Shown in pieces: positions 1 to 64,000 of a DNA stretch of 64,000 nucleotides (its first letter is position 1; every line of letters starts with the position of its first letter). The notes below the pieces were generated by a model that was not told where the DNA came from, searched no databases, and saw nothing but the letters and a program-made list of their open reading frames with translations. The stretch lies in contig NW_024882968.1 of the NCBI RefSeq assembly GCF_019059575.1, forward strand, positions 62,001 to 126,000, in the 5' to 3' direction. A program made the translations under genes and the position numbers. The stretch is from Amphibalanus amphitrite. Its lineage: Eukaryota; Arthropoda; Thecostraca; Balanomorpha; Balanidae.

Positions 1-300
1 CGCATTTTTAATTTTTCCCCATGTTAACCCTATGGGAAAATGCACGTGCCGATTACCCCAAAACGGGTTAATTATATTTCAAGCGACCGGTACCAGCCGG
101 TAGCTCCCCCACACGGGACCAAACGCTGAAAATGGCAAGAAAATCTACCGAGCCGTTTCGGCGGCGATCAAAATGACCCAAATCGCGGCAGAAACGCTAA
201 ACACCCCCCTAGAGAGGTAGCTCAGGTTGGGATTTTCAATAGAAAATCACAATTCTAAAGAATAGTGATTGTTCTTAATTGAAAAGTCCCAACCTTCGGA
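1..300. repeat. 3' part of a CACGTG module, cut by the window edge
   Basis: This matches the last 300 bp of the module at 1106-2729: the segment containing GTTAACCCTATGGGAAAATG, then the conserved AGAGAGGTAGCTC lead-in and the terminal hairpin at 224-295. The rest of this copy lies left of the window. A conserved spacer of about 35 bp (301-334, containing GCCCGGGCAGCGCTTGTCG) joins it to the minisatellite. The same spacer recurs at about 11661 and 34080, so the junction is part of the repeated unit and not chance adjacency. Confidence 0.8.
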
Positions 301-334
301 TAGGCCCGGGCAGCGCTTGTCGAACAGCACTGCG

Positions 335-1105
335 GATCCGAAGGTTGGGACTTTAATTGTGAAAAACCGCCCGCCCGCCGCCAAACGCAAACACCGCAAA
401 ACGCGCAAAACGCAAGCCGAAAACGCCAACACAAACTTCGCAAAAAAACAATCTCCCGCCCGCCGAAAACCGCAGAAAAAAAACGCACAAAATGCCGCAA
501 AAAAACGCGCGTCCGCCGCAAAACACAAACACCGCAAAAAACGCAAACACCGCCGCCGCAAAAAAACGCCCGCATCGCCCGCCGCCAACCGCGAAACGCC
601 GCAAAAAACGGCCGCCCGCCGCGAAACGCAAAACGCCGAAAAACGGCCGCCCGCCGCAAACCGCTAAACGCCGCAAAAAACGACCGCCCGCTGCCCGCCG
701 CTAACCGCAAATAACGGGCAACCGCAAAACGCCGCAAAAAAACGGCCGCCCGCCGCAAACCGCAAAACGCCGCAAAAAACGGCCGCCCGCCGCAAACCGC
801 AAAACGCCGCAAAAAACGGCCGCCCGCCGCAAACCGCCGCTAAAACGGCCGCCCGCCGCCAAACGCAAACAGCAAAAACACCCGCATCGCCCGCCCGCCC
901 GCCGCCAAGCACAAAAACCGCAAAAAACGCAAACACTGCCGCAAAAAAACGCACGCCCGCCCGCCGCCAACCGCAAAACGCCGCAAAAAACGGCCGCCCG
1001 CCGCCAAACGCAGCCACCGCCAAAAACGCAAAAACGGCCGCCCGCCGTCAAACGCAAACCCCGAAAAAACGCAAACACCGCCGCAAAAAAACGCCCGCCG
1101 TAGGC
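335..1105. repeat. T-poor GC-rich minisatellite, copy 1
   Basis: The block opens with ATCCGAAGGTTGGGACTTT, the inverse of the hairpin end. It continues as degenerate tandem units built from AAAACGCCGC, AAAAAACGGCC and GCCCGCCGCAAACCGC, with irregular sub-periods of roughly 20-40 bp. The plus strand almost lacks T for about 750 bp. Every frame is therefore largely open, giving long Arg/Lys/Ala/Pro frames on plus and Arg/Phe/Gly frames on minus. These have no conserved domain, and I read them as consequences of composition. Confidence 0.9.
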
Positions 1106-2729
1106 AAAACGCAAACACTGACACATTAAGACAAATATGGCGCCCTGCGGCAAATGTGGTGCATTCATATCTGCCGTTTAAGCAGCCATCCCTTAATTAC
1201 AGCGCATCCTAATCGTCCAATGTTCGACAAAGTTACGCACATTCTGCGCTTTGCGGGAAAAATGGCGCTTCGAGACAAACGTGGCGCACTGCAATAAACA
1301 TGGCGCATTCGTTCATGTCGCTTAACAATTCATCCACCCACCAAATTCTAGCCCAATCGGACTTAAACTTGCAAAGTTATGTACATTTGAATATTTCGCT
1401 TTAAAATATCTCCGCAACGGAGGTGCCCAGATTTGCACGTGTGCCACGTGACCACCGGTGGTGCAAGCAGGACTTGTCCCCTCACTGATTGCACCATTTC
1501 AGTGTTCCTGGCTTGTGCTGTTTTCGTGCTATAAGGCCACAAATCGGCAAACACACGATAATCTGGGAGGTACGCGACTCAAACACGTGGCCACGTGGCA
1601 CGTGCCGGACCTCTGATAGCTTCACCGTTCACGCCACGTGATGACCCATCGACGTGGCCATCAGCATATAAAAGATGACCCCGGCCGGTGTCACCGTCTC
1701 TAAACAGTGGACGGCTAAAGTCGAAAAACGGGAAAATTTAGGGAAATTTCACCTTTCGAATATATAATTTCCCCAGGATTTTGAATTTTGCATTTTACAA
1801 AAAATCCGAGATAGCAGTTTTTTAGCCCCCTTCATTCTGTGCCTACACCCGTTTTCAGATCGACCCTATCATAAAATCTGACGGCCTGGCGGCTATTTCC
1901 CCCATTCCTTGCATTTCACAATGCTAGTATATTTAAGCACCAAAATTGACCCCGTGCCACGGCACGTGCAATAGCACGTGCGCCACGTGACCACTAGTGC
2001 GACAAGCTGGACTCATCTGCTCACCGGCTGCGTTGATTTGGTGTCGCTAGGTGGAGTGGTTTCCACGCCATAGGACCCCCAGTTGGCCAATGTCGGATTT
2101 TCCCGGAGGTTACCCCATCAAACACGTTTGCACGTGGCACGTGCTTTTCAATCGCCCCATATCTGACCCATACCACGTGGTAGCCGACACCCCGGTGCAC
2201 AACATATTGGAACTTTTTCAAAATCTAACGTGGAAATTTTTGGCAAAATTGATTTGAAAATAATTTTTTGAATTCGCCATAGGCTCAACATGGGGTAACT
2301 GTTTGTGACGATTACCCGAAATTCTGTCAATTATATTTTAAATAATTACCACCGTCAGTTGGGGTGCCAGCCCGAGATCCGACCCTAAAAATATCAGCAA
2401 ATATAATTGACGAAATTTTTCGCAAATCGCATTTTAAATTTTCCCCCATGTTAACCCTATGGGAAAATGCACGTGCCGATTACCCCAAAACGGGTTAATT
2501 ATATTTCAAGCGACCGATGCCAGCCGGTAGCTCCCCGATACGGGACCAAACGCTGAAAATGGCAAGAAATTCTACCGTGCCGTTTTTGAGGGATTCAAAA
2601 TGACCCAAATCGCGGCAGAAACGCTAAACACCCCCCTAGAGAGGTAGCTCAGGTTGGGATTTTCAATAGAAAATCACAATTCTAAAGAATAGTGATTGTT
2701 CTTAATTGAAAAGTCCCAACCTTCGGATA
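1106..2729. repeat. CACGTG module, full copy (array A)
   Basis: The order is: tandem segments with AATGTGGCGC / CCACCCACCAAATTC / AATCGGACTTAAACT motifs; a conserved AAAATATCTCCGCAACGGAG block; a zone of repeated CACGTG palindromes (for example three in about 20 bp near 1585-1604); a TATAAAAG box at 1667-1674 followed by GATGACCCCGGCCGGTGTC; a second CACGTG cluster near 1960-1995; and the tail with the terminal hairpin. Homology stops abruptly just after CCTTCGGAT at 2729. No coding capacity was found; short frames are not conserved between copies. It is most likely a non-autonomous mobile or satellite-like unit. Confidence 0.85.
2651..2722. repeat. Conserved terminal hairpin of the module
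   Basis: This is a near-perfect palindrome. The outer arms are AGGTTGGGATTTTCAAT and ATTGAAAAGTCCCAACCT (one base different), and the inner arms are AATCACAATTCT and AGAATAGTGATT around a 2-nt loop. The same hairpin occurs at 224-295, 8627-8696, 9165-9234, 11583-11654, 34002-34073, 36441-36510 and 45250-45321. In three copies (2729, 36513, 45327) unrelated DNA begins within a few bases of CTTCGGA, which marks it as a real element terminus. Confidence 0.9.
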
Positions 2730-3612
2730 AATACTAAGATCATTTTTGGGTCAGGTCAAAAACGAGGTCACCAGAGGTCACCGAAGACAAAATGTTACGA
2801 TTTTCACAACAGGAATTTCGCGGTAGTTTTTCTTGAATAACTTGTCTTGCACACAAGACAGAGGATCGATTCGAACGCCATCGTTCTTAGCTCGTCAAGG
2901 CGCATCGAATGATATATGATATGACCTCGAAAGGTCAAGTTGAAAAATTGACCTCAGGTCAAGGTCATGACCTGACCGAAATAGGTCATGTTGCATATCA
3001 TTCGATCCGCATTGACGAGAAAAACACGATAAACGTCGAACGGAGTCTCTATCTCTATTCAATCTCAAGTTATTGAAGAAAAACCGCTGGTGACCTCAGG
3101 TGACCTAAGAAGATGACCTGGAGATCACCTTCCAAAGGTCATAAGTGATATGTTTCGGTGAAATCACCAACAGGGACCTGTAATACTATGATCCTGAGCG
3201 TATTGAAGTCATAGGATGGCATTCAGAGTAAGTTGAAATTTCTCCCATTGACTTATAATGGGCCGGTCGCAAAAATAACCTGACCTTAGGTCATCGATAT
3301 AAAAATTCCGAGATATACAAGTTGTAGCTCGTGATGACTTTACTATTTCCTGTGGGTTTCAAGATCATATCTCAACAACTGTGGGCTTGGTGGGATTGCA
3401 AACTTCGAAATTTACGTTTCGAGGTAGGGTCACTTGACCTGACCTGGTGACCTGACCATAGGTCACCTGGGGTCAAAATTTTTACTCAAGGTGTGCAAAA
3501 GTTGGGAGAACAGGTATGCAAAATTTGGCGGCGCTACGCGCCGCCGTTTTCTCGCGATTTGCGAAAAACCACAGGGGGGGTTGAAAACAACCCCCCCCTG
3601 CAGTGCGCGTGT
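2730..3612. repeat. AGGTCA/TGACCT-rich repeat
   Basis: Dense direct and inverted AGGTCA hexamers, for example clusters at 2940-2990 and 3100-3150. It ends in a G-run/C-run hairpin (about 3573-3600, GGGGGGGTTGAAAACAACC) followed by GCGCGTGTTAA. This end design matches the TTAA-flanked element at 13281-14453, so it is probably the right end of a related non-autonomous element whose left end was overwritten. No gene seen. Confidence 0.6.
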
Positions 3613-4566
3613 TAAGATTTTAAGATTGAGGTCAACTTTCGGGTCAAGATTAGGTCAAAGGTCAAATTCTGGGGTTTTGCATGATTAATCTTACGGACAG
3701 TGTAATCGATAGCTGCTGCTCGAAACTCACCAATAATGATCTCAAAGACCTAGTGAAGGTACCATGTGCGTATAGAGGTCATACTAAGTACGGGTCAAGG
3801 TCAGGTCAGGTCACGAAAGGTCACGGTTTTCACTTTCTGCTAGGTACATGGGCGTGCGACACAAAAATCAATTTTTCAACTTTTTATTTTTGACATAAAA
3901 AATGTACTTTTCTATACGACCTTTGTCCCAGAGCTCTAGTGGTGCCATTTGTTTTCACATGCGATGTTCAGAAGTGCCTCTAATTCCCGAAAATGCTTAT
4001 GACGTCACCATCCCTACCATGTTGCAGCTATTTTTTACAATTTGGGGTCAAAAATCAAGATAGAAAGTTGAAATTTGGGACATCTAATGTTCTAATAGAG
4101 CTCTATAACATATATTCCGCTTTTTTGGAAATTCTCAAAATTTTTGATTTCATTAGCTGTTTTCCAAAAAATAAAGTTTTTGGAATATTTAGGGGTGAAA
4201 AACGCATGTCATGGAAAATCCGAGATACCTATTTTAAAACTCGTTGAGCTGCGTCTATTCATGTCCCTAATTTACAATTTGATTAAAACCTTGATTTTTG
4301 GCTATTTTTAAACATTTACCACCTTTTGAGTGGAAACGCCATGTAGTTACATCCAAGGCCATCTATAGAGTTACATCGCTAAATTCGATATATCTAAAAA
4401 AGTTGTAGAAAAAAAATCTTAAAAATTACACAAGAGACGTCAAATTGATGGAGGAGAAGGTATGCCAAGTTTCAGGTTGATAGTGTAAGCGGTTCATGAG
4501 TTATTCAAGAAAAACGGAGGGGGGGGGGAGTTGAATCCGACCCCCCCCCCAGGCGGTCGCGGGTTA
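3613..4566. mobile_element. AGGTCA-rich TTAA-bounded element, copy 1
   Basis: Begins at a TTAA (TTAAGATTTTAAGATTGAGG) and ends GCGGTCGCGGG next to TTAATAA, with a G-run/C-run hairpin just inside the right end. The same sequence recurs at 30484-31448 with small indels; the shared block includes GGTCAAAGGTCAAATTCTGG and the AT-rich core near 4020-4200. No transposase frame is visible. The TTAA borders suggest piggyBac-type mobilisation, but matching TIRs were not resolved for this copy. Confidence 0.55.
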
Positions 4567-5034
4567 ATAAGCGTGAATGCAAGGGACCCTCGGAAATCAG
4601 CCCGGGCATCGCCTGACTGCCGGCCGGCCGACCGATCCCGGCTGCTAGAAGCGGAGGCTAGTCACGGGTTTGCCCGGATGTGTATGAGCGGGGCAGCGCC
4701 CCATTTTCATGCCAATTCGCGTATTTATTTAGGCACATCGACATGAAAAGTCATTACAATGATACGTGGCGAGATCACAGACCAGAGACTGAAAGTTTTT
4801 TCTTCTCACTTGTATTCCACAAACTACAAAGACACAATTTTCAGGCGGCATGCTCACTTTCCTAGTAACAGTCGTAACAGATATTCAGGAAGACCGTACC
4901 AGGGCATACGGCGGCCCCGATCACCAACCTTTCGCTGTCCCGTCCCTGTCCCGCCGCTGTCACGGCGGCGAGCGAGGGACCCACGGCGACTGCGCACCTT
5001 ACCGACAAAGCAGCACTGTCACAACGAAGAAGCC
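4567..5034. other. Segment present only in the first copy of the duplication
   Basis: This stretch has no counterpart at the matching position of the 30.5-33 kb duplicate, where the G-run near 31445 joins directly to the 21-bp minisatellite. It is either an insertion here or a deletion there. It is fairly GC-rich and contains short open frames without recognisable domains. No terminal repeats were seen. Confidence 0.4.
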
Positions 5035-5335
5035 CTCAAAGGGCCCTAAGATCTGAGGGCCCTTTGAGGCCTTCTGAGAGCCATTTAATGCCAGGCGAGA
5101 GCCCTTTGAGGTCCTCTGAGGGCCATTTGACGTCAGCTGAGGGTGCTTTGGCCCTAGCTGATGGCCCTTTAAGCCTTCTGACCGCCATTTGACGCCAGCT
5201 GAGGGCCATTTGATGTCCGCTGAGGGTCCTCTGACACCTGCTGGGGGCCCTCTGACACCAACTAAGAGTCCTTTGAGGCCTTCGTAGGGCCGTTTGACGT
5301 CAGCTGAGGGTGCTTTGGCCCTAGCTGATGGCCCT
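5035..5335. repeat. 21-bp GGGCCCTTTGAGG minisatellite, left part
   Basis: Degenerate tandem copies of a unit near 21 bp (GAGGCCTTCTGAGGGCCCTTT and variants with TGACGTCAGCTGAGGG). Read in one frame it gives heptads such as KGPQKAS, which reflect the period and not a protein. The TTAA insertion at 5340-6198 interrupts the tract; it resumes at 6203 and ends near 6370. The uninterrupted version is at 31449-31780. Confidence 0.8.
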
Positions 5336-5339
5336 TTAA

Positions 5340-6198
5340 AGGTAGTGTGCCAGCTTTCTTGGACCGTATGGAGTTAATGGCCCAGATAAGGAGAACCGGA
5401 TTTTTAGAACTTATCCATACCTTCAAAACTCATGGAAACGTCTTAAATTCTTCAAATTTTGAGTACCCCAGTGCGAAATTCGCCCCGACGGGTTGTCGGT
5501 CGTACCCCAACCACATTTCACACCACTATGAACAATAAATGCACACACTGAAATCGCTATTACCGATATGCTCATCCAATCAAGTTTCGATAAACCCGTT
5601 CATCATCATCTCCTGCGGTTTCGAACAAGCCTGTTAGGTGGCTTCTGATGCTCGTCGAGGTCGGAATTTCCAAATACGCGTGGTGCGTCGGGCCGCGCGC
5701 TCTGACTTCGGCCAAGAAAAATGCGTCAGCTGATCATTGTCATTTCTGCCACTTGCGTGTGGTGAAATGGGGTCATAACTTATAAGACGGCTTTTTCATA
5801 TCAATTATTTTACATAAAATCATATTTCAAACCATAAATAATGTTCGACAGCCAAATAAAAGAAACAATACCAATACGGGCTTACAGTTTAAGGCTCGAC
5901 ATTGTGTTGTCTACGATTAGACAGCTGATAACTCATTCCCGTACGTCGTATGGTCGTAACACTATAATGACCTTTGCTTATTGTCACAAGTGCGCCGCAT
6001 TCGCGATTGTTGCCCGACGCCTGTTTGCAGGTGAGCCCACTACAGTTGTTATACATATCTAAAAACCGAAAAACTTTTAGGCGAAAAAGGCACTATTCCA
6101 GGCCCATTTTTGATTTTTTTACGATATTAGGTAAAAACAGAAGCTTCTTATCCTAGGAAAAATAAAATGGGAAATCTTTCAAAGGTGGCACACTACCT
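5340..6198. mobile_element. 859-bp TTAA-flanked non-autonomous transposon
   Basis: Perfect 13-bp terminal inverted repeats, AGGTAGTGTGCCA at 5340-5352 and TGGCACACTACCT at 6186-6198, are flanked by TTAA at 5336-5339 and 6199-6202. The insertion splits a minisatellite that is continuous in the duplicate at 31449-31780, so the boundaries are supported by an empty site. No transposase is encoded. TTAA duplication is typical of piggyBac-like elements, so this is probably a piggyBac-type MITE. Confidence 0.85.
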
Positions 6199-6202
6199 TT
6201 AA

Positions 6203-7030
6203 GGCCTTCTGACCGCCATTTGACGCCAGCTGAGGGCCATTTGATGTCAGCTGAGGGTCCTCTGACACCTGCTGGGGGCCCTCTGACACCAACTAAGAGT
6301 CCTTTGAGGCCTTCGTAGGGCCGTTTGACGTCAGTTGAGAGCCCTTTGCGGCCTGCTGAGGGCTCTTTGATACGACAATCACGCAGCATCACGCAGCATC
6401 ATGCAAGCATCGATCGGCCCAGTAGTTCCTGAGTTATAGAATGGCTGCCATAGGCGACAACGGTCATGTGACCTCCCAAGGTCACCGAGGTCACCTGAGA
6501 GGCTGAGATCACCATTTTCGAAACGGCTGATGAAATCGCATACGCTGAGTCGACTGGTGGCGTTTTCGTCTCGATCGGCCCAGTAGTTCCTGAGTTATAG
6601 AATGGCTGCAATAGGCGCGTCAATAGCCGTTTTCACGACGGCCATCTGATACACATTTGGTGCAGATTAGGTGCAGATTTGGTCAAATTAGGTTCAGTGT
6701 ATCTCTTAGTAGCTATCAGCTAGGGTTGCAATAATTACTTATACCTAGGCCTGCTTTGTCATATCAGAGAGTATCATCGATTAAAATTATAAATTCATAA
6801 AATGAAGATATTTGCTGCACCAGAGATTACGTGCAGATTTGGTCAAATAAGGTGCACTCGCCGGATAGCCCGTCGTGAAAACGGCTAATGCCAAGTTGAC
6901 CTTTTGAGGTTACCCAGGTGCAGGTCACTTGAGGTCATCATCATCGAAACGGCTGACAAAATCGTATCCCCTAATTCGAATGGTGTTTCGTTCATCCCGA
7001 TCGGTCCAGTGGTTCCTGAGTTATAGAATG
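6203..7030. repeat. Minisatellite end and CGGCCCAGTAGTTCC repeat
   Basis: The minisatellite resumes, then comes a segment with two copies of ATCGGCCCAGTAGTTCCTGA (near 6412 and 6574) each followed by GTTATAGAATGGCTGC, AGGTCA-rich stretches, and GGTGCAGATTTGG motifs. All of it matches 31600-32400. No gene is supported. Confidence 0.75.
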
Positions 7031-8701
7031 CTGCAAGGGTGGCGGTCGAATAGTGTTGCCCCTATTTGGCAAAGTTGTGGACTGGTGCGTTTTGCGGCAT
7101 AAATGGCGCACTGTTACAATTGTGGCGCATTGCGGCAAGGGCAGTCCTTTGTATGTGTTGTGCATCCGTCCCCAAAATTGAATCCAAATCGGATCATGTT
7201 TGACAAAGTTACAAACATTTTGCGATTTCGGGCGATTATGGCGCATAATGACAAATGTGGCGCGGTGCATCAAACGCGGCTCAGTTGTCATTGACGCTTA
7301 ACAATGCAGCCACCCACCAAATTTGAACCCAATCGGACCATATTTGAGAAAGTTATGGACATTTGAATATTTCACGATAAAATATCTCCGCAAAGGAGGA
7401 GCCCAGCTGAACACGTGTGCCACGTGACCACCGGTGGTACAAGCAGGACTTGTCCCCTCACCGATTGTGCCCTTTCAGGCTTCCTGACTGGTGCTGTTTT
7501 CGTGCTATAAGGCCACAAGTCGGCAAACACACGATAATCTGGGAGGTACGTGACTCAAACACGTGGCCACGTGGCACGTGCCGGACCTCTGACAGCTTCA
7601 CCGTTCACGCCACGTGATGACCCATCGACGTGGCCATTAGCATGTAAAAGATGACCCCGGCCGGTGTCATCGTCACTGAACAGTGGACGGCTAAACTTGA
7701 AAAACGGGAAAATTTAGGGAAATTTCACCTTTCTAATATATAATTTCCCTAGAATTTTAAATTTTTCGTTTTACAAAAAATCCGAGATAGCAGTTTTTTA
7801 GCGCCGTTCATTCTGTGTCTACACCCGTTTTCAGATCGACTCTATCATAAAAACTGACGGCCTGACGGCTATTTCCCCCATTCCTTGCATTTCACAATGT
7901 TGGTGTATTTAAGAACAAAAATTGACCCCGTGCCACGGCACGTGCAATAGCACGTGCGCCACGTGACCACTGGTGCGACAAGCTGGACTCATCTGCTCAC
8001 CGGCTGCATTGATTTGGTGTCGCTAGATGAAGTCGTTTCCGCGCCATAGGACCCCCAGTTGGACAATGTCGGATTTTCCCGGAGGTTACCCCATCAAACA
8101 CGTTTGCACGTGGCACGTGCTTTTCAATCGCCCCATATCTGACCCATACCATGTGGTAGCCGACACCCCGGGGCACAACATATTGGAACATTTTCAAAAT
8201 CTAACGTGGAAATTTTTTGCAAAATCGATTTGAAAATAATTTTTCGAAATCGCCATAGGCTCAACATGGGGTAACTGTCCGTCACGATTACCCGAAACTG
8301 TACCCTATGATTTTTAAATAATTACCCCCAGAAGGTGAGGTGCCAGCCCAAGAACTGACCCTAAAAAAGTGGACAAATATTACTGAACAGATTTTGCGCA
8401 AATCGCATTTTTAATTTTTCCCCATGTTAACCCTATGGGAAAATGCACGTGCCGATTACCCCAAAACGGGTTAATTATATTTCAAGCGACCGGTACCAGC
8501 CGGTAGCTCCCCCACACGGGACCAAACGCTGAAAATGGCAAGAAAATCTACCGAGCCGTTTCGGCGGCGATCAAAATGACCCAAATCGCGGCAGAAACGC
8601 TAAACACCCCCCTAGAGAGGTAGCTCAGGTTGGGATTTTCAATAGAAAATCACAATTCTAAAGAATAGTGATTGTCTAATTGAAAAGTCCCAACCTTCGG
8701 A
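7031..8701. repeat. CACGTG module (array B, first copy)
   Basis: Same order of blocks as 1106-2729, but with a longer tandem lead-in (GGCGCATTGCGGCAAGGGCA and related motifs, 7040-7300). The TATA-like position reads TGTAAAAG near 7645. It ends with the hairpin at 8627-8696. The left boundary falls at the same point of the flanking repeat as in the copy starting near 32405, as expected if the whole block was duplicated. Confidence 0.85.
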
Positions 8702-9246
8702 TACCCCGGGGCATAATATATTGGAACATTTTCAAAATCTAACGTGGAAGTTTTTGGCAAAATCGATTTTAAAATAATTTTTCGAATTCGCCATAGGCTC
8801 AACATGGGGTAACTATTTGTGACGATTACCCGGAATGTTGTCAATTATATTTTAAATAATTACCACCATGAGATGGGGTCCCGGCCCGAGATTCGACCCT
8901 AAAAATATAATTCATTTCTAACGTGGAGTTTTTGCGCAAATCGCATTTTAAATTTTTCCCCATGTTAACCCTATGGGAAAATGCACGTGCCGATTACCCC
9001 AAAACGGGTTAATTATATTTCAAGCGACCGATGCCAGCCGGTAGCTCCCCGATACGGGACCAAACGCTGAAAATGGCAAAAAATTCTACCGTGCCGTTTT
9101 CGAGGGTATCAAGATGACCAAAATCGCGGCAGAAACGCTAAACACCCCCCTAGAGAGGTAGCTCAGGTTGGGATTTTCAATAGAAAATCACAATTCTAAA
9201 GAATAGTGATTGTCTAATTGAAAAGTCCCAACCTTCGGATACAGCA
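8702..9246. repeat. Partial second module tail (internal duplication)
   Basis: Immediately after a hairpin, the sequence re-enters the module at CCCCGGGGCATAATATATTG (compare CCCCGGGGCACAACATATTG near 8168) and runs again through the tail to another hairpin at 9165-9234. About 530 bp of tail are thus duplicated in tandem, which suggests unequal exchange or slippage at the hairpin. Confidence 0.75.
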
Positions 9247-9252
9247 CTGCGG

Positions 9253-10045
9253 ATCCGAAGGTTGGGACTTTAATTGTGAAAAACCGCCCGCCCGCCGCCA
9301 AACGCAAACACCGCAAAACGCACGCCCAAAACGCAAACGCAAACTTCGCAAAAAAAAAACAATCGCCCGCCCGCCGAAAACCGCAGAAAAAAACGCACAA
9401 AATGCCGCAAAAAAACGCGCGTCCGCCGCAAAACACAAACATCGCAAAAACGCAAACACCGCCGCCGCAAAAAAAAAACGCCCGCATCGCCCGCCGCCAA
9501 CCGCGAAACGCCGCAAAAAACGGCAGCACGCCGCGAACCGCAAAACGCCGCAAAAACGGCCGCCCGCCGCAAACCGGTAAACGCCGCAAAAAACGACCGC
9601 CCGCCGCCCGCCGCTAACCGCAAATAACGGCCGGCCGCCGGAAACCGCAAAACGCCGTAGAAAACGGCAACCCGCCGCAAACCACAAAACGCCGCAAAAA
9701 ACGGCCGCCCGCCGCAAACCGCAAAACGCCGCAAAAAACGGCCGCCCGCCGCAAACCGCCGCTAAAACGGCCGCCCGCCGCCAAACGCAAACAGCAAAAA
9801 CACCCGCATCGCCCGCCCGCCCGCCGCCAAACACAAAAACCGCAAAAAACGCAAACACCGCCGCAAAAAAACGCCCGCAACGCACGCACGCCCGCCGCCA
9901 ACCGCAAAACGCCGCAAAAAACGGCCGCCCGCCGCCAAACGCAAACACCGCCAAAAACGCAAAAACGGCCGCCCGCCGTCAAACGCAAACCCCGAAAAAC
10001 GCAAACACCGCCGCAAAAAAAAAACGCCCGCCGTAGGCAAAACGC
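9253..10045. repeat. T-poor GC-rich minisatellite, copy 2
   Basis: Opens with ATCCGAAGGTTGGGACTTT like copy 1 and is alignable with it over most of its length, with runs of A varying between copies. Frames of up to 246 codons are open on the minus strand only because the plus strand lacks T. Confidence 0.9.
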
Positions 10046-11660
10046 TAACACTGACGCATTAAGACAAATATGGCGCCCTGCGGCATATGTGGTACATTCA
10101 TATCTGCCGTGTAAGCAGCCATCCCTTAATTACAGCGCATCCTAATCGTCCAATGTTCGACAAAGTTGCGCACATTCTGCGCTTTGCGGCAAAAATGGCG
10201 CTTTGAGACAAACGTGGCGCACTGCAACAAACATGGCGCATTCGTTCATGTCGCTTAACAGTTCATCCACCCACCAAATTCTAGCCCAATCGGACTTAAA
10301 CTGAAAAAGTTATGTACATTTGAATATTTCACTATAAAATATCTCCGCAACGGAGGTGCCCAGATTTGCACGTGTGCCAAGTGACCACCGGTGGTGCAAG
10401 CAGGACTTGTCCCCTCACTGACTGCACCATTTCAGTGTTCCTGACTTGTGCTGTTTTCGTGCTATAAGGCCACAAATCGGCAAAAACACGATAATCTGGG
10501 AGGTACGCGACACAAACACGTGGCCACGTGACACGTGCCGGACCTTTCATAGCTTCACCGTTCACGCCACGTGATGACCCATCGACGTGGCCATCAGCAT
10601 ATAAAAGATGACCCCGGCCGGTGTCACCGTCCCTGAACAGTGGACGGCTAAACTAGAAAAACGGGAAAATTTAGTGAAATTTCACCTTTCGAATATATAA
10701 TTTCCCCAGAATTTTGAATTTTTCATTTTACACAAAATCCGAGATAGCAGTTTTTTAGCCCCCTTCATTCTGTGTCTATACCCGTTTTCAGATCGACCCT
10801 ATCATAAAAACTGACGGCCTGACGGCTATTTCCCCCATTCCTTGCATTTCACAATGCTAGTATATTTAAGCACCAAAATTGACCCCGTGCCACGGCACGT
10901 GCAATAGCACGTGCGCCACGTGATCACTGGTGCGACAAGCTGGACTCGTCTGCTCACCGGCTGCACTGATTTGGTGTCGCTGGGTGGAGTGGTTTCGGAG
11001 CCATAGGGCCCCAAGCTGGCCAATGTCGGATTTTCCTGGAGGTTCCCCCATCAAACACGTTTGCACGTGGCACGTACTTTTCAATCGCCCCATATCTGAC
11101 CCATACCATGTGGTAGCCGACACCCCGGGGCACAACATATTGAAACATTTTCAAAATCTAACGTGGAAATTTTTTGCAAAATCGATTTGAAAATAATTTT
11201 TCGAAATCGCCATAGGCTTAGCATGGGGTAACTGTCCGTCCCGATTACCCGAAATTTTGTCATTTATATTTTGAATAATTACCACCATGAAGTGGGGTCC
11301 CGGCCCGAGATTCGACCCTAAAAATATAATTCATTTCTAACGTGGAGTTTTTCCGCAAATCGCATTTTAAATTTTCCCCCATGTTAACCCTATGGGAAAA
11401 TGCACGTGCCGATTACCCCAAAACGTGTCAATTATATTTTTTGTAACTTTGCCAGCAGGTAGCTCCCCCACACGGGACCAAACGGTGAAAATGGCAAGAA
11501 AATCTAACTATCCGTTTTCGAGGGTATCAAGATGACCCAAATCGCGGCAGAAACGCTAAACACCCCCCTAGAGAGGTAGCTCAGGTTGGGATTTTCAATA
11601 GAAAATCACAATTCTAAAGAATAGTGATTTGTCTTAATTGAAAAGTCCCAACCTTCGGAT
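10046..11660. repeat. CACGTG module (array B, second copy)
   Basis: Complete module with TATAAAAG at 10600-10607, CACGTG clusters near 10515-10575 and 10890-10925, and the terminal hairpin at 11583-11654. The tail has diverged from the other copies near 11430-11530. Confidence 0.85.
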
Positions 11661-11693
11661 AGGCCCGGGCAGCGCTTGTCGAACAGCACTGCG

Positions 11694-12390
11694 GATCCGA
11701 AGGTTGGGACTTTAATTGTGAAAAACCGCCCGCCCGCCGCAAAACGCAAACACCGCAAAACGCGCAAAACGCACGCCCAAAACGCCAACGCAAATGCCGC
11801 AAAAAAAACAAAAAATCGCCCGCCCGCCGAAAACCGCAGAAAAAAAAAACTCAAAAAACGCCGCAAAAAATCAAACCGCCCGCATCGCACGCCAAAAAAC
11901 GCCCGTCCGCCGCAAAACGCGAACACCGCAAAAAAAACGCAAACACCGCCGCCGCAAAAAAAAAACGCCCGCTGCCAACCGCAAAACGCCGCAAAAAAAC
12001 GGCCGCCGCCGGCAACCGCAAAACGCTGCAAAAAAATGGCCGCCCGCCGGCAACCGCAAAACGCTGCAAAAAACGGCCGCCCGCCGCAAACCGCAAAACG
12101 CCGCAAAAAAAACGGCCGCCCGCCAGCAACCGCAAAACGCCGCCCGCCTCAAACCGCCGCAAAAAACGGCCGCCCGCCGCAAACCGCCGCCCGCCGCCAA
12201 ACACAAACACCGCAAAAAACGGAAATACCGCCGCAAAAAAACGCCCGCCCGCCGCCAACCGCAAAACGCCGCAGAAACGGCCGCCCGCCGCGAAACGCAA
12301 ACACCACAAAAAAAAACGGAAAAACGCCCGTCCGCCACCAGACGCAAACACCGCCGCAAAAAACACACGAAGTCCGCAAAACGCAATTAC
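11694..12390. repeat. T-poor GC-rich minisatellite, copy 3
   Basis: Third minisatellite block after the conserved spacer. It carries more indels and GGCAACCGCAAAACGCTGCA variants than copies 1 and 2. Open frames (241 codons plus, 301 codons minus) are composition artefacts; the minus one runs into flanking repeat. Confidence 0.9.
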
Positions 12391-12573
12391 TGACCTATTA
12401 AGACAAATATGGCGCCGTGCGGCAAGTGTGGTGCATTCATTTCTGCCGTTTAAGCAGCCACCCTCAATCAAAGCGCTTCCTCGGATTTTCCACGAGGTTC
12501 CCCCTTCAAACACGTTTCCACGTGGCACGTGCTTTTCAATCGCCCCATATCTGACCCATACCATGTGGTAGCC
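12391..12573. repeat. Truncated CACGTG module
   Basis: Only the first ~80 bp of the module lead-in and about 100 bp from its interior (TTTTCCACGAGGTTCCCCC to CATGTGGTAGCCG) remain. An internal deletion joins them near 12478, and homology ends at 12573, where unrelated AT-rich sequence starts. Confidence 0.7.
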
Positions 12574-13276
12574 GTATAAAAATGTCTTATTGTATTGCCC
12601 GGCAACGGTCTGTCCTGGCACGTGGCATAATTTTTGAGATAGGTATATCCTGTATGCTATTTTCGTGTAGTAATGAATACAACAAACACTAAGAATAGCT
12701 TGAGATAGCGGGATACGTTTAGTGAGATGGTTGCGTGCGAAAGTTATTTTTAACAACAGTTAGCTGCTAGAAACGTGCTGGGTATCAACAATTATCAAGC
12801 GTCAAGAAGTCTCATTATAAAGCGCAATACAAGTCGTACATTTATGATCGTATGAGACGTTCTGCATTGATCTTATAACCACTTTTCAAACAGACAAAAT
12901 AGAAACTAAAAAAGTAATTATGCAGCGAACTACTATGTGAACTTCATTCGACGTCAGGCAACCATCTCTCCGGGGGCGCCACGAGGAGGCATCCCACAGT
13001 GTGGCATATCGGCAAACACAGATCTGCTGTAGCAGGTGAATATTATTTACCCTGCCGATGGCATTGGCAGCAATAGCCGATATTCCCACTGTCCGCCCCC
13101 ATAAATTTTGCCTGTGGCAATGCAAGCCACTCCATTCATTATGAATGGTTTACCTTATTGTTCAACATCAAAACTAATAATGGGTCAGCTACTCAGGACG
13201 AGTCAGCATCACCTAGCCTTACGTAACATACATTGCTTTTTTGCGAATAGTTGATGAATGCATCTATAGCTTCAAT
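12574..13276. other. No recognised feature
   Basis: AT-rich sequence. Short frames only, none with a recognisable domain, and no inverted ends noticed. Confidence 0.4.
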
Positions 13277-13280
13277 TTAA

Positions 13281-14453
13281 CCCGCGCCCCACTGGGGTCT
13301 GTGTATAACACGCCCTACTGGGGGGGGGGCTATTCATAGCCCCCCTCCTAACTCCGAAACTACTGGGCCGATCGTCAAAATTCAAACGGCGTCTGATAGC
13401 CCCGGACAAACTGTCGAGCGAAACCTAATTTCATTGACCTCGAGGTCACCGATGACGTCACAGGTCAGGTCAAAGTAAAAATTATTAGCATTTTGGCTTG
13501 TTCACATTTTGGGCTCTGGCCGCCGTCTTACAAGTCAGATCAGGCTCATTTTTGGTTTCCACACTCGTGAAGAGATGCTCTAGATACTTTGAGGGTACCA
13601 AACTTGTACTTTGATTTTCAGGTCAGGGTCAGGTCATCACAGGTCACGAAAATATTATATCATGCGTCGGTCACGTGACACATGTTTTATGGTCCATTTA
13701 GGCCATAGATTTCGAATTTGATGTCGTCTGTGTCATTCGAGGTCATTTGGAGTCGAATTTAGCTAAGGTCAGGTCACTTTCAGGTCAAAAAAGGTCAAAT
13801 TTTGAAGTTTACATTTTTCAACAAAAAAGGTGTCTAATGGATGCAGTTTGAGCTCAGGAACACGGTGGTGCCATTTATATTGGTGTACGATGTCAAATAC
13901 GTACTGAAAAATTGATTTGAAAAATAAATAATTGTGAATTTTTTGCAATAATGCGTATAACTTGGCCATTTTTGAAGATATTTAGCTAAAACTTGCTAGA
14001 GTTAGTCAACATCATGCGTTCTGTCACATATATTCCGGTTTTTTCGAAAACTCAAAAACTTTTTGAAAGAAATATAAAAATATAAATTTTGAATATTATT
14101 ATATAAAATTTTCGAAATTTTGAAAATTTTGAAAATCCGAGATTGCAGTTTGATAGCGCAGTCAATTCTGAGTCCTTTCATGCAAAGAAATTGAATCTAG
14201 CTTAAAAACTGAGCTCTTGGGAGCGATTGCCGTGGTTCAATGTTTTGCGTCGAAATCGGACGAACATGACGTCACTCTGACGTCATTTCCGGCGGACCTA
14301 TGGTAGTTACGAAGTTCAAATTTTGACACAAGGTGTCAAATTGATGCAGCCGAAGGTCCTGAAAGTTTGGCGTCGATCTGTCAAGCGGTTTGGAAGTTAT
14401 TGCAGAAAAACGGGAGGGGGGGCTATAAATAGCCCCCCCCAGTGGGGCGCGGG
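13281..14453. mobile_element. 1.17-kb TTAA-flanked AGGTCA-rich element
   Basis: Terminal inverted repeats CCCGCGCCCCACTGGGG (13281-13297) and its inverse (14437-14453) are flanked by TTAA at 13277-13280 and 14454-14457. Inside each end lies a G-run/C-run hairpin (GGGGGCTATTCATAGCCCCC near 13328 and a related one near 14414). The interior has AGGTCA clusters and an AT-rich core similar in layout to 3613-4566. No transposase frame. Probably a piggyBac-like non-autonomous element, with superfamily inferred from the TTAA alone. Confidence 0.8.
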
Positions 14454-14457
14454 TTAA

Positions 14458-15091
14458 AATTGGACGTCATTTACCCCAAGAAAAGCTTTTAAAAGAATTT
14501 TACTCAATTAGATAGTGACTACTTCAAATTTGGCGAATAGTTTGCTGAATGGATGCCAATGAGATAGGTCATTAGAACGCTTCTTTGAAGTTTCATATTT
14601 AGACATTGGAGCCACTACAAAACGGTTATATCGGGGATCAAAACCCAAACGGAGCTAGGAATCTGATGCAACTCGCTTTTGTACCTTTCTTGACGTAATT
14701 ACACTTAGTTTGCATAATACGTTCGTGGAACTGGGATAAAACTTATTATATTACTGACACGTTTATATTGGGGGATCAGAAGCCGAACGGAGATACAGCC
14801 TGATGCAGCTGATGCATTGTACGTGTCTTGACGTAGTTAGGATTAGCTTTCAAAAGAAATGGAACTGGTTTAACTGTACATTTTTGCCCAAAGTACAAGA
14901 TAGTTATTGACGTCCCAAAACCTGCCATAACCAACAAATTTAACTAAAGAAGAAATGAGGTACATGCATTCTCAAATAGACCATGCGAGCACACAAGCAA
15001 GTCATGCAAGCATGTAAGTTTTTTTATTTTTTTTTTTTAGGGTGGCATGCAAGCACGGAAAGTTTTTTTTTGTGGAAAATGGCATGTGACT
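14458..15091. other. Intergenic sequence with a degenerate duplication
   Basis: Two diverged copies of a segment of about 165-180 bp start near 14625 and 14769; compare GGGGATCAAAACCCAAACGG with GGGGGATCAGAAGCCGAACG. From 14990 a CATGCAAGCA-rich, poly-T stretch leads into the GACTCC repeats; its AAGCACGGAAAGTTTTTTTT motif recurs at about 15697. No gene seen. Confidence 0.5.
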
Positions 15092-15357
15092 CAGGGCTGC
15101 GGAGTCGATGGATTTTCGGCGACTCTGACTCCAACTCCGACTTTCAAAAACCAACTCCGACCCCGACTCCGCGCAGAAATGTCGACTCCGACCGACTCCA
15201 ACTCCCGACTCCGACTCCGCAGCACTGCCAGGACAGCGGAGTCGATTGATTTTCGGTGACTCCAACTCCGACTCCAAATCCGGTTTCCAAAATCGACTCC
15301 GACTCCGACTCGACTCCGGGCAGATCTGTCGACTCCGACTCCGACTCCGCAGCCCTG
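15092..15357. repeat. GACTCC-rich inverted-end repeat, unit 1
   Basis: Starts CAGGGCTGCGGAGTCG and ends with the exact inverse CGACTCCGCAGCCCTG. An internal junction (CCGCAGCACTGCCA then GGACAGCGGAGTCG, about 15216-15243) shows it is two monomers of about 130 bp, each bounded by inverted ends. The interior is (GACTCC)n with a GATGGATTTTCGGCGACTC motif. It looks like a MITE-derived tandem; long Ser/Arg/Glu frames on minus are artefacts. Confidence 0.8.
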
Positions 15358-15365
15358 CGAAGCAC

Positions 15366-15647
15366 CAGGGCTGCGGAGTCGATGGATTTTCGGCGACTCT
15401 GACTCCGACTCCGACTTTCAAAAACCAACTCCAACCCCGACTCCAACTCCGCGCAGAACTGTCGACTCCGACCGACTCCAACTCCCGACTCCGACTCCGC
15501 AGCACTGCCAGGACAGCGGAGTCGATTGATTTTCGCTGACTCCAACTCCGACTCCAGATCCGGTTTCCAAAATCGACTCAGACTCCGACTCGACTCAGGG
15601 CAGATCTGTCGACTCCGACCGTCTCCGACTCCGACTCCGCAGCCCTG
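15366..15647. repeat. GACTCC-rich inverted-end repeat, unit 2
   Basis: Tandem second copy of the preceding unit, separated by 8 bp, with the same terminal 16-mers and the same internal junction. Four monomers in all make up the array. Confidence 0.8.
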
Positions 15648-16544
15648 CCGGAAGCACACATGCAATCGTACAAGCAAGCACACATGCAAGACATGCAAGC
15701 ACGGAAAGTTTTTTTTGTATTTTTTTTTTTTGTTTTTAATGGAAAATGACATGCAAGCACAAATGCAATCTCTGACTCTGAGTGTTGGAATTGGAATAGA
15801 TTGCTTCATGTCGTTTCGTTTTTAGCCTACCTAAGGTTCAGTAAACCCCCTCATTGGTTAATTAAGGCGACAGGGTGGGGGATAGCAGTCTCCAGGCAGA
15901 GTTTAGTCACCTCCCCACTAACCGCCTACCTATTTCCGTTGACATGCCAGCACAAGCATCACCTGACACACTCGGCGGACCAAGCTGCTCGGCTAGCCAG
16001 CTGCATGTCACATCTAACGCACGTAGCGCCACCTAACGCATCTCCCACGCCTGGGCAAGGTTCCGTAAGCTCACACCTTGGAGACTGCTATGGGAGAAGA
16101 ACAATGAGCGGGGACAGTGCAGCCTCGAGATTTTTCACCTATGTACTTATTTTCAGGCTCTTTACATCCTCCTACCTAGGTATAATAGAATGAACGCCTA
16201 GCGACCTAGTACCACTTTTTTGACAGCTTCCTACCAGTGACGCGTATTGACCAGCTGGTGCATACACCATGAGCGTTATTAATGGCACCGGACCAGCGTA
16301 AAAATGTGCAGTTGTGCACTGCTGATGGGTGTGTTAAGGAAAGAAACTCCGGAAGCTCCTACGGTAGAAAGGGCTAAGGGCAGAAAGAAAGAAATACTGG
16401 TTGGCCTAGGCCTCCCAGACCCCGAATTCAACACCGACCTGTGTGATATTCTGCTTCCAAACACGTAACGTAACCACCTTGTGGAGCCCATTGACACGCG
16501 CGTGACATAGTGTCGGTCGTATTCTATCCGATGAAAAGATAGCA
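15648..16544. other. Flank between GACTCC repeat and Rep-helicase ORF
   Basis: Contains a 13-bp perfect inverted repeat, ATAGCAGTCTCCA at 15882-15894 and its inverse at 16079-16091, enclosing about 185 bp; this may be a small MITE or part of the Helitron 3' end. The 3' untranslated part of the Rep-helicase transcript must lie here. I could not identify a CTRR terminus with hairpin convincingly, nor a polyadenylation signal. Confidence 0.4.
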
Positions 16545-19500
16545 TTACTGTGCAGGCCTACCAGTTTTGCGACCCCGCTTGGCGGGTCGTCCGCGACTAA
16601 CTGAAGTGGACGCTGGCCTTTTAGCCCCGGTTGAAGACCGCTTACGCTTGGGAACACTCATCTCTAGCTGTCTGTGTTTGGACTGAGTCAAATAGATGGG
16701 CCTGGCGAGTATCAGGCTTTCTTCTGTAGCTAACATTTTGTTTATAACCGCTACGACTTCCACCATTTCTACATGTCTGCCGGAAGCAGCGAGACATTGC
16801 AAAACAATTTCACCTACGTCCTGAACATGATGCTGTCTCCACGCCCTGTGTACGTAATCTGCAATCAAATTTTGCTCCCGTGACCATTCAGCTCCGCCCT
16901 CTATCTCTACGTAAAGACGCCACGTTTTGGCGGCATTAATGCGCATTTGGCGCTCAAAAATTTCTGCTTCAATGACGTCATCATTAAGGCGCTGAACATT
17001 TATTTCCTGCGCGGTAGGCCATTCTGTCTCAGGAATGTACATGTGCTTTGGATGTTTAACGCGCGAAACTACGACAGTCCAAAAGCCCGGATTGCCCACC
17101 CATTCCTTTACTTTAACTTCTACCCGAGACAAAGTGGCACCCTGGCCTTTAAAGCCGGTAAACGCGCTGCCCCCCTCGAGCGGAAAACCTACGCGAAATT
17201 CAGAACAGTTAACTTCAGAAACAGCGCTGCCCTTTTTGCGAGATGCACGGCCGCGTTTCACTGCACGGATGGGAACAAGATCATCTGCGTCTTCTATGCC
17301 TAGAACGTTTTGACCACCGTTGGCGGTATAGCCAGGAACACGAACGACAATAAACTCGGGCAAATGAGGCGCACACTTTGGTGTGCGCAAAACTAGCTTA
17401 ACAGGGTCCGCGGTGGCCACTAGTTCATCCAGACAGTTACCCTCTAAATCATTGCCATTTACTTTAACGATGACGCTTCCCACCGGCACCTGATAAACGT
17501 TTTCCCTATCTGAATGGGGCGTGTCGATAGGCTCCACAAGTGTCACACCTTCAACACGTACTTTTTCCGCAAAGTCGCGACGGCTAATAGTCACGAGCAA
17601 ATCATCTTCTAGATATAGGGGACCCACAAACTCTACCTGAGACCCGTTAAATAGCCCGAAGCTGGGTGCTACATTTTCTAGCAGCATCAGCGGCAGACCC
17701 CTACACGCAAAGAGAACCGAAGGCACCGCGCGAAACTCTTTTGCCGATAATTTTTGTAATTTCTGAGCCTTCCTGGCTGGCATGTGCTGTGAATTTACGG
17801 CCATGACGTGAGCGCTCCTATCTGCAGCAAAATTAACCAGAGCACGAGCATTATCAGATTCTACTGTTGAACGGTTTGCAGCCCACTCACTAAACCAGTG
17901 ATACCCATGTAACGTTATAGCACATTTCCACGCAGGATCGGCAGACAAATCCTCAGTTGTGGCACAGTTTTCCTTGAGCCACTGAATTTTCTCCGGGGTG
18001 GCCTTACCGTATCTCATAGACGGAAGAATCTCCTTAGTAAATTTTGCGGCTACCTCGTCATTTTCAACAGTACGACGCACCTCATTTAAATAAACAGTTT
18101 CATAGTCGCCGTCGTACGCGGCGGCGCGAAAACGAGCTACTTCCGCACGTACGCGGTCACTAAGATCAGCGCGGTTTACACCTAGCGTTTTTCTCCACGT
18201 TTCATACCCTGGCAAAGTGTCAAGCGCCGGCATTCTGAAAAGTTCACGGAAAGATGCCATACCCAAAATAGAGGCCTCACAGCATGCATTACCGTCGTCC
18301 GAGCGCTGACGCAAGCTCCAAATAGGAACATCCCCGATTGGAAAAATTTGCGCTGGATCACCGACAAACAGGACACCTATGTGATCCATGTTAACACCTG
18401 CCTGACCGAGACGCTGCATTACCCAACGTATCATGCGACGCTGAATCATTGAAAATTCGTCAAAAATTATCAAACCTAGCTCAGTACTAAGGCTATCACA
18501 AAGCTGCAAAAAGCGACGGCTATCCTCGGCCAGCGGCTCGTCCCCTGTTTGGCCCACGCTGATGGCGTATAAGCGGTGAATGGTAGTGGCGCCATGCGCC
18601 ATGTGAAAAGACGCACATCCTGTCGGCGCCGACAATTTAACTACATCCGTCCACTTGGCAAAATCATCACCTAACATTTCACTGAGCTGATGCACGGCCG
18701 AACGCAAAGTAAAAGATTTGCCGGCACCGGGATCTCCTAGCAAGAACGCGCGCAGTGCCTTCGGCGGCGTTTGCCGCAAGTCTACAATATCCGGTCTGAC
18801 GGGTGGGACCTGACGCGATGAGCCCGCCAGACGCCACTGCTTAACCTGCCTATCGTATGTATCCCACTGGCGACGCGAGCAAGCAAATTCCCTCTGTTGC
18901 GTTAAATAGCGCTTTAAAACCGCCGACAGCACGCGCTGACGCCCTGAGAGGGCAGCCAGCGGTGCGTGTGCGACGTCTCCTGTACCGCTAGCGACTAGCC
19001 TACGATAATTGCGACGCACTAGGTCGGGATTAACTGGCCTGTCTCCTAGCCAGTCTGCCTGAAAATCAAAACCAGCCGGATTGGCAATGCCGGCCGCGGC
19101 CACCCCTGGTACGCAATTTGCTTCCCCATCATCCGCCGACCTATAATCTCCCCGATTACCTAGCATGGCGTCTAGAGCCGTCTGATAAAAACGATCGGGC
19201 AAACGCGTCGCATTCGCCTCCGGCTCCACTGGTTCATTTTGTTCTAAAACAACTTGATCTTCGGGATCGGGGTCGTCGCTATCCGACGACTCGGACGCAC
19301 TCGAATCGTCGTTGGCGTCAGACGGATGAAAATGATTATGATACCGCCGCACAAAAGCCGGAACGTCTAAGCCTGTTGACAGCAGACGATGGTACCTACA
19401 GATCCAATGGATGCACACCTCAGCCGGTGAAGCCTGCTGGGACGGCATTAGGTCCTCTGCAAGCAAGCAGGGTTCACACCAAAGAACAATATCGCGGGCG

Positions 19501-21857
19501 TATTTCCAGAAGCCCTGCCTGGACGGATTGGCGCTACTTTTACCGTAGTGTGGCGTCAGACGGACGCACACACGTGACCCGCAAACCTGGTGACGCCGAC
19601 GGCCAATTGTCATTACCTTTTGATCACCTATCTTTTTCTCAGAGACTACAAAAGTATCAAAAAATTGACGAACCGACATAACGCGCTGAAACTCGTCGGC
19701 AGCTATGCCGCCATGATGCACATTATCATTTAGACGCGCGTTGAAATGCTCCAGACGGCTAGCAAACACATACTCTCCGGCATCTTCCGCAGAAATTGGC
19801 CGCAGAAGGCGAGTACCACTAAAGCCGAAACCGCGCGCGCGAATATTCCTATACAGCAGAGGCAGCTGCCAATTTTTGTGCATTGCCTGAAAGATTGATT
19901 GACACCTAGCCGACGAAACTGCATTATACATTCTCATAACTACGCCAGCGTCTATATTTGCGGTGGCGCCGCGCGTCTCCAGAGCCGTAAGAAGAACATC
20001 GGCCGGAGTTCGCACGGGAGCAACTGGCTTAAAGCCGTACTTTAGCGCGTATTCTACGTTAGCATCACCTGACCCAATTGCCAACTGCATTGTGAAAGAA
20101 AAGGCTACACCATCGTCTGTAGTTACGCTTTCCCAAACGACAGACGGCGGCCGCGCCAGCCACGCCGGCACGACCGCTTTATCGTCTACGTTATTCAAAA
20201 TGTGCAAGACGGCGAATGGATCATGCCCTCCCATCCACACGTCATTGCACGCCGTTTCACACTGTTTTATACGCCTATCGTGAGAGTCTGACGCAACGAC
20301 CGATTCAGTCCGAAGACGACGAGGCATCCGCCTTTTGCACCGAACAACCTCTTTCTTCACTGGTGCCGCGTTAGGATTTACTCTACGTGCTTCCGCGGTG
20401 GCTGCCTTGTCGACTTTCAGACGTTTAACTGCACATCCGTCTTTCAGCGACGGTGCTGTACCCCTACCGCTGTGACCCGTGTGGCGAAGTGTACCGTTAA
20501 TTACGCTCACATACAGCTGGTCAATATAAGCAAAGTCACCGGAGGACATGGCCCTATCGAGCTCGGCGGCCATTCGCGCGCGACAAACGGTTGTTTTCCT
20601 ATCGTAGGCAAATTCAAATGTGCGCCGACCACCCTTAGTAAAGCCCGCGTTCCAATTTGTGTACATGTTCTCAATGCGCCTAATGTAGGACTGCTGACAA
20701 GACTGCCACGCCGCGCGCACCTGTGTCTCGACCGCGCTGCGGGACGTGTCCCGTGCCAGCGTTGGGTCCTCGTTGCGCGCCGCGCGGTCAATCCTTTCAG
20801 CCTCAATGCGAAGCTGAACCTGAAGACGATGCAAGAAAGTAGAAAACGATTCACTAATTATATTACGGTGAATGTGAGGATTGGCGTTCGCGCCCCACTC
20901 CGCACGCACAATATGGTACGTGGCGGAGTAACGCACGCGCGCCAACGCAAGGGTGTCCATTTCCCCAATGAACGCTGTGACCCACGAAACGATGCCCGGA
21001 TGCTTAAGGGTGTTGGCAAATCGAGCGTGTAAATACTGCTCGTCACTAAGTGTTTCGCTGGCGGCTGCGCCGTCAGACAGACGATGAATAGCGGGATGGT
21101 GGTTATACGGGACGGCCCTAGTTTGCCAAAGATGAACTACGAGCGGAATGTCACCAACCCGCCATGACGGCGGGTCTTCTAGATCACGAATAGCGCCTAT
21201 CATTTCGTGCTTGTGTGCACGCCAAAATGCATCCGAATCATCCAATTTTGTTTGAAAACAGAGCAGAGAGCGAGCCAGCGTGCGGCACAATTGGGGATCG
21301 TCTACTAGCTGCTGTTTTGTGGGGAGACCATCTGGAAAATCGGTCAGATTTAGAGCGACGGTGGCATCGCGATTTGAAGAGTCCCTACTCTTTTGGTTGC
21401 TTATTACAAATTGTAGCTCAATGTTACCCTCGGATTCTGGCTGCTGGGCTAGCCAGTGCAAATACGTCTGACGCCAAGTCGTTATCGGTTGGCGAATAAG
21501 AACAGGCCGCTCCTGAAACGGGTCGGCATCACCAGTTAAAAAGACGTCTGGAAAACAGAGCTGAAAATAGCCGGGCGTCCACTCCGGCAATGGATGTTCG
21601 CGGTCGGCCGGAGGCATGCTAATACGGTGCAAGGCTGTCTGTGCCAGTCCTCGCTGACGAATGTCCTCCGGCCGTTCACTTTCGGGTGCGGCAACGCCGC
21701 CTACCGCCACGCCGCTGGCTCCGCCCTCGTCATTACCAAATTCACGGCTTAGAATTTCGAGTTCCTCGCAGCACATCAGCAGAAGCGTAGAACCGCGAGG
21801 AACAGTGCCTGCCGCCTCGTCTTCGACGGACGGCGCTAACAACCAGTGACGCTCCAC
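16545..21857 (-). CDS. Helitron Rep/helicase (HUH endonuclease + Pif1-type helicase)
   Basis: Predicted rolling-circle transposase. Residues are numbered from the GTG at 21857. The Rep domain shows PHIH (residues 327-330), the HUH metal-binding motif, after a KHPGIVSW segment typical of Helitron Rep. YALKYGFK at 603-610 supplies the two catalytic tyrosines Y603 and Y607 in the YxxKYxxK pattern. The helicase has GDPGAGKS (K1047), APTGCASF, DEFSM (D1133, E1134), GDPAQIFPIGD, AFTGFKGQGATL and VVSRVKHPKHMY: Pif1/RecD-type motifs I to VI in order. An acidic Ser/Asp stretch lies before the helicase, and the C-terminus is a basic KR-rich tail, probably nuclear targeting. The frame opens at a TAA at 21894-21896 with no ATG until codon 28 (21776), so the start is uncertain; initiation at 21776, frameshift from ORF1 or splicing are all possible. 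No C-terminal endonuclease domain was seen. Confidence 0.88.
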   Translation of the reverse strand: MERHWLLAPSVEDEAAGTVPRGSTLLLMCCEELEILSREFGNDEGGASGVAVGGVAAPESERPEDIRQRGLAQTALHRISMPPADREHPLPEWTPGYFQLCFPDVFLTGDADPFQERPVLIRQPITTWRQTYLHWLAQQPESEGNIELQFVISNQKSRDSSNRDATVALNLTDFPDGLPTKQQLVDDPQLCRTLARSLLCFQTKLDDSDAFWRAHKHEMIGAIRDLEDPPSWRVGDIPLVVHLWQTRAVPYNHHPAIHRLSDGAAASETLSDEQYLHARFANTLKHPGIVSWVTAFIGEMDTLALARVRYSATYHIVRAEWGANANPHIHRNIISESFSTFLHRLQVQLRIEAERIDRAARNEDPTLARDTSRSAVETQVRAAWQSCQQSYIRRIENMYTNWNAGFTKGGRRTFEFAYDRKTTVCRARMAAELDRAMSSGDFAYIDQLYVSVINGTLRHTGHSGRGTAPSLKDGCAVKRLKVDKAATAEARRVNPNAAPVKKEVVRCKRRMPRRLRTESVVASDSHDRRIKQCETACNDVWMGGHDPFAVLHILNNVDDKAVVPAWLARPPSVVWESVTTDDGVAFSFTMQLAIGSGDANVEYALKYGFKPVAPVRTPADVLLTALETRGATANIDAGVVMRMYNAVSSARCQSIFQAMHKNWQLPLLYRNIRARGFGFSGTRLLRPISAEDAGEYVFASRLEHFNARLNDNVHHGGIAADEFQRVMSVRQFFDTFVVSEKKIGDQKVMTIGRRRHQVCGSRVCVRLTPHYGKSSANPSRQGFWKYARDIVLWCEPCLLAEDLMPSQQASPAEVCIHWICRYHRLLSTGLDVPAFVRRYHNHFHPSDANDDSSASESSDSDDPDPEDQVVLEQNEPVEPEANATRLPDRFYQTALDAMLGNRGDYRSADDGEANCVPGVAAAGIANPAGFDFQADWLGDRPVNPDLVRRNYRRLVASGTGDVAHAPLAALSGRQRVLSAVLKRYLTQQREFACSRRQWDTYDRQVKQWRLAGSSRQVPPVRPDIVDLRQTPPKALRAFLLGDPGAGKSFTLRSAVHQLSEMLGDDFAKWTDVVKLSAPTGCASFHMAHGATTIHRLYAISVGQTGDEPLAEDSRRFLQLCDSLSTELGLIIFDEFSMIQRRMIRWVMQRLGQAGVNMDHIGVLFVGDPAQIFPIGDVPIWSLRQRSDDGNACCEASILGMASFRELFRMPALDTLPGYETWRKTLGVNRADLSDRVRAEVARFRAAAYDGDYETVYLNEVRRTVENDEVAAKFTKEILPSMRYGKATPEKIQWLKENCATTEDLSADPAWKCAITLHGYHWFSEWAANRSTVESDNARALVNFAADRSAHVMAVNSQHMPARKAQKLQKLSAKEFRAVPSVLFACRGLPLMLLENVAPSFGLFNGSQVEFVGPLYLEDDLLVTISRRDFAEKVRVEGVTLVEPIDTPHSDRENVYQVPVGSVIVKVNGNDLEGNCLDELVATADPVKLVLRTPKCAPHLPEFIVVRVPGYTANGGQNVLGIEDADDLVPIRAVKRGRASRKKGSAVSEVNCSEFRVGFPLEGGSAFTGFKGQGATLSRVEVKVKEWVGNPGFWTVVVSRVKHPKHMYIPETEWPTAQEINVQRLNDDVIEAEIFERQMRINAAKTWRLYVEIEGGAEWSREQNLIADYVHRAWRQHHVQDVGEIVLQCLAASGRHVEMVEVVAVINKMLATEESLILARPIYLTQSKHRQLEMSVPKRKRSSTGAKRPASTSVSRGRPAKRGRKTGRPAQ

Positions 21858-21868
21858 CGCGCACTGAA

Positions 21869-24800
21869 CTACGTGTCGTATCGTATCGTTACGTTAACAT
21901 CGTCATCGTCGCCCGACCCGTCGTCCCGTGAGTCCCTGACAGCATTGCAAATTTCATCCCAAAGATTTTTCAAGCAAGTCTCGCTCGTGTCCGCGCCCTC
22001 ACCCCCGTGCTCCAGGGAGTAGCTGGTGCGGAGTATGTCCGCCATCGGAAAGCCCGACTCTAGCCAGTTAACAAACTGATTAAAATGTAAAACTTTATTT
22101 ACGCGCGCGTGAACCTCATCTACGTTAAGTACGCGCAGACCGTGTGGCTGGCAGGGACGGTTGCGTTCGGGAAGGCGACTCTGAAGCTCCCGCAAATTTT
22201 CATTGGAAAATGGCACCCACTGCTCGGCCACGAAGCGATAGAAGGGCCGCGTGTTTCGCGGATTGTACTTGCACGGCATTAGCCTTTCCATGAGGTGCCT
22301 AGCTTTTAGAATTGTCTCCATGTTAACCATAGCCTCGCAATGGGTGCCGTCACGCCTGTTTTGCTGAACGACAATGAACGGCAGCTGGGCAAAATCGTAC
22401 CAAGGCAGACGCGCGGCTTGGACGGGACGCTTCATGGGATAGCAAATTGATCCGTGCTTTGTGAAAGGTACGTTATTGGCCCTGGATCTGAGCACGGCAA
22501 CAGTAAGATGAACGGGGCGCAGTATCATGGTTTCCGCACGGGTCCACGAATTAACAAAGAGACGGTACTCATCATCACCATAAACGTCAGTAGACATTAA
22601 ATTTCGTGCAGAATAGGGGCAAATGTGAGTCCGGGGACCATTTAGCTCCTCAGAATCCTGACTATCGCCGGCAACGTCTGCCATATCGGCAGACGCACCG
22701 GCCTGTGAAGACGGCAGCGACTGGTCCGTGTCGGACACAAGTGGTCGCGGCACGATGTTATTTAAAGGGTCAATTTGGAATGAGGGGGAACACGTTACGC
22801 AGACGCCTAAGGCCTCGCGGTCGGTTAAAACGGTGCCGTTGGCACCGAAGAATTCCGGATCTAACCTAACCGTACACTTGTTATCTCTACGCAAAATTTC
22901 TGAATTTGACAGCGCGTCGTCTACGATTCCTCCCGGCACGAGCTGGACCATGTTACCGCGTTCCGGGACACGAACTACCCAGCCCGGATGCGGCAGCCCT
23001 GGCGTTTGTTTTTTACAAATGATACAACGAACTTGACGAAGCGAATCATACACGGCATGCAAGTCTCTGAGCACCTGCAAAGAGCCTACGGTTAACTCTA
23101 CCGACGGATCCTCGTGGTCAATGCCGTCCCCAATAGGATCGTGCCAAGCCTGACAACACTTGGCCTCGCGCGGAGTGGCCACCGTGAAGCGAGCGGCCGT
23201 GAAAGGTAAGTTCCGCATTGCCTGAAAACGTTTACGGCGCGACATTAAACCTACAGTTACTTTACCTACCGGTGAGGTCCGCGTCACGAGCGAGCCGCGG
23301 TCACGCCACACGACGGATCCCGAATCCCCGCGATGGCAGTAGGAGCCCATAATTTGATTTTCCTCCTTACAATCCCCAGAGTCCAGTACCCGCAATGTCT
23401 GCAGCCGGATGACGGCCGGCGGCAAATGGTCACCGAGCTCGCTGACTGCTAACGCTACCCATGTTGAGGGTTTCTCTTGGCGGCTGCACTGCGCAATGTC
23501 TATGGCTGTGCCGCAGGTAGTACCTACCAGACGGTCACAAGTGAACTTTATGCTTTGTTTCCCACCGGCGTAGGTGTAAGAACCTAACGGATATTTGGCG
23601 GCAGCTCTGCCGTCTATCACGCGAAGTTTATTACATTCACAGCAGCGACGAATGAAAAAGGTTGGGAATTCACGACCTACATCGTCGCTGCTGACGTCTG
23701 CGATCTGCTGAGAACCGGCGAGCGGCGGACGGTTACGACCGCCGCCCGGCGCACTAGCCTGATGTGAAGTAAATTTAAGGTCATAATCTACGCGAGCACT
23801 GTAAGCCCTATCCTCATGGCATTGGGGACCCGCAAAAGTTTCAAAGAGGTGAGTATACCGGGCATGATTTTTCCTAATTTTTTCATGAACCTGCCTGAGC
23901 AGCTGCTCAAAGTGTTGCTCGGACACTGTGTCCGTCTGAGGATTGGCCTGAAATTGCTCCCACCCGTCCCGGCCGTACATATTAGAAAATTCTTCCTGGA
24001 ATGTAGTCTTTCTATAGTACACATACCACCCCCTACCGTAATAGTGAAGCTTAAGCAAGTTGTAGGCGTCCTCCCAACGCTGTGGGCCCTTGAGTGGTTC
24101 CAGACCCTCCTCCTCTACACAGCGGGCGTGTACTGAATAGTAACGGTTAACTTCACCAAGAATTTTCATGAAAAGATACTCGCTGTCAAGGACGTCTGCC
24201 ACTGAGTGACCAGACTTCTTTGCAAAATCTTTAAACCTCAACCATGAATAAAACCTGAAGTTAAGAAAACTACCACGAGACGGGTCGCAAAAGCCCCGCC
24301 TACAAAGATTGCACCAATTAGTCCGACGCCGCTCCCCTATCTCACCGGTTAGATAGGTGATAATCACCTTCGTACTATCCCTGTATGCCCATGGACCGTT
24401 AAGGTCGGATGTTGCGCCTAAAAAATCTGTCTGAACGGATTCTATAACTATATCACTATTGCTGCGCTCTTCAAGCTCTTCGAGCATGGCGCGCGTCAAG
24501 AATGAAACTCTGTTAAAGTCTGAGGGGTTGATTGGTCTAGGTGACAAGGGATGATTTGTATCTGGTGCGCTGTGCACTGATGGTGCACTTTCCCTATCGG
24601 ACTCTACCTCGGGGGGTGCCTGGCACGCGCTGTTATTTGAACCCGTACCCTCCACGATTTTGTCTGCGGGTGTCTCCCTGGCAGCGGCCACCTCCTCATT
24701 TGAAGGAGCGCTGCCAGTCGAGGGGCGCCTAGTAAACCGCCCACGTTTACTTCCCCTTCCCCTACCACTAACATGTGGGACAGTATCATGTGAGGCCGAT

Positions 24801-25969
24801 GATTTATCAGCCGCAGACTGAATAGCTGAAACGATAATATCTAAATCATCAGGGCTTACACTACGCGGAGTAGCCCGCTTTGCTGGTTTCCTACCTCTGT
24901 TTCCCCTACCGTGACCCCGCAAAACGCCACGGGCCCTTCCCCTACCCGGGGGCCTGCCTACAGCAACTGATTCCGGCTGGATCACTACTAACCGCGGGGG
25001 GAACTTGATCTGAGCGGCGCCGTCATCTAGAATATCTACTGTAACAACACGAGATATCCCGGTTTGTTCAGCCCTCCCACCCCTGCCACGACCGCGTTTA
25101 GCCCTACCAACCTCAACCCACGGCGCATCAGCCGGCTTCTGAGCCTCGGAGCCGACAACGGTGCTAGCTTCTGGCTCTTTTGCTGTAACCAGGGGGGACT
25201 GTGCACTATGTGCAGACGGCAGTGTCGGCACTGAGCTCGACACTTGGACGTCAATTTTTTCGGGGACCTCTACAGATGTGGTGGACATTACGGGAGAAGA
25301 TACGACCGGCTCAGATGGAGCCGGGACCGCCTGATTGATGCCTACACTACCTATCACGAGATCGAACGCCTCCTTATGGGAGGCGAACGTCCTTTTCCCC
25401 CTACCCCGCATCGTTTTAACGGTCTTTGCGCGTTTGGAACGGCGCGAGGTAGACACTGGAGGGGTCTTGCCGCTTTCAGTGGAGGGTTTCTCGACCTGCG
25501 TTTCGCGGGCCGCCTGAGATGGCTGAGGGGATGGTGACATCGGCGGCACAGCATAGAGGTCATAGTGACCTCCGTCGATTACCCCCGTGTACCGCACGTG
25601 AATTTCGGGGTGGTCCGGGTTCCCATGGCGCTGCATAACCTGCCCATTGCGCCAGACAACGATCCGGCGCCTCACAACGGCAGCCGCCGCGGTCAGCTCT
25701 GGCTCGGCGCCCCACTCTGCTCTAGGCACCACCCTCCTGTTCAAGTACTCCCCAAAGTCTCCCACGATGAAGCCCTCAAAGTCGGCGCGGTTAGCCCACA
25801 TGTAAGTAACCACCATGAAACGCAACATTTCCGCGTCGATGACCCCACCTCCGACGCCGCGCGAGATAGCATGGAACATACAGTCCCCATCCATGGGCAT
25901 GTTGATGATGTTTAGGTTCTGGGGACCACTTCCCGTTTTGACTACCTCCGCATAGGTGTTGAGCGCCAT
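21869..25969 (-). CDS. Helitron-associated OTU protease / zinc-finger protein (ORF1)
   Basis: 1366 residues from ATG 25969 in a good context (GAAAATGGCG). Residues 18-140 form an OTU cysteine-protease domain: MDGDCMFHAI with Cys30, the WGAEPELTAAA motif, and GGHYDLY with His135. OTU enzymes cleave ubiquitin linkages and are found in animal Helitrons. Residues about 150-480 are low complexity with several RGRG-type blocks, likely nucleic-acid binding. Then come a WCNLCRRGFC zinc-like motif (about 550), a CW-type-finger-like region (CCECNKLRV followed by FTCDRLVGTTC, about 773-815), and YCHRGDSGSVVW with Ser883, which resembles the active-site serine of trypsin-like peptidases. Further CxxC pairs (CIIC, CVTC) follow. 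It ends at TAG 21869-21871, overlapping the Rep-helicase frame by 25 nt. The OTU call is firm; the protease and CW calls are pattern-based. Confidence 0.85.
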   Translation of the reverse strand: MALNTYAEVVKTGSGPQNLNIINMPMDGDCMFHAISRGVGGGVIDAEMLRFMVVTYMWANRADFEGFIVGDFGEYLNRRVVPRAEWGAEPELTAAAAVVRRRIVVWRNGQVMQRHGNPDHPEIHVRYTGVIDGGHYDLYAVPPMSPSPQPSQAARETQVEKPSTESGKTPPVSTSRRSKRAKTVKTMRGRGKRTFASHKEAFDLVIGSVGINQAVPAPSEPVVSSPVMSTTSVEVPEKIDVQVSSSVPTLPSAHSAQSPLVTAKEPEASTVVGSEAQKPADAPWVEVGRAKRGRGRGGRAEQTGISRVVTVDILDDGAAQIKFPPRLVVIQPESVAVGRPPGRGRARGVLRGHGRGNRGRKPAKRATPRSVSPDDLDIIVSAIQSAADKSSASHDTVPHVSGRGRGSKRGRFTRRPSTGSAPSNEEVAAARETPADKIVEGTGSNNSACQAPPEVESDRESAPSVHSAPDTNHPLSPRPINPSDFNRVSFLTRAMLEELEERSNSDIVIESVQTDFLGATSDLNGPWAYRDSTKVIITYLTGEIGERRRTNWCNLCRRGFCDPSRGSFLNFRFYSWLRFKDFAKKSGHSVADVLDSEYLFMKILGEVNRYYSVHARCVEEEGLEPLKGPQRWEDAYNLLKLHYYGRGWYVYYRKTTFQEEFSNMYGRDGWEQFQANPQTDTVSEQHFEQLLRQVHEKIRKNHARYTHLFETFAGPQCHEDRAYSARVDYDLKFTSHQASAPGGGRNRPPLAGSQQIADVSSDDVGREFPTFFIRRCCECNKLRVIDGRAAAKYPLGSYTYAGGKQSIKFTCDRLVGTTCGTAIDIAQCSRQEKPSTWVALAVSELGDHLPPAVIRLQTLRVLDSGDCKEENQIMGSYCHRGDSGSVVWRDRGSLVTRTSPVGKVTVGLMSRRKRFQAMRNLPFTAARFTVATPREAKCCQAWHDPIGDGIDHEDPSVELTVGSLQVLRDLHAVYDSLRQVRCIICKKQTPGLPHPGWVVRVPERGNMVQLVPGGIVDDALSNSEILRRDNKCTVRLDPEFFGANGTVLTDREALGVCVTCSPSFQIDPLNNIVPRPLVSDTDQSLPSSQAGASADMADVAGDSQDSEELNGPRTHICPYSARNLMSTDVYGDDEYRLFVNSWTRAETMILRPVHLTVAVLRSRANNVPFTKHGSICYPMKRPVQAARLPWYDFAQLPFIVVQQNRRDGTHCEAMVNMETILKARHLMERLMPCKYNPRNTRPFYRFVAEQWVPFSNENLRELQSRLPERNRPCQPHGLRVLNVDEVHARVNKVLHFNQFVNWLESGFPMADILRTSYSLEHGGEGADTSETCLKNLWDEICNAVRDSRDDGSGDDDDVNVTIRYDT

Positions 25970-26526
25970 TTTCTTTTCTTTTTATGGAAATACAACTAGA
26001 ACAAAAAGCCAACTGGCTAACTGATCTGCGAACAAGTGCAAATCCAAGCGAGAAAAGGTTCGAAAAAACAAGATGCGTGCAGAAAGGAACTAGAAACTGG
26101 CGCAACAGACGCAACAACAAGAGGAAGTTTGCAGAGTGGCGTCTGGTGGTCAGCCTCTCAGCACTGCTCGGCAGATAGGACAGGACAGGCCTGGAAAAGG
26201 AAACATCCCATCAGGTGTTAGGACCGCTGATAGATGCATCCTCGTGGAGTGCTATCCGTGAAAGGAGAGGTGGGGCACTTGCTGTGAGTTTTAGACACAA
26301 CTGCAAGAAGTATTAGTCGAATAGTGACCGTGTTGCGCACAAAATGCATACACAATACACATGAATAGACCTCTGTCAAGCAGCGTTATGATTTGCAGTG
26401 TCCTTGGACGGTGACGAGAACTAACTGCTAGTATGAATCAGTATGCTGACTGACAAACATTTGCTAACAAAACGAGTAATTCAGCGAGTATTACAAATCA
26501 GTGATCAGTATCAGAAAAATCTCAGA
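25970..26526. other. Upstream flank of the Helitron-like ORFs
   Basis: Should contain the promoter and 5' terminus of the element (minus orientation). I saw no clear TATA box and could not place the TC 5' end. No gene on the plus strand is supported; short frames are antisense shadows. Confidence 0.4.
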
Positions 26527-27743
26527 TACCGTAAAATGGGGTGTTAAGGGACAGTGGGGTGATAAGGGACAGTTGCGTGGGAAAAACTTTGAGTCATGTT
26601 AAGTTCCTAATTTGAGAAGGTTAAATAAAAACTTGAGTGTGGTAGTTGACACTGTTTTGTCCTTGACTATAGGACAAAATGGCAATGTTTTTCATGCAAG
26701 AGATTTGGTTCAAAAATGGTAATGAAAATAATGCTACATTTTCAAAAACTGAGACATCTCCAAAACTCTGTGTGTCCACATAAACTAGTAGGTGTACAGA
26801 TAAAATGAATGCATAGGTGTATTGTCACATGTATTGCACATGTTTCCGGAAAAACTTATACAAATCCACCCATTCATTCATCATCCTCTTCCTCTTTTCC
26901 GGACACATGCATATTTTGAGGTGGATGTGGGGTGCTAAGGGACAGGGAAGAAAAAATAAAAAAATAATATCTAAATATAATTTCATAAAGTTTCCTTACA
27001 GTAGGCATGGAAAACACCAAATTCCGCATAAAATGCTGGCAAGTTCATGCTTTCATCTCTAACACATCTTAAGTTATATGTATAACAAAACACCTCAAAA
27101 CTCCCTTAACACTCTCTTTTACAATGATGGGTCAATGAAGACTGATGTAGGTAAATGTGATGTCATCATACAAATGCCCAAACAAAGACTAGGGCAACAT
27201 AGTGACAAGTGACTAGCTTCAAAATGGGTTTTTGTTGATGACAGAAGAGTACTTTTTGGTTTTGTTTACCTTATAATTAGCACATTTTCCAGAAGCGTAA
27301 ACTGAATTACATGTAATTGGCTGAAAAGGCCATTAGTGGTGAATGAACCTGACTTGTTTTATGACAGAATATGCAAAACATTTCAATGAATAGATTTTGT
27401 GCCCATTCACACCCCAATTGTAGGAATTTGATGACCATTTTTTGGAATATGACATAAAATTGCTTTATCCATTTTCAAACGTTTCGATTGATCCTGAAAC
27501 CATCACGAGAACATTTCTTGGAATAATATAGGTGTCACCCCACATTGGGGTGCTAAGGGACAGTAATGAAAAATAAGAAAAAATAATATGCATGTATATA
27601 TTTTTAAAACTTTAAAGTAGCAGGCATGTAAAGCACCAAATTCAACATAAAATGCTGACAAGTTGATGCTTCTATCCCCAACCCTTCTGGAGTTATATAA
27701 CAAAACACCTCAAAACTGTCCCTTAACACCCCATTTTACGGTA
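26527..27743. mobile_element. 1.2-kb TIR element with TA ends (AAAATGGGGTG family)
   Basis: Perfect 29-bp inverted repeats at 26527-26555 and 27715-27743 (TACCGTAAAATGGGGTG...). If the outermost TA is the target duplication, the element is 26529-27741, typical of Tc1/mariner-like insertions. The motif GGGGTGNTAAGGGACAG recurs inside near 26557, 26930 and 27547. AT-rich interior with no transposase. Confidence 0.85.
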
Positions 27744-28359
27744 ATAGGGGAACAGTTCAAGTCTGCACAATCTGACAAGTTTTTGGTGATTTCCACCTCT
27801 GCACCCTTAAAAAAAAACTGAAGGAAATTCACAAAACAAAAACATGAACATAAGAGAACACATTCTTTAAAGCTTGAAAAGTGAGAGCACACATCAATAC
27901 TTATGATACTTTTCACACAAAACATTTATAAGCTGCACCCAACCACACATCAAGTCAGGTAAGGTTATGTTATGTTAGGTAAGGTTAGGTCAGGTTAGAT
28001 TAGATTTTGTATTTTCTGCTTGTAGGTACCTAGTGTATCTGATTTAGTTAGCAATAAAAACTGCATGAAGTTTTCTGGGTTGAAATATCATGCATTGTTA
28101 CAATATGGTATGGGTTTTACTTAATTTTGAGCCTAGGGTGCAAAAGTGCAATTTCACCACTACCTTGTTGTGCTTTGCGTCAAAACTTTGTTACTTTTGC
28201 AGCAGCAGAAATAAGGTATACACAATGCAAATTTACCATTAGTTATTATAGGTAGGACTACTTAAGAAGGGTCTTAAGCAATATTCATGTTAACTGTTAA
28301 CATCTCTAAAAGACAGTATCAGTAGGGCAGACATAGCATGAGGTTCCATATCTGCGAGA
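27744..28359. other. AT-rich intergenic sequence
   Basis: Contains a short imperfect run of GGTTAGGT-like units (about 27955-28010). It resembles arthropod telomere repeats only loosely and is too irregular to call telomeric. Nothing else recognised. Confidence 0.5.
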
Positions 28360-28745
28360 ATGCATCTTTGTAACCAAGCCAAAATAAAACATACATAACC
28401 TGACCTACAACCTACAGCCTACTTTCTACAACCTAAAACCTATGGCATTAGTAGAGCAGACATCATACAAAAGGCTATGTATCTGCGATAATGCATCTTT
28501 CTAACCAAGCCAAAATAAAACATACCTACATAACCTGACCTACAACCTACAGCCTACTTTCTACAACCTTAAACCTATGGCATTAGTAGAGCAGACATCA
28601 TACAAAAGGCTATGTATCTGCGAAGATGCATCTTTCTAACCAAGCCAAAATAAAACATACATAACCTGACCTACAACCTACAGCCTACTTTCTACAACCT
28701 AAAACCTATGGCATTAGTAGAGCAGACATCATACAAAAGGCTATG
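28360..28745. repeat. About 131-bp tandem repeat, three copies
   Basis: Copies are anchored by AAAATAAAACATAC at 28381, 28512 and 28647, so periods are 131 and 135 bp; the difference is a 4-bp insertion in copy 2. Each contains ACCTGACCTACAACCTACAG and GCATTAGTAGAGCAGACATC. Copies are nearly identical, so expansion is recent. Noncoding. Confidence 0.9.
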
Positions 28746-30011
28746 AAAAGCTATTTAACAAATTTCAGCATATAGACCAGTCTGTAACAGTCGTCAGTCA
28801 GGCAGGCGTAGCACGAGCTGCCATATGCGATACCATGGATTAGGAATAGGTACTTCATCTATGGCGAGTGGCGACACCATAGGTTGAAGGTTGTAGGTCA
28901 GCGTAAGCTTTGGTTAATTTGTTATGGTTTGGTTAGAAAGACATTCCTGCACATGTGGCAGCTTGTGCTACGTCTAACCTAGCAATACCCACAAGTCGGT
29001 TGCAGAAACAAGTGTGACGCCTGCTTTACTACAACCGTGCCGTCTGCATTAGTAACCTACTGCTACCTACCAAAAAGACTGGAGTCTAGCACTTTCATCA
29101 CCTACTATAACAATACTTGCCCTAAATGCTTTACAAAAACTGACTACTGAGGCTAGCAATCTTTCACAAACATGGCAGCACCTGAGACACCTGCTTTAGG
29201 GATACCTATTACCTACCTACCTTAAATGCTTTATCTCAGCATTTTACATCAACATCCAGCATATAGTTCAACAAACCGGGTTGTGGTATTAACTAGATTA
29301 TTTGCCAGCTTGCGCCGTACAATGGCACTAGCAGAACTTGTTGCATATCAATGCTAGATACCTATGAAAGAATAAATATCCACCTAACAATTTCAGTTTT
29401 TAAGCCATTTTTAATGTTTATGTCCATCATACCTTGCTACATTGCACGTCGCCAGCTGGCTAGCCAGCTCACGCAATCCATATATTACCAAAGCCCAACG
29501 AACCAGGAAAATGTTTCAGTTTTAATACACCTAGCAACACCTGTGACAATCTCAGCATTTTACATCACCATCCAGCACGTACCTAGTAGTCCAACAAAAA
29601 AGGAAAAATAAGTGCTTCCATTTTAAACACGTTAGATGCGTCGCAATTGCCGCATCATAACCTTTTAGCCTGAAATAGCCTCAGCTTTGGAAAAAAAGCG
29701 GCAAACAACATTATCCATGTTATGCGCAACCAATTCAAGAAATCCTGGCGGTAAAGATAAACTGCATAGTAGCAAATTTCCACTTAAATAACTATCCGGA
29801 AAAAGCGTCGACCACCTACCTTCGAGCTCAAGCCAAAGCAGACCGTTGGCCGTTAGAATTGGCGGGAAAGTTGATATTCAAATTTTTGGTAGCAAAAAAG
29901 ACCGTCAGAGCCTTATTTACTTGTGCATATTCTTTAAATTTTTTTTTTTTGGAATATTCAAGGCAAAAAAGCATGAAACACCTGTCAGATTTTAAAAAAA
30001 TCTACAAATCC
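28746..30011. other. Intergenic sequence, no feature supported
   Basis: AT-rich DNA with scattered CCTACCTA and GCAGACNTAGCA motifs, the latter distantly like the preceding tandem unit. Short frames without domains. No TIR pair found. Confidence 0.4.
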
Positions 30012-30240
30012 CTTAAATTAGGTTATTATTTAAGTCCTTGATGAAATTACATGAGCTGCAACCTGGCGCGTACGTTACAATAATGAACCATTGTAAACAT
30101 TTTGACGGGTGCATATTTTTTAATCCCCCTACAAAATGACAAACAAGTTCTCTGCTGGGCCACTCATCGGGCGAGTGTCTAAAAAGCAGACGAGATAAGC
30201 AAACATGACAATGCTCCGAAACTACTGAACCGATGTCAAT
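30012..30240. repeat. Dispersed repeat, copy 1 (partner at 36648-36850)
   Basis: Diverged copy of 36648-36850 in the same orientation. Shared features include GTTATTATTTAAGTC, GAGCTRCAACYTGGCGC, TTTGTAAAC and GGGCGAGT. The two copies bracket the duplicated block and array C. Confidence 0.65.
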
Positions 30241-30483
30241 GACACCTTCACCATTCGACGCCACGTGCTCTGAAACAACGCCCATATTGATGACATGGAC
30301 GTGCATGGACGTAGCTAAGGGGGGGGGGGGGCAGTGGCGGCGGAAGGTAATTTTGGATGGGTGGCAAAGTTTTCTCAAGGGGCCCCTCTGTAAGTTTGGG
30401 CCCCCTTTCATTTTTTAGTGATATTGTATCGAGCCCCACGAGGCGGCGTTCGAAAGGTCTCTACGAGACCTTCCCAAAGCACT
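30241..30483. other. G-run bearing spacer
   Basis: A run of 14 Gs (30319-30332) and the GGGGCCCCTCTG / GGGCCCCCTTTC motifs. No gene or inverted ends recognised. Confidence 0.35.
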
Positions 30484-31448
30484 CTTAAGATTTTACAACT
30501 TTCGGGTCAAGATTAGGTCAAAGGTCAAATTCTGGGGTTTTGCATGATTAGGCTTACGGACAGTGGAATCGATAGCTGCTGCTCGAAACTCACCAACAAT
30601 GACCTCAAAGACCTAGTGAAGGCCCCATGTGCGTATAGAGGTCATACTAAGCACGGGTCAAGGTCAGGTCAGGTCACGAAAGGTCACGGTTTTCACTTTC
30701 TGCTACATGGGCGTGCGACACATGTTTTACGGCTTATTTTTCACGCCGAATCCGATGGTAATGGTTATATGTGACCCCAAGTCACTGTGCTGGTGAAAAG
30801 TGTACATTGAAAGCATAAAAATCGTTTATACCATGCATAACTAAACGAGGGCTAAGGAAAAAGTCAATTTTTCAACTTTTTATTTTTGACATAAACAATG
30901 TATTTTTCTAGACGAGCTTTGTCCCAGAAATCATGTGGTGCCATTTGTTTTCACATGCGATGTTAAGAAGTGCCTTTAATTCCCGAAAATGCTTATGACG
31001 TCACCATTCCTACCATGTTGCAGCTATTTTTTACAATTTGGGGTCAAAAATCAAGATAGAAAGTTGAAATTTGGAACATCTAATGTTCTAATAGAGCTCT
31101 ATAACATATATTCCGTTTTTTTGGAAATTCTCAAAATTTTTGATTTTATTAGCTGTTTTCCAAAAATTAAAGTTTTTTGGAATTTTTAGGGGTGAAAAAC
31201 GCATGCATCTATTCATGTCCCTAATTTGCAATTTGATTAAAACCTTGATTTTTGGCTATTTTTAAACATTTACCACCTTTTGACTGGAAACGCCATGTAG
31301 TTACATCGCTAAAATCGATATATCTAAAAAGTTTTAGAAAAAAATCTTAACAATTACACAGGAGACGTCAACTTGATGGAGGAGAACGTATGCCAAGTTT
31401 CAGGTTGATAGTGTAAGCGGTTCATGAGTTATTCAAGAAAAACGGAGG
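30484..31448. mobile_element. AGGTCA-rich TTAA-bounded element, copy 2
   Basis: Matches 3613-4520 in the same orientation, beginning at the same TTAAGATTTTA border. It has an extra segment near 30720-30850 and small deletions elsewhere. It is cut at its right G-run, where it meets the 21-bp minisatellite, so the right terminus is missing. Confidence 0.6.
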
Positions 31449-31780
31449 GGGGGTTCAAAGGGCCCGAAGATCCGAGGGCCCTTTGAGGCCTTCTGTGGGC
31501 CCTTTGAGGCCTTCTGAGAGCCATTTAATGCCAGGCGAGAGCCCTTTGAGGTCCTCTGAGGGCCGTTTGACGTCAGCTGAGGGTGCTTTGGCCCTAGCTG
31601 ATGGCCCTTTGAGGCCTTCTGACCGCCATTTGACGCCAGCTGAGGGCCATTTGGTGTCAGCTGAGGGTCCTCTGACACCTGCTGGGGGCCCTCTGACACC
31701 AACTAAGAGTCCTTTGAGGCCTTCGTGGGGCCGTTTGACGTCAGTTGAGAGCCCTTTGCGGCCTGCTGAGGGCTCTTTGA
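31449..31780. repeat. 21-bp GGGCCCTTTGAGG minisatellite, uninterrupted copy
   Basis: Continuous version of the tract split at 5335/6203. It contains one more complete GCCCTTTGAGGCCTTCTG unit at its left end. It serves as the empty site for the TTAA element in the other copy. Confidence 0.85.
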
Positions 31781-32404
31781 TACGACAATCACGCAGCATC
31801 ACGCAAGCATCGATCGGCCCAGTAGTTCCTGAGCTATAGAATGGCTGCCATAGGCGACAACGGTCATGTGAGGTCACCATATTCGAAACGGCTGATGAAA
31901 TCGCATACGCTGAGTCGACTGGTGGCGTTTTCGTCTCGATCGGCCCAGTAGTTCCTGAGTTATAGAATGGCTGCAATAGGCGCGTCAATAGCCGTTTTCA
32001 CGACGGCCATCTGGTACACATTTGGTGCAGATTAGGTGCAGATTTGGTCAAATTAGGTTCAGTGTATCTCTGAGTAGCTATCAGCTAGGGTTGCGGTAAT
32101 TGCTTATACCTATGCCTGCTTTGTCATATTATCAGAGAGTATCATCGATTAAAACACTTAAATAAATTCATAAAATGAAGATATTTGCTGCACCAGAGAT
32201 TACGTGCAGATTTGGTCAAATAAGGTGCACTCGCCGGATAGCCCGTCGTGAAAACGGCTAATGCCAAGTTGACCTTTTGAGGTTACCCAGGTCACTTGAG
32301 GTCATCATCATCGAAACGGCTGACAAAATCGTATCCCCTAATTCGAATGGTGTTTCGTTCATCCCGATCGGTCCAGTGGTTCCTGAGCTATAGAATGCTG
32401 CAAG
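31781..32404. repeat. Duplicate of 6370-7030
   Basis: Same CGGCCCAGTAGTTCC and GGTGCAGATTTGG blocks as the first copy, with a few short deletions (a roughly 28-bp AGGTCA segment present near 6475 is missing here). No gene. Confidence 0.75.
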
Positions 32405-34079
32405 GGTGGCGGTCGAATAGTGTTGTCCCTATTTGGCAAAGTTGTGTACTGGTGCGTTTTGCGGCATAAATGGCGCACTGTTACAATTGCGGCGCATTGC
32501 AGCAAGGGCAGTCCTTTGTATGTGTTGCTTAAGCATGCATCCGTCCCCAAAATTGAATCCAAATCGGATAATGTTTGACAAAGTTACAAACATTTTGCGA
32601 TTTCGGGCGATTATGGCGCATAATGACAAATGTGGCGCGGTGCATCAAACGCGGCGCAGTTGTCATTGACGCTTAACAATGTAGCCACCCATCAAATTTG
32701 AACCCAATCGGACCATATTTGAGAAGCTTATGGACATTTGAATATTTCACTATAAAATATCTCCGCAACGGAGGTGCCCAGATTTGCACGTGTGCCACGT
32801 GACCACCGGTGGTGCAAGCAGGACTTGTCCCCTCACTGATTGCACCATTTCAGTGTTCCTGGCTTGTGCTGTTTTCGTGCTATAAGGCCACAAATCGGCA
32901 AACACACGATAATCTGGGAGGTACGCGACTCAAACACGTGGCCACGTGACACGTGCCGGACCTTTGATGGCTTCACCGTTCACGCCACGTGATGACCCAT
33001 CGGCGTGGCCATCAGCATATAAAAGATGACCCCGGCCGGTGTCACCGTCCCTGAACAGTGGACGGCTAAACTCGAAAAACGGGAAAATTTAGGGAAATTT
33101 CACTTTTCGGATATATAATTTCCTCAGAATTTTGAGTTTTCATTTTACAAAAAAAATCCGAGATAGCAGTTTTTTAGCCCCCTTCATTGTGTGCCTTCAC
33201 CCGTTTTCAGATCGACCCTATCATAAAATCTGACGGCCTGACGGCTATTTCCCCCATTCCTTGCATTTCACAATGCTAGTATATTTAAGCACCAAAATTG
33301 ACCTCGTGCCACGGCACGTGCAATAGCACGTGCGCCACGTGACCACTAGTGCGACAAGCTGGACTCATCTGCTCACCGGCTGCGTTGATTTGGTGTCGCT
33401 AGGTGGAGTGGTTTCCACGCCATAGGACCCCCAGTTGGCCAATGTCGGATTTTCCCGGAGGTTACCCCATCAAACACGTTTGCACGTGGCACGTGCTTTT
33501 CAATCGCCCCATATCTGACCCATACCATGTGGTAGCCGACACCCCGGGGCACAACATATTGGAACATTTTCAAAATCTAACGTGGAATTTTTTTGCAAAA
33601 TCGATTTGAAAATAATTTTTCGAATTCGCCATAGGCTCAACATGGGGTAACTGTTCGTGACGATTACCCAAAATTTTGTCATTTATATTTTAAATGCTTA
33701 CCACCATGAGGTGGGGTCCCGGCCCAAGATTCGACCCTAAAAATATAATTCATTTCTAACGTGGAGTTTTTGCGCAAATCGCATTTTAAATTTTCCCCCA
33801 TGTTAACCCTATGGGAAAATGCACGTGCCGATTACCCCAAAACGGGCCCATTATATTTTATGCAACTTTGCCACAAGGTAGCTCCCCCATACGGGACCAA
33901 ACGCTGAAAATGGCAAGAAAGTTGACCGTGCCGTTTTTGCCCCAATCAAAATGACCAAAATCGCGGCAGAAACGCTAAACACCCCCCTAGAGAGGTAGCT
34001 CAGGTTGGGATTTTCAATAGAAAATCACAATTCTAAAGAATAGTGATTGTTCTTAATTGAAAAGTCCCAACCTTCGGAT
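32405..34079. repeat. CACGTG module (array C, first copy)
   Basis: Complete module with TATAAAAG at 33018-33025, CACGTG clusters at about 32935-32990 and 33310-33345, and the hairpin at 34002-34073. The lead-in matches that of the 7031 copy. Confidence 0.85.
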
Positions 34080-34107
34080 AGGCCCGGGCAGCGCTTGTCG
34101 AACAGCA

Positions 34108-34885
34108 CTGCGGATCCGAAGGTTGGGACTTTAATTGTGAAAAACCGCCCGCCCGCCCACCGCCAAACGCAAACACCGCAAAACGCGCAAAACGCACGCC
34201 TAAAACGCCAACGCAAACTTCGCAAAAAAACAATCGCCCGCCCGCTGAAAACCGCAGAAAAAAAACGCACAAAATGCCGCAAAAAAAAACGCGCGTCCGC
34301 CGCAAAACACAAACACCGCAAATAACGCAAAAACCGCCGCCGCAAAAAAACGCCCGCATCGCCCGCCGCCAACCGCGAAACGCCGCAAAAAAACGGCCGC
34401 ACGCCGCGAACCGCAAAACGCCGCAAAAACGGCCGCCCGCCGCAAACCGCTAAACGCCGCAAAAAAACGACCGCCCGCCGCTAACCGCAAATCACGGCCG
34501 GCCGCCGGCAACCGCAAAACGCCGTAAAAAACGGCCGCCCGCCGCAAACCACAAAACGCCGCAAAAAAACGGCCGCCCGCCGCAAACCGCAAAAAACGGC
34601 CGCCCGCCGCAAACCGCCGCTAAAACGGCCGCCCGCCGCCAAACGCAAACAGCAAAAACACCCGCATCGCCCGCCCGCCCGCCGCCAAACACAAAAACCG
34701 CAAAAAACGCAAACACCGTCGCAAAAAAAACGCCCGCAACGCACGCACGCCCGCCTCCAACCGCAAAACGCCGCAAAAAACAGCCGCCCGCCGCCAAACG
34801 CAAACACCGCCAAAAACGCAAAAACGGCCGCCCGCCGTCAAACGCAAACCCCGAAAAAAACGCAAACACCGCCGCAAAAAACGCC
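34108..34885. repeat. T-poor GC-rich minisatellite, copy 4
   Basis: Follows the conserved spacer and opens with the same ATCCGAAGGTTGGGACTTT. Closest by eye to copy 2, with some units deleted near 34580. Confidence 0.9.
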
Positions 34886-36513
34886 CGCCGTAAGAAAAAC
34901 GCTAACACTGACGCATTAAGACAAATATGGCGCCCTGCGGCAAATGTGGTGCAATCATATCTGCCGTTTAGGTAGCCATCCCTTCATTACAGCGCATCCT
35001 AATCGTCCAATGTTCGTCAAAGTTACGCACATTCTACGCTTTGCGGCAAAAATGGCGCTTTGAGACAAAAGTGGCGCACTGCAACAAACATTGCGCATTC
35101 GTTCATGTCGCTTAACAATTCATCCACCCACCAAATTCTAGCCCAATCGGACTTAAACTGAAAAAGTTATGTACATTTGAATATTTCACTATAAAATATC
35201 TCCGCAACGGAGGTGCCCAGATTTGCACGTGTGCCACGTGACCACCGGTGGTGCAAGCAGGACTTGTCCCCTCACTGATTGCACCATTTCAGTGTTCCTG
35301 GCTTTTGCTGTTTTTGTGCTATAAGGCCACAAATCGGCAAGCACACGATAATCTGGGAGGTACGCGACTCAAACCACGTGGCCACGTGGCACGTGCCGGA
35401 CCTCTGATAGCTTCACCGTTCACGCCACGTGATGACCCATCGACGTGGCCATCAGCATGTAAAAGATGACCCCGGCCGGTGTCACCGTCCCTGAACAGTG
35501 GACGGCTAAACTCGAAAAACGGGAAAATTTAGGGAAATTTCACCTTTCGAAGATATAATTTCCCCAGAATTTTAAATTTTTCATTTTACAAAAAATCCGA
35601 GATAGCAGTTTTTTAGCCCCCTTCATTCTGTGCCTATACCCGTTTTCAGATCGACCCTATCATAAAAACTGACGGCCTGATGGCTATTTCCCCCATTCCT
35701 TGCATTTCACAATGCTAGTATATTTAAGCACCAAAATTGACCCCTTGCCACGGCACGTGCAATAGCACGTGCGCCACGTGACCACTAGTGCGACAAGCTT
35801 GACTCATCTGCTCACCGGCTGCACTGATTTGGTGTCGCTAGTTGAAGTCGTTTCCACGCCATAGGACCCCCAGTTGGCCAATGTCGGATTTTCCTGGAGG
35901 TTACCCCATCAAACACGTTTGCACGTGGCACGTGCTTTTCAATCGCCCCATATCTGACCCATACCAAGTGGTAGCCGACACCCCGGGGCACAACATATTG
36001 GAACATTTTCAAAATCTAACGTGGAAATTTTTTGCAAAATCGATTTGAAAATAATTTTTCAAATTCGCCATAGGCTCAACATGGGGTAACTGTTCGTGAC
36101 GATTACCCGAAATTTTGTCAATTATATTTTAAATAATTACCACCGTCAGTTGGGGTGCCTGCCCGAGATCCGACCCTAAAAATATCAGCAAATATAATTG
36201 ACGAAATTTTTCGCAAATCGAATTTCCAATTTTCCCCATGTTAACCCTATGGGAAAATGCACGTGCCGATTACCCCAAAACGGGTTAATTATATTTCAAG
36301 CGACCGATGCCAGCCGGTAGCTCCCCGATACGGGACCAAACGCTGAAAATGGCAAGAAATTCTACCGTGCCGTTTTCGAGGGTATCAAGATGACCCAAAT
36401 CGCGGCCGAAACGCTAAACACCCCCCTAGAGAGGTAGCTCAGGTTGGGATTTTCAATAGAAAATCACAATTCTAAAGAATAGTGATTGTCTAATTGAAAA
36501 GTCCCAACCTTCG
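34886..36513. repeat. CACGTG module (array C, second copy)
   Basis: Complete module; the TATA position reads TGTAAAAG near 35458. The hairpin is at 36441-36510, and homology ends at CTTCGG with unique DNA from about 36514. Confidence 0.85.
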
Positions 36514-37062
36514 GACCTGCAAACTGGAGCGACAGACCCTTATTTGTTTGGATAACTTCTTTAATTTGATCATATTATTAATAACATGGCAGCAAATAAA
36601 AAATACTTGAAATATTTTCAATGAAAGCTGTGGTTGCAAATAATTATGTTATTATTTAAGTCATTGATATAAATATGAGCTACAACTTGGCGCATATGTG
36701 GCACTAATGATTCATTTGAAGCTTTTTGTAAACACTTTTGAAGTGTGCATATTTTTATCCCCAACAGAAATCACAAACAAGGTCTGCAATACCGGGCGAG
36801 TATTCAACAAGCAGATGAGAAGAGCAGACGTGCCAATGCTGCTCTTGAAAATGAAAGTTTGATCGATTTTAATAATTTCTGCACAATTCGATAGCGGAGA
36901 CCGAGGATCGTTGCCGTTTTTCGGTGATAGATTACTCTGGGCGGACCAACAGGCAACAAGAGTGAGGACCAAATCGGTCCAGATTCCAGAACCCTCCCCC
37001 CCCCCCCGCTAAAAGCAGACGAGCCCATATGGCTGTTCGGGTCCCTACAGCATAGATCTGTG
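36514..37062. other. Flank with dispersed repeat copy 2
   Basis: AT-rich. 36648-36850 is the partner of the repeat at 30012-30240. A C-run of 14 (about 36996-37009) precedes GCTAAAAGCAGACGAG. The 37043-37062 end belongs to a duplicated segment also found at 39514-39535. Confidence 0.55.
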
Positions 37063-37064
37063 TA

Positions 37065-37990
37065 GGGGAGACCCGGGAGGTATGGGCCGGTTTTGTGAAA
37101 AGACAATTTTCTTCCAGTGGGCAGTGGCTAGACCCGGTTTTTCACTCTGTGTACGTGAAATTGCATTTCGCTTGCAACGTGTGCCTGATATCAAGCATCG
37201 GGGATCAACCATTTTGTCTCGAAATAACTTTCAATACATCATGTGCTTTTTCGATCCATCAAAATACACCGGGAGGTATGGGCCATGACTCGGGAGGTAT
37301 GGGCCGGCGCCATGTTTCATATTCTTTTCTCGATAATGAGAACAATACTCGTTGCTGTTATCTACCTTGATCTCTCTTAGAGCCCAGGGACCGCATAAAC
37401 GGCCAACAGCTTACTTCATGAAGGTCACTTGGGCACATATGTATTTTGGTTAACTCAATCATGCACCATGAAATAAGATCAAAAATATTTTTTCTGTTCG
37501 AATGAAATTTGAAACTAAATTTTCGACCTTGCGCGACAAAACTAAAACCTATTGACTGGGACATTCAATGAAAGCATGCTTTTATTTATTTAGGATCAAC
37601 GGGGTGGGTGGCCCGAACCTCCCGGTTAGGACGCCAGAATGTGCGTAGCATCTCAGCTCATAATCTTGCTAGAAAGCTTCAAATTGTCTATCCAGTCATA
37701 ATTTCCATACTTTAAACTTTATGTTAGCGATGGTCTGACATCATAAAACGAGCCTGGTTCAAATTCATCATGAATTTTCTGTATGTACCGTATTTAACTC
37801 GAAGAGGGCAAAAACAGTTTATCACCGCTCATTGCCAAAGAAGATTGAGGAAGATTTTGAAAATCACGTGGGTTGTATAATGGAATGGCTGCTACCAGTT
37901 AACGCCGTCAAATGTGTAAAAACACGCAACACTTCTTCAAAACTGCGATGGCCCATACCTCCAGGGGGCCCATACCTCCCGGGTCTCCCC
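37065..37990. mobile_element. 926-bp TA-flanked TIR element
   Basis: Perfect 24-bp inverted repeats at 37065-37088 and 37967-37990 (GGGGAGACCCGGGAGGTATG...), flanked by TA on both sides (37063-37064 and 37991-37992). The paralogous segment at 39514-39545 reads straight through this site with a single TA (39536-39537), a true empty site. The GGGAGGTATGGGCC motif recurs internally near 37271 and 37291. No transposase; a Tc1/mariner-like MITE is the best guess. Confidence 0.9.
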
Positions 37991-38115
37991 TACTGTGTGC
38001 GTCATACTTGGGTGTCGTCAGCCGCCCGGCTCCACCCTCCACCGGCACGCCGGGGCCGAGCGCCGCTGCAGCCTGCAGCCTATTCCAGCCGTGGCGCTGA
38101 GGAACTAGTGATTGT
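37991..38115. repeat. Duplicated GC-rich segment, copy 1
   Basis: Matches 39536-39670: shared CTGTGTGCGTCATACTTGGG, GCCGCCCGGCTCCACCCTCC and GCAGCCTGCAGCCTATTCCA. No frame is shared with a known domain. Confidence 0.8.
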
Positions 38116-39504
38116 CGTTCAAATAACGGTTAAAATGCGTTCAAATGTGGTCAATAACAATGTAAAGACTTGCTCAGCTCAATCAGTTCACTCTATATTG
38201 ACTCAAGCCATATCAAGCGAGCGCAATACAAACTGTGTAGAGCACCAGACAGCGCAGAGGTCCCCAACTCACTGCTCGCCCAGTCCACCGGGGCCGGTGC
38301 CACGACGGCCCCCCGCAAGTAGGCAGCCCGCACTCTACCGGCAGCCGCGGGCAGCACGCTCGTCTTTTCTGCGAAGCTCTAGCTAGATCAGGGGCCAAGC
38401 GCGAGGGGGTCGTACCTACCCCCTTAACCCCCTTGTGCCGTCGAAGGACGCAAAATGGCCTGTGCCGGCGAGGGTTAAGTTTGTCGAGAGATGCGTAGGG
38501 ATGACAGACCCGAGTCTAATTTTTGCTTGAGATCCAGTGAGATCATAGATCCTCATTTACTTTTGTCAACTCAGAAATCCCAGCAAATCACTCGTTGCAA
38601 CTTGCAAGTCACAAACGTTCAGTTTTAGAGCTTCTATGTGATTGCACGTCATATCCACAATTTTGTGGCACTTGACATAGAAACACTTGGAAACCCTGGT
38701 TTCAAATGCTGTGCATGGAAGGATCCACTCAGATCATAGATCAAAGTTCTTGGTTTATCGTCAGATCTTATGAGATCATAGATTCAGATTAAATTTTTCA
38801 CGCTGAATCCGGTGGGACCGTAAGATCCTGACCTGCAGTTTCCTTCGAGGTCCACAAAGATCATATATCCATCACTCGGACCCATGCACGTGTCTGATAG
38901 GAGGGTCCCTTTGAAAAAGCGAAACGGGCACGTCAGTTCCCTTTTTAGTTCCTTTGTTTACTCCCATGTGTACCGACGGATCGGCCAAGTCTGGCACCAA
39001 GAACAGATGAGGTGAAGCGCTACTCCAGCTGCACTGAGATGGCCGCGAGCTGGAGACGATGTTGCCGGCGGGCGTGGTCTGCTGCAGTAGAGCTGAACTG
39101 GCGGCGATGCTGGCCTGCCCCACCTGCCTGCGGAGAGCCGATCCGCATTGGTCGGACTCCCGCTCAGGAGTCCAGCTCCTGCAGCGCAGCCCGGATGATC
39201 AGCAGCTCATCAGGGTCGCACCTTTGCAGTGATGATGATCGCGATGGAAAGTGTTTGTGAATGTTCAGGCATTTGCATACAAATATACATGTTTTAATCA
39301 TAAAGCGTTTATTCACAGAAAGGATTTCGTAGACTGATCACAGTAGGTAATATTTGGACATTACTTTCCGAAATCGAACCGAGACAGGGCATCATCCCCC
39401 CGCGCCTCAGACACGTATGGCCAATGACCATTCATCCGCGCAGCTCTGCGCCGGCCGTTACTGGGGGTCGCCGGTAGACAGGGGAGAGTAGACGGTAGAC
39501 TGGG
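38116..39504. other. Intergenic sequence with a possible exon-like patch
   Basis: 38500-38880 has repeated GATCATAGATC motifs. On minus near 39215-39160 a short frame reads DELLIIRAALQELDS, but it stops and connects to nothing recognisable. Part of this patch (39032-39125) is duplicated at 39879-39896 plus 41147-41240. 39260-39504 shows nothing further. Confidence 0.35.
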
Positions 39505-39897
39505 AGGTGACGGGTCCCTGCAGCATAGATCTGTGTACTGTGTGCGTCATACTTGGGTGACATCAGCCGCCCGGCTCCACCCTCCGGCGGCAATCCGGGG
39601 CCGAGCGCCGCTGCAGCCTGCAGCCTATTCCAACCGTGGCGAACCGTGGCGCTGAGGGACTGGTGATTGCATGGGCGAATGCTCTCCCCTTAGTCGAATG
39701 CTGTCCCTCATGCGCTCAGGCATCCCGCACACCAGTTTGTCCAGCGTCTCGGCGCTGATACCAGTTACCACGGTAAAACTCTTGCCTTAGATGTCAGAAG
39801 CGATTTTTCAGCAAGACAGCGCGCCAGCGCACAACGCGGCCACGACTAACAGGTCACACAATTTTCCCGACTTTTACTGAGATGGCCGCGAGCTGGG
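39505..39897. repeat. Duplicated segment, copy 2 (with empty TA site)
   Basis: Holds the uninterrupted version of the site occupied by the 37065-37990 element, then the copy of 37991-38115, then a copy of GATGGCCGCGAGCTGG (39880-39896), where the nested insertion at 39898 begins. Confidence 0.75.
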
Positions 39898-41144
39898 CCT
39901 CGTTTCATAAAGCGAGTCCATAGGGGAGAGCGGGGCCAGTTGAACCACTTTTTATAGGTATATTGACATGCACAGCGAGATCTAGTTGTCATATCGAAAA
40001 ATGAACAATGCCATGAAAAAATATGCTCTTTTGGCTTTATTTTTAGATATGTAAAATTATGTTTCAAACATATTTTGCTGCCAAACGCATGCTTATAAAA
40101 CAGCTCTACGCCCGTTTCAAATGACCCCGATGCGAGGGTCAATTGAACCAGCCCATGGGGTCAATTGCACCTATCCTTAACAATGGGATGTTTTCCTCTT
40201 TAAGGCCACTTTCTTAAGGAGATATTTTGTCCGGTTTACTTTTCCAAATGCTACATTCAATAGGTCGTTGGAAAGCTAAAAGTGCAAAGTTCCTCATAAT
40301 AGGTGACATAAAGCACATAGACTATGGTGAAATGGGCGGATGATAAAAATGAGAAATATCTCAGGCTATAGTGTGCTTTCAAGCAAAAGGCTGGAGAAAA
40401 AGGGGTCAAAAATTGAGCTCTATTAAACTACTATTTCAGTTTAAAAGCTCATTTCAAAGGTGGACTATTTCCTTTAATGTTTGCAGCCCCTGAACAATAA
40501 CCATTGCAAAGGTCACCGGGGTCCATTGAAACGGCCTGTGGCCCTGTTTCAACTGACCCTCAGAGAAGCGTTTCAATTGACCCCATCCGCTCCCGCCATC
40601 TCGCACGCGCCGTAAAGCACATGTCAAACGAGCTGGAGGGACGGCATCATGCTGAATGAAGGGCCAAATAAGGTGTTATTCCGGAGCCAGGAGTTCTTCT
40701 TTCAGCAAACAAAGGTATATGAGATATCACAAAATATTCATAAGAACGATTTCTCCCAAACGCCCCTCAAAAACACAAAAACAAGTGTCAAATCAAAATG
40801 ACCGTCCGTTTACCGCCCAAACGCCGTTGACAAAGGAAGTGGTCGAGCGCGGATCTGCAGTGGTGTCGGCAACGCCATATGTTGCATACTGTTGAAAATA
40901 AAGCCATGTTTCATCTGAACCCGTGTTTCAACTGGCCCCGCTCTCCCCACTTACGGCGGTTTTTGGTCTTGTATTGCAAGCACATGTGAAGCGATGACGA
41001 TAGTTTGAATCGTTGAATTCATTTATCTTGCAATGCAAGCAAGAACAGAGGGAAGAAGGGTAAATAATTTTATCACTTCACATGCGCTTGCAATACAAGC
41101 CTAAAAAACGGCGTAAATTACGGACCCGCTTTATGAAACGAGGT
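39898..41144. mobile_element. Foldback MITE carrying a nested insertion
   Basis: Outer ends CCTCGTTTCATAAAGCGAG (39898) and its near-inverse ending 41144 pair over about 22 bp. The flanks share CTGG, and the unoccupied sequence GAGCTGGAGACGATG is seen at 39046. Arms near 40950-40995 (CTTGTATTGCAAGCACATGT) and 41085-41105 are also mutually inverted, giving a foldback of about 220 bp once the inner element is removed. Confidence 0.75.
39923..40948. mobile_element. 1.03-kb TIR element nested in the foldback MITE
   Basis: Perfect 22-bp inverted repeats at 39923-39944 and 40927-40948 (GGGGAGAGCGGGGCCAGTTG...). GGGTCAATTGAACC-like echoes occur inside (near 40136, 40160, 40505, 40570). The left flank is TA, but the right flank is AC, so the target duplication is not certain. 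No transposase. Confidence 0.85.
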
Positions 41145-41146
41145 CC

Positions 41147-41308
41147 TGGAGACGATGTTGCCGGCGGGCGTGGTCTGCTGCAGTAGAGCTGAACTGGCGG
41201 CGATGCTGGCCTCTCCCACCTGCCTGCGGAGAGCCAGCTCACATTATGCCAGCTCACATTATCAGCGCCTTTCCAGTCTTTTTGTGGTTTTAAACTTTCA
41301 GATTATGA
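41147..41308. repeat. Continuation of duplicated segment
   Basis: 41147-41240 matches 39050-39140 (GAGACGATGTTGCCGGCGGG, GCAGTAGAGCTGAACTGGCG), resuming the segment interrupted by the foldback insertion. GCCAGCTCACATTAT then appears twice in tandem before the LINE fragment. Confidence 0.75.
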
Positions 41309-41548
41309 AATGATGTCGAGAGCGCCCCTGAGCTTCTCCGCTCACGCATCACCCACCGCTCTGATGTGTCTGTGCGTGAAACGAGAGCGACACGTGACGG
41401 CGAGCTGGAGGTGCCGCGGGCCCGCACAGAGTTTGCCCGTCGGTCGTTCTTCAATCGGGCGGTGAGAGCGTGGAATAGGCTACCGCTGAGTGCGAGAAAC
41501 GCGTCTTCTCTTCCTGTCTTTAAAAAGTGTATCGCAGATGCCTTTTAA
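41309..41548 (+). pseudogene. LINE reverse transcriptase, C-terminal fragment
   Basis: An open frame from 41309 to the TAA at 41546 reads NDVESAPELLRSRI, then a basic stretch, then FFNRAVRAWNRLPLSARN and a C-terminal FKKCIADAF. The R-x-x-F-F-N-x-x-V-x-x-W-N-x-L-P pattern is characteristic of the end of CR1/L2/Jockey-type reverse transcriptases. The fragment is 5'-truncated. The 3' tail runs to about 41660 and ends in a short ATATG repeat, as in CR1-like LINEs. Not a functional gene. Confidence 0.8.
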
Positions 41549-41660
41549 AGGGTGATGCAAATGTGGATTGATAGGAAAATGCTTTTACTTGTGCTACATG
41601 ACGTGGAACGCTGAAAACCCATTTTATGGATGTATTCCTAAATATATGATATGATATGAT

Positions 41661-41960
41661 GTAGGTGCCATGCATTATGATGGGTGTCAAGGTCACGTGA
41701 AGGTCAGGCCAAGGTCACTGACCTTTAATGACCTTGGTTCACTTTTCGAGTTTTACTTGTTTCTAGGGTAGTTTTTGGAGCTACTTTCGAATTATTTGAA
41801 CGTTTACAAAGTAGTTCTGGTCTTTTATTGACTCAGTGCCAAGAATAGCCTCTTTGACTCCCGTCATAGATAAAGGACGGCCACTACGAAGTAAATAAAT
41901 AAGTAAATAAACACTATGGATGGCCGGCTGGACGCCTACTGGTTGATTTGACCTGACCTG
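41661..41960. repeat. AGGTCA-containing spacer
   Basis: AGGTCACGTGAAGGTCAGG-type clusters at 41689-41755 and 41948-41972, with AT-rich DNA and a AAATAAATAAGTAAATAAAC run (41892-41911) between. No gene. Confidence 0.5.
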
Positions 41961-43135
41961 ACCCGACCTGGCCTAAATGCATTGAGACATCGTCTGTGAT
42001 CAAAACTAACATGAAATTCCTGGTCCAACTTTCGCGAGGGCTGCGTCCCAAAGGCAGGGGGCTGCGTCCCAAAATGGAACGCAGTCAGTGCGTTGAAATA
42101 TGCCAAAACTTTGGGCCTTGTGACAAATGTGGCGCAGTGCGGCAAACGCAGTGCATTTGTAGTTGCCGCTTGAACAGGCATCCTTCCACCAAATTGCATC
42201 ATTATCAGAAAATGTTTCACAAAAATATGTACATTTTGGCAATTGCGGCGAATATGGCGCATTATGACAAATTTGGTGTAGTGCGGCAAACGCGATGCAT
42301 TAGTCCTTGGCACTTAACAATGCATTCACCCACCAAATTCCAGCCCAATCGGACTTAAACTGACAAAGTTATGTACATTTGAATATTTCACTATAAAATA
42401 TCTCCGCAACGGAGGTGCCCAGATTTGCAGGTGCGCCACGTGACCACCGGTGGTGTAAAGAGGACTTGTCGCCTCATCGGTTTTGCCATTTCAGGCTTCC
42501 TGACTGGTGCTGTTTTCGTGCTATAAGGCCATAAATCGGCAAACACACGATAATCTGGGAGGTACTCGAGTCAAACACGTGTCCACGTGGCACGTGCTGG
42601 GCTTCGGGCAGCTTCGCCGTTTGTGTCATTTCATTACCCATGGACGTGGCCATTAGCATGTAAAAGATGACCCCGGCCGGTGTCATCGTCACTGAACAGT
42701 GGACGGCTAAACTTGAGAAACGGGAAAATTTAGGGAAATTTCACCTTTCTAATATATAATTTCCCTAGAATTTTAAATTTTTCATTTTACAAAAAATCCG
42801 AGATAGCAGTTTTCTAGCACCGTTCATTCTGTGTCTATACCCGTTTTCAGATCGACTCTATCATAAAAACTGACGGCCTGACGGCTATTTCCCCCATTCC
42901 TTGCATTTCACAATGCGAGTGTATTTAAGAACAAAAATTGACCCCGTGCCACGGCACGTGCAATAGCACGTGCGCCACATGACCACCAGTGCTACAAGCT
43001 GGACTCATCTGCTCACCGGCTGCACTGATTTGGTGTCGCTAGATGAAGTCGTTTCCACGCCATAGGACCCCCAGTTGGTCAATGTCGGATTTTCCCGGAG
43101 GTTACCCCATCAAACACGTTTGCACGTGGCACGTG
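41961..43135. repeat. CACGTG module truncated before its tail (array D)
   Basis: The lead-in and both CACGTG zones are present, but the sequence jumps from CACGTGGCACGTGC directly into the minisatellite at 43136. The tail, hairpin and spacer found in the other arrays are missing. Confidence 0.8.
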
Positions 43136-43700
43136 CAAAACGCGCAAAACGCACGCCTAAAACGCCACGCAAACTTCGCAAAAAAACAATCGCCCGCCCT
43201 CCGAAAACCGCAGAAAAAACGCACAAAATGTCGCAAAAACCGCGCGTCCGCCGCAAAACGCAAACACCGCAAAAACGCAAAAAACCGCAGCCGCAAAAAA
43301 AACGCCCGCATCGCCCGCCGCCAACCGCCAAACGCCGCAAAAACGGCCGCACGCCGCAAACCGCAAAACGCCGCAGAAACGGCCGCCCGCCGCAAACCGC
43401 TAAACGCCGCAAAAAACGACCGCCCGCCACCCGCCGCTAACCGCAAATAACGGCCGGCCGCCGGCAACCGCAAAACGCCGTAAAAAACGGCCGCCCGCCG
43501 CAAACCACAAAACGCCGCAAAAACGGCCGCCCGCCGCAAACCACAAAACGCCGCAAAAAACGGCCGCCCGCCGCAAACCGCCGCTAAAACGGCTACCCGC
43601 CGCCAAACGCCAACAGCAAAAACACCCGCATCGCACGCCCGCCCGCCGCCAAACACAAAAACCGCAAAAAACGCAAACACCGCCGCAAAAACGCCCGACG
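43136..43700. repeat. T-poor GC-rich minisatellite, copy 5
   Basis: Shorter than the others (about 565 bp). It lacks the ATCCGAAGG opening because of the deletion junction at 43135/43136. Composition-driven open frames only. Confidence 0.9.
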
Positions 43701-45327
43701 TAGGCAAAACGCAAATACTGACGCATTAAGACAAATATGGCGCCCTGCGGCAAATGTGGTGCATTCATATCTGCCGTTTAAGCAGCCATCCCTTAATCAC
43801 AGCGCATCCTAATCGTCCAATGTTCGACAAAGTTACGCACATTCTGCGCTTTGCGGCAAAAATGGCGCTTTGAGACAAACGTGGCGCACTGCAACAAACA
43901 TGGCGCATTCGTTCCTGTCGCTTAACAATTCATCCACCCACCAAATTCTAGCCCAATCGGACTTAAACTGAAAAAGTTATGTACATTTGAATATTTCACT
44001 ATAAAATATCTCCGCAACGGAGGTGCCCAGATTTGCACGTGTGCCACGTGACCACCGGTGGTGCAAGCAGGACTTGTCCCCTCACTGATTGCACCATTTT
44101 AGTGTTCCTGGCTTGTGCTGTTTTCGTGCTATAAGGCCACAAATCGGCAAACACGCGATAATCTGGGAGGTACGCGACTCAAACACGTGGCCACGTGGCA
44201 CGTGCCGGACCTTTGATAGCTTCATCGTTCACGCCACGTGATGACCCATCGACGTGGCCATCAGCATGTAAAAAATGACCCCGACCGGTGTCACCGTCTC
44301 TGAACAGTGGACGGCTAAACTCGAAAAACGGGGAAATTTAGGGAAATTTCACCTTTCGAATATATAATTTCCCCAGAATTTTAAATTTTTCATTTTACAA
44401 AAAATCCGAGATAGCAGTTTTTTAGCCCCCTTCATTCTGTGCCTATACCCGTTTTCAGATCGACCCTATCATAAAAACTGACGGCCTGACGGCCATTTCC
44501 CCCATCTCTTGCATTTCACAATGCTAGTATATTTAAGCACCAAAATTGACCCCGTGCCACGGCACGTGCAATAGCACGTGCGCCACGTGACCACTAGTGC
44601 GACAAGCTGGACTCATCTGCTCACCGGCTGCGTTGATTTGGTGTCGGTAGGTGGAGTGGTTTCCACGCCATAGGACCCCCAGTTGGCCAATGTCGGATTT
44701 TCCCGGAGGTTACCCCATCAAACACGTTTGCACGTGGCACGTGCTTTTCAATCGCCCCATATCTGACCCATACCATGTGATAGCCGACACCCCGGGGCAC
44801 AACATATTGGAACATTTTCAAAATCTAACGTGGAAATTTTTTGCAAAATCCATTTGAAAATAATTTTTCGAATTCGCCATAGGCTCAACATGGGGTAACT
44901 GTCGGTCACGATTACCCGAAACTGTACCCTATGATTTTTAAATAATTACCCCCAGAAGGTGAGGTGCCAGCCCAAGAACTGATCCTAAAAAAGTGGACAA
45001 ATATTACTGAACAGATTTTGCGCAAATCGCATTTTCAATTTTTCCCCATGTTAACCCTATGGGAAAATGCACGTGCCGATTACCCCAAAACGGGTTAATT
45101 ATATTTCAAGCGACCGATGCCAGTCGGTAGCTCCCCCACACGGGACCAAACGCTGAAAATGGCAAGAAATTCTACCGTGCCGTTTTCGAGGGATTCAAAA
45201 TGACCCAATTTCCGGCAGAAACGCAAATGTCCCCCTAGAGAGGTAGCTCAGGTTGGGATTTTCAATAGAAAATCACAATTCTAAAGAATAGTGATTGTTC
45301 TTAATTGAAAAGTCCCAACCTTCGGAT
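43701..45327. repeat. CACGTG module (array D, second copy)
   Basis: Complete copy with the hairpin at 45250-45321. Module homology ends after CTTCGGAT, and unique sequence starts near 45328. Confidence 0.85.
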
Positions 45328-47249
45328 ATCCACTGTCCACTGTATGACAATCGTCTTTCACGACGATTCTCGCAATTCACGTCAACATTTCACTTACCTT
45401 ATCTTGCTCCTCAGTCTTCCCGTAGTATCAGCTGCGATCCTCCCTCACCCTGGAACGTGAATACGCACTCGCCCCCGCACCAAACACGCGTCAATCTTGC
45501 TGAAAGCAGGGTCGGCCCGCGGCCGCTCGCCGCTGAAGGCCCGTGCGCGGCCGGCCGGCAGGGGGCGGTATTGTTGATGTACGGGCACGGGCGGAGCCAG
45601 GCTAAATGTTCAGTGGAGCAATTACGAGCAGAGTTGATGACGTGTTTGTGGTGTGTGTATCACACTGAATTCACATAACTATCACTGAGGGCATTCATAT
45701 GGATTTGAAATAGGTTCAGGTGACCTTCAAGGCTTCAACTGACCTGGCGCCGCCATTGGCCTTTATCATACGATCAGTATCGCCACACGGACTCTACGCT
45801 AGGCCACACGCCTAAATGTTTTATAAAATACGCTATTGCCGCTGTAGATGTATGATGTGCTTGTTGGGGAAATACAGGGTGAGGGGAGTCAATTCAAGAG
45901 TCAGTCAACAGTAATATTAACAGCAAGTCGGTCAATTTTAGCGTATTCCTGCTGAATGATGTATTCGTAGTCATTTATAAGGCCAGCCCAGAAGAGCTCG
46001 GTAGTAAAAGCGTGGAATGAGGCATCTGAATTCGAAGCATGGGGTTTGTGAGTGAGGCATCATATCCCCGAACATTTCCTTCCAAAACCGAATATTACCG
46101 TAACCGAAGCGTCCATCCCGTTTCGCCGACTTTTCCGTTTTCTTCCCACAAGGTAAAATTTACACGTTCAAAAAGTTTTCTTTTCTTATTATCAGCGGTG
46201 AAAAATTGTGCCGCATTGGGGCAGCACGAGCTTTTCCAATTCCACGCCGGCTTGGCTTTGGAGCCGCGACAGAGGCGGAGGTCAAGGTGACCGCTAGGGC
46301 GGCGGCGGATTTGCTGCGCCCGTGCACCCCCAACTTGGCAAAAGTATCCACCTCTGCTTGTTATTCAATATCTAAAACATTGACATTATTCGACACCAGC
46401 GACCACTACCCTGCTAGTCTTTATTTCTATGCCTGCTAGTCAGCCCGTCGCGACCCTCAGAGGCTGTTTTCAACTGCGTCGTCGGGTTGATAATCCAAAA
46501 CCTGGGGACGCGTTTGCGAATGGCGTTGCATTGCAGGTCTGTGTTCCTGCCACGTTGTCTAGAGACTTGATGTGGGCTGGTGACAGGCAAAATAGGTGTT
46601 ACGACAAATCATCCCGCGTATCATAGGTATACACTATACATAAATGAAAAATAAATGAAAATATTTGCCATAGTGAACAGAGTTACGCCTACACCACCAC
46701 CAATAGCATCCATACACCCCCATATCCTAATCCCTCACGCCTTCGCAGTTTGAATCGCAACTCATTGACCCCCCCCCCCCCCCCGCCACCCGCTCCCCCA
46801 ACCAACAGCACCTCAAGACGTCAGATTCACAAAAAAGCACGTCGTTAGGGTATGTAGTCTGTATTGTACATAAACGTCACTTTGTCACGCCAAATCGTGT
46901 CGAATGAAGTCGAGAAAATTCCGACCGAAAGTCCCCGGTAGTAAACCAAATTCACACTCACAGCAATGGCGGAACGCCGCGTGTCAGCGAACAGCGCGAC
47001 ATCTACCGACCAAACGACAAAGCTAAAGTACACGAGCTGGCCGCGACCGCCTACCCGGCGCCGCAGGTCAGCTCACCGCCGACCGTTGCCATGGAAACAT
47101 ACACAGCTAGGTGACAAACGACAGCACGGAAAACCAAAGGACAATTTGCGAGCGTCACACTGACATAAGCCTACGTAGAAAATACGTCAACTTGATTATA
47201 CTGCGTAATTATATTCCCAGATCGAGAAAGGTAAGTTACACTTACGCAT
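45328..47249. other. Intergenic sequence, no gene supported
   Basis: Mixed composition with a C-run of 17 (46770-46786) and a GC-rich patch at 45515-45560. Frames of up to 127 codons occur but show no domain, no splice context and no repeat partner in the window. Confidence 0.4.
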
Positions 47250-48360
47250 TTACCCAACGCAAATAGCTATGATACGGCGGGAAGTCGTCTTGAATCACCG
47301 CCAAACTAACCAATCAGCGTACGCTCACAGACTGCCCTTTGGTCACACACGCAGCGTCAATCTCGCACGCTCGGCGAGACATCTAGCGGAGAGACGACAA
47401 ACCTCAGTTGCGCGCGGCGCCCGCGCGGTGGCGCTGGCGTGGAATAGCCGCGCGGCACGCGACCCATTGCCGGCGGCGCCCCCACTGCGGCGTCTCGACG
47501 GCGGCGGCGGCGGCTCCGAGCTGTCGGTGACGATGTCGACGGCGACGCGGCGAGCGCGGCGCGCGCGCGGCGGATGGCGCGGCAATGGTGGCGCGGTTAG
47601 TACATGTGTCGCGAGGAGGACGGCGGCGGCGGCGGCGGCGCTCTGAGGGGAACCAACACAGGCGCGCGTGAGCAGCGGCACGGGGCCGGGCCGGGGCGGG
47701 GCAGCCGGCGCCGGCATCACGGCGGCGGGGGCGTCACGACGGGACCGAGCTGGGCATCACGGGCGTCACGAAATATATCGTGATCATCACGGGGGGACCG
47801 TCACGACGAAAGACCGAGGAATCACGGGGACCGTCACGAAGGAATCACGAGATTCCACGTGACCATCTAGTAACGTCACGAAGGGTCACCGATAGCGAGT
47901 CACGAGCACCGTCACGGGCACCGTCACGGGACCGTCACGAACGGCGGTGGAGGAGGTTACAATAGCGGGAGACTCGGCGGCGCGACGGACTGGGTGTTGG
48001 AGGAACCGGATAGTCTCTCTCTCCCTTCCAGCGGACGGTGCGGCGAGGGTGGACCTGAAATCTCCCCAGCCGGGGGAGCGAGAGAGTCGGAGAAAGAGAG
48101 AGAGGGGCAGGCGAGAGGCGACACCGGTGCGGGCATGCTCGCGGCTGCGTCAGAGGAAGAGAGAGGTGCACCCGGCGGCCGGCGAGGTCGGGTCAGAGTC
48201 GGACTCGGGCGCCGACGGTCAGAAATTTCGCATCTCAGTTGCTCGCGCGGAGTACGCGGCTACTGCGCAGGACTGGCTTACCAGTGGAGGCACTTCAGCC
48301 GACTTCGGCCGGCAGGAGAAGGTAGATCGCTGCGGCACTTTTAATTTTTTTAGTGTAACA
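47250..48360. other. CpG-rich island with GTCACG minisatellite
   Basis: Strongly CpG-rich: GGCGGCGGCGG runs at 47500-47640, then a GTCACGGGACCGTCACGA-type tandem tract (47730-47945), then purine-rich GAGAGAGTCGGAGAAAGAG (about 48080-48105). It could be the promoter or first exon of an unseen plus-strand gene: GGAGAAGGTAGAT near 48317 would serve as a donor. However, the open frames begin with GTG, not ATG, so I do not call a CDS. Confidence 0.45.
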
Positions 48361-49448
48361 AGGCCAAATGAGCTTGACATTCCTTGAGGTTTAAACTTCA
48401 GCAAAGTCTTTGAATTTCAATGTCAGAAAATAACATTTATCAGAGACTATCAGATTTTGATGCCAAAATTATGAAATTTGCAAGTATGCTGCTTTTAACG
48501 GCTTCGCCGGAAGGCACCATCGTTCTCCACACAGTTCAAATAATATATCATTTTAGCATCGTCTTCAACGACTGTGAGGCCCAACCTAGGAGCGACATTT
48601 CATCAATCGTCTCTAATTGGAACCCTTCAATGGTTTGGATCCTTTTGGCAACGGTCTCACGCAAACTGTTCAATGAAAAGGGGTAAACGTTTCCGCTGAA
48701 AAAGAGTATAAAAAAGAAAGACGTGACCATGGTGCTTGTAAGCTTGGCTCAACAAAAGCGCCACGAACAAAATAATTTCCAAATTAATTTAAAAACGGAA
48801 ACGTTCAGCATTATGGATGAAAGGGGACAAATAAAAGCAAAGTGACAGCTCTGCCTCAGCGGACAGTCCAGACGGAAGCTCCTCGCCCATCTGTCACGAG
48901 ATCTCAGTCAGCGCTGAAAGGGGACCGCTGGAAAACAATACACGTCAGCCACTACAAAACAACAACAACAACAATACTCAAGGCCATATATAGGAGGTAG
49001 CGACACTGAGCGATTTGTTTACAGCCAGTTTCGGACTCAGTGACGCAAATGTGTCGTCACGGGACAAAACAATATGGCCACCTCTAATGAGAACCAAGTG
49101 CAAGAAGTTCCCGGATGTAGCCAGCACTGACGTCACCGGGTCCGAAACCAATGACATCAGTACTGGACCTATGGCGAAGCAAAGTAGTGACACCCCCCTG
49201 ACAATACTAAACATGGCTGCGAAATACAGCAACGGCGTGGCAAAGGCTGAAAGAAAATGATCGATTCTTTACGGTCCAAGGTTAAAGACAAGAGAAGAGT
49301 GATCTTATAAGCGGGCCAACATCCATGAAACACAAAATAGACGGTGATTGTTTGAGGGAAAGATACAACAGGAGCATACTTTCATTGTTGAAGATGTGAT
49401 CTGAATGCATTCACCAACTGGGACGAATGAGGCCACAAAAGAGCCGAA
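48361..49448. other. Intergenic sequence
   Basis: No recognisable coding domain, inverted ends or tandem repeat. Short frames on both strands overlap each other. Confidence 0.4.
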
Positions 49449-49670
49449 ATCGGGAAGGTGGGGCTATTTGACAGTTTTTAAAATTGCTGTAAAATAAAAA
49501 AAAAAACGTTTGAAATTTATGGTTAATTTTTGCTCAGACGATTTACTACTCGATTCCATACCTCCCTGAACAAAAATATCACACAAAAAATCAAACGATC
49601 TTCATTTTATAGAGATTTTAAGTACTGTATCAAATAGCCCCACTGTCTCAAATAGCCCCACTTTACGGTA
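49449..49670. mobile_element. Short TIR element, GTGGGGCTATTTGA family
   Basis: Right end ACTGTCTCAAATAGCCCCAC followed by TTTACGGTA. The left end GGTGGGGCTATTTGACAGTT pairs with it imperfectly. The ACCGTAAA(A/G)TGGGG core of the ends resembles the 26527-27743 element, so the two are probably related families. Confidence 0.65.
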
Positions 49671-50595
49671 CATCACAAATACATTCAGACCGGCCTGTCC
49701 TCATCACCACACCTCTCCACCCTGCGACACTCCTCTTAAATGATCCCCCTCCCCCCCCCCCGCCCCAACTGCCCTCATCCCTCCGAGCCCATTCGTTTTT
49801 CCCGTTTCTCAATCCCTCGATTCCACGCCCCAGCTCTGATCGTTTTCAATCTTATTTATACCCTCTCCTCCTAGTTTCCTTCATTCACCCCTTTCTACTC
49901 CCTGCCACTTTCGAACGGGCGTATTTTTCATCCTACCTCCTTCCCGTTTTCCTCCCTTTTTATTCGCCACCCCCTCCCTTCCCTCTTTACGCATCCACTG
50001 CTCCAGCCGTCTATGAATACCGACCTACCGGTGTAACTTCATATTCCTGGACACCGCTCTCCCCTGTTCCCACCAACCTATTTCATTTTACTCTCTTAGA
50101 ACTCCCTCCTCTTCCCCACTATCCATTCATTCCTTCCATCTCCCTCTCCCACCCACCCATCTCTCTCCCACACTTCACTCTGTCCTTCCTATTCTGTCTC
50201 CTCTCCTCGGCTTTCCTCTCACCTCTTCACTTTAACATCCCCCACCTGCCCCTCCATCTCCTCTCCCCACTCCTTCCGACCCTCGTCTATCCTTTGTCTG
50301 ACCTTTGTCTGACGTCTGACCTTTGTTAATTAATTGGGCCTTTAGGGCGCGCCGACTACTATTATTATTATTATTATTATTATGTCAAACATCCACCAAC
50401 CACAGAACAGTGGGCATTACGGTGGCATGATAATTGCCAAATAAGACGTATAATAAATATCAAAACACCACATATTATTCATTCATCCCAGCTAGAACCA
50501 TCATTACGGTGGCATTACGGTACTACGCGTCATTTCGCGACTAAGGTCATTTTGCGCCCATACCTCCTGCTCTTCTCCCCCCCCCCCCCCCCTAC
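49671..50595. other. Pyrimidine-rich 3' flank of the lark-like gene
   Basis: C/T-rich on plus; includes an (ATT)n microsatellite at 50357-50382. 50443-50500 duplicates 51099-51153 inside intron 5 (ATAATAAATATCAAAACACC and TTATTCATTCATCCCAGCTA). A minus-strand AATAAA at 49959-49964 is a possible poly(A) signal about 630 nt past the stop, at low confidence. Confidence 0.4.
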
Positions 50596-56939
<6,344 letters not shown>

Positions 56940-56999
56940 GGTGAGCCTAACGAACGGGCGGGGCAGAGTGAGATGGTAGGCACGGAGGGGGCAGGAAAC

Positions 57000-57257
57000 T
57001 AGAGATGTCAATCGGATACCAACTTTTTGGTATACCGATACCAAACCGATACCAACTTGGTATTTGGTATTTCAAGGCGAATGAATTTGGTATTTTGTTG
57101 GTATTATGAATCCTCACTAGTGTTATTGAGGCTGAGAATTTGGTAAAAAGTTGGTATTGCCCTCATATTTACAACTCGGTTCGGTTTCGGTATTTTTCCA
57201 TGGGTATTGTATTTGGTTTGGTATCGGTACCACAATTTTCCGTAATTGACATCACTA
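57000..57257. mobile_element. 258-bp hAT-like MITE upstream of lark
   Basis: Ends TAGAGATGTCAAT (57000-57012) and ATTGACATCACTA (57245-57257). The flanks CAGGAAAC (56992-56999) and CAGGTAAC (57258-57265) are an 8-bp target duplication with one difference, the hAT hallmark. The interior is built of GGTATCGGTA/TTGGTAT motifs. Confidence 0.85.
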
Positions 57258-57265
57258 CAGGTAAC

Positions 57266-58108
57266 CACTCATAAATTTCCTTTTAATTTTTTCACGCCTG
57301 TAGATATATTAGATACACAAACCATAATGCTGACCTCGTATCATATAAGTTTTAAGTTATTAATTCCATAAGACCTGTTGAACATTACATATGTACCAGT
57401 CAACAACTCTGCTATATAATTGGAATGTAGTGTGGGTAGCGAGTGAAGTCAGCTTAGGTTGTTCTTGTCTTGTGCCGAAATTATTTATCCTATTAGTGGC
57501 AGGCTCCTGGCTACCCCTATACTGATGGGGGGGGGGGGCGACTGTTAACGATCCCCCTTGACATCTCGAGATTTGGCCGGACGAGTTTCAAAATTCAAAT
57601 AACAATGGACTGCACTCAACATGATCTACATTTTGAAAAAAAAAGTAAATAGGGCAGTAGAGGGGCTAAAAGTTCACATTGTAGATGCTTTTAAAACTGT
57701 TAACCATGGCTGCTTTTTGGCAAAATCATCAAAATGAGCGTTTCAAAGAATCATTGGCAGATACAGGTAATTTGATTTTGGAGGCACACAAAATGCATAA
57801 TAAATCAGTTTTTAGTTAGTGCGGTCACTGAAATGGGTTAGGAATGGTCTTATCACGTTACAAAACATGTGATAAAATGCCTCACTTTAGAGACGTAATT
57901 CATAGGCGGTGTCAGGGCACCAAAGTTGGGAGGTAAAATCAACTTCACCTTCTTTTTCCTGGAACCACCTACTATTCACCTCTTGTTCACTTGTGAAGCC
58001 CAACATTGCGAAACCTTGCCTGTCCTCAAGAGTTACCATTACCAAGACTATAACATTGTTCTTTTCATTAACGTGTAAATTTTTCTTATAAATTTAGTCC
58101 GAACCTTT
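57266..58108. other. Upstream region of the lark-like gene, no feature resolved
   Basis: AT-rich with a G-run at 57528-57538. A promoter or 5' exon of the lark-like gene may be here, but no TATA box or convincing donor was recognised. Confidence 0.35.
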
Positions 58109-58217
58109 TGATGGGAAGGATTCACAAGGACAGAGCCACCGCTAAGCGAAGCTTGTTGCGATGACCCTGCCCTCTACCCTCCGATCGCGCAATTCCGATT
58201 CTATGGCAGAATTTACC

Positions 58218-58522
58218 CCGCGTTCGATGTCTCCCGCACGGCAAAGATTCTATGCCGTCCGGGCCCGAAATGGCGTTCGATGTCGCACGGACGGCAAAGA
58301 TTCTACGTGACGTCACGTAGAATCTTCGTCGTAGCAGCTGTTTGCAGAAGTTGTTGACATTTGTGCGCGGTCTCTATAGAAACGTAAACTTGGGCCTTTT
58401 TCGAACATTGTGTAAGTGGCGCACAAAATGGCCGGTCTCGTCGTCCGCCTGTGTGCTTCATCGAACGCAAAATAGAATATTCTGCGTAGAATGTTCTTCG
58501 TCCGAGGAGACATCGAACGCGG
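58218..58522. mobile_element. 305-bp TIR element inserted in the dispersed repeat
   Basis: Perfect 17-bp inverted ends CCGCGTTCGATGTCTCC (58218-58234) and GGAGACATCGAACGCGG (58506-58522). TTA occurs just outside both ends (58213-58215 and 58525-58527), suggesting a TWA-type Harbinger-like duplication. The empty site is the intron 4 copy. Contains the palindrome at 58297-58326 and two CGGCAAAGATTCTA direct repeats. Confidence 0.85.
58297..58326. repeat. 30-bp perfect palindrome centred on TGACGTCA
   Basis: Left half AAGATTCTACGTGAC, then its exact inverse. The centre, 58308-58315, is a canonical cAMP-response element sequence with CACGT/ACGTG extensions. Perfect over 30 bp. Confidence 0.95.
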
Positions 58523-58639
58523 CCTTAGAGTCCAAAGTTTAACGTGCGCACAAAGCCGCGCACGGCCGGTCCCCTCACTGACTTCGCCTGGCTACGGCCT
58601 GCCACCAACCGCAACCATACCTGTCAGGAAGCCCATAAA

Positions 58640-58742
58640 TGTCGAGCGCCCGTGGCGCTTCGAACCCGGACTGTCATAACCGGGAACGCGTGCTCTCACC
58701 ACGCGGAGTCCAACGCTCTACCAACTGAGCTACAGGACCGGC
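58640..58742 (-). tRNA. tRNA-like sequence, probably a pseudogene or SINE head
   Basis: On minus, TAGCTCAGTTGGTAGAGC (58732-58715) is a perfect D-arm/A-box, and GGGTTCGAA (58667-58659) is a B-box. Acceptor-like GGTCCTG precedes TA, but no complementary CAGGACC is found after the B-box, and the anticodon stem does not fold cleanly around CTCCGCG. A GCGTGGTGAGAGCACGC hairpin sits where a variable arm would be. Pol III boxes are therefore present but the cloverleaf is broken. Confidence 0.6.
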
Positions 58743-59046
58743 GTCCGGCTAATAGACACTAATTATGCAAGAAAGGCGTCGAAATTAAATCACCCCTAGA
58801 CTTCTTATATTAGATCGATCGGTTTGATGAAAAACAACACTTTTCTCAATAACTCAAAAGCTATGCATCCTAGCCGCATGAGCTCATAGTGGCCATTGTT
58901 ACGAAGGAAAACAAAGATAGTGAGTACATAAGGCAGTAGATAACAGCAGCGGTTCAGCCGGGAAGGCTGGTGGTCCATTTTGCTCGCTGGGCAGTCTTAC
59001 TCCACCTGCCCCTACTAGTCAAGTGTTTTTAGACGATCGCCATAAC
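58743..59046. other. Intergenic spacer
   Basis: No gene, TIR or tandem repeat recognised. Confidence 0.4.
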
Positions 59047-60061
59047 TTAAGTTGCACAACCCGGAGATGTCATCATCATCATCACGTTTATTAAGAAACA
59101 AAAGAATACACTGAATACATGTGTTTCGTCCATTTTCTTTGCACATTTTCCAATAGATGGCAAGTCTTTAGAATATCCAGTGGACCAGACGCATGAACAA
59201 TATTTAATTATTGAGTGAATATGAGTGGTAATAAGGAAAAACATGAATTCAGAAGATCTACAGACTGTAGATATCAAAAGATTGTGAGCCAGCCCATCCA
59301 GCCCTGTGGACAGTGGATTGGATTGGACGTGCTCATCGAACTTCAGGTCTACATCAGTTGGGCAAACTAGACTTCTGGGATCAAAATATGGAGGCACCAA
59401 TAATTTGATTCTGGTGGGAGGAGCCATGACCAAATATGGGCATGGAATCAATTTTTTATTCATTTCGGTACACTTTTGATTTCAAATGTATTGTTTGTTA
59501 TGGTTGAAAAAAGGCCCATGACAGTGAGATTTTTCTTCTAATAGCTAGAAAAATGTGGTGGGTTATTTAGGTATGCAAAAAGTGTTACCTCACAAGTACA
59601 ACTAAGAAATTGTCACTTTAGCCTTGTGAATGGGAAAAAGACAGACCCACTGTCCACCAAGTAAAACCTGTTTTGGGAAAATCACACAATGTCATTTTTA
59701 TATCATGAATTGCATAGGTACTTAACAAGTAACATTTTTTTTGTAAAATAGCAAGATGAAATTTTTAAACCCCTGATTTTCATTGCTGTAGTGCTTTTAT
59801 ACTTTGGCTTATTTTTAGATAATTTATGATTACGAAATGGTCTACATTTATGCCTAAATATGGTCATGAAGAATCAATTTTTTGATGCCTCCATTTTAGA
59901 TTCAAGAAGCCTAGTTTGCCCTATCTGACATTAAAGGTTACACCAAGGTCAACATGTGAAGTCGCAGACTGGATGGGCATTCCATCAAGGAAATATTTAG
60001 GCACAGGAAGGTCAGTTCTTCGTTTTGAGAGCTTCATGATGGTTTCCACGTTACTTGGCAT
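59047..60061 (-). pseudogene. LINE reverse transcriptase remnant, split by an insertion
   Basis: On minus, 60061-59920 reads KLSKRRTDLPVPKYF then ATSHVDLGVTF. After the insertion, 59358-59047 reads DVDLKFDEHVQ, GLAHNLL and ITTHIHSIIKYCSCVWSTGY then SKDL. These are the DLGV...F..H and H...I.EY...VW..GY blocks between the palm and thumb of CR1/Jockey-type reverse transcriptases. Frames carry stops. The 3' end has a GATGATGATGATGA tail (59071-59084), typical of CR1-like 3' microsatellites. Confidence 0.75.
59360..59921. mobile_element. 562-bp TIR element inside the LINE fragment
   Basis: Ends GGGCAAACTAG (59360-59370) and CTAGTTTGCCC (59911-59921), with further diverged inverted similarity over about 35 bp (TATGGAGGCA / TGCCTCCATT). 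It interrupts the LINE frame between the DLGV and LKFDEH blocks. AT-rich; target duplication unclear. Confidence 0.75.
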
Positions 60062-60160
60062 GGAGGAGTAGATTCTGACTATAGAAAATGTGTGATTTAA
60101 TAGGCAAAGGTTTTAAAAAATCACCTAAAAGAGTGGTTTCACTAATGCACGCCTCAGTAA

Positions 60161-60422
60161 AGGCCTGGCTACACTATGCGTTTTCTGCGTGCATTTTTTG
60201 CAAGTGTAAGTGATTTGCATAATATCGTTCCAGAAAAAAAGGTTATTACTAATATACATTCTTATATATTTATATAAAATTTAATAAAATTGTTTATATT
60301 AATTAAAACTTTATATGAAAAATATAACAAAAACGTAATGTTGTTTCTTTCTAGAATGGTATTACGCATATCACACAAACTCGCAAAAAACGAACGCAGA
60401 AAACGCATAGTGTAGCTCGGCC
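60161..60422. mobile_element. 262-bp Harbinger-like MITE
   Basis: About 42-bp inverted ends: left AGGCCTGGCTACACTATGCG, right inverse ending AGTGTAGCTCGGCCT, with a few mismatches. TAA lies on both sides (60158-60160 and 60423-60425), consistent with the TWA target of PIF/Harbinger. AT-rich core. Confidence 0.8.
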
Positions 60423-61960
60423 TTAAGGCTTCAAGAAAGACGCGTGCCCAAAATCTCATCAAAACCTGCTAAGTTTTGCAGTCTGGCTTATGCTTAATTT
60501 TTCAACTTTTCAACAATGATAACAGTATGAAATCTAGGAAACAAAACGCAAGAAAGATATCAGTACAAAAGATTACTGAAGAGACAAGAATGAGACGAAA
60601 ATGAGACCAAACCCACAAACTTGGAAACGAGACTAACGTGGCGCGCTTACGATTAGCTAAGCTGCACCTAGTAAAGCTGCTACTACGCAGCTTGAGGTAG
60701 CAAGACGCATTTTCTACTCACTTCTTATGTAACAGATGTTGCTAAAATATGCTACTTGCTCTAGTACTTCCTTCGCTCGACGATATGTGATTCCCTGACT
60801 CCTCTCCAATCGTTACCGGAACAAAATGGCGTGACGTTCATAAAGTTGGCTTCAAATTCGGATTCGGATTCCAGCACCACATTCGTGGAAAAAATGACAA
60901 AAACGGACCCCTCAGAATCGATTTAAATTAACAGGATAGATAGAGCAGGACATGCTTATTATGAAAATAAATCACCTAGGCTTGGCACCCCCTAAGAACT
61001 GAGGAATCTTAGGTCAAAGTTCAAGGTCATTCTCGGCGGACCCTTTGGATTCTCGTAAAAATTGGTACAACTATAGTCCATGAAGAGTTGATTTCAAAAA
61101 TATCAGTATCTTACTTTGGCAAGCAGCACGAACTGATATATAATAGGTCAAAGGTCAGAATCAAGATCACGTATGTGTAATACAGGAAGTGGAAGTAACC
61201 ACGTGGTCAGGTGAGAAAGGAGGACCCCTTAGATTTCAATAATTTTTTGCTCAATGATGCAACCAATGTTGGAGATGCTACTGCTGGTTTTTCTTGTTTT
61301 GGCAAGGTCAAACTACGGAGAAATGACGGGTCAAAGGTCAAGGTCATTTTTAGCGGACCCTTTCGATTCACATATAAATTTTTATCCCAATACAATTTTT
61401 AATTTTGGTTTTTATTCTGCGTATTGTTAGGCTTGGCAGGTCTTAAATTATTTTAAAATATTTAAATAATTTAACCTTTAATTCACCTATCCCAACATGG
61501 CTACCGTGCGAGCACCTATCAAAACCTTGATGAAAATAACAAACCGAAAATCCATTTGACCTTGGACGTGCCCCGTGCCGGTGCACTGGCCTTAGGGGTG
61601 CTGAAGAACTTGATTTGGTAGGTATAGTGTGTTTTGGTGTGGGTTATTGTAATTTTAATGTATTGCACGTTGCCTGATTTGCGACACAACTTACAAAATT
61701 GAAATAGCAGTCGTAAGTAGTGTTAGTGTCGCAAGTTGACCTTGCCTTGGGGTATACCGAATAGGTCACAGGTCATTCGGGTCATTGCCTCGAAATTTAC
61801 GTGGTACGTGTAAAATTGTTTGAACTTGAGATCCTGAAAATTTTGTTGCAATCCATTGATGCTAATGCAAGTTATAGAGCTTGAACTGACAGGTCGTTTA
61901 TGAGGCCTCCATCCATGCCAGCGAGGCAGCAAGAGTGTTGAAAATGGTCCATAATATGCT
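60423..61960. other. Intergenic sequence with AGGTCA clusters
   Basis: Scattered AGGTCA/TGACCT at about 61010-61030, 61145-61160, 61320-61350 and 61735-61780, grading into the satellite. 61200-61400 repeats the GTCAAGGTCA...GCGGACCCTTTNGATTC theme of 61010-61055. No gene is supported. Confidence 0.45.
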
Positions 61961-64000
61961 ATTTCACATTTATTGGGGTATTCAGGAATTGGAAGTAGCC
62001 TAACACCATTCCAGCAACTACTGGCGAATCCAGAAAGGCGGTCTTGGACGCTGCAAGGGTCATCCCCCCCAAAATTCTCCCGATTCCAAAAACGTGTCCC
62101 AGATGACCCCCATGACCTCCAATGAGCTCTGCGATGACCCCAAGTTGACCTTTTTGACCTGACGTGTCCCAGATGACCTCTGTGACCTCCAGTTTAGCTC
62201 TGATAACTCTAAGCTGACCTCTGTGACCTGGCATGTCCCAGATGACCTCCATTTGAGCTCTGTGATGACCCCAACTTGACCTCTGGGACCTCACGTGTCC
62301 CATATGACCTCTGTAACCTCTAAGTTATCTTTCTGATGACCCCAAGCTGAACTCTGTGACCTGACATGTCCCAGAAGACCCCCAGTTGAGCTCTGTGATG
62401 ACCATAAGTTGACCTCTGTGACCTGACGTGCCTCCAAGTTGCCCTTTGTGACTGACGTGTCTCAGCTGCATCAGTGGTCTCCAATTGAGCTCTGTGATGA
62501 CCCCAAGTTGACATCTGTGACCTGACGTGTCTCATATGACCTCCAATTGAGGTCTCTGATAACCCCAAGCTGACCTCTGTGACCTGACATGTCCCATATG
62601 ACCTCTGTGACCTCTAAGTGACCTCCCTCATGACCCCAAGTTGACCTGTGTGACATGACGTGTCCCATATGACCTCTGCGACCTCTAAGTGATCTCTCTG
62701 ATTACCCCAAGCTAACCTCTGTGACCTGACGTGTCCAAGATGACCCCCATGACCTTCAATCGAGCTCTGTGATGACCCAGGTTGACCTCTGTGACTTGAC
62801 ATGTCCCACCTGACGTGTCCCAGATGACCTTCAATTGAGCTCTGTGATGACCCCAAGTTGACCTCTTTGACTTGACGTGTCCCATATGACCTCTGTGACA
62901 TCAAGTGACCTCTCTGATGACTCCAAGCTGATCTCTGTGACCTGACATGTCCCAGATGACCTCCAATTGAGCTCTCTGATAACCCCAAGCTGACCTCTGT
63001 GACCTGACATGTCCCATATGACCTCTGTGACCTCTAAGTGACCTCCCTCATGACCCCAAGTTGACCTGTGTGACCTGACGTGTCCCAGATGACCTCCGTG
63101 ACCTCCAATTGAGCTCTGATGACTCCAAGCTGACCTCTGTGACCTGATATGTCCCAGATGACCTCCAATTGAGCTCACTGATGACCCCCAAGTTGACCTC
63201 TGTGACCTGACGTGTCCCATATGACCTCTGCGACCTCTAAGTGACCTCTCTGATGACCTTAAGCTGACCTCTGTGACCTGACGTGTCCCAGATGACCTCC
63301 GTGACCTCCAATTGAGCTCTGATGACTCCAAGCTGACCTCTGTGACCTGATATGTGCCACATGACCTCCAATTGAGCTATTTGATGATCCTAAGCTGACC
63401 TCTGTGACCTGACGTGTCCCAAATGACCCTCAGTTGAGCTCTGTGATGACCCCAAGTTGACCTCTGTGACTTGACGTGTCCCATATGACCTCTGTGACAT
63501 CAAGTGACCTCTCTGATGGCTCCAAGCTGATCTCTGTGACCTGACATGTCCCAGATGACCTCCAATTGAGCTCTCTGATAGCCCCAAGCTGATCTCTGTG
63601 ACCTGACATGTCCCATATGACCTCTGTGACCTTTGAGTGACCTCCCTCATGACCCCAAGTTGACCTGTGTGACCTGACGTGTCCCAGATGACCTCCGTGA
63701 CCTCCAATTGAGCTCTGATGACTCCAAGCTGATCTCTGTGACCTGATATGTCCCAGATGACCTCCAATTGAGTTCACTGATGACCCCCAAGTTGATCTCT
63801 GTGACCTGACGTGTCCCATATGAACTCTGCGACCTCTAAGTGACTTCTCTGATGACCTTAAGCTGACCTCTGTGACCTGACGTGTCCCAGATGACCTCCG
63901 TGACCTCCAATTGAGCTCTGATGACTCCAAGCTGACCTCTGTGACCTGATATGTCCCAGATGACCTCCAATTGAGCTCTTTGATGATCCTAAGCTGACCT
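61961..64000. repeat. TGACCT satellite with 599-bp higher-order repeat
   Basis: Tandem units of roughly 30-60 bp built from GACCTCTGTGACCTGACGTG, TCCCAGATGACCTCC and AATTGAGCTCTGATGA. Markers recur at 63091/63690 and 63294/63893, giving an exact 599-bp higher-order period for the last two copies; the array continues past the window end. Minus-strand open frames (up to 166 codons, GHVRSQRSTWG-type repeats) exist because the unit lacks stops in that frame. Confidence 0.9.

Follow-up and report, generated by a model that had tools for sequence, protein, structure and literature searches.

As far as the cited passages describe them, Helitron2 elements carry asymmetric terminal inverted repeats of 8 to 15 bp, with the 5′ repeat 0 to 2 bp from its end and the 3′ repeat 20 to 30 nt from its own (Bao and Jurka 2013, PMC3627910). 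They insert between TTTT and T or C (PMC5148889) and are reported there to encode a RepHel without an endonuclease (PMC4067079). OTU domains are known in Helentrons, often alongside an endonuclease (PMC4067079, PMC5148889), and in Helraiser, 132 residues separate H595 from Y727 (PMC4778049).

Within a 64,000-nt stretch of Amphibalanus amphitrite DNA (the window), we identify with good confidence one member of a family of giant, Helitron2-like rolling-circle transposons, for which a mechanism is proposed. The verdict that fits best is a giant, OTU-bearing Helitron2-like family, apparently endonuclease-less. The initial annotation described a large Helitron-like element at 16545..25969; large it is, and this span is only the coding core of an element of 22.4 kb.

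11661..34079, minus strand: complete 22,419-bp element, running from its 5′ end at 34079 to its 3′ end at 11661, with terminal sequences at both ends
34061..34079, minus strand: 19-bp 5′ member of the asymmetric terminal inverted repeats, flush with the 5′ end
34002..34073, minus strand: 5′ hairpin taking in most of the 5′ terminal repeat (z −7.5; 0 of 200 shuffles equally stable)
26307..34079, minus strand: 7.8-kb 5′ leader; the similarity of two upstream types breaks at 26307
13280-14454: later 1.17-kb insertion inside the element
11695..11713, minus strand: 3′ member of the asymmetric terminal inverted repeats, set 34 nt in from the 3′ terminus
11661..11694, minus strand: 3′ terminus with a weak hairpin and final GGGCCT, from terminal sequence comparison
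Predicted end-to-end join of the element termini in circles: GGGCCT|ATCCGAAGG

With as many as 3 mismatches allowed, the 20-mer at the 5′ end is matched 12 times in the window, where 0.02 matches would be expected, and 29 exact 3′ termini occur in 17 of 19 left flanks, the flanks without one being L024 and L027. Nineteen of these termini abut the 5′ end of another unit, eight abut eight different outside sequences, and two adjoin another unit's inverted repeat. Another copy, in C431 (read in pieces only), is bounded by this pair of ends at a separation of 21.8 kb. The three 5′ ends that were folded gave hairpins with z of −6.7 to −7.5; the hairpin that follows the 3′ repeat is in the expected place but has z −1.0 (26 of 200 shuffles equally stable), no clear gain in stability over shuffled sequence. 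Of 8 outside flanks, 7 have T as the base beside the 3′ terminus, the outside bases reading as T|A; the 5′ end reads ATCC, with A|TCC also a possible reading. The exact ends suggest that the element was inserted. Two other boundaries were rejected. An element end near the ORFs, between them and 11.7 kb, was dropped because the conserved flank continues in 19 of 19 left flanks; position 26307 as the 5′ end was dropped because it marks where two upstream types diverge, and in C431 the pieces read extend to a 34079-type end. The TTGCAG at the inner edge of the leader looks like a 3′ splice site. The Helitron-like identity assigned by the initial annotation is supported, and the near-identical copies and recognisable termini whose absence it had named as counting against it are both present.

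Asymmetric terminal inverted repeats, the 5′ one at the very end of the element and within the 5′ hairpin, are shared with Helitron2 as described in the cited part of PMC3627910, as apparently is a RepHel without an endonuclease (cited part of PMC4067079); the 3′ repeat followed by a putative, weak terminal hairpin may be a further likeness. Relative to those accounts, the repeat is longer (19 bp rather than 8 to 15 bp) and lies slightly farther from the 3′ end (34 nt rather than 20 to 30; PMC3627910), the outside bases read as T|A rather than TTTT and T or C (PMC5148889), and the element differs further in its 22-kb size, its 7.8-kb leader and the fusion of OTU to RepHel. The HUH motif, two tyrosines, SF1/Pif1-type helicase and head-to-tail junctions are also those of canonical Helitrons and Helraiser in the passages cited (PMC4778049, PMC5876387); unlike canonical Helitrons, the element has inverted repeats and a 5′ hairpin and no CTRR 3′ end (PMC4778049, PMC5876387). 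The canonical Helitron1 combination (5′ TC, 3′ CTRR, no terminal inverted repeats) is replaced here by a GGGCCT end and 19-bp repeats.

Further units with related ends lie on both sides of the element.

302..2728, minus strand: non-autonomous derivative, the element's last 0.8 kb plus its first 1.5 kb, with the same ends as the element
3633..8702, minus strand: partial copy of a second large element, including much of its 5′ leader
8703..9240, minus strand: 538-bp 5′-end fragment of the element
9241..11660, minus strand: non-autonomous derivative, directly adjoining the element at its 3′ end; its own last 22 nt are missing
34080..36516, minus strand: non-autonomous derivative, directly adjoining the element at its 5′ end
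42119..45327, minus strand: rearranged derivative with an intact 5′ end, without a 3′ terminus, with the common internal join

A single deletion join, 12481/32557, is common to 302-2728, 9241-11660, 34080-36516 and the rearranged 42119-45327. The units of ~2.4 kb are internal-deletion derivatives of the element, abutting it head to tail. In all 7 contigs that carry at least two of the 40 scored copies (57 candidates), the copies on a contig share their orientation. At 36516, the last base of the 5′ end deviates.

Such arrays could also be a macrosatellite, in which a Helitron-derived gene and its surroundings were multiplied by unequal crossing-over and gene conversion after transposition had ended. 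Clusters of copies in the same orientation, 21 to 54 kb apart, are in keeping with this, as are the mosaic of identity along the unit and the conservation of flanks beyond the ORFs in all 19 left flanks. The window copy and C1981 are mosaics: between 16500 and 21999, 9 of their 11 bins of 500 bp agree at 99.6% or more, while at 24500-24999 they are 79% alike; part of the spread may have come about through unequal exchange and gene conversion. We nevertheless consider a macrosatellite unlikely: the conserved flank stops at one exact sequence beside eight different outside sequences, several copies lie deep within contigs of 365 to 919 kb, and the derivatives 302-2728 and 34080-36516 retain both ends (the latter with one 5′-end base changed). 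The family has apparently been recently amplified or homogenised.

The coding core of the Helitron2-like element consists, in the window copy, of two minus-strand frames.

21869-25981, minus strand: ORF1 stop-to-stop frame, 1,370 aa
21872..25969, minus strand: ORF1, 1,366 aa, with OTU domain, variable linker and conserved Cys-containing part
25583..25894, minus strand: OTU-like cysteine protease domain, ORF1 aa 26-129 (Pfam PF02338, E 1.3e-11; PDB match to OTUD5, E 7.7e-4)
16545-21893, minus strand: ORF2 stop-to-stop frame, 1,782 aa
16548..21890, minus strand: ORF2, encoding the 1,781-aa protein p2, with HUH Rep and Pif1-type helicase
20868..20876, minus strand: HUH motif HIH, p2 aa 339-341 (motif reading and second-family alignment)
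20028..20051, minus strand: YALKYGFK with paired tyrosines Y614 and Y618, p2 aa 614-621 (motif reading and second-family alignment)
18333..18749, minus strand: Pif1/AAA helicase core (Pfam PF13245, E 3.1e-10; PF05970, E 4.7e-6)

Pfam matches and motifs bear out the OTU, HUH, YxxKYxxK and Pif1-type helicase assignments made from the letters alone. A single p2-type protein, in one frame in open copies, carries the HUH motif, the paired tyrosines and the helicase, the last with Walker A GDPGAGKS from aa 1052 and FDEFSM from aa 1143. From H341 to Y614 we measured 273 residues, close to the ~275 first claimed and long beside the 132 given for Helraiser in the cited part of PMC4778049; the divergent clade that the initial annotation read from this spacing is a possibility. 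A second family of the same design is 64 to 65% identical in the Rep and 60% over p2, and the HUH and tyrosine motifs align in it without loss; its PIF1 score, taken from one protein of 3,169 aa, is under the Pfam cut-off. In the one second-family protein aligned, the conserved Cys-containing part of ORF1 runs on into the Rep. A serine-protease reading of GDSGS at ORF1 aa 881-885 was dropped, since GDDRA stands at the equivalent place in the only second-family protein read. The coding sequence is under purifying selection, with pN/pS of 0.18 for the window copy against C1981 (both now frame-broken) over ORF1 aa 491-1364 and 0.32 over p2 between the two families, where synonymous sites are saturated.

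Helitron_like_N, which we take to be Pfam PF14214, was absent from the matches of ORF1 and ORF2 (searched in segments at E up to 10, with HMMER filters that drop most weak matches) and of the second-family protein (E up to 1); this profile covers one region, and Helitron membership does not require a match. PDB sequence searches returned no Helitron chain with the Rep and nothing useful with the end of ORF1, and a single-sequence AlphaFold model of the Rep (pLDDT 37.6) was too poor for fold comparison. The window gave no Rfam match at gathering score, no tRNA in a tRNA search and no Pfam match above cut-off in its seven other ORFs. Pattern scans of viral contigs (29 pattern matches in one, none in the other) and of genome contigs (150 pattern matches) found no relative.

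A true Helentron, its AP endonuclease missed or supplied in trans, would share several of these properties: the cited part of PMC4067079 describes OTU, subterminal repeats and same-end non-autonomous derivatives for Helentrons and HINE/DINE-1, the subterminal repeats being alike. We regard this as improbable. No Pfam match to an AP endonuclease was found in ORF1, ORF2, the second-family protein or eight flank ORFs (a subset of the flank frames), so that by this test the element is not a Helentron; the 122-aa tail beyond the helicase region is probably too short for an endonuclease, and the outside bases read as T|A rather than the TT target given in that part of PMC4067079.

In the window copy of this Helitron2-like element, the two frames share 25 nt but lie in different phases, the effect of a small tandem duplication.

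21885..21889, minus strand: 5-bp tandem duplication that splits the single frame; among aligned copies, present in the window copy alone

None of the 18 other copies that could be aligned, out of 20 fetched, has the duplication (L059 and L060 were left out). Frames open over 3,100 aa or more are present in 21 of 37 close copies (the window copy counted; five are partial matches) and in 22 of 33 second-family copies, these 70 scored matches coming from 180 candidates; in 21 of the 36 other scored close copies, the commonest state, a single frame reaches or exceeds ~3.14 kaa. The frames that the initial annotation called unbroken are therefore broken in the window copy, and its separate OTU ORF is, as far as examined, private to that copy. 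Because the frame is split, the description as an intact, potentially active autonomous copy fails here, though many other copies are open; the window copy is probably not autonomous. An assembly error is a possible alternative source of the duplication. L045, which is without the duplication, differs otherwise close to its site, and the alignment of L042, also without it, has many single-base gaps. That the split is functional, through frameshifting, splicing or re-initiation, is very improbable: the frames overlap and both remain long, but the duplication is absent from every alignable other copy and the single long frame prevails elsewhere.

In the single-frame copies, one protein of ~3,140 aa would combine the OTU protease, the Cys-containing region, the HUH Rep and the Pif1-type helicase. 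We propose that it nicks one strand at the 5′ end of the element through a YxxKYxxK tyrosine, that it would separate the strands during copying by the host, and that the process would stop at the 3′ end, site of the 3′ inverted repeat and hairpin. Re-insertion of end-to-end joined circles or concatemers could then give rise to the head-to-tail arrays and the 2.4-kb derivatives, and the OTU part may shield the transposase or its complex by ubiquitin removal. More tentatively, the family may form a separate giant Helitron2-like lineage with an endonuclease-less OTU-RepHel of ~3.15 kaa and a spliced 7.8-kb leader, tens of near-identical single-frame copies of which would still be moving and building their own head-to-tail arrays.

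The 9.4-kb coding core of such an element can be under half of its length, and ORF-based annotation would overlook this. Helraiser, the Helitron used for mechanism studies, was reconstructed, according to the cited part of PMC4778049. With its many single-frame copies, its exact ends of Helitron2 type and its joined-end arrays, a family such as this would make the rules of Helitron2 ends, the formation of concatemers and the purpose of the OTU domain testable on natural sequence.

A frame scan of the window recovered two consecutive long frames, which lie within a large element accompanied by shorter derivatives.

Features of the large element and its derivatives in the window.
25981-21869, minus strand, first long frame
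21893-16545, minus strand, second long frame
11661-34079, minus strand, large element
13280-14454, 1.17-kb insertion that has inverted ends and is bordered by TTAA (from flank comparison)
302-2728, 9241-11660 and 34080-36516, derivatives that unite the element's last 0.8 kb with its first 1.5 kb at a common internal join
42119-45327, rearranged derivative with the same internal join, lacking the 3′ terminus

The first frame encodes an OTU domain; the second encodes HIH, then YALKYGFK 273 residues further on, and finally a Pif1-type helicase with Walker A and Walker B motifs. These domain matches and motifs therefore bear out the reading of the initial annotation (OTU, HUH, tyrosine motif, and Pif1-type helicase). 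Its description of unbroken frames with a separate OTU ORF did not hold. The coding sequence in the window is split into two out-of-phase frames that overlap by 25 nt, and it carries a 5-bp tandem duplication absent from all 18 alignable junctions among 20 other places fetched. Of 180 candidates from a protein search of the genome (807.6 Mb, 2,644 contigs; window on contig C1471), 70 were scored: 37 close copies (window included; five are partial query matches) and 33 matches to a second, related family. Among these scored candidates, an open frame of 3,100 aa or more is present in 21 of the 37 close copies, against 1,782 aa for the window copy in the same search. The second family is 64-65% identical, and 22 of its 33 scored matches reach 3,100 aa; complete reading of one copy showed a single frame of 3,169 aa in which OTU leads and the helicase comes last. 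An open frame is not universal among the other copies: the one on contig C1981 is broken in the linker. Because other junctions lack the duplication and other copies have single long frames, the separate OTU ORF is a peculiarity of the window copy, arising from mutation or assembly error.

The element extends beyond the initially annotated coding frames. Sequence past the ORFs is conserved in 19 of 19 left flanks, and the terminal sequence AGGCCCGGGCAGCGCT (plus strand) occurs in 29 exact copies in 17 of them (none in L024 and L027). Nineteen of these termini are joined directly to another unit's 5′ end, two adjoin the inverted repeat of another unit, and eight abut eight different outside sequences, with T as the adjoining base in seven. 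Some outside-flanked ends come from a derivative preceding the large element; those in L012, L018, and L020 are the large element's own. For the window copy, the 3′ end is at 11661 and the nearest 5′ end in the upstream direction from the gene is at 34079, giving 22.4 kb, insertion included; on contig C431, this pair of ends encloses another copy, read in pieces only, over 21.8 kb (8229-30010). Genome-wide copies, which the initial annotation had proposed for defining the ends, were available: with a 1-kb probe, 40 copies were scored of 57 candidates, and 17 of the 40 (window included) had a printed identity of 100%.

The 13280-14454 insertion is absent from the exact site in all 19 left flanks, with related pieces elsewhere in four (C194c, C412, C1178, and C1476). 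Other repeats are a CGACTCC-rich 143/280-bp tandem repeat in the 3′ part of the element (15092-15650; also in 18 of 19 left flanks), a 1.2-kb element in its leader with perfect 29-bp terminal inverted repeats (26527-27743; TACCGTAAAATGGGGTGTTAAGGGACAGT), 21-bp tandem repeats in the 5′ leader of two copies (31474-31780 and 5053-5337; e.g., GAGGGCCCTTTGAGGCCTGCT), and a tandem satellite of 62/71/132/203-bp units reaching the window end (62112-64000).

The 5′ end of the element is ATCCGAAGGTTGGGACTTT, an inverted copy of which sits 34 nt inside the 3′ end; a 20-mer built on the 5′ end has 12 matches in the window versus 0.02 expected. Nucleotides 7-78 form a 5′ hairpin taking in the larger part of the terminal repeat (z -7.5; 0 of 200 shuffles as stable). 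At the other end, a weak hairpin (z -1.0; 26 of 200 shuffles as stable) follows the 3′ repeat before the terminus, and the element lacks the canonical 3′ CTRR. At the 5′ ends 2728 and 45327 the outside base is A, while in the unit that ends at 36516 the last base is changed and C follows it. Bao and Jurka (PMC3627910) defined Helitron2 by asymmetric terminal inverted repeats, with the 5′ repeat in a hairpin and the 3′ repeat before one. The ends described here are similar, with a weak 3′ hairpin, a longer repeat and a slightly greater 3′ distance. Left flanks L013 (C1930) and L016 (C590) carry, beside the full terminus, a 54-nt partial repeat of it, alike in both contigs, possibly from a small self-insertion or replication slip.

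Units join directly at 301/302, 9240/9241, 11660/11661, and 34079/34080; head-to-tail Helitron junctions are already known (PMC5876387, in part). Among the 40 scored copies of the 1-kb probe, those on one contig share one orientation in all seven contigs holding two or more (16 copies), 21 to 54 kb apart. The 2.4-kb units contain G+C-rich minisatellites; satellite-like repeats are reported for oyster Helentron derivatives (PMC7492417, in part).

Upstream of the coding region, similarity between the window type and a second type ends at 26307 in five fetched flanks (L034, L035, and L037-L039). The window type has TTGCAG at this boundary, as does L038, the sole second-type flank inspected there by letter; in L040, the break lies slightly further in and lacks TTGCAG. 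Because similarity stops at 26307, the leader is predicted to be spliced.

The window and C1981 copies are at least 99.6% identical in 9 of the 11 bins of 500 bp that cover 16500-21999 (the remaining two: 97.8% and 99.0%), 79% at 24500-24999 (linker), and 99.4% at 25500-25999. This unevenness makes sequence exchange between copies likely. Their pN/pS is 0.18 in ORF1 residues 491-1364 and 0.57 in the linker; between families, where synonymous sites are saturated, it is 0.32 over p2 (the second frame) and 0.53 in OTU. Selection has maintained the protein, with the weakest case for the linker and OTU; the close copies are young or homogenised.

No AP endonuclease was found by Pfam in the window proteins, in one second-family protein, or in eight flank ORFs. 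A limited literature search, with sources covered in part, returned no endonuclease-less OTU-RepHel (Rep-helicase) Helitron2 of such size, which is no proof of absence. Helitron-borne VTD-class deubiquitinases have been shown to be active, whereas OTU ones had yet to be assayed when that work appeared (PMC9741609); the role of OTU in this element is putative. Judged from sequence, this is most likely a giant Helitron2-like element in which OTU is fused to RepHel and AP endonuclease is lacking.
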